Below the pieces are notes generated by a model, which was not told where the DNA came from, did no database searches, and saw nothing but the letters and a program-made list of their open reading frames with translations. From Dipteronia dyeriana (lineage: Eukaryota; Streptophyta; Magnoliopsida; Sapindales; Sapindaceae), in the NCBI GenBank assembly GCA_032871835.1, contig CM065300.1, positions 108,435,088 through 108,499,087 of the forward strand: DNA of 64,000 nucleotides, in the 5' to 3' direction. Both the position numbers and the translations under genes were made by a program. Positions 1 through 64,000 of this stretch are shown piece after piece. Numbering within the stretch: the stretch's first letter is position 1; every line of letters starts with the position of its first letter.

Positions 1-469
1 AAGATTTAATATCCAATACCACAAAACATATATATGATGAAATTTTACTCACATTTAATAAATGGTGCCACGATGTCCATTTCTATAAATGAAGCCCTCT
101 ATCGATTAACAAATGAATATCACCAAACTATCGAGGATAGACTATGCTATATAATCGTACTCATTGATAGCTCAAATTATAACACTTGCAACCATAAGTC
201 CATTATTTATCTCAGAATTGAGATAGACTCTTCGATTGTCTTCAAGTGAAAACTTTTATCCATTGACGGTTCTGGATAAAGTATCTCACTATGGTTCTAT
301 TCAATGACCTTGTGCACTAGATTTATTTGCCCAAAGACGCCACAGTTTGATGATTTTAGACTCTTAATAACACATTTGATCCCACTCAAATGATAGAAAA
401 TGAATCTACAACTTTAACAAGATAAAGACGCCCAAACCTTTATCTTAAGTTATGAATATTGTTCAAGAC
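1..469 (-). mobile_element. A-family copia LTR fragment
   Basis: This is the reverse complement of about 5816-6286 in the LTR of element A. The match includes a 71-codon open frame that both copies show (34-249 here, 6038-6253 there). The similarity stops at 469, where the LTR of E1 begins, so E1 inserted into an older A-family LTR. No gene is evident. Confidence 0.85.
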
Positions 470-959
470 TGAAAATACAAAACGGTTAAATGCTTAAGGC
501 TAACCTAGAAGGGGATGGGGGAGGTGAATAAGTTAGACACCTTTTTCGACTCCCTTCAAACAACCAAATGTTTGTCCCTCTTAATTGCTTGTATCACAGT
601 ATATATATTAATTGAAGCTAACTAATCAATATATGTAAGCATAAAAAATGGGATACAAACAAACATACACAAAGCATATAACAACAATTTTATAGTAAGA
701 AAGTCAACTTACATATAAAGTTCTATCCATAGTATCCAAAAAAAAAATACAAATATAAGAGAGATAGGGATAGAGAAAAGATGACACAATATATAACGTG
801 GTAAACCTCCGAAGAGGAAACATCCACGAGTTAGCTACTACCGGCAAACAAAATCTACTAGTAGATAAGAAAAGTGCAATCTCTCAAGTGGCCTCTTCAC
901 CTAGAAACTACCCTCCTATCCTACTCATGAATATGTCACCCTCTTACTCAAAATTCTGA

Positions 960-1200
960 AGCCTCACACCTCTTGTCAAGACTTCCTCGCTCGCCCTTCC
1001 GGATCCTCACGACCCTAGTCAAGACTTCATTGCTCAACCTTCCGGATCCTCACGACCCTAGACAAGACTTCTTTACTCACACTTTCGGATCCTCACAACC
1101 TTATGCAAGACTTCTTTTCTTGACATTCCAAGGTCTCCCACCTCTTGCCAAGACTTCCTTGCTCAACAACATAGGTCTGACACCTATTGTTTAGACTTCT
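960..1200 (-). repeat. Tandem array inside E1 LTR
   Basis: About five degenerate copies of a 45-60 base unit around CAAGACTTC(C/T)T(C/T)GCTC, alternating with CCGGATCCTCACGACC-like segments. The same array occurs in the E2 LTRs and in F1 and F2. It is a property of these LTR families, not a CRISPR or a gene. Confidence 0.8.
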
Positions 1201-1819
1201 TCTCACAAGGCATATAGGTGATCATGAATGTAAATCGCAAACACGCATGCAATATAGAATGTTATGATCAACACATTCTATGGAAAACACTAGACATAAT
1301 CATGAATGCACATAACAGATGTAGTCTTGTCAATCATGCGTGTTTAATCCATCTAGATCATGTAAGATATGTTCAACATTAATTATAACCTAGATACATG
1401 CATAGATCTAAAACTTGAGTCACAAGATATGTTCAATTAATATATAATCAAGTTTACATATCATATACCAATAACATGCTAAAATCATGTGACAAATTCA
1501 TTTAGATTAAAGCATGAATTCTAGAGCATATTATCTATTCATGAAATCAACTAAGCACAAAAATAGCTCATAAGAACACAAGCACATGTATCATAGTGAG
1601 GTTTCGGCCAAAGAGAGCATAATACATGTGAGGGACTATTTTTCACAAAACTAAACAATTAAAGATCATCAAATAGTCCTAGAATCAAAGCTAGCACAAT
1701 ACAATCCCAAACATGTGAAAACATATGCAAAATCAAAACCTTACTCAACATGTGAGATTTCAATTGAAACTCAATCTAGCTTTAAATGAGTTCAAAACTC
1801 AAATCAAAACAATCACAAG

Positions 1820-1859
<40 letters not shown>
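1820..1859. repeat. (CA)n(TA)n microsatellite
   Basis: A run of about 13 CA units followed by about 6 TA units inside the E1 LTR. Confidence 0.95.
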
Positions 1860-3073
1860 TGAAGAAGAAAACCCAAGGCAATTGACGAAGTTTTAAAAGA
1901 AAAATTTGAGAGAAAATCAATACCTTAGTTGATTTGGTGTAGTCCTGTTTTTGTGAGGTTAGACTCCAAAAACAGCAGTAAAACTAACTCAAACCTTCAG
2001 AGAAAAGATGGAGGATGAATAGACAAACACTCTCAACTATTAGTCACTCAGATCAGAGTTCAAATGAAGAAGTTATGATGTTTGGAAGGTGAGAAAAATT
2101 AGGAGAAAATTCTGCACTCAAATTTAGAATCTCTTCTTAGAATGATATGTGAGAAGGAAGGGATATATAAAGGAGAGGGAAAAGAATACAAGCAAAATGA
2201 CCAAAAGGGACTGAAGTGCACCAAGCACACTTGCTACCCAAGACGGCATGTGGGCATCTCTGGGAAGCAAGCATTCTAGCCTGAGATGGCCACGCGTCAT
2301 CTCGGGAAAGAGTGCTTGGTTGCACTTCTTTTCCTCATGTGTTCCCTTTACGTGCTTCGACCGTTCTTAAACCTCCGAACTTGGAATTTGAATCTGTTTA
2401 TGGATTACAAACCATAACTCTCTCATGGACATGGACATATAATATTCTCAACCCAAAAAATAAGAATTCAACTAGATATACGGAGACAATGTACACAACA
2501 TGAGTTGAAAGTGTAATATCTTTTGACTTTGAACTTGAAATCAATAGTATAAATAACTGAAATGAACGGAACTCAATCAAGAATGATTTAAGACTAAAAA
2601 AAAATTCAATATCCATGTTATACAAACATATACACATACAAACACATTTCACACTAGAATGCAAACTACATAGAGATAGTCTCCAATCATGCATTTTCCA
2701 AAACATGTTATTTTCATACCAATGCATGAGCATTCAACTTCAAGTGTTTGAATGTGTTATAAATGATGCACAATGATACAAGGACACAAATGTATGATAT
2801 GTGTGTGTGTACCTATAATGGTGCACAACTATACAGGGACACAAATGTATGAATTGTGTGTGTGTGCCTAAGCCTTGTAAGTGAAAGATAAGGTCTTAAT
2901 ATACCTTTGTAGAACCATATAGCATTCTTTCTCTTTGAAGACTTTGAACTTGCTTTGACTAGTTGTTATTTCTTATTTGAAGCTGGAATCATCATGAACC
3001 TAAACAACGAAATCATTACAAGTAAACATCATTTTGATATGGAATTAATGCCAACATAATCTAAAACCTAACA

Positions 3074-3088
3074 ATCTCCCCCTTTGGC
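3074..3088 (-). other. Polypurine tract of E1
   Basis: The minus strand reads GCCAAAGGGGGAGAT immediately before the LTR start TGTTAGG. This is the expected plus-strand primer next to a 3' LTR. E2 has the related GCCAAAGGAAAAGAT. Confidence 0.85.
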
Positions 3089-3547
3089 AAAATTCCATGT
3101 CAAAACACCTATACATTTACTACAAATATAAAAGTGAAGATAGATCACAAAATCACTCCCTCACATTACAATGAGTAAGATTCCTATAACTAATCTTCAT
3201 CAACCCTTGAACTTCATGTTGATCTTATCTTGAAGTAACCTATAAATCATCTCAAAGCACAATGCATATACAAGAGAAAACAACAAATGGCAACATATAA
3301 TATGGATAAGAATATATAATTAAAGTCCACGAATACATGTATCTCCCCCTCAATACATGCCAAATCACAAAAAAAATTCTTAACCAAATATTAAAACTGA
3401 TTATTACAAGCCATTAAGTTCAAAAGTTCAAAATTTCACAAAAAAAAAAGAAACTAATAAACTAAGCAACTAGCATATACTCTTTCTCCCTATTTGTGAC
3501 ATGAAATGACACCAAAAGGTTAAGAAATGTACCTCAAAGATCAAGTA
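3089..3547. other. E1 noncoding 3' region
   Basis: This is spacer between the stop of the E1 env-position ORF and the polypurine tract. It is AT-rich and collinear with 56301-56753 in E2. No gene is seen. Confidence 0.7.
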
Positions 3548-4660
3548 CTAGCCACTTGTTCCATCAAAGAAAGTTATGCGAGTAGTCGATCTAACATAAT
3601 GCTTGAGAAGTGGTATTGAGCTTGAAGCAATGCACTCCTCCAACTGTTTAATCCTAGCATCTTGTTGAACAACTATTGCACTGAGTTCATCAACCTTCTC
3701 CTTCAATTGTATAGCCCAATTCGGAAGAATACTAGTGCTATTCACATGACTATCAACTTGAGAACTGCTAAATAGTCCAAAAGTATCACAAGTCATACCC
3801 TTATTCTTATAAGACATGTAAGACACACGTTTATCACAATATTTTTCCAAGGGTTGAACTAACACATCATATTCTTTATTCTTAATCCCACGAGCTAAAC
3901 ACAATGAAGTAATAAACCCCGGTAATGCAAGCTTTTTATCACCTCTAGTAGATAAAGCCGCATTATCAATGTAATACATGATAAGATCTCCAAGGTTTAT
4001 CGGTTGATTAGTTACCAAAGCATACACTATTTTGATCTTGTCCTTATTCAACTCGGTTGAATTCAAAGATCCAATAATGTTATTGCAAATGAATAGATGC
4101 CAAAATGCAACAGCCTTAGTTAACTCATGTTGACTAATGTATGCACTCAAAGGAAGCATAGTCACAAAGAGTTCTACCCATGATATTTAGATTCTCAATA
4201 ATATCCACATCAAGAAAATTAGAATCTATATCATTAGATAGCCGAAAAACTTGTTAATATTTTCCAGGTTAACTCTAAATACAATACTCCTATTTTCCAT
4301 CAAAGCATGTAACAAGGTGGCACTTTCCTTATATTCATGATAGAACTCTCTAACAAGAGTATCATTTACAACTCCTAATCTGCTCACCCAAGATTCCCAT
4401 TTTCTATCCTTTAAGCACTTAAGAACATAAGAATCTTTACCCTTACCAAAGTCAATGCCTCTCTCTTGAAATATCTTCTTTGTTCCAAAGAGCCCTAAAT
4501 CTTTTATCCTTGAAGCTCTGGATCCTTTTGAGGTAGACTTGGCTTTCACAACGGGATTCAATTGATTTCCACTTCCGGTAATCTTAGTTCTTCCCATTTT
4601 CTTGGGTGATAAGATGCTATACACATAAAACAAAAGTGAGTGAAAATAGAACAAGCACAT
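3548..4660 (-). pseudogene. E1 env-position ORF, plant transposon-protein type
   Basis: Two open segments (4226-4660 and 3548-4165) together match the E2 ORF starting at 55242, beginning with the shared MGRTK start. The break at about 4166-4225 is a frameshift. The middle part (VFRVN..NINKF, then ISQHELTKA, NKDKIKIVYALVTNQPINLGDL, split here only for brevity) resembles the family I know as putative plant transposon protein, which occurs near the 3' end of plant LTR elements. The C-terminus has a short heptad-like coiled coil (VDELSAIV..ARIKQLEEC). Its molecular role is unknown. It lies between the pol side and the 3' LTR, the place of env-like ORFs in SIRE elements. Confidence 0.75.
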
Positions 4661-5601
4661 TAATCACAAAGATATATAAAAAAAGATATATGACTTAAGA
4701 ATGAATCATCATGCAAGGCAAGGGTAGTGAGTAATATCTTACAAGTGTTATTAAGTCAAAATATGCCAACATGTAACAAAATGAAACATGTGAACACATC
4801 ATAAAAGAGAACAATGTCTAGCATACAATGCTCCCCCTTGATAAATGCCATAACTAAAATCAATGATAGCATAAAGTTCACAAAGATGATCACACAATCA
4901 AACATTCAAGCAATTTGAAGAAATATCAATAAAATAAGCTTCATATGCTAAGAGAGATACACAAAGATTTTCAAGTTATCTCATAATTTTTCAACAATTG
5001 CTAAAATATCAACATACTTATAAACAAAGTGTGTGTGTGTGTGAGAGAGAGAGATATGCTTCAAATATATATCAAGAATTAGTATGATAATCAACATGCA
5101 ATCAATTACCAACATCTATTCATCTTAAGCTTTTTCCATAAAAATTAAAACCGATTATCAACCAAAAAATTTTCTTTTAAAAGAATAGATTTCAACATAT
5201 AAGCGTGTGTGTGAATGTGCCTCATCATCTCATTTCTGTTTTTCAATCCTAGCTTATTTGATTTTTCAACTATACTCATTTTTAAGTCTTCCTCCTTTCC
5301 TTTTTAGGCTTTGAATCAAAGAATTTTCTTTTCATGATTCCATTTCAACACTTCTTTGATTTATCCAAATATAAAAAAAAATTACTTCATGGCGGCTTTC
5401 ACCCATCACAACGGTGTAGCTCTTTCCAACATTGGGTAGCTTTCACAACCAATGTGTGTAGCCTTTTCCAAGAAGGTGCTTGTTAAGTTCTATGTATTTG
5501 TTGAAGCAAAATGGATACTAACCTTAGGTCATTTTAAATGTACTTAAGCACAAAAACTTCAAGGTGTATCCAAAGTTTACATATTAGTAATCTCAACCTA
5601 C
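4661..5601 (-). other. E1 internal spacer, truncated by A
   Basis: Noncoding internal DNA of E1, collinear with 54392-55241 and about 50470-50600 of E2. It holds a (TG)n(AG)n run at about 5031-5056. It ends at 5601, where the LTR of A starts; the 5' part of E1 is not adjacent. The uninterrupted hAT target site is at 5451-5458. Confidence 0.75.
5451..5458 (-). other. Empty hAT target site in E1
   Basis: The minus strand reads GGCTACACACATTGGTTG across this point. E2 has GGCTA-CACACCTT-[hAT]-CACACCTT-GGTTG at the matching place. E1 therefore keeps the pre-insertion state with one copy of the 8-base target. Confidence 0.9.
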
Positions 5602-7280
5602 TGTTGGGATTATGCTCAATAGAAAGAGTATAATAATGTATTTTACAATATTTTCACATTAATAAAGTGATTTATAGTTTAGCAAATCATATAGTATTTA
5701 TAGTTTAATTATTATAATTGTCGAAAGTTAAAAATTATAAGGTCAAAAGACTATGAGAAAAGAAGAATTGTTCATACATCTAGATACGTGTAAGGTAGAC
5801 ATAATTCTTTAGTTAGTCTTGAATAATATTCACAATTTAAGATAAAAGGTTGGGTGCCTTTATCTTGTCAAAGTTGTAGATTCTTATGCTAGCATTTGAG
5901 TGGGATCAAATGTGTTATGATGAGTTTAAAATCATCAAAGTGTGGTGTCCTTGGGCAAAAGAATCTAGTGCAATGGGTGCATTGAATTGGATCACAATGA
6001 AATACTTTATCTAGAACCGTCAATAGATAAAAGTTTTTCATTTGAAGACAATCAGAGAGTCTATCTCAATCCTGAGATAAATGATGGACTTATGGTTGCA
6101 AGTGTTATCATTTGAGCTATCAATGTGTACAATTGTATAGCATAGTCTATCCTCGATAGTTTGGTGGTATTCATTTGTTAATCGATAGAGGACTTCATTT
6201 ATAGATATGGACATCGTGGCTCCATTTATTAAATGAGAGTAGAATATCATCATATGGATGTTTTGAGATATTGGATATTAAATCTTAACGTTAAGTTTTC
6301 AATAATGTCTATTGAAACATGGCTTCTGGACAAGTAAAAATATCAAAGTTCAAAATATGGTCATATGAGTAAATATGGTAACTTGGAGAGCTATAGGCGG
6401 TCTATGAGCTCCTGGTGATTACTGATATTCTTCACGAGGATACACTTTCTCCATTAAGATTGTCTAGGGTATTAATGAGTAACATAAACTTATTCTATCT
6501 TTATTTAAGAGTTCAATTTTAGTTCCTCAGTGGAATTAACTAAAATTAAATAGAGCGGACCTAAGTGAATCATTTATTGATTGTGATTGGGTTGTGTCTA
6601 TTGGAGCTTAAATTTAGATGGCCTGCCAAGATCCCCAATCCACACGAACTTGCATGGATTACTTGATATATTTTACCGGACCAATTTAGGGGTCCATCTA
6701 GAATTGTATTAAGGCATGTGAAATTGTTTCTTTTTGTAAGAATAGGTCTAGTTCACATGTGGACTTTTTATTAAGGTCTAATGGATTAAATAAAATAAGA
6801 AAAATAATATATAACCCATATATATGGTATGGGCGGCAAGGCTATTTAGAATAGCTTAAATATATTATTTTTATTTTATTATTTAATTAAATGGAAATTA
6901 ATTAATTTGTTGATTAATTAATTATTTAATTAAAAGTCAAAATCGTTTTCCAAATAGGAGATGGTCTCCTAAAATTATACTATTGTTGGTAGTATGATTA
7001 ATATTAAAGACTATATTTGATAAGTAGATAAATAAAAGGAATTATTTATCTAATCAAATTAGGAAGTCTTTAATATGGTTACAAATACACTATTGAGTTG
7101 GATTAGGAGTCTTGGTGTAGGAAAGAATTCATTTAGAAAAAGGATTCTTAACTTTCAAGTAAATCCACCTAAGGAAATGATTCTTAACTACTAAGGAAAT
7201 GATTCTTAACTACCAAGTAAATCCTTCTGAGGAAAGGATTTGTGATCCCAATATATATTCTTGTGAATTTCGGCCAGCTC

Positions 7281-7325
<45 letters not shown>

Positions 7326-8089
7326 AGGATAGAATTCCTTTTAGAAAAGGATTCTTAACTACCCAATAAATCCACCTAAGGAAAGGATTCTTGCCAACCA
7401 AGTAAATCCTTCTTAGGAAACGATTTGTGATTCTATATATATACCCTTGTGAATTTTGGCCAGCCCAATGATTTTTAGAGTGAAAATTTCGGCCAACTTT
7501 AGAGTTTTCTAAGAGAGAATTTATCTTGGCAATAGAGAATTTTGAGAGAGAAAATTTAGTATTTAACTTTAGACAAAATTCAATCAACTCTAAGATATAG
7601 GGTGTGGAATTCGGCCAAAGAGAAAAGAGGAAAAGAGAAAAACAGAACGTTTTTTGTTTTTGATAGTATACTAGTATCTTTTACATCAAAAGGGTTTTGT
7701 GTACAAAATCAAATCGGGTTCATGCGAGTTTCAATCAAGTAGATTGATAATTCACAAGTGACAGGACGTTCTTGGAGTTTTCTCTTGGAGGATATTTGTA
7801 ACTAACAAAGAAAAAATTTTGTTTATCTCCATCCTCAGGTATACAATTTAAAGAAAGGGAGCCCACACTCCTAGGTGATTCATGTTCATGATTGGATTGG
7901 AAGATATTGCAGAATCATTTCGGTGCTTGTTAAATCATCACGAGAAAAAGGTACGATACTTTTATATACGTCAATTAATCTAGGGTTAAGGTTCTTCTTA
8001 TTAAAAGAGAAATTTTTTATTTATACGCAAACCCTAATTTTCACTTTTATCACGCTTTTGTTGCATTTTTGAACCATTTTTTCCCTTCA
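5602..8089 (+). mobile_element. 5' LTR of copia element A
   Basis: It starts TGTTGGGATTATGC and ends CCCTTCA, directly before a tRNA-Met type primer site. It is about 2.5 kb. Partial copies lie at 1-469 (reverse), 23099-24051 and 24052-24148. A segment ending GTGAATTTCGGCCAGCTC (about 7130-7275) is repeated imperfectly at about 7325-7470, with a (TA)n run between. No gene is supported. Confidence 0.88.
7279..7322. repeat. (TA)n microsatellite
   Basis: About 20 TA units inside the A LTR, separating the two copies of its internal duplication. The 102-codon open frame reading out of it on the minus strand is a low-complexity artefact. Confidence 0.95.
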
Positions 8090-8090
8090 A

Positions 8091-8104
8091 TTGGTATTAG
8101 AGTC
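8091..8104 (+). other. Primer binding site of A
   Basis: TTGGTATTAGAGTC follows the LTR end after one base. It is close to the TTGGTATCAGAGC site used by many plant copia elements, which pairs with initiator tRNA-Met. Confidence 0.85.
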
Positions 8105-9457
8105 TGGTTGTACCCTTGATTAATTGATGTTTGTGTTCGAGGATCCTTTTCTTTTTATTGCATATATGCATGTTTTAGAAAGAGATGGCACTCTAGGTAT
8201 TCACATATATATTTACATTGGAATGTATGGATATATATATGTTTTATATGTAGTTTGTTATTGCTCAATTTTGGTCCTAGAATTTCAATGTAATTTTGTT
8301 TTGAGGTTGTAACAAGAAGGGTGGTCTATCATCGCTATAATTTCCTTCTTGGTAGTTGCTAAGTTTTTTTTATTTGTTGTTGTAATAATAATAAAACATC
8401 TGCAGTATTTTAATTAATAATTGTTCGGTAATACACTCAAGTTTCAAAGACTCAAAGATTTGAAAAATTAGGAGCAACCGAAGCAAGTTTAGGACCGTGT
8501 GAGCCGTAGCAACGAACGTGAGTGTGAAGAGCAAGCAGCCACATTTGTTGTGGCATGGGCTGCGCACGGCAGCCCTATGGAAGCCATGGGCTGCGCATGG
8601 CAGCCCATTATGGGTTTGTGGCATGCGCACACCCATGGGTAAGGGCCAAGGGTGCGCACGCCCACGGGAGGTAGCTGAGAGAGTCCGGACGATGAAGGTG
8701 GCTTGAAGACTTGTTCGCCAAGAAAGAAGTTTTTTGTATTCCAAGACATGTAATTTACTTGTTTTTCTAGGATGGATAAAAATTGTAGCTATTTATATTT
8801 TTGTAAATATTGCAATGTTTTTCATTGTTTGATAACATGTCATATAGAATAGGAGTGCCACTCATACATCTCTTTTGGTATGAACATGCATTGAATGGTT
8901 TAAGTATCTAAATTGACATCTAGATAACTTGGTAAATTATTCTTTGTAATTCGATCACACACCTTAAACAATTGAGTGGGAGAAGGTGTTTTGGAACATC
9001 TACGGCCTCCAAGTTTAGTTGAGCTTTATGTTTCGTGAAAAACCTCCCAAGAGGTATTCATGAATGGAATTTAGCAAGATACTTCTTTACAAGGATAGAC
9101 TAGACAATTAGCCCAAACGATATCTACTCCCAAATGAGGGATATTCGTGAGGGATCATATTGAAGGTCGATAACTTGGTAACACACTCAATGTAATTTTA
9201 TTAATACCCTCCCAAGATTTCTTGTTAATAAAACTGCAAGGCTAAAATAGAAAACGTTGGTTATTATGTTAACAATTTGGTAGGACCTAGTCCAACTAGT
9301 AAATGGTGCGTACTCCCAAAGGAGGCATGACATTTATAGGTGTTGGATCACCGTTGAATTTTTACGATTGAATTATTTTATTTAATTCAAGATAAATATT
9401 CAAAAGTGCTATATCATGATTGTTTACTTATATAATTTTTGTTATTTAAAAGAAATC
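8105..9457 (+). other. Untranslated leader of A
   Basis: About 1.35 kb between the primer site and the gag start. A GC-rich patch at about 8550-8680 contains GGGCTGCGCA(C/T)GGCAGCCC twice and CACCCATGGGT-like palindromes. Open frames there run on both strands and match nothing recognisable. No gene is supported. Confidence 0.7.
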
Positions 9458-11129
9458 ATGACCCCATCCCAAATTAATATCCTAAAAGATAATACTTTAA
9501 CTGATGATAATTATGTCACATGGAAAAGGAATATTCGGTTGTTGTTGCAAGCTGAAAAGTATAAGTTCATTCTGTATACTCCAAATCCACCTACTCCTAC
9601 TAATGAATCTACTCAGGAGCAAAGAGATGAGTATCAGCAGTGGGAGTCTTCTAATGAGATGGCTAAATGTTACATTATGGCCACCATCTCTGACATGTTG
9701 CAACAACTACATGAAGGAATGGAGACTGCTGCCGATATAATGATGTCTCTAGAGGTGATGTTTGCTATGAGGTCTAGGACGACTAAAAGAGAGGTAGTGG
9801 CTGCTTTTATGAATCTTAGGATGAAACCTGGACAGGCTATGAAAGATCACATGATGAAAGTCATAGCACATCTCAACATTGCTGAACTAAATAGTGCTAA
9901 GATAGATGGTGAGACCAAAATTGACATGGTTGTCAACTCACTATCGGATTCCTTTAATCATTTCAAGTTGGACTACACCTTGAATAAAAAGGAATACACC
10001 TTGCAAGGCCTGATGCAAGATGTTCAAAGTGCGGAAAAAATCATTGTAAGAGGCAAGGTTCAAGAGATTCATTCCGTAGGTAAAGTTGCTTCTGTTATAA
10101 CCCATAAGAAGGTCAAAAAACAACAGAAGAAAAAACAACTAGGACCTACTAAGAAGGAGACAAAGAAAGTAACCAATCTCAAAGGGAAATGTTTCCTTTG
10201 TGGTGAAAAGGGACATTGGAAAAGAAATTGCCCAAAGTCTCAAGACAAAAAGGAAGAAGGTAAAATTAATTATCTTGAAATATGTTTTTTGGCCGATTCT
10301 ATGGATTCTTGGACCATAAACTCCAGAGCCATGAATCATGTTTGTTTTTCCTTACAGGGGTTAAAAGAAAAGAGAAGGCTTAATGAGAACGAATTCAACT
10401 TGCGTTTAGGCAATGGGGCATTGGTGTCTGCTAGTTCAATGGGAGATATTAGAATTAGTTTAGATTCTTATAGGCATTTAGATTTAATAGACGTTTATTA
10501 TGTACCTTAATTCAAGAGGAATTTAATTTCAGTTTCTTGTTAAAATAAATTTGGTTATTCGGTTACTTTTAATAAAGCGTTTATTATTAGTAAGAATGAC
10601 AAAAATTTTTGCAAAGGTACATTGGAAAATGGTTTATTCTATTTGCTTGTAAATATCTCTCATTTTTTAGAAACGGAATCAACGGAACCTAATCATAAAA
10701 TAGTAAAATTATCAAAAGATGAAACTTACCTATATCATTTGCTCTTAGGTCATATTAACCTTAATAGGATTAAAAGATTGGTATGTAACGGACCTCTAAG
10801 TGACTTAAAGGTTGATGATCTACCAACTTGTGAATCTTGTTTGGAAGGTAAAATGACCAAAAGACCGTTTACGACCAAAGGTGCAAGAGCCATCGAATGT
10901 TTAGGATTGATACACACTGATGTGTGTGGACCTATGAGCATTCAAGCTAGAGGTGGATATGAGTACTTCATCACATTCACAGAGGATAACTCAAGATTTG
11001 GCTATGTGTATCTCATGAGACATAAGTCAGATGCTTTTGACATGTTCAAAGCATTTAAATCTGAAGTTGAAAATCAGCTTAAGAAACCCATAAAAGTCTT
11101 GAAGTCTGATCATGGTGGAGAATATCTAT
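9458..11129 (+). pseudogene. A gag-protease-integrase start (copia), interrupted
   Basis: The likely start is the ATG at 9458; the upstream in-frame ATG at 9416 adds 14 residues. The copia gag begins with DNYVTWK and is followed by a gag core and a CX2CX4HX4C zinc knuckle at 10190-10231 (CFLCGEKGHWKRNC). The protease motif, normally DSGATNH, reads NSRAMNH, so the catalytic Asp is lost. In-frame stops lie at 10508-10510 and 10541-10543. The same frame then gives the pre-integrase segment (HLLLGHINLNRI..CESC) and the integrase start (HTDVCGPM, SDHGGEY). At 11130 the LTR of B splits the integrase after GGEYL. RT and RNase H of A are not seen. Confidence 0.88.
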
Positions 11130-13144
11130 TGTTGGGGTTTATGCCATAAAGATGTAATTTGTAAACGGATTTATGAAATAAATAAAAAGAAAAGTTCAAT
11201 TCATTCTTGGTATGTTATTTATTTATTTTATAAACTTGTATATATATGTAACATCCAAGATTGCAGGATGTAATCTCGAACTGTGTATATGAGTGACATA
11301 TCCCGATGGATACAATAAGAGACGTGCAATCTAAAGAGTCCATAGATAGCAAATAAAGCTGGGTACTTTATTTGTGGTTAATCTATAGTTGCGGTCTATT
11401 CCGTAATGTACGGTAATTCTATCCTGAAACATTCATATGGAGATATGAGAATGGAGGCATCTTGTATGATGTTATCATATAGGACTGGGCCATGATCTAT
11501 ATGAATTTCTCACCAAGATCCGTTTAACGATGAGATTGATATATCAACTAATGATTGCTATATACGGGTGATCTTAATCCTGAGTTTCTTATCAACTCTT
11601 TCAGGTTAAATCGTGGTCTTTGATATACCATGGGTGAGGTCAGATGCATTTCCTAATTAATATACTCCGTATGTTGGAATTGCGGTTTGACTTGCGGCTG
11701 GGAAGATTTGTACACAATAGTGGAATCCACTCCTTCTTGTGAGAAGTATATGGTAGTTCCCTTAGGGTTGATTCGGGGCTTGGACAATATGAGCGCTCTC
11801 CTAATTCCGTAAGGAAATAGGATTTATTGTTCATTATATAATCAACAGTACTTAAAGGATATATGTAATTAGAGGGGTATAACGGAAATTATGACCCAGC
11901 TCTAATTTTGAACTACTGTGGAGGATCACACCATATGTAATAGCTATATCGATGGACACCGAGTTGTATCGGTCTGTGTAAAAGCGTCTTCAATTGAGAG
12001 AGTGCAGCTTTGGGTTTTTAGCGGAATAACATCGGAGTTAATAATCAAGGAATATTAATTAAAAACTTTAATAAATTATTCCAAGGATTATTGGAGCTCA
12101 AAATACTGTGGGTTCATTAGGTCCCCTTGCTAGCTCGATCGATTTAGGTAACAAGGGTCACGGTTAATTAATTGGATTGTCCAATTAATTGTGTTACAAA
12201 AGTGACACGTATATATTCGGGAATTAATTGAATAATGAGATTATTTAATTAATGAATGTTAATAGTTAAATTAATTAAATAATTAGATTATTTAATTATA
12301 TTGATATTTATTAATTATTAATTGAAGGGTGTTAGTTGATATATGGATTTAGGTGAAGATAAAATAATAGCATTATTTTATTTTACTAAATCATTTATAT
12401 AAATTTTTGAATTTAAGTTTAAATTTAAAATACTTATTATCACTTTTAATATATTAGATATATTTGAAAAGGATAATTAAAAGATATATATCAATTTTAA
12501 TACAAGAGATTGCATTTGATGCAAATTAGTGTTTACACATATATAAGTGTTTGTATAAGATACAAACAAGGATATATATATATATATTTATTTATATATA
12601 AAACGTTGACTTTTTTTTATCAAAAAATCAAACGCACAACGAGATGGAGATAATTTTTTTTTTTGCTATGTGATTTGCAATTTGGCAAGCTAATATGTGG
12701 GTGCGTGAAACGCAGAAAAAAAAACATATTTTTTTGCATGAGATGCAATTCATGTGTGCGTAAAATCAATACACAAAATCAAGAAGAAAGAGTTTCTTCA
12801 AGTATTTCTCTATATCCTCCATTCAAGTTCCTGAGACCATGAAGCGTCCACACGCAGTTACCAGTCCCGGGAGATAGCAAGGACGATCGAGTGGTTCAGA
12901 CAGGAGCTTCCAAACATTGGTAAGTTGGTTCAGACAGGGGCATAATATAAAGTGAAGGAGCCTCAAACGTTGGTATGTTCTTCTGATTTTATTGATTACA
13001 ATTTCATGTGTATACATATTATATGTATTAGTTCTGAAAAATAATTATGATACAAAGTTCATTGATCCCAGATACAGATTATGATCTGTATTAAAAATTT
13101 TAAAACCTAGTTCCACTGCCTAACCGGTGAACGGGGTTCCAACA
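11130..13144 (+). mobile_element. 5' LTR of copia element B
   Basis: It starts TGTTGGGGTTTATGCC in the integrase codons of A and ends GGGGTTCCAACA, just before a primer site, giving inverted TGTTGG..CCAACA ends. It is about 2.0 kb. It holds AT-rich stretches (about 12230-12600) and no supported gene. Confidence 0.88.
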
Positions 13145-13146
13145 AT

Positions 13147-13161
13147 TGGTATCATAGCCAA
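13147..13161 (+). other. Primer binding site of B
   Basis: TGGTATCATAGCCAA lies two bases after the LTR end and resembles the copia tRNA-Met site TGGTATCAGAGC. Confidence 0.8.
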
Positions 13162-14845
13162 TTTATTTTTCGGAACTGGAAATTGTTTTCGATGCTGTTG
13201 TATGTATGAATGTGTAGGCACCATCTTTATGATTGTATGAATGTTTATAATTAAATTGTTTAATTTAAACATGGTACTGTGGATTTAGGGTTTATGGGTT
13301 GTATAATTTTTATTTTATTTATTTTACTGTTATTGTATTGGAAATAAAAAAAAATTCTAACCTTTAAACAAAGAACTGGAAACGCGCGCGACGTCGGTAC
13401 TGTTCAAATAACACTGTTCACCGGGTATGGTTCACGGTACTGTTCATTGAACACTATTCACCATACTGTTCACGCCCCGACACTGTTCACAGGGTACTGT
13501 TCACACACGGTTCCGTTAGCAAGTGTTGCCTAGTGTGTTTCTGTGCAGATTTCCTGTTTCGGATTCATGAGTTGAATTGGAGTGACCTGAAGAGACTGGA
13601 AGATATCTGAAGTTACTAGAAGACCAAGGAATGCCTTGAATATTTTTTTGTAATTTTAGATTCCAATTTTTTAGGTTAAATAATCCACAATACTCGGTCA
13701 ATTCTTGTCTGCTTTATATTATGTGATGATAAAAATATTTTCATGCATACGTATGTCATTTAGATTAGATGTGCCTACACAAATATATTTGATATGTCAT
13801 ACATGCATCATATCCCGATATTTGATGTATTTTTTTTTTAATGTGATTAAAATGGGCAATATACATAATTGACTATGAATAATAAGATTAGTTTTGAATG
13901 GTTAGAAAACTTGGTAATTCTCATTAATATTAATCTAGTTATTAAAGAGTTTAATAAGTTAGATTAATAGATTCATTTATTGTAACTATGATTAATATGA
14001 TTAATTACTTAATAATAAATAAACCAAAAAAAGTGTTAGAGTTTTAATAGTTAAAACTTGGTAAATACTAACATAATAATCTGACCTTAGTAAATAGTTT
14101 ACAAAAGCTTAGATTATTCACTAATAGATTATATTTTTAATTGTTAAAAATCGTTAATAATTTATTAGTTAATTAGAATTTGTTTCTAATTAGTTAATGC
14201 GCTAGATAACTTGATTAAAGTTAGTCGTTCAATCCTTTATAAGCTAGGTGCATTAACGGTTAATAGAAAACCCTAATTTTAAAATAGCGAGTGGGAGTGG
14301 GATATATGACATATATATCCTGCGGTCTTCATCATTAGTTCAACACCGTGAGATCCGAGTGGGGCCTCGGCCTAGTGACGGCTTTGCTTTCTTCCTCCCT
14401 AAGGAGGGTTTCCACAAAGGTCAATACCAAGGTTGACTTCCTAACGGATAGGATTTCTGAGGGTATTTCGGGATTGACCGACCCTAAGGCGGCAATTCTC
14501 GAATTAAGCTCGTGAGATCTGAAATGATGGGTTACACTCACGAAGGTTTTGATTAAGTTTGTTAATTAAAAACCTGACTGGATGAACAATGGTTGAATGA
14601 TATGGAATAAGAGTTATTCTAGAATATCATTTGATTAAGAATGTCTCGGTCCAACATGCAAATACTCGACTGACCCTAAGGCGGCACTTCTTTGTGGTAT
14701 GTTGGATTGTCGTGTTATAGTAACTAGTTTTAGGGTAGTTCTAGTTCGTTAAACATTTGCATGCATCATGTTTAAAATTATGCTAAAGCACTCGCACTTG
14801 TTTTAAATAAATGACTGAATGAATATTTTATTTATTTCAGCAATA
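13162..14845 (+). other. Leader of B with ACTGTTCA array
   Basis: About 1.7 kb between primer site and gag. At about 13395-13505 the 8-mer ACTGTTCA occurs six times with variants such as ACTATTCAC. GACCCTAAGGCGGCA occurs near 14480 and again near 14675. The central part is AT-rich. No gene is seen. Confidence 0.7.
13395..13505 (+). repeat. ACTGTTCA(C) short-repeat cluster
   Basis: Six exact ACTGTTCA copies in about 110 bases, irregularly spaced, mostly preceded by GT or CA and followed by C. The same word recurs in the LTRs of the unrelated element G2. Confidence 0.9.
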
Positions 14846-16779
14846 ATGTCTTCTACATTACTTCAAATTCTCGCAAACGACATATTAACTGGTGATAACT
14901 ACACTAAGTGGAAACTTAACATTAATGCAATATTGGTCACCAAAGACCTCAAGTTTGTGCTTACGGAGGATTGTCCTACAGCGCTGCTGTAAATGCCACA
15001 CGAACTATTCGAGAGGCATACAAGCGAAGGGTAAGCCCACACCCAAGAAAGCCCAAAGCAAGAAGAAGTCCAGGAAAAGTAAATCCGATTTACTTGTTCT
15101 TGAGTCGTGTTTAGTGGAAGATGATTTTTCACCCTGGATAGTTGATTCGGGGGCCACTAACCATGTTTGTTCTTCTTTACAATGGACTGATTCTTGGACA
15201 CAGCTAGAGGAGCAAGCCTTCTCAATGCGAGTGAGGTCAGGGGATGTCGTGTCGGCACGAGCAGTAGGGGTAATTAGATTACGTTTTTGTAATAATTATA
15301 TATTGTTGGACAATGTATTTTATATTCCTGGATTTACAGGGAATTTGATTTCCGTTTCTAAGTTGTTAGAACAAAAATATTATATTTCTTTTAATAACAA
15401 GTCTGTTATTTTTGGAAAAAATGGTCTGAATATTTGTTCATGAATTAATGAAAACAATTTGTATGTGTTAAGACCGTTAATACATACTACACTGCTAAAC
15501 ACCGAAATGTTTAAGGTTGCAAAACCAAAAATTAAATGACATAAGATTTCTCTAGATAATGACACGTATCTCTGGCATCAACGGCTTGGTCATATCAACC
15601 TTGACCGAATAGATAGACTAGTAAAAAGCGGACCTTTAAGTGAGTTATAGGTTGGCACCTTACCTGTCTGTAAATCTTTTCTGGAAGGTAAGATGACTAA
15701 AAGACCTTTTACTGAAAAAGGGCTTAGAGCTAACGAACCGCTAGAGCTTATACATACAGACGTCTGCAGACCGATGAATGTTAAAGCTAGGGGTGGTTAT
15801 GAGTATTATGTCACCTTTATAGATGACTACTCAAGATACAGATACGTTTACCTAATGCAACGGAAGTCAGAAACATTTGAAATGTTCAAAGAATTTCGAG
15901 CTGAAGTTGAGAATCAATTAGGTAGGACTATCAAGTCACTGCGATCGGATTGTGGAGGTGAGTTCCTTGACCAAGAGTTTGAAGACTTTATGGTCGAGCA
16001 TTGGATAGTTTTCCAACTCACAGCTCCTGGTACACCTCAGCAAAATGGTGTAGCGGAGAAGAGAAATAGAACCCTAATGGAAATGGTGAGATCTATGATT
16101 AGTTTCTCATCATTACAAAATTCCTTCTAGGGATATGCGTTACAAACAGCAGCATATATTTTGAATGTGGTGCCATCCAAATCTGTTTCTAAGAATCCCC
16201 TAGAGTTATGGAATGGTTGTAAAGCTAGTTTGTGACATTTTCGTATATAGGGGTGTCCAGCACATGTTCTGAAGAAAGAACTGGAAAGATAGACTCCAAG
16301 TCTGTGGTCTGCCTGTTTGTAGGATACTCCAAGGAGACCAGAGGTGGACACTTCTATAGTCTTGAAGATAACAAAGTATTTGTATCGACAAATGCAACGT
16401 TTCTTGAGGACAATTATTTTAGTGACCATAAACCTCGTTCTAAGATTGTATTGAATGAGTTAGAGCCTGGTGAGACTAGTGCTTCATCAACAAGAGTTGT
16501 TGATCCACAAACATCTGAGAGTCAGATGGTTCTTGATCAGGATACACTACTATCTAGACGCAGTGAGAGGGTTGTGAGACAACCTCAACGCTATTTAGGT
16601 ATAGGTGAGGGGCAAGGTGTTGTCTCAGCTGATAGTGTTGATGATCCGTTGGCATTTAAGAATGCAATGGAAGATCTTGATAAAGAGGAATGGCCTAAAG
16701 CCATGAATCTCGAGATGGAGTCCATGTACTCTAACTCAGTTTGGGATCTTGTAGACTTACCGGATGGGGTAAAACCCAA
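14846..16779 (+). pseudogene. B gag-pol (copia), deleted and frameshifted
   Basis: Gag starts at ATG 14846 (GDNYTKWK, then a LTEDCP motif) but reaches a stop within about 50 codons; most of gag, including the zinc knuckle, is deleted. A shifted frame continues with a protease that keeps DSGATNH (15144-15164). It is followed by pre-integrase (WHQRLGHINLDRI) and integrase with HTDVC, DDYSRY, SDCGGEF and PGTPQQNGVAEKRNR. In-frame stops lie at 15441-15443, about 15537, about 15648 and 16128-16130, and the frame shifts again near 16235. Integrase C-terminus and RT start (WDLVDLPDGVKP) follow. The LTR of C begins at 16780 inside the RT. Confidence 0.88.
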
Positions 16780-18306
16780 TGAAAATCCCCTTGAAAGTGT
16801 GTCTATTACCTAGAGGGGGGGGGGGGGGTGAATAGGTTTTAATTCGATAGATTACCAATTTTGCGAATTAATCAAAAATAACAATTCTACCCCATTCTAC
16901 TTAAATGCTTAAAAAAATGCCAACAAATATAAAACACAAACAACACGGAAGATATACGTGGAAACCCTCCAAATGGGAAAAACCACGGGCTATTTAGAGC
17001 GCCACCCTTGATCCTCAAAATCCACTATTGAGTAAAATTTTACAACCTAGGTTGACCTCCCGTCTAACCAACCAGTTACTAACCCTTTCACTCTACCCAA
17101 CGAGCCTTAATAGCGATTTTGGATCACTAGCCTTGTGCACTAACCACTTAGCCACAAGCTAAAACAACAATGAAGAGATAATGGCAACCTAAGTGAATAT
17201 GCAAGAATATTCAATATGCAAAAATGCTAGGTCAATACATTCATGCTTATCCAGGATTAATATTGACAATTAAAGCAAATCCTATATATCAATGTCATAA
17301 ACGCAAAGGCAAGAAGAATTAGCTAGGAGGGTAAAATTGTCCTAAATGCTAGCTATCACAAATTAATGCATCTCAACCAACAATCAACACATAAGCATGT
17401 CATAAAAGCAATTAAACAACCAAGCAAGCAATTAATATGCAATAAAGACTAAAACCCTAGGTATACATGTCTTAGAATTGAAAACATAAAGTTTAGAACA
17501 TGTAGAGAATACCTAGTCATGAACATATAAGAAATCCATGCTTGAAAGATGCCTGATGTTTTGGATTTCAAGGATGGCTGAGTAAAAATTCCTTCTTAGA
17601 GCTTCTCTCTCTATAGAACAAAATCTCACTTAAAAATAGGTTTGGAAGCTCTCAAAAACAAATTGGGAAGAAGATGGTGAATATATATGAAGCCCAATTG
17701 AAACTGTGTCGTTTTCGACAGAACGCATCCAAAGCGCGTTTGGACCGCTGGATGTACCGCAGTCCAGGCAAGTGTCCAGACCGCGGCACAGAGAGCGGTA
17801 TATCGTCTGGACAACGCAGCTCTGAAGGCCGTTGTGCATGCAACATGCACAGACCACGGTCTGGACGGCATGCATCCTCTGTGAAACTCCACTTGGGAGA
17901 CCGCGACGTAGGCAACATGAATAGACTGCGGTAGACACAGCGTGCATCCTCTGTCAAACACCGTTGTGCAGGCCGCGGCGGGGGCACTGCACGTAAAGCG
18001 GTCTAAACCGTGGTAAAGAGGAAAAAATCCTCTTTCTAAGGCACAAACATACATTCACACTCAAATAAAAAACTAGACACACAAGGCACTCAAAATGGCA
18101 AATAAGCATGCAAGCAAGATAATTAAAATAAAATGCATGATTGTGAGTGTGTGCACTAAATCTCTTCAATGAAGTTACGCAAGTGATTTTACCTTTGATG
18201 CTTGAGCTTGGTTATGAACAATGAAGCCCTAAACTACCCTTACAATATTGATCCCAAAATGTGGTTGTCAACGAAATAAGCCAATCAAAAAATCGAGGAA
18301 CTTACA
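16780..18306 (-). mobile_element. 3' LTR of SIRE-type element C
   Basis: Read on the minus strand it starts TGTAAGTTCCTCG at 18306 and ends ..CACTTTCAAGGGGATTTTCA at 16780. It is about 1.53 kb and collinear with the D LTR (24149-25678). It carries a G run within the SIRE-type signature (about 16814-16842), a GC-rich ACCGCGG-type repeat patch (about 17720-18010) and a TATA-like TATATATTC on the minus strand near 17680. Several overlapping open frames in the GC-rich patch are not genes. Confidence 0.9.
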
Positions 18307-18320
18307 ATTTCCCCCTTTGG
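18307..18320 (-). other. Polypurine tract of C
   Basis: The minus strand reads CCAAAGGGGGAAAT directly before the LTR start. Confidence 0.85.
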
Positions 18321-19547
18321 CTATTTCATGACAAAACCACTCACTCACAAAGTATCCTCACAACAAATAACAAGAAATAAACAAGAGGTCAACAAACAAC
18401 CATTCTATGTTACAAGAGATACCTAAAGCTAAATCTTCAAAGCTTTCATCTCTTGTAGCATGATCATCCCTACAAAACAAAGAACTACACTTTCCAAGAC
18501 AAGTGTATGAGAGGGATCAAGAAAAATAAAAACAAGTGCAATGCGCAAGAAATAGAAACAAGTAACATGCAATCAACTAAGCACAAAGCAAATGCTCCCC
18601 CTAAATAGGTCAACTCCCTCACAATAGGTCAATCTCCCCTTAAAACATGCCAATATCAACTCCCCCTAGATCCAACACTACTCCCCCTTTTTGTCACAAG
18701 ATAGGCAAATGAGTATTCCTCAACCGGGATGCTGTAGCAAAGAGAGATATTTGCAATTTAAATGCATAATCATATTCAACAACTTTATGCAGACTAATTA
18801 AGAGAGAGAAATTTATGGAAGTTTTATTGATTGGAATGTGTGCAAATATTTGCCTTGAATGAAGTACATGCAACATCAACTTCCAAAAGCATGGTATTTG
18901 GCAAAGGAAAATAACACATAAGGTTCCAAAAGGAGTCAAACCAATTTGCACAAAATTGACAAAGGAAAACAAGATATAGTTCAACCAAAACATAAGAGCA
19001 ACCATCAAACTTTACAAGTTGAACAAGACATGAGCAACTATTGCACCCTATTAGATTTTTTCGGGCAAGATACCTGTATGATAGTAGCCTTGTTCAATAA
19101 GTAAAGAGAGAGAGAGAGAGAGAGAGACTATAGGTATGTGAAAATCCTTGAAATGGATACAATATCCTTATTGAATGAAGTCTCAAAAGACACTTGCACA
19201 CAGATTTGCAATCATTTTGTAAGCATTCAATAAATTCATCATGCATAACACTTTAAGCATGTCAAGATCAAGTTTTCACAAGCATGGTGATAAACTTTGG
19301 GTCAATCAAATGTACTTCCGAATCAAGTTTCCTAGTCCAAAAATACATGTTTGAACATAAATGAGACATGCATTTCAAATAAGGCAAAAACACACTTATT
19401 GAATAAAAAGACATATAAAAATATATGCATCCAAGATACTCAATCAATTAATTAAAGAGCATAAAATTGAACAATTATTTGCTTATTAAGATGCAAGTTT
19501 GCTCTCTTTTCTTGAGCTCCCCATATGGGGTCAACCACCAAAAACCA
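18321..19547 (-). other. C internal 3' noncoding region
   Basis: Spacer between the end of C RNase H and its polypurine tract, collinear with 25690-26889 of D. It holds an (AG)n run at about 19102-19127. In the E family this position carries an ORF; here no comparable ORF is seen. Confidence 0.7.
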
Positions 19548-21400
19548 TCAATGCATTTGACAAATCCCAATATACCTACTAAGAGATTTAAACCTAGTTG
19601 AATCTAATGGTTTTGTAAACAAATCCGCTAGTTGATCATTTGTGCCCACATGTTCAAGTGTAATGCATTTGTTCTCAACTAGCTCCCTTATGAAATGATG
19701 TCTAATATCAATATGCTTAGATCTAGAATGTTGGACCGGATTTTTTGAAATATTGATGGAACTCATGTTATCATAATAAAGGGTTAGAGTACCTTGCTCA
19801 AAGCCATAATCCATAAGTATTTGTTTCATCAAAAAGAGTTGTGTGCAAGCACTCCCAGCTGCTATATACTCGGCCTCGGCTGTGGATAATGAGATGGAAT
19901 TTTGCTTCTTGAAAAACCAAGACATAAGATTGTTCCCTAGGAAGAAGCAACCGCCTGATGTACTCTTCCTATCATCACAATTACCTGCCCAATCTGTGTC
20001 ACTAAAGCCAACTAAACTAGCATTAGTGTCAAAAGAGTGCCATATCCCATAGTTGGATGTCCCATTCACATATCGAATGATTCTTTTCATGGAGGAGAGA
20101 TGGGATTCCTTGGGATCGGCTTGGTACCTAGCACATACACCAATACTAAAAGCTATATCGGGCCTACTAGCAGACAAGTATAGCAAGCTCCCTATCATGC
20201 CACGATATAGACTTTGATCCAAACTTTTTCCACTAGCATCCTTGCTAAGTTTTAAAGTGGTACTCATTGGTGTGTCACAATGTTTGGCATTCTCAAGGCC
20301 AAACTTCTTCACTAGGTTCTTGGCATACTTAGCTTGGGATATGAAGATCTCATCATGCATTTGTTTAATTTGCAAGCCTATAAAGTAATTAAGCTCACTA
20401 ACCATGCTCATTTCAAACTCATGAGTCATGACGTCAATAAATTGTTGAACTTTCAAGTTGTTTGTGGAACCAAAAACAATGTCATCAACATAAATTTGAG
20501 CTATGAATAGCTCATCTTTAGTGCACTTGATGAACAAAGTCTTGTCAACACTACCTCTAGAGTAGTCATTGTCAACAAGATAAAGAGTGAGGTGCTCATA
20601 CCAAGCCCTCGGTGCTTGTTTCAAACCATATAGCGCCTTCTTGAGGTGATAAACATGATTAGGGTGGTGAGGATCCACAAAACCCTTAGGTTGCTCAACA
20701 AAAACTTCCTCTTGTAAGAAGCCATTGAGGAAGGCACTCTTAACATCCATTTGATACAATTTAAATTTGTGAACACACGATATGGATAAGAGAAGCCTAA
20801 TGGACTCAAACGGGCAACGGGAGCAAAAGTCTCCTTAAAGTCGATACCCTCAATTTGAGAGTATCCTTGTGTAACAAGTCTAGCTTTGTTCCGCACAATG
20901 TTGCCATCCTCATTTGATTTGTTCCTATATACCCACTTGGTGCCTATTACATTGGTGTTCTTAGGCCTAGGAACTAGAGTCCAAACCTCATTTCTTTCAA
21001 ATTGATTTAACTCTTTTTGCATGGCAAGAACCCAAAACTCATCACTTAAAGCTTTATCTACCTTTTTGGGTTCAATTTGAGAGGTGTAGCAAGTGTAAAT
21101 AATTTGATTTCCTAATTGATGTTTAGTCCTCACACCCTCATTCACATTTCCATGAATGTCACTCTTCTTGTGGAGATGCCTAACCCAAGGAGCGGGTTCC
21201 TTAGAGTCCAAAGTAGGATCTCTATCAAGAGATTGAGTGATCTCTTTGTCAAGCTTAGAGTTTTCATCACTAGAAATCTCATCAATCCTCACCAAGGGAG
21301 TATCATCAATCGAACTAATCTCCTCATCATGGTAACTAACCTTAGGCCTACAATCATCTATGACCACATTAGATGATTCCATAACACTTCTAGTTTTCAA
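19548..21400 (-). pseudogene. C reverse transcriptase-RNase H (SIRE-type copia)
   Basis: The linker and RT N-terminus (EELNQFERNEVWTLVPRP type, NVIGTKWVYRNK, ETFAPVARL) lie in 20760-21400. A frameshift near 20760 moves the rest to 19548-20759. That part has [24 protein letters not shown], the catalytic YVDD (20481-20492), GLQIKQ, then RNase H with DTDWAGN, STAEAEYIA, DNMSSINISKNP and HIDIRHHFIRE, ending in the usual LADLFTKPL. The 403-residue segment is nearly the full RT-RNase H. It lies downstream of integrase, as in copia elements. One frameshift separates it from a continuous frame. Confidence 0.92.
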
Positions 21401-21451
21401 ATTTAAAACTCTATAGGCATTACTATTTAAGGCGTAACGAATGAAAATCCT

Positions 21452-22221
21452 CTATTTACTCTTAGCATCAAACTTGCCAAGTTGACCACAGTCATTTAGA
21501 ATATAGCACTTGCTTCCAAATGAGTGGAAGTAGCTCATATTTGGCTTCCTACCCTTCCACAATTCATAGGAGGTTTGCCTAGTCCCGGGCCTAAGAAACA
21601 CCCTATTACCTATATAACAAGCCATATTGACAGCTTCAGCCCAAAGATTCTTAGACATATTGTTGCTATGCAAAATCACACGGGCCATCTCTTGGAGGAC
21701 TCTATTCTTCCTCTCTACTACCCCATTTTGTTGAGGAGTTCGAGGAGCCAAGAACTCATGAGAGATTCCAAGATTATCACAAAAAATTTCAAAGCAAACA
21801 TTTTCAAATTCTCTCCCATGATCACTCATAATTCTTTTAATGCATTTTATGTGAGAATCCTTTTCATTTTGAATTTTATTGCAAAGCATTTTAAATGTTT
21901 CAAATGTTTCAGATTTTCTCTAAGGAAGTAAGTCCAAGTAAATCTAGAAAAATCATCCACACATACAAAAATGTACCTCTTGCCACCCAAACTCTAGGTT
22001 TGCATGGGACCCATAAGGTCCATATGAAGAAGCTCTAAAGGCTCCTTGGTGGCAAGGTACTTGCCCTTCTTGTGCACACTCTTAGTTTGCTTTCCTTGTT
22101 GACAAGGTCCACAAACTCTTTCAATCCTACTTCCAAACTTAGGAAGGCCTCTCACAACTTTCAACCTCTCAAGAACTTTCAAGTCTTTGAAATTCATATG
22201 GCCTAACCTTTGATGCCACAA
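21452..22221 (-). pseudogene. C integrase (SIRE-type copia), broken
   Basis: The pre-integrase segment (MWHQRLGHMNF..CGPCQQGKQ) and first catalytic region (HMDLMGPMQT) end in a stop at 21994. After a gap the core continues at 21452-21889 with SDHGREF, PRTPQQNGVVERKNR and the C-terminal WKGRKPN segment. The D,D,E residues sit in these three motifs in the usual order, but stops and shifts between 21890 and 21993 break the frame. Confidence 0.88.
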
Positions 22222-22407
22222 TTAAATTTGATCACAACTAGACAAATTGCAAGAGATGCCATTAGAATCAAGACAATAACAATTGTCACTTGATCTCTTG
22301 CCTTTTAATAGCACTTGACCATCTTCTCTTAGAATGGAGCAATCAACTTTTCCAAACAAAATCGAAAGCCCTTCATCACTTAAGTGTGATATGCTAATGA
22401 GATTGGC

Positions 22408-23098
22408 TTACAAGCCATCTACATTGAGAGCATTAGGTAAGAAGGGCAAACCGGAGATGGTAATGTTTCCTTTTCCTAGAACTTTCTTACGTGACTCATC
22501 ACCAAAGGTGTCAAATCCACCATCCTCAATCACAAGAGTTTCAAAGAAACTCTTGTTTCCAGTCATGTACCTAGAACATCCACTATCAAGGTACCAAGTG
22601 TTAGAAGCTTTCACCTTTAACGCCACTTGGGCCACGTGGCAAACATACTCATTTGTCCTAATCCACCTAGTAGCAACATTGTCATTTCTAGGAGCCTTGG
22701 GTTCATTTGCTCTAAACTTCCTAGGTGCATGCATTTTGGCTCTTCTAAGCATATTCTTTTCAATCATGCTTTCAAAACGACACAACTTAATGAATTTAAA
22801 ACAGTTCGGCCTTATGTGACCTTCAAAACCACAATAAGGACAAATGGGAGTAAAATAAGAATTCATACCATATCCTTGTGCGAGCATGGAAGACTTCCCT
22901 TTCGTTTGAGTTATCCTTTGCTGTTGAGCTGAATCTCTTCTTTGAAACATCCTTTTTGGTTGAACCACATTAGCTTCTCTTATTGTTTATGGGTGAAAAT
23001 TTCTTTGTTGAATTTGAGGGCTCCTTGGAAGTTGAGGTCTTGTATGATGTGTACTAGCTCCTAGTGGATGAGCTTTTGCTTGAGAATTTATTTGAGCC
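22408..23098 (-). pseudogene. C gag C-terminus and protease
   Basis: The second gag zinc knuckle (CPYCGFEGHIRPNC) is followed by a basic linker and the SIRE-type protease motif WYLDSGCSRYMTG (about 22561-22600), with the catalytic Asp present. Upstream gag is lost at about 23098, where an A-family LTR scrap takes over. A stop separates this frame from the pre-integrase segment. Confidence 0.87.
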
Positions 23099-24051
23099 GA
23101 GCTATAGGTGGTTTGTGAGCTCTTGGCGATTACTGGTATTCTTCACGGGGATACACTTTATCCAATAAGGTTGTCTAGGGTATGAATGAGTAACATCAAC
23201 TTATTCTACCTTTATTTAAGAGTTCAATTTTAGTTCTTTAGTGGAATGAACTAAAATTAAATAGATCGGACCTAAGTGAATCATCTGTTGATTGTGATTG
23301 GGTTATGTCTATTGGAGCTTAAATCTAGATAGCCCGCCAAGATCCCCAATCCACACAAACTTGCATGGATCACTTGATATATTCTACCGGACCAATTTAG
23401 GGGTCCATCTAGAATTGTATTGAGGCAAGTGGACTTGTTTCTTTTTGTAAGAATGGGTCTAGTTCACATGTGGACTTTTTATAAAGGTCAAATGGATTTA
23501 ATAAAATAAGAAAATAATATAATGGGCCATATACATTGGTATGGGCGGCAAGACTATTTAGAATAGCTTAATTATATTATATTATTTTATTATTTAATTA
23601 AATGGAAATTAATTAATTTGGTGATTTATTAATTAGTTAATTAAAGGTCAAAATCGTTTTCCTAGTAGGAGATGGTCTCCTAAAATTAAGCTATTGTTGG
23701 TAGTATAATTAATATTAAAGACTATATTTGATAAGTAGATAAATAAAATGAATTATTTATCTAATCAAATTAGAAAGTCTTTAATATGGTTACAAATACA
23801 CTATTGAGTTGGATTAGGAGTCTTGGTGTATGATAGAATTCATTTAGAAAAAGGATTCTTAACCACCAAGTAAATCCACCTAAGGAATGGATTCTTAACA
23901 ACCAAGTAAATCCTTCTTAGGAAAGGATTTGTGATCCTAATATATATTCTTGTGAATTTCAGCCATCTCATATAAATAAATAAGAGGATAGAATTCCTTT
24001 AAGAAAAGAATTTTTAACTACCAAATAAATCCACCAAAGGAAATGATTCTT
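23099..24051 (+). mobile_element. A-family LTR fragment
   Basis: Collinear with about 6388-7390 of the A LTR, starting GAGCTATAGGTGG. Both ends are truncated: the left end abuts gag of C, and the right end abuts a fresh LTR start at 24052. It may be part of the 3' LTR of A, but this cannot be shown. Confidence 0.8.
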
Positions 24052-24148
24052 TGTTAGGTTTATGCTCGATAGCAAGAGTATAATAATGTATTTGACAATC
24101 TTTTCTTATTAATAAAGTGATTTCTAGTTTAACAAATCTTATAGCATT
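24052..24148 (+). mobile_element. A-family LTR start, cut by D
   Basis: TGTTAGGTTTATGCTCGATAG matches the first bases of the A LTR. The match runs about 97 bases before the LTR of D begins at 24149, so D inserted into another A-family LTR. Confidence 0.8.
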
Positions 24149-25678
24149 TGAAATTCCCTAGAAAGTGTGTGTCTATAACCTAGAGAGGGGGATGGGGACG
24201 GTGATTAGGTTTTAATTTGATAGATTACCAATTTGGTGAATTAATCAATATTATTGATTCTACGTCACTCTACCAAGTGTTCAAGCAAGAGACAACAAAC
24301 ATAAAATAGTAACAACATGCAATACATATGTGGAAACCCTTTAAATGGGAAAAACCACGGGTTGTTTAGTGCGCCACACTCGATCCTTAAAATCCACTTT
24401 TGAGAGAAAGTTTACAACCTAGGTTGACCTCCCGTCTAACCCTCCAGTTACTAACCCTTTCACTCTACCCAATGGGCCTTAATAGTGATTTTGGATCACC
24501 AACCTTGTGCATTAATCACATAGCCACAAGCTTAACCAACAATGAAGAGATAATGGCAACCTAAGTGAGTATGCAAGAATATTCTATATGCAAAAAAATG
24601 CTAGGTCAAGACATTCATGCTTATCTATGATTAATAATGACAATTAAAGCAAATCCTGGATATCAATGCTCTAAATGCAAAGGCAAAAAGAATTAACTAG
24701 AAGGGTAAAATCGTCCTAAATTCTAGCTATTACAAATTAATGCATCTCATCTAATAATCAATACACAAGCATGTCATACAAGCAATTAACCATACAAGCA
24801 AGCATTTAATATACAATAGAGACCAAAACCCTAGGTATACATGTCCTTGTAATGAAACTATGAAGTCTAGAGCATGTAGAAGTTACCTAGTCAAGAAGAA
24901 AATGATGCTCCATGCTTGAATGATCCTAGAATGAAGCTAGATGATCATGAGATGAAGTTGTGTTGAGTAAAAATGAGTGTTTGGGAGTCCCTCTCTCTCT
25001 AGAAAAGCTAGAACACACAAAAATGGCTTCTTGGACTCTTAAGCACCAAAGAGAAGAGAAGAGAATATATATATATGGTGCCGTACACAAAGTGACATCG
25101 TTTTGGAAGAAGGGCAACCAAATCCAGTCAGGACCGCTAGCTGTACCGCGGTACAGGCAAGTGTCCCGACCGCGGCACAGAGAGCGGTGCATCGCTTGGA
25201 CAACGCCGCTCTACAGGCCAGTGCATGCAGATGCACAGACTGCGGTCTCGACAACATGCAACGCCAATGAAACTCCATTTGGGAGACCGCGATGCATGCA
25301 GCATGCACATGCCATGGTAACCACAGCATGACACCGTTGTGCAGACCGCGGCGTAGGCACTGCACAGAGAGCAGTTTGAGCCATGGAATTGAGGAAGAAA
25401 CTCCTCTTTTTAAGGCACATAAATGCATTCAACACTTAAACAAAAATAAGACACACAAGGCACACAAAATGTCAAATAAGCATGGAAGCAAGGTAATTGA
25501 AAGAAAATGCATGAGTGTGTGTGTGCACTAATACCTCTTCAATAAAAGTTAAGCAAGTGATTTTACCTTTGATGCTCGAGGTTGGTTACGAACAATGAAG
25601 CCCTAAACTACCCTTATATATTGATCCCAAAATATGGTTGTCAACGAAATAAGCCAATCAAACACTGAGGAACTTATA
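24149..25678 (-). mobile_element. 3' LTR of SIRE-type element D
   Basis: Minus strand: start near TATAAGTTCCTCAG at 25678 (first base pair mutated from TG), end ..CTAGGGAATTTCA at 24149. It is collinear over about 1.53 kb with the C LTR, including the ACCGCGG-type patch (about 25120-25400) and the TATA-like (TA)n at about 25065-25077. No gene. Confidence 0.9.
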
Positions 25679-26889
25679 ATCTCCCCCTTTGGCTATTTCG
25701 TGACAAAACCACTCACTTACAAAGTATCCTCACAACTAAACAACAATGAACAACAAGTGGTCAACAAATACATTCTATAATACAAGAGATACCTAAAGCT
25801 AAATCTTCAACACTTCCATATCTTGTAGAATGATCATCCCTACAAAACAAAGAACTACACTTTCCAAGACAAGTGTATGAGAGGGATCAAGAAAAGTAAA
25901 AACAAGTGCAATTTGCATGAATTTAAAAACAAGTAACATGCAATCAACAATGCTCATAAGTTAACTACACAAAGTCAGCTCCCTCTAAAAATGACATTCT
26001 CCTCCTATAAGCAAAACACAAACTCCACCTAAATCCAACATTATTTACTCCCCCTTTTTGTCACAAGAAAGGCAAAGGAGTATTCCCCAACCAGGATGTT
26101 GTAGCAAAGAGAGATATTTGCAATGTAGATGCATAATCATTTACAACAGCTTTATGCAGTTTAATTAAGAGAGAGAGAAATTCATGGAAGTGTTATTGAT
26201 AAGAATATGTGCGAAAAGATTGCCTTAAATGAAATACATGCAACATCAACTTCCAAAAGCATGGTATTTGGCAAAGGAAAATAGCACATGAGGTTCCAAG
26301 AGAAGTCAAACCAATTTGCACCAAATTGTCAATGGAAAAAAAGATATAGTTTAACAAAAAAATGAGAGCAACTGTCAAACTTTACGAGTTGAACAAGACA
26401 TGAGGGACTATTGCGCCCTTTTAGATTTTTCCGGGCAAGATGCCCGTATGATAGTAGCCTTGTTCAACCAGTAAAGAGAGAGAGAGACTATTGGATTGTG
26501 AAATCCTTGAAACGGATACAATATCCTCTTTGATTTTAGTCTCAAAAGTCACTTGCACACATATTTGCAATCATTTTTTAAGCATTCAATAAATTCATCA
26601 TGCATAACACTTCAAGAATGTCAAGATCAAGTTTTCATAAACATGGAGATAAACTTTGGGTCAATCAAATGTACTTTCCAATCAAATTTTCTAGTCCAAA
26701 AATACAAGACATGCATTTCCAATAACGCAAAAACACACTTATTAAATAAAAAGTCATATAATAATATATGCATCCAAGATACTCAAGTAATTAATTAAAG
26801 AGCATAAAATTGAACAATTATTTGCTTATTAGAATGAAAGTTCACTCTCTTTGATTGAGCTCCCTATATGGGTCAAACACCAAAACACA
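25679..26889 (-). other. D polypurine tract and 3' noncoding region
   Basis: The minus strand reads CCAAAGGGGGAGAT next to the LTR. The rest is spacer collinear with 18321-19547 of C, with no gene seen. Confidence 0.75.
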
Positions 26890-28493
26890 TCAATACATAT
26901 GACAAATCCCAATAGACCTATTAAGAGATTTAAACTTAGTTGAATCTAATGGTTTTGCAAACAAGTCTGCTAGTTGATCACTTGTGCCCATATGTTCAAG
27001 TGCAATGCATTTGCTCTCAACTAGCTCTCTAATGAAATGATGTCTAATGTCAATATGCTTAGTTCTAGAATGTTGGACAAGATTTTTTGAAATATTAATG
27101 GCACTCATGTTGTCACAATAAAGGGTTAGAGTACCTTACTCAAAGCCGTAATCCACAAGTATTTGCTTCATCCAAAGGAGTTGTGTGCAAGCATTCTCAG
27201 CGGCTATATACTCGGCCTCGTCTAAGGATAATGATATGGAATTTTGCTTCTAGCAAAACCATGACACAAGATTGTTCCCTAGGAAGAAGGAACTGCTCGA
27301 TGTACTCTTCCTATCATCATAATTACCTGCCCAATCTGCATCACTAAAGCCAACTAAACTAGCATTAGTGTCAAAAGAGTACCATATCCCATAGTTGGAT
27401 ATCCCATTCACATATCAGAAGATTCTCTTCACAGGAGATATGAGATTCCTTGGGATTGGCTTGATACCTATCACACACACTAACACTAAAAGCTATATCG
27501 GGGCCTACTAGCAGTCAAGTATAGCAAGCTCTCAATCATGCCATGATATAGACTTTGATCCACACTTTTTCCACTAGCATCCTTGTTAAGTTTCAATGTG
27601 GTACTCATAGGTGTGTCACAATGCTTGGAATTCTCAAGGCTAAATTTCTTCACTAGGTTTTTGGCATATTTAGCTTGGGATATGAAGATCCCATCATGCA
27701 TTTGCTTGATTTGCAAGCCTAGAAAGTAATTGAGTTCACCAACCATGCTCATTTCATATTCATAAGTCATGACATCAATAAATTGTTTAACTTTCAAGTT
27801 TTTTGTAGAACCAAAAACTATGTCATCAATATAAATTTGCAAGAAGCCATTGAGGAAGGCACTCTTAACATCCATTTGATGCAATTTAAACTTGTGCACA
27901 TAATAAATGGATAAGAGAAGCCTAATGGACTCCAATCGGGTAACGGGAGCAAAAGTCTCATCAAAGTCGATACCCTCAATTTGTGAGTACTCTTATGTTA
28001 CAAGTCTAGCCTTGTTCCGCACAATGTTGCCATCCTCATCGAATTTATTCCTATAGACCCACTTGGTGCCTATCACATTAGCATTTTTAGGCCTAGGAAC
28101 TAGAGTCCAAACCTCATTTCTTTCAAATTGATTTAGCTCTTCTTGCATAGCAAGTACCCAAAACTCATAACTTAAAGCTTCATTAACCTTTTGGGGTTCA
28201 ATTTTAGAGGTGTAGTAAGTATAGCTAATTTGATTTGCTGATTGATGCCTAGTCCTAACACCTTCATTCACATCTCCAATGATGTCACTGTTGTTATGAA
28301 GATGTCTAACCCAAGGAGCAGGTTCCTTATAGTCCAATGTAGAATCTCTATCAAGAAATTGAGAGACCTCTTTCTCAAGATTTGACTTTTCATCAATTGA
28401 AGTCTCACCAATCTTCTCAAAGGGAGAATCATCAACAATACTAATCTCCTCAACATGGCTATTAACCTTAGGCCTACAAGAACCTATGATCAT
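26890..28493 (-). pseudogene. D reverse transcriptase-RNase H with RT deletion
   Basis: The linker and RT N-terminus lie at 27993-28493 (ELNQFERNEVWTLVPRP, GTKWVYRNKF). At 27486-27935 [13 protein letters not shown] runs directly into the YIDD box (27822-27833), so about 80 residues of RT palm and fingers are deleted. The end of RT has further shifts, and part of RNase H (INISKNL..HIDIRHHFIRE..LADLFAKPL) survives at 26890-27108. The copy is dead. Confidence 0.9.
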
Positions 28494-29433
28494 ATTGGAT
28501 GATTCCTAACACTTAATGTCTTTAAATTAAAAACTCTATAGGCCTTACTATTTAGAGCATAGCCAATGAAAATCCCCTCATCACTTTTAGCATCAAACTT
28601 GCCAAGTTGATCACGGTCATTTAGAATGTAACACTTGCTTCCAAATGAGTGGAAGTAACTAACATTTGGCTTCCTTCCCTTCCACAATTCTTAAGAGGTT
28701 TGCCTAGTACCAGGCCTTAAAAACACTCTATTTCCTATATAACAAGTTGTATTCACTGCCTCGTCCTAAAGATTCCTAATGACATTGTTGCTAAGCAACA
28801 TCACAAGAGCCATCTCTTGGAGGACCTTATTCTTCCTCTCTACAACTCCATTTTGTCTAGGAGTTCAAGGAACCGAGAACTCATGGGAGATTCCAAGACT
28901 ATATAAAAAAAATTGAAGCAAACATTTTCAAATTCTCTCTCATGGTCACTCATAATTCTCTTAATGCATTTTATGTGTGAATCCTTCTCGTTTTGAATTT
29001 TAGTGCAAAACTTTTTAAAAATTTCAAAAGTTTCAGGTTTTTCTTTAAGAATGCAGGCCCATGTAAATCTAGAAAAATCATCAACACACGTAAAGATGTA
29101 CCTCTTACCATCGAGACTCTAGGTTTGCATAGGACCCATAAGGTCCATATGAAGACAATCTAGTGGCTCCTTGGTGGCGAGATACTTACCCTTCTTATGC
29201 ACACTCTTAGTTTACTTTTCTTATTGACAAGGTCCACACACTCCCTAAATCCTATTTCCAAACTTAGGAAGGCCTCTCACAACATTCAACCTCTTAAGAA
29301 CTTTCAAGTGTTTGAAATTCATATGACCTAACCTTTGATGCAATAATTCAACTTGATAACAAGTATACAAATTATAAGAGATGCCATTGGAATCAAGACA
29401 ATAACAATTGTCACTTGATCTTCTGCCTTTCAA
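28494..29433 (-). pseudogene. D integrase remnants
   Basis: The integrase C-terminal part (WKGRKPNVSYFHSFGSKCY) is at 28494-28687 and the pre-integrase part (HQRLGHMNFKHL) at 29245-29433. The catalytic core between has many stops. It is collinear with 21452-22221 of C. Confidence 0.85.
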
Positions 29434-29439
29434 TAAAAC

Positions 29440-30259
29440 TTATCCATCTTCTCTTAGAATAGAGCAATCAACTTTGCCAAACATAACTGAAAGCCCTTCA
29501 TCACTTAAATATGATATGCTAATAAGATTGGCTTGCAAGCCATCTACATAAAGAGCATTAGGCAAGAAGGGCAAATTGGGGATTGAAATGTTTCCTTTTA
29601 CTAGAACCTTCTTACGTGAACCATCACCAAAGGTGACAAATCCACCATCCACCATTACAAGAGTTTCAAAGAAACTCTTATTTCTGGTCATGTGCCTAGA
29701 ACACCCACTATCAAGGTACTAAGTATTGATGGCTTTGGCTTTCAAGGCTACTTGAGCCACATGACAACAAAATTCATCCTTTTTAGTCCACCTAGATAAA
29801 ATACTACTATTTCTAAGAGTCATGGGTTCATTTTCTCTAAAATTCCTAGGTGCATGCATTTTGGCTCTTCTAAGCATATTCTTCTCAATCATGCTTTCAA
29901 AACGATGCAGCTTAATAAATTTAAAACAAATCGTCCTTATGTGACCTTCAATACCATAATAATGACAAATGGGAGTAAAGTAAGAATTCATACCATATCT
30001 TTGTGCAAGCATGAAAGACTTCCATCTCCTTTAAGTTGTCCTTTGATGTTGAGCCGAATCTTTTCCTTGAAAAACCCTTTTGTGTTTGAGCCAAATTAAC
30101 TCTCCCTCTTGGTTGTGGGTGAAAGATCCTTTGTTGACTTTGAGAGCTCCTTGGAGGTTGAGGTCTTGTTTGATGAGCTCTAGCTTTTAGTGGATGTGTT
30201 TTAGCTTGAGATTTTGTTTGAGCTTGCTTTGATGATTCACCAACCTCATTTGATCTCAT
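29440..30259 (-). pseudogene. D protease and gag C-terminal knuckle remnants
   Basis: 29440-29691 is the region after the protease active site (MTRNKSFFETLV). 29719-30012 holds the degraded second knuckle, where CHYYGIEGHIRTIC lacks one metal-binding Cys. 29948-30259 is a basic, Gln-rich linker. The frames differ, so at least two frameshifts are present. Confidence 0.82.
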
Positions 30260-30274
30260 TTGTTTGTATGACTC

Positions 30275-31474
30275 TTAAGCCTCTTTGTCCTCTTGACTTT
30301 TGACAAAGATGGTCTTCTTTAAGGAAGTGGCATCCTTGCCTTCTACATATCCTAAGCCCGTTTTATCACTAGGACTCTTTCCAGATGATAACATCTTGTC
30401 AAGTTTCTCGGTTCCGGATGTCATCTTGGCAACCAATTCCTTTGCTTCCCTAAGCTCAATCTTCAAGTTCTCTTCACTCTTCTTAGTGATCACAAGCTCC
30501 AATTTCTCTTCTTACTCTTTTCCATTCTTCACTTTCTCACTCAAGCTAGTTATCTTGAAGGTCAACTCTCGAATCTTCTTTTTCAACTCTTGAATCTCTT
30601 TCTTCTTTTTCAATCTAGACTTTTCAAAAAACCTTATGAAGTCCACGTAGTCCATTTCCTCATCAATCTCAAACCTACAGTTAGAAGAGGTACTCTCATC
30701 ACTAGAGTCATCTACTTCTTCCTTATCACTCGTAACTTCCTTGCCATTATGAGATGTTGTGAAGGCAATGAAGTTTACAACTTTATCCTCATCATCCGAA
30801 GTTTTTTCTTCCTCTTCTAAGTCTTCACTATCACTCCAAGTGGACACCATCGCCTCCCCCTTTTTCTTTTTCTTCAAATTTGCACATTCTGGAGCAATGT
30901 GACCAAAACCACTGCTTTTATAGCATTGAATGCCCTTCTTGGAGTCACTTTCTTGAGACTTTTCAATCGTCTTGAAGGGATTTTTCTTTTTCACTTCCTT
31001 TCCCTTTGACCCAAAACCTTTCCTCTCAAAATTCATGAATTTCTTGATTTTTTTAACCATGAGGGCCATTTCTTTATCCGAGTCCTCATCCTCTTCTTCA
31101 ACCTTAGTGGTCTTCAAGGCAATGCTCTTTTGCTTCTTTGGAGGTGTGGGTGAGGTATTCCATCTTGACTCATAAGCTAGAAGTATTCTAATGACTTCAC
31201 TTGGCTTCATATTCTTGTACTTACTATTCTCTTCAAGTGCCGTCACCTTTGATTCCAACCTTGATAGAAGTGACCTCATAATTTTTTGTTTGACTCTATT
31301 ATCTGAATAGGGGTCACCAAGTTGATGGCTTTGGTTGACAATATCCATCAACTTCACTTGGAAGTCATTGAAGCATTCATGCTCTTCCATCCTAATCATC
31401 TCAAATTGTATTTGGAGGACTTGGAACTTTGAGTCCTTGACTACCTCGGTTCCCTCATGTGTCGTTTGAAAATT
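30275..31474 (-). pseudogene. D gag (SIRE type), N-terminus missing
   Basis: 30512-31399 encodes the UBN2-like gag core (ECFNDFQVKLMDIVNQ, KIMRSLLSRLESKV) and a first knuckle in which CYKSSGFGHIAPEC has a Ser for the second Cys. An acidic segment and a Lys/Glu-rich coiled coil follow, continuing after a stop into 30275-30502. The gag frame is open a short way upstream of 31399 to about 31474, where F1 LTR sequence starts, so the N-terminus and 5' LTR are absent. Confidence 0.87.
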
Positions 31475-33353
31475 TCCAGATTTTTTCTCTCAACTTTGAA
31501 TCACCATATCTCTCTCATCTCTTATGCGATTTGAGTGATTCAGGTTAGAGAAGTTTTGTATTGAAGTCCTCTATCATATCCAAGCAACCTTAAAGTCATT
31601 TTGTTCAAGTTTTCTTGTGGATCGCACCATTTTCGTGACTGTACTCAAAATTGTCAAGGTATTTGTTTATCTTTTGATTTCCTTGATTCTAATGTTCAAG
31701 TACCTTGGGTCTTCTTCCTACTTGTGTGTATTTGACTTGAACATATTTTGATGAGTGATAGATCTTCAATTAAATGCTAGATGTGCTTAATTAGAAACTT
31801 GATTGTGAGTTAGGTTTCAATCAAACCTATGTTTTCACATGATTGTGAGTTTTAATGTGCAACCATCGTATATAGGACTATTTGTGCTTTGATTGACTTT
31901 ATTTTCATGATTAATAGTCTTATCATGTGCTAGAACTCATTTGTTGAATAAATATAGGATTAGCACATTTGATTATATATTTAGAGTCTATTAGAGTTTA
32001 ATTGACTATTTTGTGAATATATGCTCTAAATGATTGTTAGAGATTTGATTGATCATATCTTGTGTTTCTAGAATTTTTTGTGTTATTACTAAAGTCTTGA
32101 ATATGTACTTCATGAACATGTTTATTTCAAGCTTTAGCAACATGAATAAAATCTAGGTTTAAAGTGTGTGTTTGGAAATTTGGCATGCTCTAGATTTTTA
32201 TTCATGCATAAGATCTAGATAATCTTGTTTTGTGAACTTTATTGTCTATGTCTCGATCTTCATGGAGTATACCTAATCCATACATTTCATATGCTCATGC
32301 ATCAACTTTTGTGGTGTAATTTTTGGATTATAAACTAGATAAATATATTTTGTGTGCTCATTTATTAATTCTAGTTTCCATAGATTTTGTTGATCTTCTC
32401 TTTCTATGTTGCGTGATTATTTGCGTTTTGCATTCATGATCAGTTAGATGCCTTGTGAGAAGGAAGTCTTGACAATAGGTGGGAGATCTATGTTGATGAG
32501 CAAGTAAGTCTTGGCAAGAGGTGTGAGACCTTGGATTGTCAAGCAAGGATGTCTTGGCTAGAGTCAGGAGGACTCGAATAGTCGATCAAGAAGTCTTGCC
32601 TAGGGTCGTGAGTATCTGGAAGGGTGAGCGAGAAGTCTTGACTAGTGTCGGGAGGACTCGGATAGTGTAGCAAGAAGTCTTACCTTGGGTCGTGAGGATC
32701 CGGTAAGGTGAGCGAGGAAGTCTTGAAAAGAGGTGTGAGGCCTCGGATTGTTGAGCATGAGTGTGACATCTGCATGAGTATGATAGTAGGGTAGTTTCTA
32801 GGTGAAGGGGTCACTTGAGAGATAGTACTTTTCTTATCTACTAGTGGATTTTGTTTGCCCGTGGTTGCTAACCCGTGGATGTTTCCTCTTTGGAGGTTTA
32901 CCACTTTATATCTTGTGTCAACTTTTCTCTATCCCTATCTCCCTTATATTGGTAATTGTTATTTGAATAATGTGGATAGAACTTTATATGTAAGTTGACT
33001 TCCTTATACAATATTGTTTGTGTATGTTAGATAACTTTGTATCTTGTAATATTTCATTCAAGTTGTAAAGTATCACATTGTAATACTCTAAGTACAACTT
33101 ATGGAATTTTATCTACATTGAATATATTTGTTCATAAGATACATTGATTCTTGTTGTATGTTTTGTAGACTAAGAGTGGAGATTTGAGCATACTTGAATA
33201 TAATGTTTTCTCATAACAATCATGCTGAATGTTAATTTGTATGTATCAAGGTTTTGTCACTAGTCTCGAAAGATTTGTCAAAAGTGAGCGGCAACCTATT
33301 CACCCCCGCCCCCCCTATAGGTTGATTATTATAACCTTGTACACATTATTTCA
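31475..33353 (+). mobile_element. F1 LTR (SIRE-like), 5' truncated
   Basis: From about 32110 it is collinear with F2 (38850-39757), and both end TTCA followed by ATGTT and Athila-type gag. It carries the SIRE-type signature (CCTATTCACCCCCGCCCCCCC at about 33296-33316) and a tandem array. The left boundary against gag of D is approximate. The LTR start seen in F2 is missing. No gene. Confidence 0.8.
32440..32760 (+). repeat. Tandem array inside F1 LTR
   Basis: About six degenerate copies of a 50-60 base unit built on AAGTCTTG(A/C)C and GAGTCGGGAGGACTCGGAT. It matches 39190-39480 in F2 and, in related form, the E-family LTRs. Confidence 0.85.
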
Positions 33354-33848
33354 ATGTTAGCATGGATATAATTAGTCTTAAGTTTTTCCCTCTTTCCTTG
33401 AAAGATAAAGCTAAAACTTGGTTACAAAACCTTAGGTCAGGATCAATTTAAACTTGTAATGATATGCAACAACAGTTCTTAAAGATATTTTTCCCACCTC
33501 ATAGAACAAACTCTCTTAAGAGGCAAATCACTTCATTTGCCCAAAAACCCTAGGAAACACTTTAACAATGTCGGGATAGGTTCAAAGAGTTGTTAAATAT
33601 CGGTCCACATCACAGTTTTAAAACATGGAGGATAGTGTCACATTTCTATGAGGGACTCACACCCCAAAATAGACAAGTCATTGAAATGGTGTGTAATGGG
33701 GAGTTCAGTGACAAAAATCCGGAAGAAATACTTGAATACCTTGACCATATCACCGAAAATGCTCAAAATTGGGACACCATTGGTTCCTTTGAGTCCATGA
33801 GCAAACCACAACCATCTTCATCTAGTGGAGGCATTTACAATCGATAAA
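33354..33848 (+). pseudogene. G1 gag fragment (Athila-type Ty3)
   Basis: It starts at the ATGTT that is duplicated around F2. The frame gives IIRLKLFPFSLKDKAKTWL, then stops, then the open stretch 33590-33847 (FYEGLTPQNRQVIEMVCNGEF). This is the retrotransposon gag core of Athila-type elements and matches 39758-40240 in G2. The gag C-terminus, zinc knuckle and most of the protease are deleted at about 33845, where sequence jumps to material matching about 41404 and then 41620 of G2. Confidence 0.87.
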
Positions 33849-34815
33849 TTTAGTACATGTTGAAGATGTGTTAGTACATGTCGATAAATTTATCTAAAGA
33901 ACCATTTGATGATGAAAATGAAAATGAAGATGTAGACATTATTGAAACCATTGTTAAGATCATGTTCAAAAGGATTCTTTTAACTCATCTGAAATTTGTT
34001 TGATCAATTCACTGAGGCAAGCATGCATTCACATCTTGATAATTATTTACAGGTTGTCGAAGAAGAAGGAGACACTTCAGATCTTAAAGAATTGGAACAG
34101 AAAGATGACGTGCCAGAAGAAAAAGCACCTCAACTTGATTTGAAGCCATTACCAGAAGGACTTAAATATGCTTACCTTAGAGACAACTAGACCTACCCAG
34201 TGGTAATCTCTTCTAACCTCACAGAAAGGCAAAAAGGTAAGTTGTTACATGTTTTAAAGAAAAATAAGAATGCAATAGGTTGGACTTTGAATGATTTGAA
34301 AGGTATTAACCCTATAATTTGTTCACATCAAATAAATTTAGAGGAAAATGCTAAAACATGTCAACAACCCCAAAGAAGACATAACCCACACATGAAAGAA
34401 GTTGTCAAGACTGAAGTCCTTAAATTACTTGACGTGGGAATTATCTACCGTATCTCTGATAGTAGGTGGGTGAGTCCTACACAAGTTGTGCCAAACAAAT
34501 CTGGAATCACTGTTGTTAAAAATGAAAAGCGTGAGTTAATTCCAACTCGTGTTCCATTAGTTGACGCATGTGCATTGATTATAGAAAATTAAATGATGAC
34601 ACTAGAAAATATCATTTTCCCTTTCCATTCCTTGACCGAATTTTAGAAAAAATAGCAGGACATCCCTGTTACTGCTATCTTGATGGATATTCAAAATACT
34701 ATGAAATTCCCATTGCTTTAGAAGACCAAGAAAAAACCATATTCATATGTCCCCTTGGAACCTTTGCATTTAGAAGAATGCCATTTGGTTTGTGTAATGC
34801 TCCAGCCATATTTCA
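33849..34815 (+). pseudogene. G1 RT N-terminal half (Athila-type Ty3)
   Basis: After the deletion, an acidic linker leads into LDLKPLPEGLKYAYLRDN and the RT start (33996-34190, 34200-34592). Typical RT motifs follow: GIIYRISDSRWVSPTQVVP, CIDYRKLN and, at 34568-34815, RRMPFGLCNAPAIF. At least three frame breaks are seen. The match to G2 stops after ATATTTCA at 34815, so the catalytic FxDD box is absent. Confidence 0.88.
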
Positions 34816-35039
34816 TGTGATCATGCTTACTTGTCATGCTATCAAAAATCCCTATAACAATACGCCCTTAAAATCCGTGAGTTAAGCTCTTGGCGGCTCA
34901 ACAAAGGGGATTTGAATATTTTGTTTCCTTTGATTTTTTGACGCTTCTTATCTTAACGTTCTAACCCGATCAAGTATCATGTTTAACTGATAAGTTTTTT
35001 TTCCTAAACTGATCAGTCTTAGACTTCTTAACATTTTGC

Positions 35040-35330
35040 TCTCGTGTAGCTGGACCAATCATTGTTTCGACTCTCTACTCAGGATAATTCCTGACCATTT
35101 CGATTCTTCGGTCGGTGTCTTGGCTTTTCGCTCAGGATAATTCATGACTCTCTTGGTTCGGTCTGTGTCTTGGCCTTTCGTTCAGGATAATTCCCGACCA
35201 TCTTTTTTTTTTAGTTGGACCATTCGGTGTCTTGGCTCTTTGCTCATGATAATTCCCGACTGCTTGGTTCGATTGGTGTCCTGGCCTTTAGCTTAGGATA
35301 ATTCCTGATCGTCTTAATTCTTCATCCCAG
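35040..35330 (+). repeat. Tandem array of about 60-base unit
   Basis: Four to five degenerate copies containing GGTGTCTTGGC and AGGATAATTCC(C/T)GA. Related CCCGATC and TTCCCGACT words appear at 63900-64000, so the family may recur beyond the window end. Confidence 0.7.
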
Positions 35331-35799
35331 AGCTGTTTTGGGAACCTTGCCCATTTTTTCTTTACTTTTTCCATGTAAACAAGTCACCAAGGATATCTCC
35401 CAACTTTGTCTGTTACAAGGGTTTGGTCTAATTGTTAGTGAAATACTAAGACAACCGAATGCATTTCACCAAGTTTTCCCCGATAGCGTACCTGAGTGTT
35501 TTGTCCTAGTAAAATTTGCATGTTTGGGTGACCGGATTGCTGACAGTGCTTTATATACACCCAATCGAATCGGTAGGCGTGTCAGATCTCTAACACCCAA
35601 CTTCTCAACCTCTCGGGCACTTTCACCCACCATGGCAGGTGTTGGCTCTACGAGTTTATCTTTGACAACAAAGATGATTATGATAAAAAATACCATTCTT
35701 GGTTTCTTTATTAATTGATCTAAAAATTAACATTACCAAAAATAATTAGAAAAGCTAAAAAAAAAAAACAAACAAAAAATCTCTTAAACAATAATTGAA

Positions 35800-36080
35800 A
35801 GTAACTAAGCTATGTATCCCAAGAGCAAGTTTTTGTTTAAGACTAAGTTCAGTCATCCATGAGCTTGTGTGGGGTCTTCAAAAGATAATGTTGATCATCC
35901 CTTTGCCACTGCCTTGGCTCGGGCTTCGCTTCTTTTTCTGATTTCCCATTGGTTGATCGTCTGTCCATTTCAGAATTAAATCTTTGAGGTGACCCACCCT
36001 GATATGTGTCTCAATGTGGTCTCTTAGTTGGTAGCACTTTGATGTGTTGTGACCACTTTCTTTGTGGAACCTGCATTACT
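35800..36080 (-). pseudogene. Tat-like Ty3 gag knuckle remnant
   Basis: The minus strand encodes a FHKESGHNTSKCYQLRDHIE segment followed by GHLKDL. This resembles the FHxxxGHxTxxCxxLxxxIExLI motif at the gag C-terminus of Tat/Ogre-type Ty3 elements. The frame stops soon after. It is unrelated to the Athila gag of G1 and G2. Confidence 0.6.
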
Positions 36081-37050
36081 TTGTTGTTTGCCATGTTGAT
36101 TCTTCGCGAGTTCTTTTTTTTTTAGAACTTTGTTTGCGAATTTGCTTACATACGTATATTTTGATGCTAATAAAATAGATAATCCACCACCTAGTACCCT
36201 TTTTTTTTCGGGGTTGCTAGAGTATCTTGATGTTTCGTCTGTTTATGTTGGTTCCTCGAAGTTGAGTTTTACAACCACTTCTTGTAGTGCCAGCTATTGA
36301 CTGTGATTTTGGATCACGTGGGATTGATCATGCGTCTAAACAGTTTTTGTAAATTGACAGTGATGTTATGAAGAAAATAGAAAAGAGAGAAAAAAACATG
36401 CACACTGATTAACACTGAAAAGTGTATGTTTACTAAGGGATAATATCATCACTTTAGACTTCCAATTTGATTAATTCCCCAATTTAGACATAATTTAGTT
36501 CGCTCACTTAAATAAATGTGTTGTGTAGTAATCACTGCATTTTTCTTTGTATTTTAGAGGTAATTCGATCAATTCAGAATTATAGAGAAGTCAGATGGCA
36601 AAACAAACATCGTTTTCAAGTTTAGAACGTCAAAAACCTTAGGAAGGCCACGAAGGGCATTTTTATAATTTTGACTTTCACTGTTCACAGTTGACTTTCA
36701 CTGTTTACATTGATTTTCACTATTCATGATGATTTGGCACATTCCTGTTGGACCCAACAACGAGTGCACCATACACGCAACTACAGAGAATCACATTCTA
36801 GTAGTCGGTGCACTGTTCATAGTTGACTTTCTAGAAGATTATTGATCGATGACGCAACACATTTCTATTGGCCTAAATTGTGAGTGCACCGTACACGTGC
36901 TGTAGAGAATCATATTTTAGAAGCCGATGCACTATTCACTATTTACTTTCACGGATGCGTTTACTGTTCACTGTTCACTATTCACTAATGACTTGGTGAA
37001 ATCTGGACGCTCCATTCTAAATTCATCTGATGGTCAATTTGCATCCATTT

Positions 37051-37060
37051 TTTTATAAAT
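37051..37060 (+). promoter_or_regulatory. TATA box of G2 5' LTR
   Basis: TTTATAAATAGGAG lies downstream of the CTGTTCAC cluster, the expected place for the LTR promoter. The 3' LTR has TTTAAATAGG at the same spot, a weaker version. Confidence 0.7.
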
Positions 37061-37279
37061 AGGAGACCTCTCCCCCCCAATTTGCATATTCTGAATCCAA
37101 ATCTGATATAAGATTTGTAAAATTCTCTCTGTTTGGTTCTTAAATTCTCAGTTTAAATAAAATAGTTATTTTCTAGTTAAATTATGTCTGGCTAATTTTA
37201 TATATCTGGGGCCAAAGGTAATACTGTTGGTATGGAAAATATGATTCAATTTTGGTAAGTTTTTTTTTTTCTTTTGCTT

Positions 37280-37465
37280 TCTCCCATATGATCTTTGTGG
37301 AGTTTTTGACTCACTGTAGACAGACAGATATTGTCCAGCACAGTGGGTACTTTTACCCATATCCATCTAAGAAGGGTTTCTCCCCTCTGATCTTTGTGGA
37401 GTTTTGTCTCACTGTATATAGATAGATGTTGTCTAGCACAATGGGTACTTTTACCCACATCTATC
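37280..37465 (+). repeat. Two-copy tandem repeat in G2 LTR
   Basis: A unit containing CTGATCTTTGTGGAGTTTTG, then CTCACTGTA and CACA(G/A)TGGGTACTTTTACCCA, occurs twice. The same two copies are in the 3' LTR at about 62865-63055, so the duplication predates insertion. Confidence 0.85.
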
Positions 37466-37744
37466 AGAAAGTGGTCAGTGGAGTGGAATACCCTTCCATT
37501 AATCTGGACTAAATATTAACAATTGGATCATAATCGAATTATCAACAGTAGATCCCTTAGCCCTAGTTTTAATTTTAATTGATTTACATTTTTATAAAAA
37601 GCTTATTAATTAATCAGATAATTAAGTTTACAAGGACAAGTGAACAACCACCTTGTGTTTCGACCCGGTCTTACCAGTTAATTTATTACTTTGACACTCT
37701 TATACTTGAGAGTATGAGCACTTCTTTAGGACGTGTCAAGGTTT

Positions 37745-37757
37745 TGGCACCGCTGCC
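37745..37757 (+). other. Primer binding site of G2
   Basis: TGGCACCGCTGCC, six bases after the LTR end, resembles the TGGCGCCGTTGCC type used by Athila-type Ty3 elements (tRNA-Asp). Confidence 0.8.
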
Positions 37758-38263
37758 AAGGAGGTAAGTCCGCAATTTCTTTGTAGAAGTAATTTTATTT
37801 TTTTTTAGCTTTGCTATTTTTTTCTAACTTCTTTGTTCTTGTTTTGTATTCTGTTTTGCATCACCAATCTCAATCATAAACTTTATCCACTTTAAAAAAA
37901 AAAGCACTTGTAATCATTAATCACATTTTTGCATTTTAGTCCTTTAACTTTTTTTTTTTTAGCCTAGATCTAGTTTGTATTTGCATATAGGTCATTTTAA
38001 TTTTCACTTTAGCAGATCAGTCCCTTATCTGTCATATTTTCACTTTAGTTCTTAAATTTATAGGTATTTGCATTTTCACCCCAACACTTGTGTATATTTG
38101 CATTTACACCCTTAGAATTTTGCTTCTTGCTATTTTTATCACTTTTTCTTTTATTTTCTTCATTTTTGTGTATTTCACCTCCATGAACCCTTATTAAATT
38201 TGCATTAGATATTGGTCTCGAACATCTAGTGGTAGATTAATTAGGAGATCTCTCACCAACAAC
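37758..38263 (+). other. G2 leader
   Basis: A T-rich untranslated leader with repeated TTTGCATTT(A/T)CA words, between primer site and gag ATG at 38264. No gene is seen. Confidence 0.7.
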
Positions 38264-40490
38264 ATGGGTGAAAACCCACTTAGACATCCAATAGGAAACC
38301 AAGCCGAGAACCTTTTAGACAACCTTGACAACATATCTCAACACATCAACCATCCGCCTTATGTTGACCATGACCAACACATTAACCCAAATCCACCTAG
38401 AACTCTTAGAGACTACATGAACCCCACATGCACTGGATCACCTTCATGCATAGCTTTCCCACCAAATGTAACACACTTTAATTTTAAACCGAGAATCATT
38501 CAATTTTTACCCAATTTTCACGGTCTTGAATATGAAAACCTATATTTACATATTAGGGAGTTTGAGGAAATCTATAACACTTGCACTAACCAAAATGTTT
38601 GTTAGGTTTGTGAGTTATGTTGGCATTATTCTATATCAAAACAATATTTTCTGTGTATTCTCTAGTTGTCTAGGATTCAAGATGATTCAAGCTTCAAAGA
38701 ATAAATGACAACTATTCAAGCAAGTTCAAGTCTTCAATAGGAAAAGTGTTTCATGATTCTACAAAGGTATATTAAGACCTTTCTTTTCTCTTTCAAAGCT
38801 AAGGCACACACATACAATTCATTCATATGTGTCCCTTCATCGTTAGGAAATTTATTTCAAGCTTTAGCAACATAAATAAAATCTAGGTTTAAAGTGTGTG
38901 TTTGAAAATTTGGCATGCTCTAGATTTTTATTCATGCATAAGATCTAGATAATCTTGTTTTGTGAACTTTATTGTTTATGTCTAGATCTTCATGGAGTGT
39001 ACCTAATCCATACATTTCATATGCTCATGCATCATCTTTTGTGGTGTAATTTTTGGATTATAAACTAGAAAAATATACTTTGAATGCTCATTGATTACTT
39101 CTAGTTTCCATAGAATTTGTTGATCTTCTCTTTCTATGTTGCGTGCTTGTTTGCGTTTTGCATTCATGATCACTTAGATGCCTTGTGAGAAGGAATTCTT
39201 GACAATAGGTGTGAGATCCATGTTGTTGAGCAAGTAAGTCTTGGCAAGAGTTGTGAGACCTTGGATTGTCAAGCAAGGAAGTCCTGGCTAGAGTCAGAAG
39301 GACTCGGATAGTTGAGCAAGAAGTCTTGCCTAGGCTCGTGAGGATCCGAAAGGGTGAGCAAGGAAGTCTTGACTAGAGTCGGGAGGACTTGGATAGTGTA
39401 GCAAGAAGTCTTACCTTGGGTCGTGAGGATCCGGTAAGGTGAGCGAGGAAGTCTTGACAAGAGGTGTGAGGCCTCGGTTTGTTGAGCATGAGGGTGACAT
39501 CTTCATGAGTAGGATAGGATAGTAGTTTCTAGGTGAAGGGGTCACTTGATTCTAGTTGTATGTTTTGTAGACTAAGAGTGGAGATTTGAGTATACATGAA
39601 TATAATGTTTTCTCAAAACAATCATGCTGAATGTTAATTTGTATGTATCAAGGTTTTGTCACTAGTCTCGAAAGATTTGTCAAAAGTGAGAGGCAACCTA
39701 TTCACCTCCCCCCCCCCCCTCTAGGTTGTTAAGTATAACCTTGTACACATTACTTCAATGTTAGCACGGATATAATTAGGCTTAAGTTTTTCCCTCTTTC
39801 TTAAAAGATAAAGCTAAAACTTGGTTACAAAATCTTAGGTCAGGATCAATTCAAACTTGGAATGATATGCAACAACAGTTCTTAAAGATATTTTTCCCAC
39901 CTCATAGAATAAACTCTCTTAAGCGGCAAATCACTTCATTTGCCCAAAAACCCTAGGAAACACTTTACCAATGTTGGGATAGGTTCAAAGAGTTGTTAAA
40001 TATCGGTCCACATCACAGTTTTGGAACATGGAGGATAGTGTCACATTTCTATGAGGGACTTACACCCCAAAATAGACAAGTCATTGAAATGGTGTGTAAT
40101 GGGGAGTTCAGTGACAAAAATCCTGAAGAAACACTTGAATACCTTGATCATATCACCGAAAATACTCAAAATTAGGACACCATTGGTTCTTATGAGTCCA
40201 TGAGCAAACCACAACCATCTCTATCTAGTGGAGGCATTTACAATCTTAGGGAAGATCATGACCTTCAAGCTAGATTCGCATCCCTAGCTAGGAAAGTTGA
40301 AGCTTTAGAAACTAAAAAGAGTGAACATGTAAAATCTATACAAGAAATCGCATGCCATGTATGTGATTCTGATGATCATATCACTCATAGTTGCCCAACT
40401 TTACCATCCATAAAAGATTGCCTTCTTGAACAAGCCAAATTCCAACCCATACTCACAAACCTACAATCCCAGTTGAGGAAATCATCCTAA
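38264..40490 (+). pseudogene. G2 gag (Athila-type), split by solo LTR F2
   Basis: The ATG at 38264 opens a gag N-terminus with FKPRIIQFLPNFHGLEYENL, a motif of Athila-type gag. The frame runs into F2 at 38600. On the other side of F2, from 39758, the gag core resumes (DIIRLKLFP) and leads to open stretches 39993-40175 and 40200-40490 with a knuckle CHVCDSDDHITHSC. Independent of F2 there are stops and a shift (for example after ASFAQKP-like sequence near 39953, and NTQN-stop at about 40173). Element RNA packaging would be its role; it is not functional here. Confidence 0.9.
38600..39757 (+). mobile_element. F2 solo LTR with ATGTT target duplication
   Basis: It starts TGTTAGGTTTGTGAG and ends TTACTTCA. 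It is flanked by ATGTT at 38595-38599 and 39758-39762. No internal domain is present, so it is a solo LTR left by LTR-LTR recombination. Compared with F1 it lacks a middle part (junction near 38848) and about 320 bases near 39550. It carries the SIRE-type signature with a C run (about 39697-39720) and the tandem array (about 39190-39480). Confidence 0.92.
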
Positions 40491-41724
40491 CTTTAATTGG
40501 AGGAACAACAGTCAAGCCCAATCTTCACAACCACCAGGTTCATCAAATCCTCAAACACATCAAAATATCCAAAATCCTTAAAGTTATGCGCCTTATGTCC
40601 CACCATCTAGGAAAAACCTTGAAGACACTTTGCACACATTCATTGAGAAGCAAGAATCCATTAACAGCCAAACAACACAAACCTATGTAGCTGTTAAAGA
40701 TACTTTGGAAAAGATTGCTTCTACGCTCACCACACACGAAAAGGTAAGTTTCCATCTCAACCATAACCAAATCCCAAGAGTCAGTCAAGTTCCTATGATA
40801 ATAACTAACCCCCAGATCAAGTCAAATCAATTATCACTCTTCGTAGTGGTAAGGTCATCGAAAAACCTATTCTTGAATTTTGTAAAAATGATGTTGAGTC
40901 ATTTTCAAAGGGTAAGAAAGGGGTTGGTGAAACCACTGTTGACGAAGAAATAATTGAATCCCCACTTATACTCCCATATCCCCAGGCTCTTAAAAATTCA
41001 CAGAAATTGAAACATCCCCCAGAGATTTTTGAAAATTTTAAACAGGTAAAGATCAATATCCCTTTGCTGGACGCAATCAAACAGGTACCTTACTCTGCCA
41101 AATTTGTGAAGGATCTGTGCATTGAGAAAAGGAAGCATCAAGTAGGAAAGAAAGCCTTTATGGCTGAATAGGTAAGTTCCATTCTTTCTAATGAAAATGT
41201 TTTGAAATATAAAGATCCCGCCTGTCCCACTATTTCCTACAAAATTAGTAACCTTAAAATTGAGCATGCTTTACTTGACCTAGGTGTTAGTGTAAATTTG
41301 CTCCCATACTCAGTTTATCAGCGACTTAAACTTGGTGAGTTAAAGCCGACTTCAACCACACTTTGTGTTGTTGATAGGTCAATTAAAATGCCAAAAGGAA
41401 TAGTGGAAGATGTGTTAGTACATGTCGATAAATTTATCTATCCAATAGATTTTATTGTCTTGGAAACACAACATGTTGTTAATGAGCACAAATCAATTCA
41501 GTTATACTGGGCCGGCCATTTTTTGCTACTACTAATGCCTTGATTAATTGCAGGAATGGAATAATGAGCATGTCTTTTGGAAATATGGAAATTAAGCTTA
41601 ATGTTTTCAGCATGTCTAAAGAACCATTTGAAGATGAAAATGAAGATGAAGATGTAGACATTATTGAAACCATTGTTGAAGATCATGTTGAAAAGGATTC
41701 TTTAACTCATCTGAAATTTGTTTG
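40491..41724 (+). pseudogene. G2 gag-pol linker and protease (Athila-type)
   Basis: Fragments in several frames cover the linker (40630-40953, starting MHTFIEKQESIN). They run on to a KSIITLRSGKVI segment and KINIPLLDAIKQVPYSAKF, which precedes the protease in Athila-type elements. The protease is at 41202-41543 with LLDLGVSVNLLP (about 41270-41307); the usual DxGA reads DLGV. The following acidic repeat (EDENEDED) is shared with G1. Stops include about 41170 and 41541-41543. Confidence 0.85.
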
Positions 41725-43340
41725 ATCAATTCACTTGAGGCAAGCATGCATTCACATCTTGATGATTGTTTACAGGTTGTCGAAAAAGAAAGAGACACTT
41801 CAGATTTTGAAGAATTGGAATAGAAAGATGACGTGCCAGAAGAAAAAGCACCTCAACTTGATTTGAAGCCCTTACCAGAAGGACTTAAATATGCTTACCT
41901 TAGAGACAACCAGACCTACCCAGTGGTAATCTCTTCTAATCTCACAGAAGAGTAAGAAGGTAAGTTGTTACATGTTTTAAAGAAAAATAAGAATGCAATA
42001 GGTTGGACTTTGAATGATTTGAAAGGTATTAACCCTTTAATTTAGAGGAAAATGCTAAAACATATCGACAACCCCAAAGAAGACTTAATCCACACATGAA
42101 AGAAGTTGTCAAGACTGAAGTCCTTAAATTACTTGACATGGGAATTATCTACCGTATCTCTGATAGTAAGTGGGTGAGTCCTACACAAGTTGTGCCAAAA
42201 ATCTGGAATCACTGTTGTTAAAAATGAAAAGGGTGAGTTAATTCCAACTCATGCTCCATCTAGTTGGCGCATGTGCATTGATTATAGAAAATTAAATGAT
42301 GACACTAGAAAAGTTCATTTTCCCTTTCCATTCCTTGAAGATATTTTAGAAAGAATAGCAGGACATCCCTGTTAGTTCTTTCTTAATGGGTATTCAAAAT
42401 ACTATCAAATTCCTATTGCATTAGAAGACCAAGAAAAAACCACATTCACATGTCCCTTTCGAACCTTTGCATTTAGAAGAATGCAATTTGTTTTGTGTAA
42501 TGCTCCAGCCATATTTCAACGCTGCATGCTAAGCATTTTTAGTGACATGATTGAACATTGTTTAGAGGTCTTTATAGATGATTTAACCGTGTTTGGGAAT
42601 TCTTTTGATAATTGTCTTAATAAATTGGATAGTCTTGAAACGTTGCATAGAAAAAAGTCTCGTGCTTAACTGGAAAAAATGTCATTATATGACCACGTCT
42701 GGAATTATTTTGGGTCATGTTGTGTCATCAAAAGGTATCAAGGTTGATAAGGTAAAAATTGAAGTCATTTCAAAGTTACCATCAACATAAACAGTCTAAG
42801 ATGTGCGGTCATTTTTAGGGCATGCAGGATTTTATAGGAGGTTCCTTAAAGATTTCAGTGTCATATCTAAACCACTTTGTAACCTCTTATTAAAATATGC
42901 AAATTTTGAATGGAAACAAGAGTGTTGAGAATCTTTTTAAAAGATAGTTGACCTTTTAACGTCTGCTCCTATCATGCAATCCCTTGATTGGTCATTGCCT
43001 TTTGAATTGATGTGTGATGTGAGTGATTTTGCAGTTGGAGCTGTCTTAGGACAAAGAAGAGAAGGTAAGCTTTTTGTGATTTATTATGCAAGTAAAACTT
43101 TGAATAGTGTACAAATTAATTACACCACCACTGAAAAAGAATTACTTGTTGTTTTATTTGAATTGGATAAATTTCGGTCATACTTGATTGGTGCTTCAAC
43201 CATTGTTTTGACTGATCATGCTGCTTTAAAGTATTTAATGTCTAAGCAGGATGCGAAGCTAAGGTTGATTCATTGGATTTTATTTCTACAAAAATTAAAA
43301 CTCACAATCAAGGCCAAAAAGGGTGCTGAAAATGTCGTTG
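41725..43340 (+). pseudogene. G2 reverse transcriptase-RNase H (Athila-type)
   Basis: The RT begins with LDLKPLPEGLKYAYLRDN and continues with WVSPTQVV, MCIDYRKLNDDTRK and CNAPAIFQRCMLSIFSDMIE. The catalytic box FIDD is at 42571-42582, followed by VFGNSFDNCL. RNase H (from 42974) has CDVSDFAVGAVLGQ, TTEKELL and TDHAALKYLMSK, the usual D, E, D residues, ending KKGAENVVADHLSRL. There are several frame breaks in the RT (for example 42010-42200, 42375 and 42667). RNase H is open. Confidence 0.9.
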
Positions 43341-44738
43341 CAGACCATTTATCTCGACTCACTGCTGAGTCGTCATTTGATAAATCACCCATCAATGATT
43401 CTTTTTCGGATGATCTTTTATTCTCTATCACAACTTTGCCTTGGTTTGCTGACATTGTTAATTATCTTGCAAAAAGAATGATGCCACTCGATTGGAATGC
43501 ACAGTATAAAAAGAAATTTTTGACTGAGGTAAAACGCTTTTATTGGGATGACCCATACTTATTCAAGTATTGTCCTAGTCAAATTGTTTGACGGCGTATT
43601 CCAGATAATGAGGTAAGTAGTGTCATTGAATTTTGTCATTCTAAAGCATGTGGTGGTCATTTATCTTTAAAGAAAATGGCTGCAAAAATCTTACAGTGTG
43701 GATTTTATTGGCCCACCTTGTTTAAAGACACACATGCATTCTGTAAAACCTGTGAAAATTGTCAAAAGTTAGGATCCATTTCCAAGCAAAACATGATGCC
43801 TTTAAACCCCATTCATATCATTGAAATATTTGATTGTTGAGGAATTGATTCCATGGGTCCATTTCTGTCATCATTTGGATTTATGTACATTTTGGTTGCC
43901 GTTGATTATGTGTCAAAATAGGTTGAGGCAATTCCTTGTCGAAATAATGATCACAAAACAGTGATTAAGCTTTTAAAGGAAAATCTTTTGAGTCGATTTG
44001 GAATCCCTTGAGCCAATATCAGTGATGGGGGCAAACACTTTTGTAACAAACCTTTTGAGTCTTTAATGGAGAAATATAGAGTCACACACAAATTGTCGCA
44101 CCATACCACCCTTTAACAAGTGGTCAAGTTAAGTTAGCAAATGGGGAGATAAAACATATCTTGTAAAAAACGGTTAACCCTGATTGAAAAGATTGGTCTC
44201 TTAGACTAAATGATGCACTTTGGGCTTACCGCACTGCATTCAAAACATCTTCTGGTATGTCTCCTTATCGTTTAGTTTATGGAAAACCTTGCCACTTACC
44301 TATTGAACTTGAAAAAAAAAAGCATATTGGACCATTAAAGCTTTCAATTCTAACCTAAATGATGTTGGTGAATTGCGCAGGTTGCAAATAAATAAACCTA
44401 AAGAATTAAAAAATGATGCATATGAAAATGCAAAAATTCTTAAAGAAAAATCTAAAACCTTTCATGACAGACGAATTTTAAGAAGATCATATAAAGTTGG
44501 TCAAAAGGTTTTGCTTTATAATTCTCGACTTCATTTATTTCCTGGCAAATTGAAATCAAAATGGAGTGGTCCATTTGTTGTGAAACACGTGTATCCATAT
44601 GGTGCCCTTGACATTGAGAATCATAGGAATGGTAATGTGTTTAAAGTAAATGGACAACGTGTGAAACAATTCTTAGAAAATATAGATTTTCAAAAAGACT
44701 ATGCCGTCCTTTCTAACCCGTGTTACAAAGGTGAATAA
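43341..44738 (+). pseudogene. G2 integrase (Athila-type)
   Basis: It has an HHCC-type zinc region (CHSKACGGHLSLKK..CKTCENCQK). The core has GIDSMGPF and SDGGKHFCN, followed by a damaged segment holding the catalytic Glu. The open C-terminal domain at 44373-44738 has KWSGPFVVKHVYPYGALDIE. Stops lie near 43589, 43838, 43919, 44009 and in 44115-44165, so the enzyme is dead. It ends the pol region; the next sequence is non-pol. Confidence 0.9.
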
Positions 44739-45022
44739 ACAAATCTTTTTCTTTTCACTTTATTTGTGTTTGCAATTAGTATTTTTGTTTATGTTTACTT
44801 TTACATTTTGAATTTTTGTAGGATTAATTTATAGGTTAAGTTTTTGCATAGTGTGTTTTGCTATATAACCCCGGTTAAGTGACGGATAATGGTACTCCGT
44901 GACAATCATAGTCGGTTTAATTTAGTTTCCCAAATAACGGATCCCCAAAACAAGGCATGGACGAAATTTTCACAAACCTGCGAAAATATTTTCCATCGTT
45001 GCCCCAAAATGCTCTGAAAAAG
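44739..45022 (+). other. G2 post-integrase spacer and start of small ORF
   Basis: Spacer after pol. From ATG 44957 a frame of 22 codons (MDEIFTNLRKYFPSLPQN..) runs into E2 at 45023. It continues on the far side of E2 from 59317 for about 23 codons to a TGA. The AAAAG target copy is 45018-45022. The product is not recognised. Confidence 0.6.
45018..45022 (+). repeat. Target-site duplication of E2 (left)
   Basis: AAAAG directly before TGTTAGG; the partner is 59312-59316. A sixth A precedes both copies. Confidence 0.85.
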
Positions 45023-45794
45023 TGTTAGGTTTTAGTTTTTGTTGGCATGAATTCCATAGCAAAATGATGTTTACTTATAATGACTTAGTTGTTTAGGTTC
45101 ATGATGATTCAAGCTTCAAGCAAGAAGAAACAACAAGCCAAAGTAAGTTATAAGTCTTCAAAGTGAAAGGGTGCAATTTGGTTCTACAAAGGTATACTAA
45201 GACCTTATCTTTCTCTTACAAGGCTTAGGCACACACACACATATCATACATTTGTGTCCCTGCATCATTGTGCACCATTATAGGCACACATATACAATTC
45301 ATTCATATGTTTCCCTGCATTGTTGTGCATCATGTATAACACATTCACACACTTGAAGATGAATGCTCATGCATTGGTTTGGAAATAACATGTTTTGGAA
45401 TATGCATGATTGGAAACTATCTCTATGTAGTTTGCATTCTAGTGTGAACTATGTTTGTGTGTGTATATGTTTGTATAACATGGATATTGAACTTGGATTT
45501 AGTCTTAAATCATTCTTGATTGAGTTCTGGTCATTTCGGTTACTCATACTATCGATTTCAAGTTCAAAGTCAAAAGATACTACACTTTCAACTCATGTTT
45601 CATATATTGTCATCGTCTTCATATATCGAGTCAAATTATTATTTTTTGGGGGTAGTATCTTATATGTCCATTTCTGTGTGAGATTTATGGTTTATAATCC
45701 AAAAACGTATTCAAACTCCGAGTTTGGAGGCAGGAGAACAGTCAAAGAACGTGAAGGAAGGTCGAAGGAGAAACAAGCAAGCAAACACTTCTTT

Positions 45795-45868
45795 CCCGAG
45801 ATGGCACTGGCCATCTCGGGGCAGAAGGCTTGCTGCCCCGAGATGCCCATGCACCATCTCGGGCAGCA
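45795..45868 (+). promoter_or_regulatory. Paired GC-rich hairpins upstream of LTR TATA
   Basis: Hairpin 1 is CCCGAGATGGC-ACTG-GCCATCTCGGG (45795-45820), a perfect 11-base stem. Hairpin 2 (45831-45868) pairs TGCTGCC(C)CGAGATG with CATCTCGGGCAGCA around a 9-base loop. Both share the word CCCGAGATG. Related, more degraded copies lie at about 57539-57612 in the 3' LTR and about 2230-2310 (reverse) in E1. Confidence 0.85.
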
Positions 45869-45930
45869 ATCTTGCTTGGCTTCATTTTGTTTCTCCTTGT
45901 CATTTCACATGTCCAAGTCTCCCACTCCTT

Positions 45931-45936
45931 TATAAA
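45931..45936 (+). promoter_or_regulatory. TATA box of E2 5' LTR
   Basis: CTCCTTTATAAACTC lies about 62 bases after the second hairpin. E1 has a TATATA at the same place. The 3' LTR has lost it through a small deletion near 57670. Confidence 0.7.
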
Positions 45937-46879
45937 CTCTTTCCCTCTCACATTTCATTCTAAGAAGAAATTCAAATCAAGTGTGCAGAAGTTTTCTCTC
46001 TAAATTTTCTCACCTTCCAAACACCATAACTTCTTCATTTGAGCACTGATTTGAGTGATTCAAAGTTGAGAGTGCTCATATATTCATTCTCCATCTTTTC
46101 TCTAAAGGTTTGAGTTTATTTTACTGCTGTTTGTGGTGTCTAATCATACAAAAACGGGATTGCACCTAGACCAACTAAGGTATTGATTTTCTCTCTAAGT
46201 TTTCTTTTAAAAATTGGTCAATTGCCTTGGGTTTTCTTCTTCTACTTTTATTTGTATATTGTGAGTGTTTTGATTTGTGTTTTGAACACTTTCAAAGCTA
46301 GGTTGAGTTTCAATTGAAATCATTCATGTTGAGTTAGGTTTTCATTTTGCCTATGTTATCACATGTTTGGGATTGTATTGTGCTAGCTTTGATTCTAGGA
46401 CTATTTTGTGATCTTTGATTGATTTATTTTGAGAAAAATAGTTCCTCACGTGTATTAGGCTCTCTTGGCCGAATTTCTCACGTAATACATGTGCTTATGT
46501 TCTTTTGAGCTATTCATGTGTTTTGTTGAATCTATGATTAGGAATATGCTCTAGAACTTATTCTCTAGAACTTATGCTTAGATATATTTGACATTGTCAT
46601 ATAATTTTAGCATGTTTTAGGTTTTTATGATTTAAACTTGATCTTGTGATTTGTTGATCATATCATGTGATTCGAGTTTAGATATATGCATGTATCTAGT
46701 TTGTGATTAATGTTGATCATATCTTACATAATCTAGATTGACTAATGCATGTTTAACTAGACTATATGTGATTTGTGCATTCATGCTCATGTCTAGAATT
46801 TTCCATAGGATGTGTTGATCATAGACTTCTATGTTGCGCGCTTGTTTGCATTTTGCATTCATGATCACCTAGATGCCTT

Positions 46880-47175
46880 GTGAGAAGGAAGTCTTGACAA
46901 TAGGTGTGAGACCTATGTTGTTGAGCAAGAAGTCTTGCCAATAGGTGTGAAGCCTCGTATTGTCGAGCAAGGAAGTCTTGGCTAGAGGTGTGAAGCCTTG
47001 GATTGTCGAGCAAGAAGTCTTGCCTAGAGTTGGGAGAACTAGAATAGGTGAGGAAGGAAGTCTTGACTATAGTCGGGAAGACTCGGATAGTTGAGCAAGA
47101 AAACTCACCTTGGGTTGTAAAGATCCAGATAAGGTGAGCAAGGATGTCTTGACAAGAGGTGTGAAGCCTCAGATT
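46880..47175 (+). repeat. Tandem array inside E2 5' LTR
   Basis: Five to six copies of a 50-60 base unit on GAAGTCTTG(A/G)C and (G/T)TTGAGCAAGAAGTCTTGCC. It matches about 58605-58860 in the 3' LTR. Confidence 0.85.
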
Positions 47176-47640
47176 GTTGAGCATAGGACGATAACTTCTA
47201 TAGTAGGATAGGAGGGTAGTTTCTAGGTGAAGAGGTCACTTGAGAGATTGTATATGTCTTATCTACTAGTGGATTTTGTTTGCCAGTAGCTGCTAGCCCG
47301 TGGATGTTTCCTTTTCAGAGGTTTACCACGTTATATCTTGTGTCAACTTTTCTCTATCCCTATCTCTCTAATATTTGTATTGTGGATAGAACTCTTTATG
47401 TATGTTGACTTCCTCTTTATAATATTGATTGTGTATGTGTAACAATTACTTGTTTGTATCACACTTTACTTGTTTTTATATATTGAGTAATTGTCTTTTA
47501 TTAATATATATATATCGTGATACAAGCAATCTAGAGGGACAAACTTTTATTTGTTTCTAAGGGAGTCGAAAAAGGTGTCTAACCTATTCACCCGCCCCTC
47601 TAGGTTAGCCTTGAGCATTTAACCATGATTGTATTTTCAA

Positions 47641-47653
47641 TTGGTAACAGAGC
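47641..47653 (+). other. Primer binding site of E2
   Basis: TTGGTAACAGAGC lies one base after the LTR end; it is close to the tRNA-Met type TTGGTATCAGAGC. Confidence 0.88.
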
Positions 47654-47721
47654 AAGACACTAGATTGCACTTAGTGTGAGTCTGGGGATACTTTCACGGT
47701 TTTTGTAAGGCATTTGAAATC

Positions 47722-49571
47722 ATGGGTTTACAAGATGATGTAATGGCAGAAGGAGCCTCAAATACTAGTCCACAATTACTTCGTGGCACTAACTATGGGT
47801 ATTAGAAGTTGAGGATGAAAGCCTGCATCTGCTCTATTGATGAATGGGCTTGGATGGTAGTGGAAGAAGGTTATAGTCCTCCTACCAAGGTTTTAGATGA
47901 TGGAACCATGATACTCAAGCCAAGGAGTTAATGGACAACAAATGTGTTTGAGGTTGCTAAATGGCACCATCGTGCTATGAATGGCATCTTTGGAGGAGTT
48001 GATGGGCATCAATTCTCCTACATTCAAAATCTTGAATCCGCAAAGGAAGCTTGGGATACTCTCCAAGTTACTAATGAAGGAACCTTAGTGGTGAAGAAAT
48101 CGTGGCTTCAAATGTTGGCATCACAATTTGAAGGTTTAAGTATGGGTGAGGAAGAAAAGTTTAAAGACTTCCAATTCCGGCTTCTTAACATAGCTAACCA
48201 ATGTCAAGCACTTGGAGTACCTATCTCAAAAGAGCGTTTAAATTGGAAAATCCTTGGATCTCTTCCTATAAGATTCAAATCAAAGGTGATGGCCATTGAG
48301 GAAAGCAAGGATGTGGATAGTATGAACATCGATGAGTTGCTTGGGTCTCTCCAAACTTATGAGTTGTGCTTGAAGCCAAAGATCAAGAGTAAGGGAATTG
48401 CTCTCAATGCTATTGAGGAGAAGAGTGATGATGAAAATTAAGAAATGGCACTCTTGGTTAGAAGGTTCAAGAAGTTTCTAAAGAAGAATGTCAAACCTAA
48501 AGGAAAGTCTTCTAAGGAAAAAGGAGTCAAGAGAACATCATCTCCAAGGATTGTGAAGAATAGTCAAGCTATGAACAAAAATGAGGTTCAATGCTATAAT
48601 TGTCAGGGTTTTGGTCACTTTTCTAGTGAGTGTACCAAGAAGCCATCTAAGAAAGAAAAGATAGGCAAGTGTTGGTGGCTACTTGGAGTGATGATAATTC
48701 TAGTGACAATGAGAGCTCTAGTAGTGAGTCTTCAAGTGATGAAGAGTTGGTGAGCAACTTTGTAGCTCTAACGGCTTCTCATTCTTCACTAGATGTTGGT
48801 AGTACAATATCTTTGAACAAGAACCTTGATGAAAATCATGATGGAAGCTCTAGTTACATTCCTACTAATATTGAGTTGTTGAAAAAGATAAAAAAGCTTG
48901 AAGAAGCTAGAGACAATGCTCAAAGAGAAGTAGTTGAGAAGGATGATTTGATCAAGAAGCAACTAGATGAGTTTATGGTTGTTACTCGTAGACTTCTTGG
49001 TGAGAAAGGTGATATTATGAAGAAATTTAGAGAACTTGAAATGATAAACCTTGAGAAGGATAATGTGATATCTTCTTTAAAAAAGAGAGAACAAGAATTG
49101 ATGGAAGAGATAGACATGGCAAATGAGGCTATCAAGGATTTAGTGAATGATTCGGTTAGTGTTTCTAGTGTTAGAAATCTTGTTAACTCTCATAGTGGTG
49201 AAGACGACTTGGTAGTTGAAGAGGAGCTTTTGGAAGCACCATTTGCTATTCACTTGGATAAAGTCATGATTGTTAAGAAACCACACAAGAAGAGAAGATC
49301 AAAAGCCAAGAAGAAGTTGGCGGACAAGGTATCTTTGCAAACTCATAAGGAAGCTAGTTCAACTCCAAAAGGTACAATCTTATCTTTTGTTCCAATTTGC
49401 CATTATTGCAACACAATAGGTCACATTAAGCCTAGGTGTTATAAATATATTGAAAAATGCAAATTAGGAAATGAATATAGGGATAAAGAGATTAAACTTC
49501 AACTTGAACATGCTAAGGCCTTCAAAATTGAGAAACATGATAATTTTGCTAAACATGAGAAAAAGTTGTGA
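47722..49571 (+). pseudogene. E2 gag (SIRE type, two zinc knuckles)
   Basis: From ATG 47722 one frame runs to about 48665 with in-frame stops (about 47800, 47930 and 48439-48441). It covers the UBN2-like gag core (AWDTLQVTNEG, FKDFQFRLLNIANQ, LGSLPIRFKSKV) and a first knuckle CYNCQGFGHFSSEC (48593-48634). After a frameshift near 48670 it continues open to 49571 with a Ser/Asp-rich segment, a long Lys/Glu coiled coil (about 48880-49135) and a second knuckle CHYCNTIGHIKPRC (49398-49439). The order of domains matches gag of C and D. The 48669 start of the second frame is GTG, so it is not a real initiation site. Confidence 0.9.
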
Positions 49572-50600
49572 AGTAGAAAGAATTCTAATCTTGTTCAACT
49601 TGACAAAGCTTGTGTTGATAATGTTAAGGTAGAATGTGTTAATGATATTCTTGTAAATCAAGTCATTGAAGGACTTTACTCTAGATTTAACATTGTTGTC
49701 AAGGATGATATTGGAAATGTTTGTGTAGGTACACCCAAGAACAAGTGGTTTAACAGTGAGTGCTCTTATTACTAAAATAAGAAGCACATGTTAGACAACT
49801 TTGAGGCTATATATCAATTGTGTTGAGAATTCTTGCTTGCTAACTTTGAATACTCAATGTATTGATATGAACTTGGTTATCTCACATCATGTTTGTTATG
49901 ATGATCAAAATTTGTTGATTAACCTTGAAGAAGTTCTTTTGTTATATGTGTTGATTGAGTTGAGATATTATGCTTTTTATACTCTTGTTGTGAAACACCG
50001 TCAACTTGATGTCATGAGGACATTCAAGGCAAGAGTGCTCATAAAAAGGGCGGAAGTATGAAATTTGGTGAATATAATGTGCAAAAAGGTATCTCTATAC
50101 TCTAATGCATATTCTCTTAGATATTCATCTTTTGACTCGATTTTTGACATACATCTCATAGCATGTCATATTAGAGAATTTTGTATAGTATACATATGGT
50201 TCTCATTGACATTTGCTATTTTAGGATCTAATAGTGATATTGTTCACATTGATCTTAACTTTTATGATTGTTTGTGTTTAGTATATTGAGTGGCATTACT
50301 TTTGAAAATATAAGCTTCATATTCTTTGAAAGCTACTAATTAGAGAAGTAATGATTTTGAATAAGTCTCTACTTATTGCTCTAAGATCATATGCTTATGA
50401 GCCATAAAATCTTGGTTTTCTAAAAATTGCACCTTGCTTCTTTTATATGTTTTGCTAGAAGAATGAGTTTACTAATATGTAAATATTGGATACACCTTGA
50501 AGTTTTTGTGCTTAAGTACATTTAAAATGACCTATGGTTAGTATCCATTTTACTTCGGCAATTACATAGAACTCAACGAGCACCTTCATGAAAACGGCTA
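49572..50600 (+). other. E2 region with protease scrap, pol missing
   Basis: A short KWF-NSECS match near 49744-49767 looks like the WYLDSGCS protease site with the Asp changed and one codon lost. No integrase, RT or RNase H follows. Open frames at 49801-50061 and 50065-50289 match nothing recognisable. From about 50470 the sequence is collinear with E1. E2 therefore seems unable to encode pol. Confidence 0.7.
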
Positions 50601-50608
50601 CACACCTT
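50601..50608 (+). repeat. Target-site duplication of hAT (left)
   Basis: CACACCTT, identical to 54384-54391; eight bases is the hAT-superfamily length. Confidence 0.95.
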
Positions 50609-53600
50609 TAGTGGTGTAAAAATGGACTGGCCCGGCCCATTATGGACGGCCTGGCCAGTCCATTTCTGGAAACAGGCATAGTTGGGCTGGCCCGCTACTG
50701 TGTCACGGGCCGGGCTGGGCCGGCCTGTTTCCAGAGAAGCAGGCCCGGCACGGACGCCGGCCTGCCTTAGGCTGGCCGTGCCTGCTTGCCGTTCCAGGCC
50801 GGCCCGTCGGGTCCCTCTGGCGGTCTGGCCGAGCCAGGCCTAACGGGCCTGGTCCGGCGGGTTAGTTTTTTGGTCCAATTTTTTTTCCAAATTACGTTTT
50901 TTTGGATTTAGGGTATAGGGTTTAGGATTTATAGTTTATGGTTAAGGGTTTAGAATTTAAAATGAATGAAGAGAACGAACAATTATTAGGATTTGAAATG
51001 AATAAAGAGAACGAACAATTTTTTAATTATTTATTTATTTTTCACTTATGGAATTCAGTAATACATATCTACATGATTGCCTCATTACAAACCTTACCAA
51101 GAAAAACCCAGTGGGATATAAACTTGGTAAGGGAAAAAGAGTGCAACCGTTTTACAACTTACAAGTAAATAATAAATACATATGTAAAAGTATAACCTAG
51201 TTCTGGCCCTGGCCACTACCTGAAGGGTCATCAATATATAGATTGTCAAAATTTAGATTAATTTCTTTATCTACAGTTAGATTTTGTAACCTTTTTTTAG
51301 CATGCTCCCAATCCCGAAGGCATGTTAATACCTCCACCATCTCTTGAGACAAACAACTTCTTCTTGGTTCAATTATGCATCCACTGGTGCTGAAAGCTTG
51401 TTCTGAAGATACCGTTGACACTGGAATAACCAGTACGTCACGTGCTATGTGTGACAGAACTGGATACCTGTACGTATAGGTCTTCCACCATAACAACAAA
51501 TCAAACTCTTCCTTGTCTTCAACAACATCGAACTGTGCTTCAAGGTACCTAATAAGTTCGGTACAAGAAGATGGGCTAGATCTTTGCCCTGAAGAAGTAC
51601 TTGTTGATTTGTCTTTTTTTCTTCATTTCAGAAGGCTCCAACTTGTTTGCTTCGGCTCTGTCTCCGGTCGTGTTGATTGGGGGATGTCAATGTTTCCAAA
51701 CCTGGTCTTATAAATATGAAAAATCTCGAACAACTTGGTTCGAATGTCAGTAATTTGTTCTGAATAATCTTTTGACAAATTAATACCAATAAACTCAAGC
51801 AAAACTTCTAAACCAGATAATTTAACCCTGGGATCTATTATAACACTTAAGGCATAAAGTAAGGGAATGTTAGCCCTATATTTTTTCAACTTTGTCTCCA
51901 TGACAACAACTGCAGCGCCTAGATGTTCATCTTCTCTATAGCTGTTTAACAGTTCAGACATTTCCACTATCTGATGGATTGCCTGGGAAGATGTGGGGTA
52001 ATATACCCCGGAAAGAGTTACAGTGGCATTGTAAAAAATCTTTAAAAATTGAACAAAAATCTTTGCCACATACCAATCGTCTGTGGAAAGTAATTTTGGA
52101 CTAAGTTGTCCTGTTTCGGTCAATTTCATGTTATAAAAACATGTAATGGTTGTATCATATTCCAAACAATTGTGCAACATTAAATAAGTAGAGTTCCACC
52201 TTACCGGCATATCAGTTTGGAATCGTCGAGGTTTGAGACCGTTTAATTTACAATGTCCCTTGAATTCACTGAATCTAGGATTAGAACTGCAAATCCAAGA
52301 AATGGCATCTCTGATGCGATCTATTTGATCGCTTACCTGCTTTAAACCAGCCTGTACAACTAAATTTATAATATGGCATGCACACCATTGATGGAAGAAA
52401 TAACTTCCATCTTGCGGGATATTTCTTGCAACAAACAATGCAATAGAGCTAGTATTTGCAGATGCATTATCAAATGTGATTGAAAGAATGCGATGCGTGA
52501 TTTCATAAGTTTCTAAAACTTCCGTTATGACATTAAAAATGTTTTCTGCGTTATGTGTAAAATCCATAGGACGAAAACCAAAAATTCTTTTTGTTATCCT
52601 CCAATCAGAATCTAAATAGTGTCCCGTGACACATAAATAGTCCTGTTTGGAACATGCATTCCAAATATCAGAAGTTAATGCAACAGAGACACTTAAATAC
52701 TGTATTTCAGCAACTAAGTCATCCCTTTCGGTTTCAAACAATCGTATCAAATCATTTCTAGTGGTGGTTCTAGAAACAGGTTCATATTGGGGGTTATATG
52801 CAGATGTGATTAATTCTTTATAAAATCGACTCTCACCAATACTGATCGGTTGATCAGTTTGTGCAATGTATCGTGTCAAGCACCCTCTAGCGTGCATGGC
52901 GTCGAACTGCCACATCGTAACGGACCCGTCTGTGTGCCGTTGAAGCTGTGTCTGGGTTGTAGTATCTACCTGTCCATGTGCAGGCATACATTTGTGCATA
53001 TGCCGTCTCAAATGTCCGGTTCCCCCCGTACTTGTAGCATAATTCTTATGGCAAAACTTACATTTAGCTCTGAGGCCAGACGCCCCGTTTGGGAGTGTCA
53101 TTTGGACTATGTTGAAACATTGCCACACATCTGATGTTAATTTTCTGGGACGTGATGTTGGTGTAACGCCGGAACCAGAAGGTCCCGCTTGAGTATGGGT
53201 CGGTTCTGAAATATCAAATTCATCGTTGAGCATATTCAAACCGTCTGGAAAATACGGCTGCTGGTTATGATCCATTATCTGAATAAAAATATGAGCACTA
53301 TAGTAGTTAATAGTCAAATTAAAAATCAATATTTACTAACAGTAATCTTAATTTACTAACAATAATTACTATAACTAATACGACACTTACAATAATTTAT
53401 TTTCTTAAAAAACAAATTAAATAAACAAAAAAAATCATAATCTACTAACATAAAATTTTAAATTCACTAGTTCACTACTACAAATAAAATTGATAAATTT
53501 ACTAACATAATATACTAACATAAAATTGATGATTTGAACCACTACTCTTAAATTTACTATCATATTCTACAAATGAAAAATTTTAATTTATGAAAAAAAC

Positions 53601-54383
53601 AATATCAAACGTAATTACTACACTTAACATTCATCATTTACTTATTACAAATATTAAAATTACTACTAAACTTAAAAATCTTAATAAACTAAACAAATAA
53701 TATTAACATTAAAGCCCAAAAATTGATAAACTAACTAACTAAATAGATAATGTTTTCATTAAGTAACTCAAATCTAAACATAAACATATAAATTTACTAT
53801 GAGAATATGTTAGACCAAAAGTAATAACAAAATTGTACCTTTCAAATTTGGTGTGTTTGTGGAAAACGTACAGAATTTTGTAGAGAGAGTAATAACCAAA
53901 ATGAATGAAAATGTTTAGAGAATTGGAGAATATATTAGAGATTGAGATTTAAGAGAATGAGAGATTGAAAGAATGATATAGAGAGTTAATGGAAAATGAA
54001 ATGGATGGAAGTATTTATAGAAAAATTTGATTTGTTGGTCAAAATGTAATTTAAAAGATTGTAGGGGGGTTTTGGTAATTTTAATTTCATCCAATGGCTA
54101 GAAATCAATTCCAGCTGCTGGAGGCTTTTTGAAAAAAAATAATAAAAAATTGCCCGAACTGACCTGCGGACCGGTCCGCCGGGCCTGGCACGCCGGATTG
54201 GCGTGCCAGGCGGGCCGGCCTGCAGGGCCTCCTCCCAGAGGCCCGTCCCGGGCCAGGCCGCGGCCTGGCCCTCTTCCTTCACAGGCCGTTCCAAGAACTG
54301 CCCGTGAACTCCTTGTGCCGGCCGGACCTACCTGTCAAAGGCCGGACCTGCCTGTCACCGGCCGGCCCACTTTTACACCACTA
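50609..54383 (-). mobile_element. hAT DNA transposon inside E2
   Basis: The element is 3,775 bases. Ends are TAGTGGTGTAAAAATGG and, reverse complemented, TAGTGGTGTAAAAGTGG: 17-base terminal inverted repeats with one mismatch, flanked by perfect 8-base target duplications. Subterminal zones (about 50625-50870 and 54160-54365) are dense in GGCC(C/T)GGCC-type words on both strands, which suggests transposase-binding or structural repeats. 53330-54160 is the AT-rich region upstream of the transposase gene, and 50870-51196 its downstream region. Open frames in the GC-rich right end are not genes. Confidence 0.95.
51197..53275 (-). pseudogene. hAT transposase, frameshifted near the C-terminus
   Basis: I choose ATG 53275 (MDHNQQPYFP); the frame is also open 18 codons upstream. 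A BED-type zinc finger has CKFC and HLRRHMHKC (about residues 50-96 from this start). The catalytic domain shows TSDIW and TFDNASAN (the first two acidic positions) and CACHIINL. The main frame stops at 51623 after an SWSLLK sequence. The missing C-terminus is in another frame, from about 51600 to 51197, with IPVSTVSSEQAFSTSG, RRSCLSQEMVEVLTCLRDW, the hAT dimerisation domain. The break coincides with an 8-base T run near 51613-51620, so one small indel there would explain it. It is otherwise about full length. Confidence 0.93.
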
Positions 54384-54391
54384 CACACCTT
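54384..54391 (+). repeat. Target-site duplication of hAT (right)
   Basis: CACACCTT, matching 50601-50608. Confidence 0.95.
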
Positions 54392-55241
54392 GGTTGTGAA
54401 AGCTACCCAATGTTGGAAAGAGCTACACCATTGTGATGAGTGAAAGCCGTCATGAAGAAAATTTTGTTTATGTACAAAAAAAAATGGAAAAATCAAAGAA
54501 GTGTTGAAAGGAATTCATAAAAAAAAATATTTGATTCAAAGCCTAAAAAGAAAAGGAGGATGGCTTAAAAAGAAGTTTAGTTGCAAATCAAATGAGCTCG
54601 AGTTGAAAAACAGAAATGGGATGATGAGCCATATGCACACACATGCTCAAATGTTGAAATCTATTCTCTTAAAAGCAAAAATTCCGGATGATAATTGGTT
54701 TGACTTTTTATGGAAAAAGCTTAAGATGGATAGTTATTGGAAATTGTTTGCATGTTGATTATCAAACTACTTTTTAATATATATTTGAAGCATATCTCTC
54801 TCACACACACTTTGTTTATGAGTATGATGATATCTTTGCAATTGTTGAAGAATCATGAGAGAACTTGAAAAATCTTTGTGTATCTCTCTTAGCAAATGAA
54901 GCTTATTTTGTTGATATTTATTCAAATTGCTTGAATGTGTGATTGTGTGAACTTCCTTGTGAACCTTATGCTATCATGAATCTTAGTCATAGCATTTATT
55001 AAGGGGGAGCATTGTATGCTAGACATTGTTCTCTTTTATGATATGTTCACATGCTTCATTTTGTTACATGTTGGCATATTTTGACTTCATGATACTTGTA
55101 AGATATTACTCCTTATCTTTGTCTTGCATGAAGATTCATTTTTAAGTCATATGTCATTGTTTTATATATTTGTGACTAATAAGCTTGTTTTGTCTTTCAC
55201 TCACTTTTGTATGTTAATAGCATTTTATTTCACAAGAACAA
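54392..55241 (+). other. E2 internal spacer after hAT
   Basis: Collinear with E1 4680-5450 (reverse). It is AT-rich and contains the GGGGGAGCATTGTATGCTAG segment that E1 also has. The 85-codon frame at 54501-54758 is not open in E1. No gene is supported. Confidence 0.7.
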
Positions 55242-56300
55242 ATGGGAAGAACTAAAGTTACCGGAAGTGGAAATCAATTGAATCCCATTGTGAAAGCCAA
55301 GTCAACCTCAAAGAGATCCAAATCTTCAAGGTCAAAGGATTTAGGGATCTTTGTAACTAAGAAGATATTTCAAGAGAGAGGCATTGACTTAGGTAAATGT
55401 AAAGATTCTTATGTTCTTAAATGCATTAAGGATAGAAATTGTGAATCTTGGGTGAGCATGCTAGGAATAGTGAATGACACTATTGTTAGAGAATTTTATC
55501 ATGAATATATAGAGAGTGCCACCTTATTGGATACTTTGATGGATGTTAGGGGTGTTGTGTTTAGAGTTAACCCGGTAAACATTAACAAGTTTCTTAGGCT
55601 AACTAGTGATATTGATTCAAACTTTCTAGAAGTTGATATCATTGAGAATCTTAATATCATGGGTAGAATTCTATGTCACAATGCGTTTTTTGAGTGGAAA
55701 GGTAGAGCATATATTAGTCAACATGAATTAACTAAGGCAAGTGCATTTTGGCATATTTTCATTTGCATAAATATTATTGGATCTTCGAATTCAACCGAGT
55801 TGAATAAAGACAAGATCAAAATAGTATATGCCTTAGTAACTAATCAACCAATAAATCTTGGGGATTTGCTTATGTTTTATTTGGATAATGCGGCTTTCTC
55901 AACTAGAGGAGATAAGAAGCTTGCATTACCGGGGTTTATAACTTCTTTGTGTTTAGCTCGTGGTGTTCAAAGTAGTGGAGATGATATGTTGGTACAACCC
56001 TTGGAAAAGTATAGTGATAAACGTGTGTCATACATGTCATATAAGGATAAGGGTAAGACATGTGATACTTTTGGACTTTTTGGTTCACAAGTTGATTGTC
56101 AAGAGACTAGCATAAACATTCTTCCGGATTAGGTTTTGCATTTGAAGAAGAAGGTTGATGAGCTTAGTGCTATAGTTGAAAAACAAGATGCTAGAATAAA
56201 AGAGTTGGAGGAGTGTATTGCATCAAGTTCAAGACCACCTCTCAAGCATTATGTTAGATCAACTACACGCACATCTTTCTTTGGTGGATCTAGTAGCTAG
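55242..56300 (+). pseudogene. E2 env-position ORF, plant transposon-protein type
   Basis: ATG 55242 opens 296 codons, to TAG 56130-56132. The same frame continues to the natural end at 56298-56300, and E1 has a Trp codon at the stop position, so the TAG is a late nonsense mutation. The N-terminus is basic (MGRTKVTGSGNQ, KAKSTSKRSKSSRS), possibly a nuclear signal. The middle (FRVNPVNINKFL, ISQHELTKASAFW, IVYALVTNQPINLGDL) resembles the putative plant transposon protein family. The C-terminal VDELSAIVEKQDARIKELEE region is a coiled coil. No signal peptide or membrane segment is apparent, so it is not env-like in structure despite its position between the pol side and the 3' LTR. Confidence 0.78.
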
Positions 56301-56753
56301 TATTTGAGTCTCATGGTATGTTTCTTACCTTTTGGCATCATTTCATGTCAAAGAGGGGGAGAAAGAGTTGTTATGAATTGTTAGTTACTTAGTTTCCTTT
56401 TTATGTTGTTTCTGTGAACTTTTGGACTTTCAATGGCTTGTAATAATTAGTCTTAAGATTTGGTTAAGAATTCTTGTATTTGGCATGTATTGAGGGGGAG
56501 ATACATGTATTTGTGGACTTAAATGTATATTCATATCCATATTATATGTTGCCATTTGTTATTTTTCTCTTGCATATGCATTGTGCTTTAAGATGATTTG
56601 TAGGTTGCTTCAAGAGAAGATCAAGATAAAGTTCAAGAGTTGGTGAAGATTAGTTATAGGAATCTTACTCATTGTAATGTGAGGGAGTGATTTTGTGACC
56701 TCTCTTCATTTTTATATTTGTAGTAAATGTATAGATGTTTTGACATGGAATTT
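56301..56753 (+). other. E2 noncoding 3' region
   Basis: Spacer collinear with 3089-3547 of E1, containing a GAGGGGGAGATACATG purine block. No gene. Confidence 0.7.
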
Positions 56754-56768
56754 GCCAAAGGAAAAGAT
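56754..56768 (+). other. Polypurine tract of E2
   Basis: GCCAAAGGAAAAGAT lies directly before TGTTAGG. Confidence 0.8.
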
Positions 56769-59311
56769 TGTTAGGTTTTAGTTTGTGTTGGCATGAATTC
56801 CATATCAAAATGATGTTTAATTGTAATGACTTAGTTGTTTAGGTTCATGATGATTCAAGCTTAAAGGAAGAAGAAACAATAAGTCAAAGAAAGTTCTAAG
56901 TCTTCGAAGAGAAAGGGTGCAATTTGGTTCTACAAAGGTATACTAAGACCATATCTTTCTCTTACAAGGCTTAGGCACACACACACAAATCATACATTTC
57001 TGTCCCTGTATTGTTTTGCACCATTATAGGCACACATACAATTCATTTATCTGTGTCCCTGCATCGTTGTGCATCATGTATAACACATTCACACACTTGA
57101 AGATGAATGCTCATGCATTGGTTTGGAAATAACATGTTTTGGAATATGCATGATTGGAAACTATCTCTATGTAGTTTGCATTCTAGTGTGAATTGTGTTT
57201 GTGTGTGTATATATTTGTATAACATGGATATTGAACTTGGATTTAGTCTTAAATCATTCTTGATTGAGTTCTGGTCATTTCGGTTACTCATACTATTGAT
57301 TTCAAGTTCAAAGTCAAAAGATACTACACTTTCAACTCATGTTTCATACATTGTCTTCGTCTTCGTATATCTAGTTGAATTATTATTTTCTGGGTTGAGT
57401 ATCTTACATGTCCATGTCCGTGTGAGAGTTATGGTTTGTATTCCATAAACGGATTCGAATTCTTAGTTTGGAAGCCAGAGAACGGTCGAAGAAAACGAAG
57501 GAAGGTCTAAGGAGAAAGAAGCAAGCAAACACTTCTTTCCCGAGATGGCGCGTGGCCATCTCAGTGTAGAAGGCTTGCTTCTCCGAGATGCCCACACACC
57601 ATCTTGGGCAGCGAGCTTGCTTGGCTTCATTTTTCCCCTCTTGGTCATTTCACTTCTCCAAGTCTCCCACTCACATTTCATTATAAGAAGAAATTCAAAT
57701 AAACTGTGCAGAAATTCTCTCTAAATTTTCTCACCTTCCAAACACAATAACTTCTTTATTTAAACTATGATTTGAGTGATTCAAAGTTGAGAGTGTTCAT
57801 CTATTCATCCTCCATCTTTTCTCTAAAGGTTTGAGTTTATGTTGCTGCTGTTTGTGGTGTCTAATCAAACAAAAACGGGACTGCACCTAGATCAACTAAG
57901 GTATTGATTTTCTCTCTAAGTTTTCTTTTAAAACTTGGTCAATTGCCTTGGGTTTTATTCTTCTACATATATTTGTATATTGTGTGTTTTGATTTGTGTT
58001 TTGAACACTTTCAAAGCTACGTTAAGTTTCAATTGAAATCATTCATGTTGAGTTAGGTTTTCATTTTGCCTATGTTATCACATGTTTGGGATTGTATGGT
58101 GCTAGCTTTGATTCTAGGACTATTTTGTGATCTTTGATTGATTGATTTTGAGAAAAATAGTTCCTCACATGTATTAGGCTCTCTTGGCCGAATTTCTCAC
58201 ATAATACATGTGCTTATGTTCTTTTGAGCTATTCATGTGATTTGTTGAATCTATGATTAGGAATATGCTCTAGAACTTATGCTCTAGAACTTATGCTTAG
58301 ATCTATTTGACATTGTCATATGATTTTAGCATGTTTTAGGTTTTTATGATTTTAACTTGATCTTGTGATTTGTTGATCATATCTTGTGATTCAATTTTAG
58401 ATATATGCATGAATCTAGTTTGTGATTAATGTTGATCATATCTTACATAATCTAGCTTGACTACTCATGCATGTTTAACTAGACTATATGTGATTTGTGC
58501 ATTCATGCTCATGTCTAGTATTATAGGATGTGTTGATCATAGCATTATATGTTGCGTGCTTGTTTACGTTTTGCATTCATGATCACCTAGATGCCTTTTG
58601 AGAAGGAAGTCTTGGCAAGAGGTGTGAAGCCTCGGATTGTCGAGCTAGGAAGTCTTGGCTATAGGTGTGAAGCCTTGAATAGTCGAGCAAGAAGTCTTGC
58701 ATAGAGTTGGGAGAACTCAGATAGGTGAGCAAGAAAGTCTTGACTAGAGTCGGAAAGACTCAGATTGTTGAGCAAGAAGTCTTGCCTTGGGTTGTGAAGA
58801 TCCAGATAAGGTGAGCAAGGAAGTCTTGACAAGAGGTGTGAAGCCTCAGATTGTTGAGCATAGGATGGCAACTTCTAGAGTAGAATAGGAGGGTAGTATC
58901 TAGGTGAATAGGTCACTTGAGAGATTGCACTTATCTTATCTACTAGTGGATTTTGTTTGTCGGTGGCTGCTAGCTTGTGGATGTTTCCTTCGGAGGTTTA
59001 CCACGTTATATCTTGTGTCAACTTCTCTCTATCCCTATCTCTCTAATATTTGTATTGTGGATAGAACTCTTTATGTATGTTGACTTCCTCTTTATAATAT
59101 TGATTGTGTATGTGTAACAATTACTTGTTTGTATCACACTTTTCTTGTGTTAATATATTGATTAATTGTCTTTAATTAATATATATATTGTGATACAAGC
59201 AATCTAGAGGGACAAACTTTTGTTTGTTTCTAAGGGAGTCGAAAAAGGTGTCTAACCTATTCACCCCCCCTCTAGGTTAGCCTTGAGCATTTAACCGTGA
59301 TTGTATTTCTA
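56769..59311 (+). mobile_element. 3' LTR of SIRE-type element E2
   Basis: About 2.54 kb, collinear with 45023-47639. The end reads TGTATTTCTA, altered from TGTATTTTCA in the 5' LTR, and AAAAG follows. The hairpin region (about 57539-57612) has substitutions that weaken both stems. The array is at about 58605-58860 and the SIRE-type signature at about 59258-59278. Confidence 0.92.
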
Positions 59312-59316
59312 AAAAG
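59312..59316 (+). repeat. Target-site duplication of E2 (right)
   Basis: AAAAG, the partner of 45018-45022. Confidence 0.85.
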
Positions 59317-59384
59317 ATTTACAAAGCACATTCCGAAAGACTATGCTTACTGATGATAAACAAAATTCCTGTTGAATTCGCCGG
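59317..59384 (+). pseudogene. Second half of small G2 ORF split by E2
   Basis: It continues the frame from 44957-45022 (IYKAHSERLCLLMINK..) to a TGA near 59386. The product is unknown. The uninterrupted length across both halves is about 45 codons. A different frame opens immediately after, so the two may be parts of one decayed gene. Confidence 0.5.
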
Positions 59385-59684
59385 TTGATCGAAGCTAAGG
59401 TATGTATAGCAGGTGAGTCTGCTGATTCATTTATATCTTACATGTCAGGTTTTGGAAGAAATAACCATGCAAAAAAACGAAGAGCTAAGAAGTTAGGGGT
59501 TACTTGTTACAAATGTGCGCGTACAACTTGCAACACACGTTGCCGTTCTTTAGGAATGGTGTCTAATAATCGGGAAGATAAAATTTTATTCATTATGCAT
59601 GGTTTGCATAGGGAGTCATTGGATAATATCCTAACGAATCTTGATGCACATCTTAGTGGATATGTGCAAATGGAAATTGACTGA
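59385..59684 (+). CDS. Unknown Cys-rich ORF in G2, possibly decayed
   Basis: The frame is open from 59385, but that codon is TTG; the first in-frame ATG is in SYMSG, about 22 codons in. It encodes a basic stretch (KKRRAKK) then CYKCARTTCNTRC, a compact Cys cluster (C-x2-C-x4-C-x3-C), then a helical segment ILFIMHGLHRESLDNILTNL. I do not recognise the family. It lies between pol and the LOG-like gene inside G2, so it may be part of an element-specific accessory ORF together with 44957-45022 and 59317-59384. An expressed product is uncertain. Confidence 0.4.
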   Translation: MIEAKVCIAGESADSFISYMSGFGRNNHAKKRRAKKLGVTCYKCARTTCNTRCRSLGMVSNNREDKILFIMHGLHRESLDNILTNLDAHLSGYVQMEID

Positions 59685-59721
59685 TTATGGCCTTAATTTG
59701 AAAAACAACATGCACAATATA

Positions 59722-59758
59722 GTCTTGGGAATCTGACTTTAAGTCAGATTCCCAAGAC
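59722..59758 (+). repeat. Perfect 37-base hairpin
   Basis: GTCTTGGGAATCTGACTT, one T, then its exact reverse complement AAGTCAGATTCCCAAGAC. An 18-base perfect stem with a single-base centre lies about 360 bases before the LOG-like ATG and just after the Cys-rich ORF. Confidence 0.97.
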
Positions 59759-60039
59759 CCTGTTTGCTAATTTATAATAAAAATTGATGGGAAGCATATC
59801 CCCTACCCATAGAGGGCGTTGAAGCCATTTCTATACGTAAAACCAGAGGAAGATGTGAGCCACAATCACAACTACGAGTAAATATCCTTTTGTTTTTATT
59901 ATCTTTTTCCTTCCTCATTTAAAGTCTTTTGTAATTACTGTTGTATAATTTTGATTTTTGAACCATTTAGATCTAATATCATTGACAAATACACCGCCCT
60001 ATACATATAGGTGTATTATTGTGTTACCTTTTCTGAATC
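59759..60039 (+). other. Upstream region of the LOG-like gene
   Basis: AT-rich sequence between the hairpin and the TATA box. No ORF or known motif apart from a CTATACATATAG near-palindrome (59999-60010). Confidence 0.6.
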
Positions 60040-60047
60040 TATAAATA
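60040..60047 (+). promoter_or_regulatory. TATA box of the LOG-like gene
   Basis: TATAAATA lies 70 bases before ATG 60118. Transcription would begin roughly 30 bases downstream, giving a 5' UTR of about 45 bases (CT-rich, then A-rich). This is a standard plant core-promoter layout and suggests a promoter separate from the LTR. Confidence 0.65.
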
Positions 60048-60117
60048 CAAGCATTTGTTTTTCTTTTTGCTTCAAGCACTCATAAACATTTAAAAGAAAA
60101 TTTCAGAGAGTGCATTA

Positions 60118-60771
60118 ATGGCGTCACCTTCAACTAAACGATTCACAAACATTTGTGTGTTTGGTGGCACTAATTATAGGAAATACAGAGAGTTTGTTGA
60201 TGTTGTAACTCATCTTGGTAAGGTTTTGGTTAAGCGAAAAATACACCCAGTGTATGGAGGAGGTAACTTGGGATTAATGGGGTGTGTTTCACGAGCTGCA
60301 CGAGACGGAGGTATTCAAGTTCTGGGTATTGTCCCAAAACCTATGGGCGCAGCAGACATCATCGGAAAGACAAACGTCGAAGAGCTAGTTGTTTCAGGTA
60401 TGCCTGAAAGATTAACTGTTATGTTACATCATGTTGATGCGTTTATAGCTTTGCTAGGTGGTTTTCGAACCTTAGAAGAAATCTTTTCAATGGTATCCTG
60501 GGCGCAACTACACATTCATGAGAAACCCATCAGTTTGTTGAATGTTAATAAATTTTATGATGGTTTGCTTTCATTTCTTGATCATGCTCAGAAAAATTAT
60601 TTCATTCCACCTTCAATCCGAAAAATCTTTATCTCTACTTCAAGTCCTCGTGAGATGATTGACCAGTTACAAGCTTTCAATTATGAGCCAGATCCTTCAA
60701 CCTCCAAAATTGATTGGTCCATTGATGGAGTGAACAAGAAACGCATAATTGATCTGAATCTCAGTTTGTGA
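60118..60771 (+). CDS. LOG-like cytokinin phosphoribohydrolase family protein
   Basis: 217 residues, intronless, starting MASPSTKRF. LOG enzymes remove ribose 5-phosphate from cytokinin nucleotides to release active cytokinin in the cytosol or nucleus. Seen here: ICVFGGT (12-18; usually VFCGS), YGGGNLGLMG (46-55), GIVPK (70-74), an ERL segment with Arg98, LGGFRTLEE (113-121) in place of PGGxGTxxE, and WAQLHIHEKPISLLNV (128-143). Glu121 and Arg98 are kept. Pro113, the Gly at 117 (now Arg) and the Lys usually next to the Arg (now Leu99) are changed, so activity is doubtful. The body length is normal, with an extra tail ending IIDLNLSL. It lies inside G2, downstream of pol and upstream of the 3' LTR. 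Plant LOG genes normally have introns, so a captured cDNA is likely. Alternatives are a solitary retrocopy or a pseudogene. Confidence 0.9.
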   Translation: MASPSTKRFTNICVFGGTNYRKYREFVDVVTHLGKVLVKRKIHPVYGGGNLGLMGCVSRAARDGGIQVLGIVPKPMGAADIIGKTNVEELVVSGMPERLTVMLHHVDAFIALLGGFRTLEEIFSMVSWAQLHIHEKPISLLNVNKFYDGLLSFLDHAQKNYFIPPSIRKIFISTSSPREMIDQLQAFNYEPDPSTSKIDWSIDGVNKKRIIDLNLSL

Positions 60772-61987
60772 TTGTCCCATGGTTTTTATGCATTTAATTT
60801 TCCTTTATTTTGTATTTCATTTGTTGTTTTGAAGGATTTTGTTGTCTTTCAAGTTGTTCAGGTGATATCTTCTGAACATTAACTCTTTCTAAATACATTG
60901 GGGACAATGTCTCGTTCTGGTTGGGGGGAGGGGATAGTTGATTCAATAACTTTTGTTTTTTTTTAAAAAAAAAAACTAACTTCTGACCATTTTTTTTTGT
61001 AAAGATAATCGAGTAAGGAGATCTTTTAGACACTTCTGAGACGCATCTTTGAGTTATAATGTATTTTTTCCTCTCTTCTGACTATTAAAATTTATAAACT
61101 CTCCATTGTGATATCATTGACTAATCCTTTTGTTTATTAAGTCATCTTGAGAAATTTTTCGAACTATTCTGGACATACACGCACATTGACACGTGATTAT
61201 GTGCAGTAAGTTGATATTTTGCGATATTTAGTTCTTAAACATCATCCAAGGGTAACAACCAAAGGCAGTGGTCTTGTTTCAAAAAAGATATAGTAATAAT
61301 AATAATAATAAATTTGTTTGTTTTGACCAAAACTCTTACTTAGTAGCCAGGTCTCATGCCTCAGTAAGCATATAGTGTTCGTGCAAAACGGTGGAGTCTG
61401 GATAAGAGTAAAGTGCAGTTTCATAGCCTTTTTAACTCGAGCAATTAAGTCTGAGGGGTGCTTTAACACCCAATGCCCTAAGACCAACTGGTTTGGGAGT
61501 CATTGACCCAAAGCTCGTTACATAGGTTAAAAAGAAAGCTTAAGGGAATTGTACTAAAAAAAACATCTGCAATCCGAGTAATGAAGCCCGTAAAAGTGTT
61601 TTAACACTTAATGCCCTAAAACCAATTGGTTTGGGAGTCATTGGCCTAAAGCTCGCCATATGGATTAAAGATGGAATGTTTGTTTCCAATTTTGTTATAT
61701 TAACAAAAAAGAATAAAAAAAGAATAAAACTGCTGCCTACGGAAAAAGCCCTGATGATATTTCGGAATGAAAATGTTGTTTGATTTCAATTAAATCTCAT
61801 ATTTATCGTGTTGATCTTTATTGAGCACAAGAAAGTTTGATTGATAACTCGATTGATGACTGGTTGTCAAAGGGTGAGAAAAGAGGTATGGGAGATTTTG
61901 TCTATTTGGTAGTTTAGAGATTTGAATTTGAGTTTTTACTATTTTCGCTTTAATTGCTAGGGACTAACAATAAGCTGGTTGGGGGTG
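60772..61987 (+). other. G2 3' untranslated region
   Basis: The segment ACATTGGGGACAATGT and a G-rich TTGGGGGGAGGGG tract (60921-60933) follow the LOG-like ORF, as I recall after the last gene of Athila-type elements. A (TAA)n run lies at about 61291-61309, a duplicated 70-base unit at 61459-61669, and the polypurine tract AAGCTGGTTGGGGGTG at 61972-61987. No gene. Confidence 0.75.
61459..61669 (+). repeat. Two-copy direct repeat in G2 3' UTR
   Basis: The unit TTTAACAC(C/T)(C/T)AATGCCCTAA then ACCAA(C/T)TGGTTTGGGAGTCATTG and AAAGCTCG occurs at about 61459-61529 and 61596-61669. An ACCAACTGGTTTGG palindrome-like core is in each. Confidence 0.85.
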
Positions 61988-63290
61988 TGATTAACACTGA
62001 AAAGTGTATGTTTACTAAAAGATAATATCATCACTTTACACTTCCAATATGATTAATTCTCCAATCTAAATATAATTTCGTTCGCTCGCTTAAATAAATG
62101 TGTTGTGTAGTAATCAGTGTATTTTTCTTTGTATTTCAGAGGTAATTCAATCAATTCAGATTTATAGAGAAGTCAGATAGTAAAACAAACATCGTTTTCA
62201 AGTTCAGAACGTCGAAAACCTTAGGAAGGCCATAAAGGGCATTTTTGTAATTTTGACTATACAATGGTTACAGTTGCCTTTCACTGTTTACAGTTGACTT
62301 TCACTGTTCCTGATGATGTGGCACATTCCTATTGGACCGAACTGTGAGCGTACCATACACGCGACTATAGAGAATCACATTCTAAAAGTCGGTGCACTGT
62401 TCATAGTTGACTTTCTAGAAGATTATTGACCGATGACGCGACACATTTCTATTGGCCTAAATTGTGAGTGCGCCGTACACATGCTGCAGAGAATCATATT
62501 CTAGAAGCCGGTGCACTGTTCACTATTGAATTTTCACGGATGCATTTACTGTAAACTGTTCACTATTCACTGATGACGTGGTGAAATCTGGACGCTCCAT
62601 TCTAAATTCATCCGATGGTCAATTTTCGTCTGTATCTTGTTTAAATAGGGAACTTCTCCCCCCTAATTTGTATATTCTGAATCCAAATCTGATATTAGAT
62701 TTGTGAAATTCTCTCTCTTTTGTTCTCAAATTTTTCAGTTTAAATAAAATAGTTATTTTCTAGTTAAATTATGTTTGGCTAATTTTATATAGCTGGGGCC
62801 AAAGGTAATACTGTTGGTATGGAAAATATGATCCAATTTTGGTAAGTTTATTATTTTTTTGCTTTCTCCCCTCTAATCTTTATGGAGTTTTTAACTCACT
62901 TTAGGCAAAAAGATAATGTCTAGCACAGTGGGTACTTTTACCCATATCCATCAGATAGTGGTTCTCCCCTCTGATCTTTGTGGAGTTTTGACTCACTGTA
63001 GATAGACAGATGCTGTCTAGCACAGTGGGTACTTTTATCCACATCTATCAGATAGAGGTAAGTGTAGTGGAATACCCTTAAATCGAATTACCAACAGTAA
63101 ATCCCTTAACAACAGTTTCAATTTAAATTGATTTACATTTTTATAACATGCTTATTAATTAATCTAGATAATTAATTCTACAAGGACAGGTGAACAACCT
63201 CCCTGTGGTTCGACCCGATCTTATCGGTTAATTTATTACTTTGACACTCTTATACTTAGGAGTATGAACACCTCTTTAGGACGTGGGACA
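61988..63290 (+). mobile_element. 3' LTR of Athila-type element G2
   Basis: It starts TGATTAACACTGAAAAGTG and is collinear with the 5' LTR to GGACGTG at 63285. The last few bases differ, so the exact end is uncertain by about 5 bases. No clean 5-base target duplication was found: 36401-36405 is CACAC, while the right flank near 63288 reads CATAC or TACAT. Confidence 0.88.
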
Positions 63291-64000
63291 TACATAAGTT
63301 TATGTGGTAAAACCCTAAGGTGGGGAAACATCCACGGTTGCCAGTGATGACAAGAAGAATTCATTATGAATAGAGTGGATACACACTCAATCTCTCCTTT
63401 TTGGCTTATCTCTCTCTTTATTTCTTTTTTTGTATCTTTTCTACGGGTTGTTTCCTCTTTTTATAGTGAGATTATGGGTCTATTTATTTGTGCACAGAAC
63501 TCTAATCCTTGTTGTACAAATAAGGAAAGGTAATAGTGTATAATTAGGACTGGTTACTTGTTAAAGTTGTCTTTGTCTTCTTTCCTATTTCGGAGATCTT
63601 GTATATAGAATTAGAGTCTTCGTAGGATTATAGTTGAATGGTCTGCTTAGGACTTATTTCTTGATCATTGTGCAGTCTTCTAGAGGAGTAGAGTTATTGC
63701 TTGATTTGGACCTGTTTCCTGTTTGGTGTTTATCCTTCTGAAAACTTTGAGTTCTTTCCTAAATAGACTTCTCTGATACTGGAGAGGAAACAGAGATATT
63801 ACCTTATTGGAGTATGATTCTAGATTCCTTGTTTGAGTTAGATCATTCTTCTTCATATTTGAATCGTAGTTACCTTTATGGTCTCCCATGCGTTGTCCAA
63901 CTGACCAATTGTCTATACCCGACCAGACTTCTTTTATCCCGATCAGATGGTCCCGAACAAGTCTCTACCCGATCGGCTAATTTTCCCGACTAGGTTATTT
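63291..64000. other. Flank of G2, unassigned repeat-like DNA
   Basis: Near 63300-63350, TATGTGGTAAAACCC..GGGGAAACATCCACGG resembles a segment of the E-family LTR (about 796-830), which hints at another LTR. From 63895, CCCGA(T/C)C words recur (CCCGACCAG, CCCGATCAG, CCCGATCGG, CCCGACTAG). No gene is supported. Confidence 0.45.

Follow-up and report, generated by a model that had tools for sequence, protein, structure and literature searches.

The analyzed window is a stretch of 64,000 nucleotides from the genome of Dipteronia dyeriana. It holds a LOG-type open reading frame (ORF), and an old Ty3/gypsy element of Athila-like type (36406-63288) was confirmed to contain this ORF. The element consists of the following features, all on the + strand:

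36406..37738, +, 5' LTR, TGATTAACACTG...GACGTGTCA; 89.3% identity to the 3' LTR
37745..37775, +, probable primer-binding site, TGGCACCGCTGCC..., 6 bases past the 5' LTR
38198..41168, +, gag and gag-protease region, with a solo LTR nested in it at about 38600-39770
42941..43588, +, RNase H piece (PF17917, E = 1.3e-30)
43244..44726, +, end of RNase H, then integrase, disrupted by stops and frameshifts; matches the intact ORF of a relative, L002
44957..45022, +, NABP-like gene, first 22 codons up to the nested insertion; matches the N-termini of family members
45023..59311, +, nested LTR element, ~14.3 kb, target duplication AAAAG; splits the NABP-like gene
59312..~59809, +, NABP-like gene, remainder, frameshifted; zinc finger CYKCARTTCNTRC after basic KKRRAKK
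59809..59885, +, conserved non-coding block, 3' of the NABP-like gene; 89.5% identity to L002
60040..60047, +, TATAAATA, candidate core promoter (TATA box), 78 bp before the LOG ATG
60118..60771, +, LOG-type ORF, 217 aa, motif LGGFRTLEE, C-terminus KKRIIDLNLSL (PF03641, PF18306)
60895..60931, +, ACATTGGGGACAATG and G-rich tract; present in the LOG-less L002 too, at 2575
61977..61987, +, polypurine tract GGTTGGGGGTG, adjoining the 3' LTR
61988..63288, +, 3' LTR, paired with 36406..37738

The two LTRs share the start TGATTAACACTG and are 89.3% identical over 1,303 aligned bases (K2P 0.116; the BLAST figure is 87.0%), in agreement with the sequence-only reading, which had placed matching LTRs with the same start at 36406 and 61988. 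The polypurine tract that it had noted after LOG is also present, and holds the same position in most of 15 copies inspected; the element size of ~11.4 kb given in that reading follows arithmetically when the nested LTR element and the solo LTR are subtracted. The outer flanks of the element, CACAC and CATAC, agree in four of five bases (target duplication), and the primer-binding site presumably resembles the 3' end of a tRNA. The mutual identity of the window LTRs (89.2%) does not exceed their identity to the LTRs of other copies (up to 89.5%); thus, either the insertion dates back to the burst of the family, or the LTR pair is not a simple one.

The order of domains is that of gypsy elements, with RNase H (42941-43588) followed by integrase pieces up to 44726. 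RNase H and integrase align without gaps between the window and L002; the three pieces of 43244..44726 are 67.7%, 74.0%, and 58.1% identical to the L002 ORF. An additional RNase H of the archaeal kind, the mark of Tat elements according to the excerpted text of PMC6317226, was not found, the L002 RNase H-integrase ORF giving only rve and Integrase_H2C2 at E <= 0.01. Athila elements, as excerpted from PMC7264820 and PMC6317226, are alike in that integrase follows RNase H, that no further RNase H is seen, and that sense ORFs lie between pol and the 3' LTR. Two scanned pieces of the 38198..41168 region gave no Pfam match for gag. What remains in the window is a degraded copy of considerable age: its NABP-like gene is split and frameshifted, its integrase has acquired stops and frame changes, and its LOG is open but has a damaged catalytic motif.

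The LOG-Type ORF

As had been read from the sequence, a LOG ORF of 217 codons lies in one open frame between integrase and the 3' LTR (60118-60771), ahead of the polypurine tract; the nested element (45023-59311) stands between integrase and LOG. Residues 54-184 match the entire PF03641 profile (1-131 of 131; E = 1.4e-31), so the LOG domain extends over most of the protein; PF18306 matches with E = 5.7e-10, and the best relative with a solved structure is At2g37210 (2a33, E = 1.6e-49). The family motif PGGxGTxxE is altered to LGGFRTLEE in the window copy. The putative TATA box TATAAATA is found at most 245 bp upstream of LOG in 37 of 40 copies fetched from the host genome, in 26 of these at exactly 78 bp.

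The capture of a LOG cDNA, as the sequence-only reading had proposed, is one possible origin; no poly(A) stretch was seen by eye past the LOG stop, and the putative TATA box precedes LOG at 78 bp in 26 of 40 copies. No repeats of >=14 bases bound LOG, except for a T-rich one. The stretch directly 3' of LOG compares with L002 at 0.571, equal to the best of 40 shuffles; only the ACATTGrGGACAATG core and the G-rich tract link it to L002. In a neutral simulation, the chance that the LOG frame stayed open since insertion was 3.75%; however, an RNase H stretch of 216 codons in the same element also stayed open, and we therefore make no claim of selection on the window LOG.

An NABP-Like Gene Upstream of LOG

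The segments 44957-45022 and 59312-~59809 form one NABP-like gene, cut by the nested element and missed in the first reading. Among 46 members of this family, Carla_C4 matched 35 and Viral_NABP 32 at E <= 0.001 (best 3.4e-9). The curated cut-offs were passed by 8 (Viral_NABP) and 9 (Carla_C4) of the 10 proteins with scores; the L002 protein passes one of the two viral-family cut-offs, and the window piece alone stays below the Pfam cut-off (18.6 versus 20.9 bits). Neither viral family matched any of five reversed controls. A search of solved structures with the NABP-like protein gave nothing convincing (best E 0.064). Between the window and L002, the gene has pS of 0.576 and pN of 0.186 (97 codons), and the non-coding block on its 3' side is more similar (89.5%) than RNase H-integrase (70.3%).

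The cysteine-rich/NABP proteins of carlaviruses and mandariviruses (PF01623, PF05515; excerpts of PMC12172455) resemble this family in having a basic stretch and, after it, a Cys4 zinc finger, with significant profile matches. Unlike them, the present gene is encoded in a chromosomal LTR retrotransposon and has N- and C-terminal parts outside the match. As part of the explanation preferred below, the extra gene would be kin to the nucleic-acid-binding (cysteine-rich) proteins that carlaviruses and their allies encode. It also differs from the env-like 3' ORF of Athila, described in the same excerpts as above as coding for a transmembrane env-like protein, whereas the 3' gene here codes for a zinc-finger protein of the viral NABP type.

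Copies in the Host Genome and Relatives in Other Plants

The host genome (914 Mb) contains 1,089 candidate LOG places, of which 150 were scored and 40 fetched in detail. All 150 scored LOG places match (81-88% identity, window copy aside), and so do all 150 places scored for NABP. In all 40 fetched copies, NABP-like sequence precedes LOG (in two as a fragment only) and the same LTR follows it, starting at a median of 1,228 bp past LOG; the order INT-NABP-LOG-LTR was found in 35 of them by a simple coordinate test. These counts support the view that LOG is cargo of the element and spread together with it, as first proposed, with at least 150 copies amplified in this one maple relative. The sequence-only reading had held that it would fail if no other copy of the element carried the ORF; all 40 fetched copies carry LOG. 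Its term "mobile hormone-activation gene" is doubtful for the window copy, given LGGFRTLEE. Among eight NABP places outside the top 150 for LOG, four lack most of LOG, three of them with one common junction; since a LOG-deleted subfamily exists, LOG is unnecessary for spread, and the cargo is dispensable.

Gene models of other plants carry parts of the same arrangement: (i) in Acer (P0171), NABP and LOG pieces are joined in a single model; (ii) in Citrus (P0121), the N-terminus of NABP precedes LOG; this was the one match among 694 candidates when large proteins (605-1925 aa) with a LOG part were considered; (iii) in Xanthoceras (P0002), LOG is fused to the gag-protease stretch of this element (56% match to 40944-41087 of the window). 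L002 has NABP and no LOG in the 983 bases past its NABP ORF. The aligned LOG relatives are 50-58% identical to the window protein, with the exception of one Dipteronia protein (82%). Plant LOGs (At2g37210, At5g11950; PMC11593424, in part) belong to the same domain family, and PGGxGTxxE is present in most listed relatives; the element LOG differs from them in being multicopy, with one open frame in the host copies, apparently in its KKR...LxLxL tail, and in a long branch that separates the listed relatives from the two Arabidopsis LOGs in a quick tree. In IMG/VR, queries with LOG, NABP, and integrase and two DNA patterns returned no plant element; one LOG relative was seen there (L001, 37%).

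Selection and Alternative Explanations

LOG variants unique to one copy have an N:S of 171:65, which equals the neutral expectation of 2.62, so the changes after insertion look neutral. For shared variants N:S is 90:44, not significantly different from single-copy variants (p = 0.29). When the copies are pooled, LOG has a pN/pS of 0.66 (0.73 in its stop-free copies); for 20 NABP copies it is 0.94 (0.61-0.81 for pairs below 15% divergence and 1.14 above, compared without alignment). Variants present in >=4 copies were without stops (p = 0.0006 versus other frames), a result biased by a sample of mostly stop-free copies (27 of 40). Folding of the RNA of the conserved blocks gave z of 0.81 and -0.36, and of -2.12 and -1.80.

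The neutral N:S would be expected if LOG were a passenger, captured once or more and copied by virtue of its position, from which neither the element nor the host would profit. The deleted subfamily with one junction at three loci, the LOG-less L002, and the catalytic motif altered in 18 of 41 host copies (window included; intact in 23) point the same way. A pure passenger would decay between bursts; however, motif and C-terminal tail are mostly kept among the listed relatives at 50-58% identity (one at 82%), which counts against it. We regard this explanation as a tentative one, on the unlikely side.

The likeness of the NABP-like protein to viral NABPs could also be convergence on a basic stretch and four cysteines, and not common descent. 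The match is centered on a short Cys/Lys/Arg-rich region, two of ten members fall under the Viral_NABP cut-off, no confident fold is predicted (pLDDT 58), and reversed controls produce noise of ~20 bits (up to 20.6 for an unrelated family). Nevertheless, the scores reach 37.4 bits, above curated cut-offs, the strongest spanning 82-88 residues, and two viral families match the same place; convergence therefore appears rather unlikely.

It is improbable that the element LOG is no longer mainly an enzyme and acts, possibly as a nuclear adaptor, through its KKR...DLxLxL end, which we take to resemble the EAR repression motif. LxLxL immediately precedes the stop codon in 94 of the 109 listed relatives of full length and in 36 of 41 host copies (window included), but the catalytic motif is intact in 97 of 120 listed relatives, Xanthoceras-type proteins lack the KKR...LxLxL tail, and the alignments of the Arabidopsis LOGs stop short of their C-terminal ends, so that the tail may not set the element LOG apart. 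Finally, an independent late insertion of LOG into one Athila copy, which a single old copy could not by itself have excluded, is refuted by the 150 scored places and by the 40 fetched copies, in which LOG has NABP-like sequence on one side and the same LTR on the other; nor are there bounding repeats of >=14 bases other than the T-rich one.

Discussion

The explanation that we prefer, and rate at roughly even chances as a whole, is that an Athila-type Ty3/gypsy lineage holds a small basic zinc-finger gene, NABP-like, in the place of env-like ORFs, and that many of its members bear an intronless LOG-type gene right after it. Retrotransposition copied the elements, and NABP and LOG travelled along, as the 150 scored LOG places and the pair in the 40 fetched copies show. 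The NABP-like protein may bind element RNA and dampen RNA silencing by the host, in the manner of its viral relatives, which are silencing suppressors (PMC12172455, excerpts). LOG, made from its own short promoter or from a spliced message, would free active cytokinin locally, cells would keep dividing, and continued division might favor an element inherited through the germline. The cytokinin step is weakened by the fact that LOG-family proteins need not make cytokinin, some being phosphohydrolases (PMC11593424, excerpts).

The capture of LOG by gypsy elements is not new; the NABP-like upstream gene is the new part. For Citrus sinensis, C. clementina, and Populus trichocarpa, gypsy consensus sequences with YgdH/LOG-type domains are described in the excerpted text of PMC9289625, which credits Steinbauerova et al. 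2011; these are likewise Ty3/gypsy elements with an extra LOG-family domain, and Citrus belongs to the plant order of the host. That account, as excerpted, gives the domain only, whereas the NABP-like neighbor, the position, the C-terminal tail, and the deleted subfamily are described here. It was the only paper on LOG in retrotransposons among the matches listed; for an NABP-like gene in a retrotransposon there was none, as judged by title or start of abstract, and the term "NABP" is absent from the main text of PMC3136472. In the AlkB RNA demethylase of Phalaenopsis gypsy elements (PMC9289625, same excerpts), the ORF of an enzyme has likewise become fixed in a lineage of this superfamily; it is a different enzyme, and its activity was shown in vitro, while that of the element LOG is putative.

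According to excerpts of PMC7264820, the origin of the antisense extra ORFs of plant LTR retrotransposons is mostly unknown, and even env-like functions are disputed. Here, an extra ORF would be kin to a viral silencing-suppressor family and its neighbor to a hormone-activating enzyme, which suggests testable roles in counter-silencing and in control of cell division. The gene models of Acer and Citrus show the NABP-LOG pair outside the host, and some tree database entries named LOG may be transposon cargo and not host genes. In its broadest form, which we put forward as possible with well below even probability, the finding would concern a retrovirus-like lineage of plants that left traces in several eudicot families, was amplified to 150 copies or more in one relative of the maples, and carries a two-gene module for host manipulation. 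One gene would encode a silencing suppressor that flexuous RNA viruses also have, either acquired from such a virus or the source of theirs; the other would encode a cytokinin-activating enzyme that makes the tissue around it divide. The kinship of the extra gene with viral proteins would also suggest that flexuous RNA viruses and retrotransposons may be linked in evolution.

Structure and age of the element

We show that the 3' end of a gypsy element holds two genes, a LOG-family gene and a small basic zinc-finger gene resembling viral nucleic-acid-binding proteins (NABP-like), and that these are copied as one unit. The LOG ORF lies between the integrase remains and the polypurine tract with the 3' LTR. 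The features are as follows (window coordinates):

36406-37738: 5' LTR, partner of 61988-63288
near 38600-39770: nested solo LTR
ending at 44726: integrase remains, upstream of the LOG ORF
45023-59311: nested LTR element, target duplication AAAAG
59385-59681: NABP-like ORF, just upstream of LOG
60118-60771: LOG-family ORF, 217 aa (PF03641, E=1.4e-31)
61988-63288: 3' LTR, directly abutted by the polypurine tract

The layout and the absence of a second RNase H suggest that the element belongs to the Athila group, and its excess length is due to the nested LTR element and the solo LTR. The two LTRs are 89.3% identical over 1,303 compared bases (K2P 0.116), and the flanks outside them agree at four of five bases. 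A simple clock on this pair, with four rates, gives an age of 4 to 23 million years. The identity between the window LTRs does not exceed that between them and the LTRs of other copies; therefore, either the insertion dates back to the burst, or these two LTRs do not form a simple pair.

A partial copy of the gag-RT region (32121-34815, 92-95% identical) is found just upstream of the 5' LTR and contains the same nested solo LTR; it is probably a local duplication later than the origin of that solo LTR. The nested LTR element carries, as a third nesting layer, a hAT-type transposase ORF (51197-53332, minus strand) with zf-BED and a hAT-like RNase H fold, and near its 3' end an ORF with PF20167 (Transposase_32, E=1.4e-25; 55242-56132, plus strand).

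Copies in the host genome

The sequence-only reading had proposed that an Athila-type element captured a LOG cDNA and may have spread with it, and the spread is borne out by a search of the 914-Mb host genome, in which the window lies on contig C6. The LOG search gave 1,089 candidates, and all 150 scored places matched (E<=6.2e-113), with 81-88% identity, the window copy itself apart; 52 of the 150 were stop-free by hand count. The NABP search gave 1,521 candidates, and again 150 of 150 scored places matched. We retrieved 40 of the 150 scored LOG places, with preference for stop-free ones (27 of 40). All 40 have NABP-like sequence upstream of LOG (a mere fragment in two, 1.7 kb off in one) and the element LTR downstream (its first part only in three); thus, LOG is part of the element. 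A simple coordinate test found integrase, NABP, LOG and LTR in this order in 35 of the 40, two of which have little integrase; integrase was not found in five of the 40.

Eight NABP places outside the LOG top 150 comprised four with LOG over its whole span, each in more than one matched piece, probably representing frame breaks, and four that had lost most of LOG. Three of the latter, on contigs C4, C8 and C9, have one common deletion junction (near base 150, oriented, in the elements L056, L057 and L059), by which LOG is lost from codon 1 to about codon 203; they are a LOG-deleted subfamily that has itself spread.

The NABP-like gene

The ORF at 59385-59681 has 74 protein-database relatives at E<=1, of which, by hand count, 73 are labeled Carla_C4 and 27 additionally Viral_NABP. 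Positions 44957-45022 match the N-termini of the members and 59312 onward matches their remainder, indicating that the nested element was inserted within the NABP-like gene. At E<=0.001, Carla_C4 is matched by 35 of the 46 aligned family members and Viral_NABP by 32 (best 3.4e-9); five reversed-sequence controls gave no match to either. Reversed controls reach up to 20.6 bits, against an unrelated family, and the window piece scores 18.6 bits; hence the piece alone is no proof, and the case for homology is carried by the family matches. The structure model of the protein is poor (pLDDT 58).

Sequence evolution of LOG

The best solved relative of the window LOG protein is At2g37210 (E=1.6e-49). 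Among the best 120 of 1,369 LOG relatives, the PGGxGTxxE motif of the LOG family (PMC11593424) is intact in 97 and the LxLxL C-terminal end is present in 94 of 109 full-length proteins; the motif position of the window LOG reads LGGFRTLEE. In the host genome, counting the window copy, 23 of 41 copies retain the motif and 36 the LxLxL end. LOG variants seen once have an N:S ratio of 171:65, which equals the neutral expectation (2.62), and those common to several copies 90:44 (p=0.29 versus single variants); pN/pS pooled over copies amounts to 0.66 in LOG and 0.94 in NABP (20 copies, compared without alignment). These results suggest that inserted copies decay freely, and that constraint, if any, acted on the few copies that multiplied. 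The stretch TATAAATA, found in 37 of the 40 fetched copies and located 78 bp upstream of the LOG ATG in 26, changes less than most of its surroundings (19 of 227 eight-base windows are equally low or lower), and could tentatively be considered a candidate promoter of LOG's own.

Relatives in other genomes

Xanthoceras, Dipteronia, Populus, Paulownia, Reevesia and Diplodiscus are all represented among the best 120 of 1,369 LOG relatives. One Acer gene model (P0171) contains NABP and LOG pieces, the NABP N-terminus precedes LOG in a Citrus model (P0121), LOG is joined to the element's gag-protease stretch in Xanthoceras (P0002), and two NABP models from metagenome contigs extend into the element's 3' non-coding region. 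In Populus, both families are present, seen separately rather than linked. In a quick midpoint-rooted LOG tree (120 rows; 4 of the 120 hits were left out and P0121 was shortened), the two Arabidopsis LOGs are separated from the rest by a branch of length 0.68 (support 100). Populus proteins named LOGL10 (P0013 and relatives) group among the multicopy LOG relatives and are possibly transposon cargo that has been annotated as belonging to the host. A LOG relative of 37% identity is encoded on an IMG/VR contig (L001, 1337-1660).

A LOG-less relative (DAIEQH010000041.1, L002) is a contig of 3,330 bases carrying retroelement genes of plant type; it is deposited within a Candidatus Nomurabacteria metagenome bin and is likely a contamination of a public bacterial genome. 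Its RNase H-integrase ORF, which is open and 70.3% identical to the window at the DNA level, is followed by an intact 182-aa NABP-like ORF, a conserved post-NABP block and a G-rich tract, with no LOG in the 983 bases up to the contig end; the difference can be either a gain in the window's branch or a loss in that of L002. Between L002 and the window, the NABP-like gene has pS 0.576 and pN 0.186, and two pieces of RNase H-integrase have dN/dS of 0.13 and 0.18, indicating that both genes were under constraint. The non-coding block after the NABP-like gene (window 59809-59885; L002 2343-2419) is 89.5% identical, compared to 70-71% in coding regions; its RNA fold is only mildly better than those of shuffles.

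Discussion

The YgdH/LOG domain was described in gypsy consensus sequences from Populus and two species of Citrus (PMC9289625, which credits a 2011 paper for it); thus, on this account, LOG capture is already known. Among the papers listed by our literature search, we found no published account of a viral-NABP-type gene in a retrotransposon. Viral NABP relatives are described as counteracting silencing (PMC12172455) and, by analogy, the NABP-like protein may bind nucleic acid and counter silencing, while LOG would raise active cytokinin in cells that express the element.
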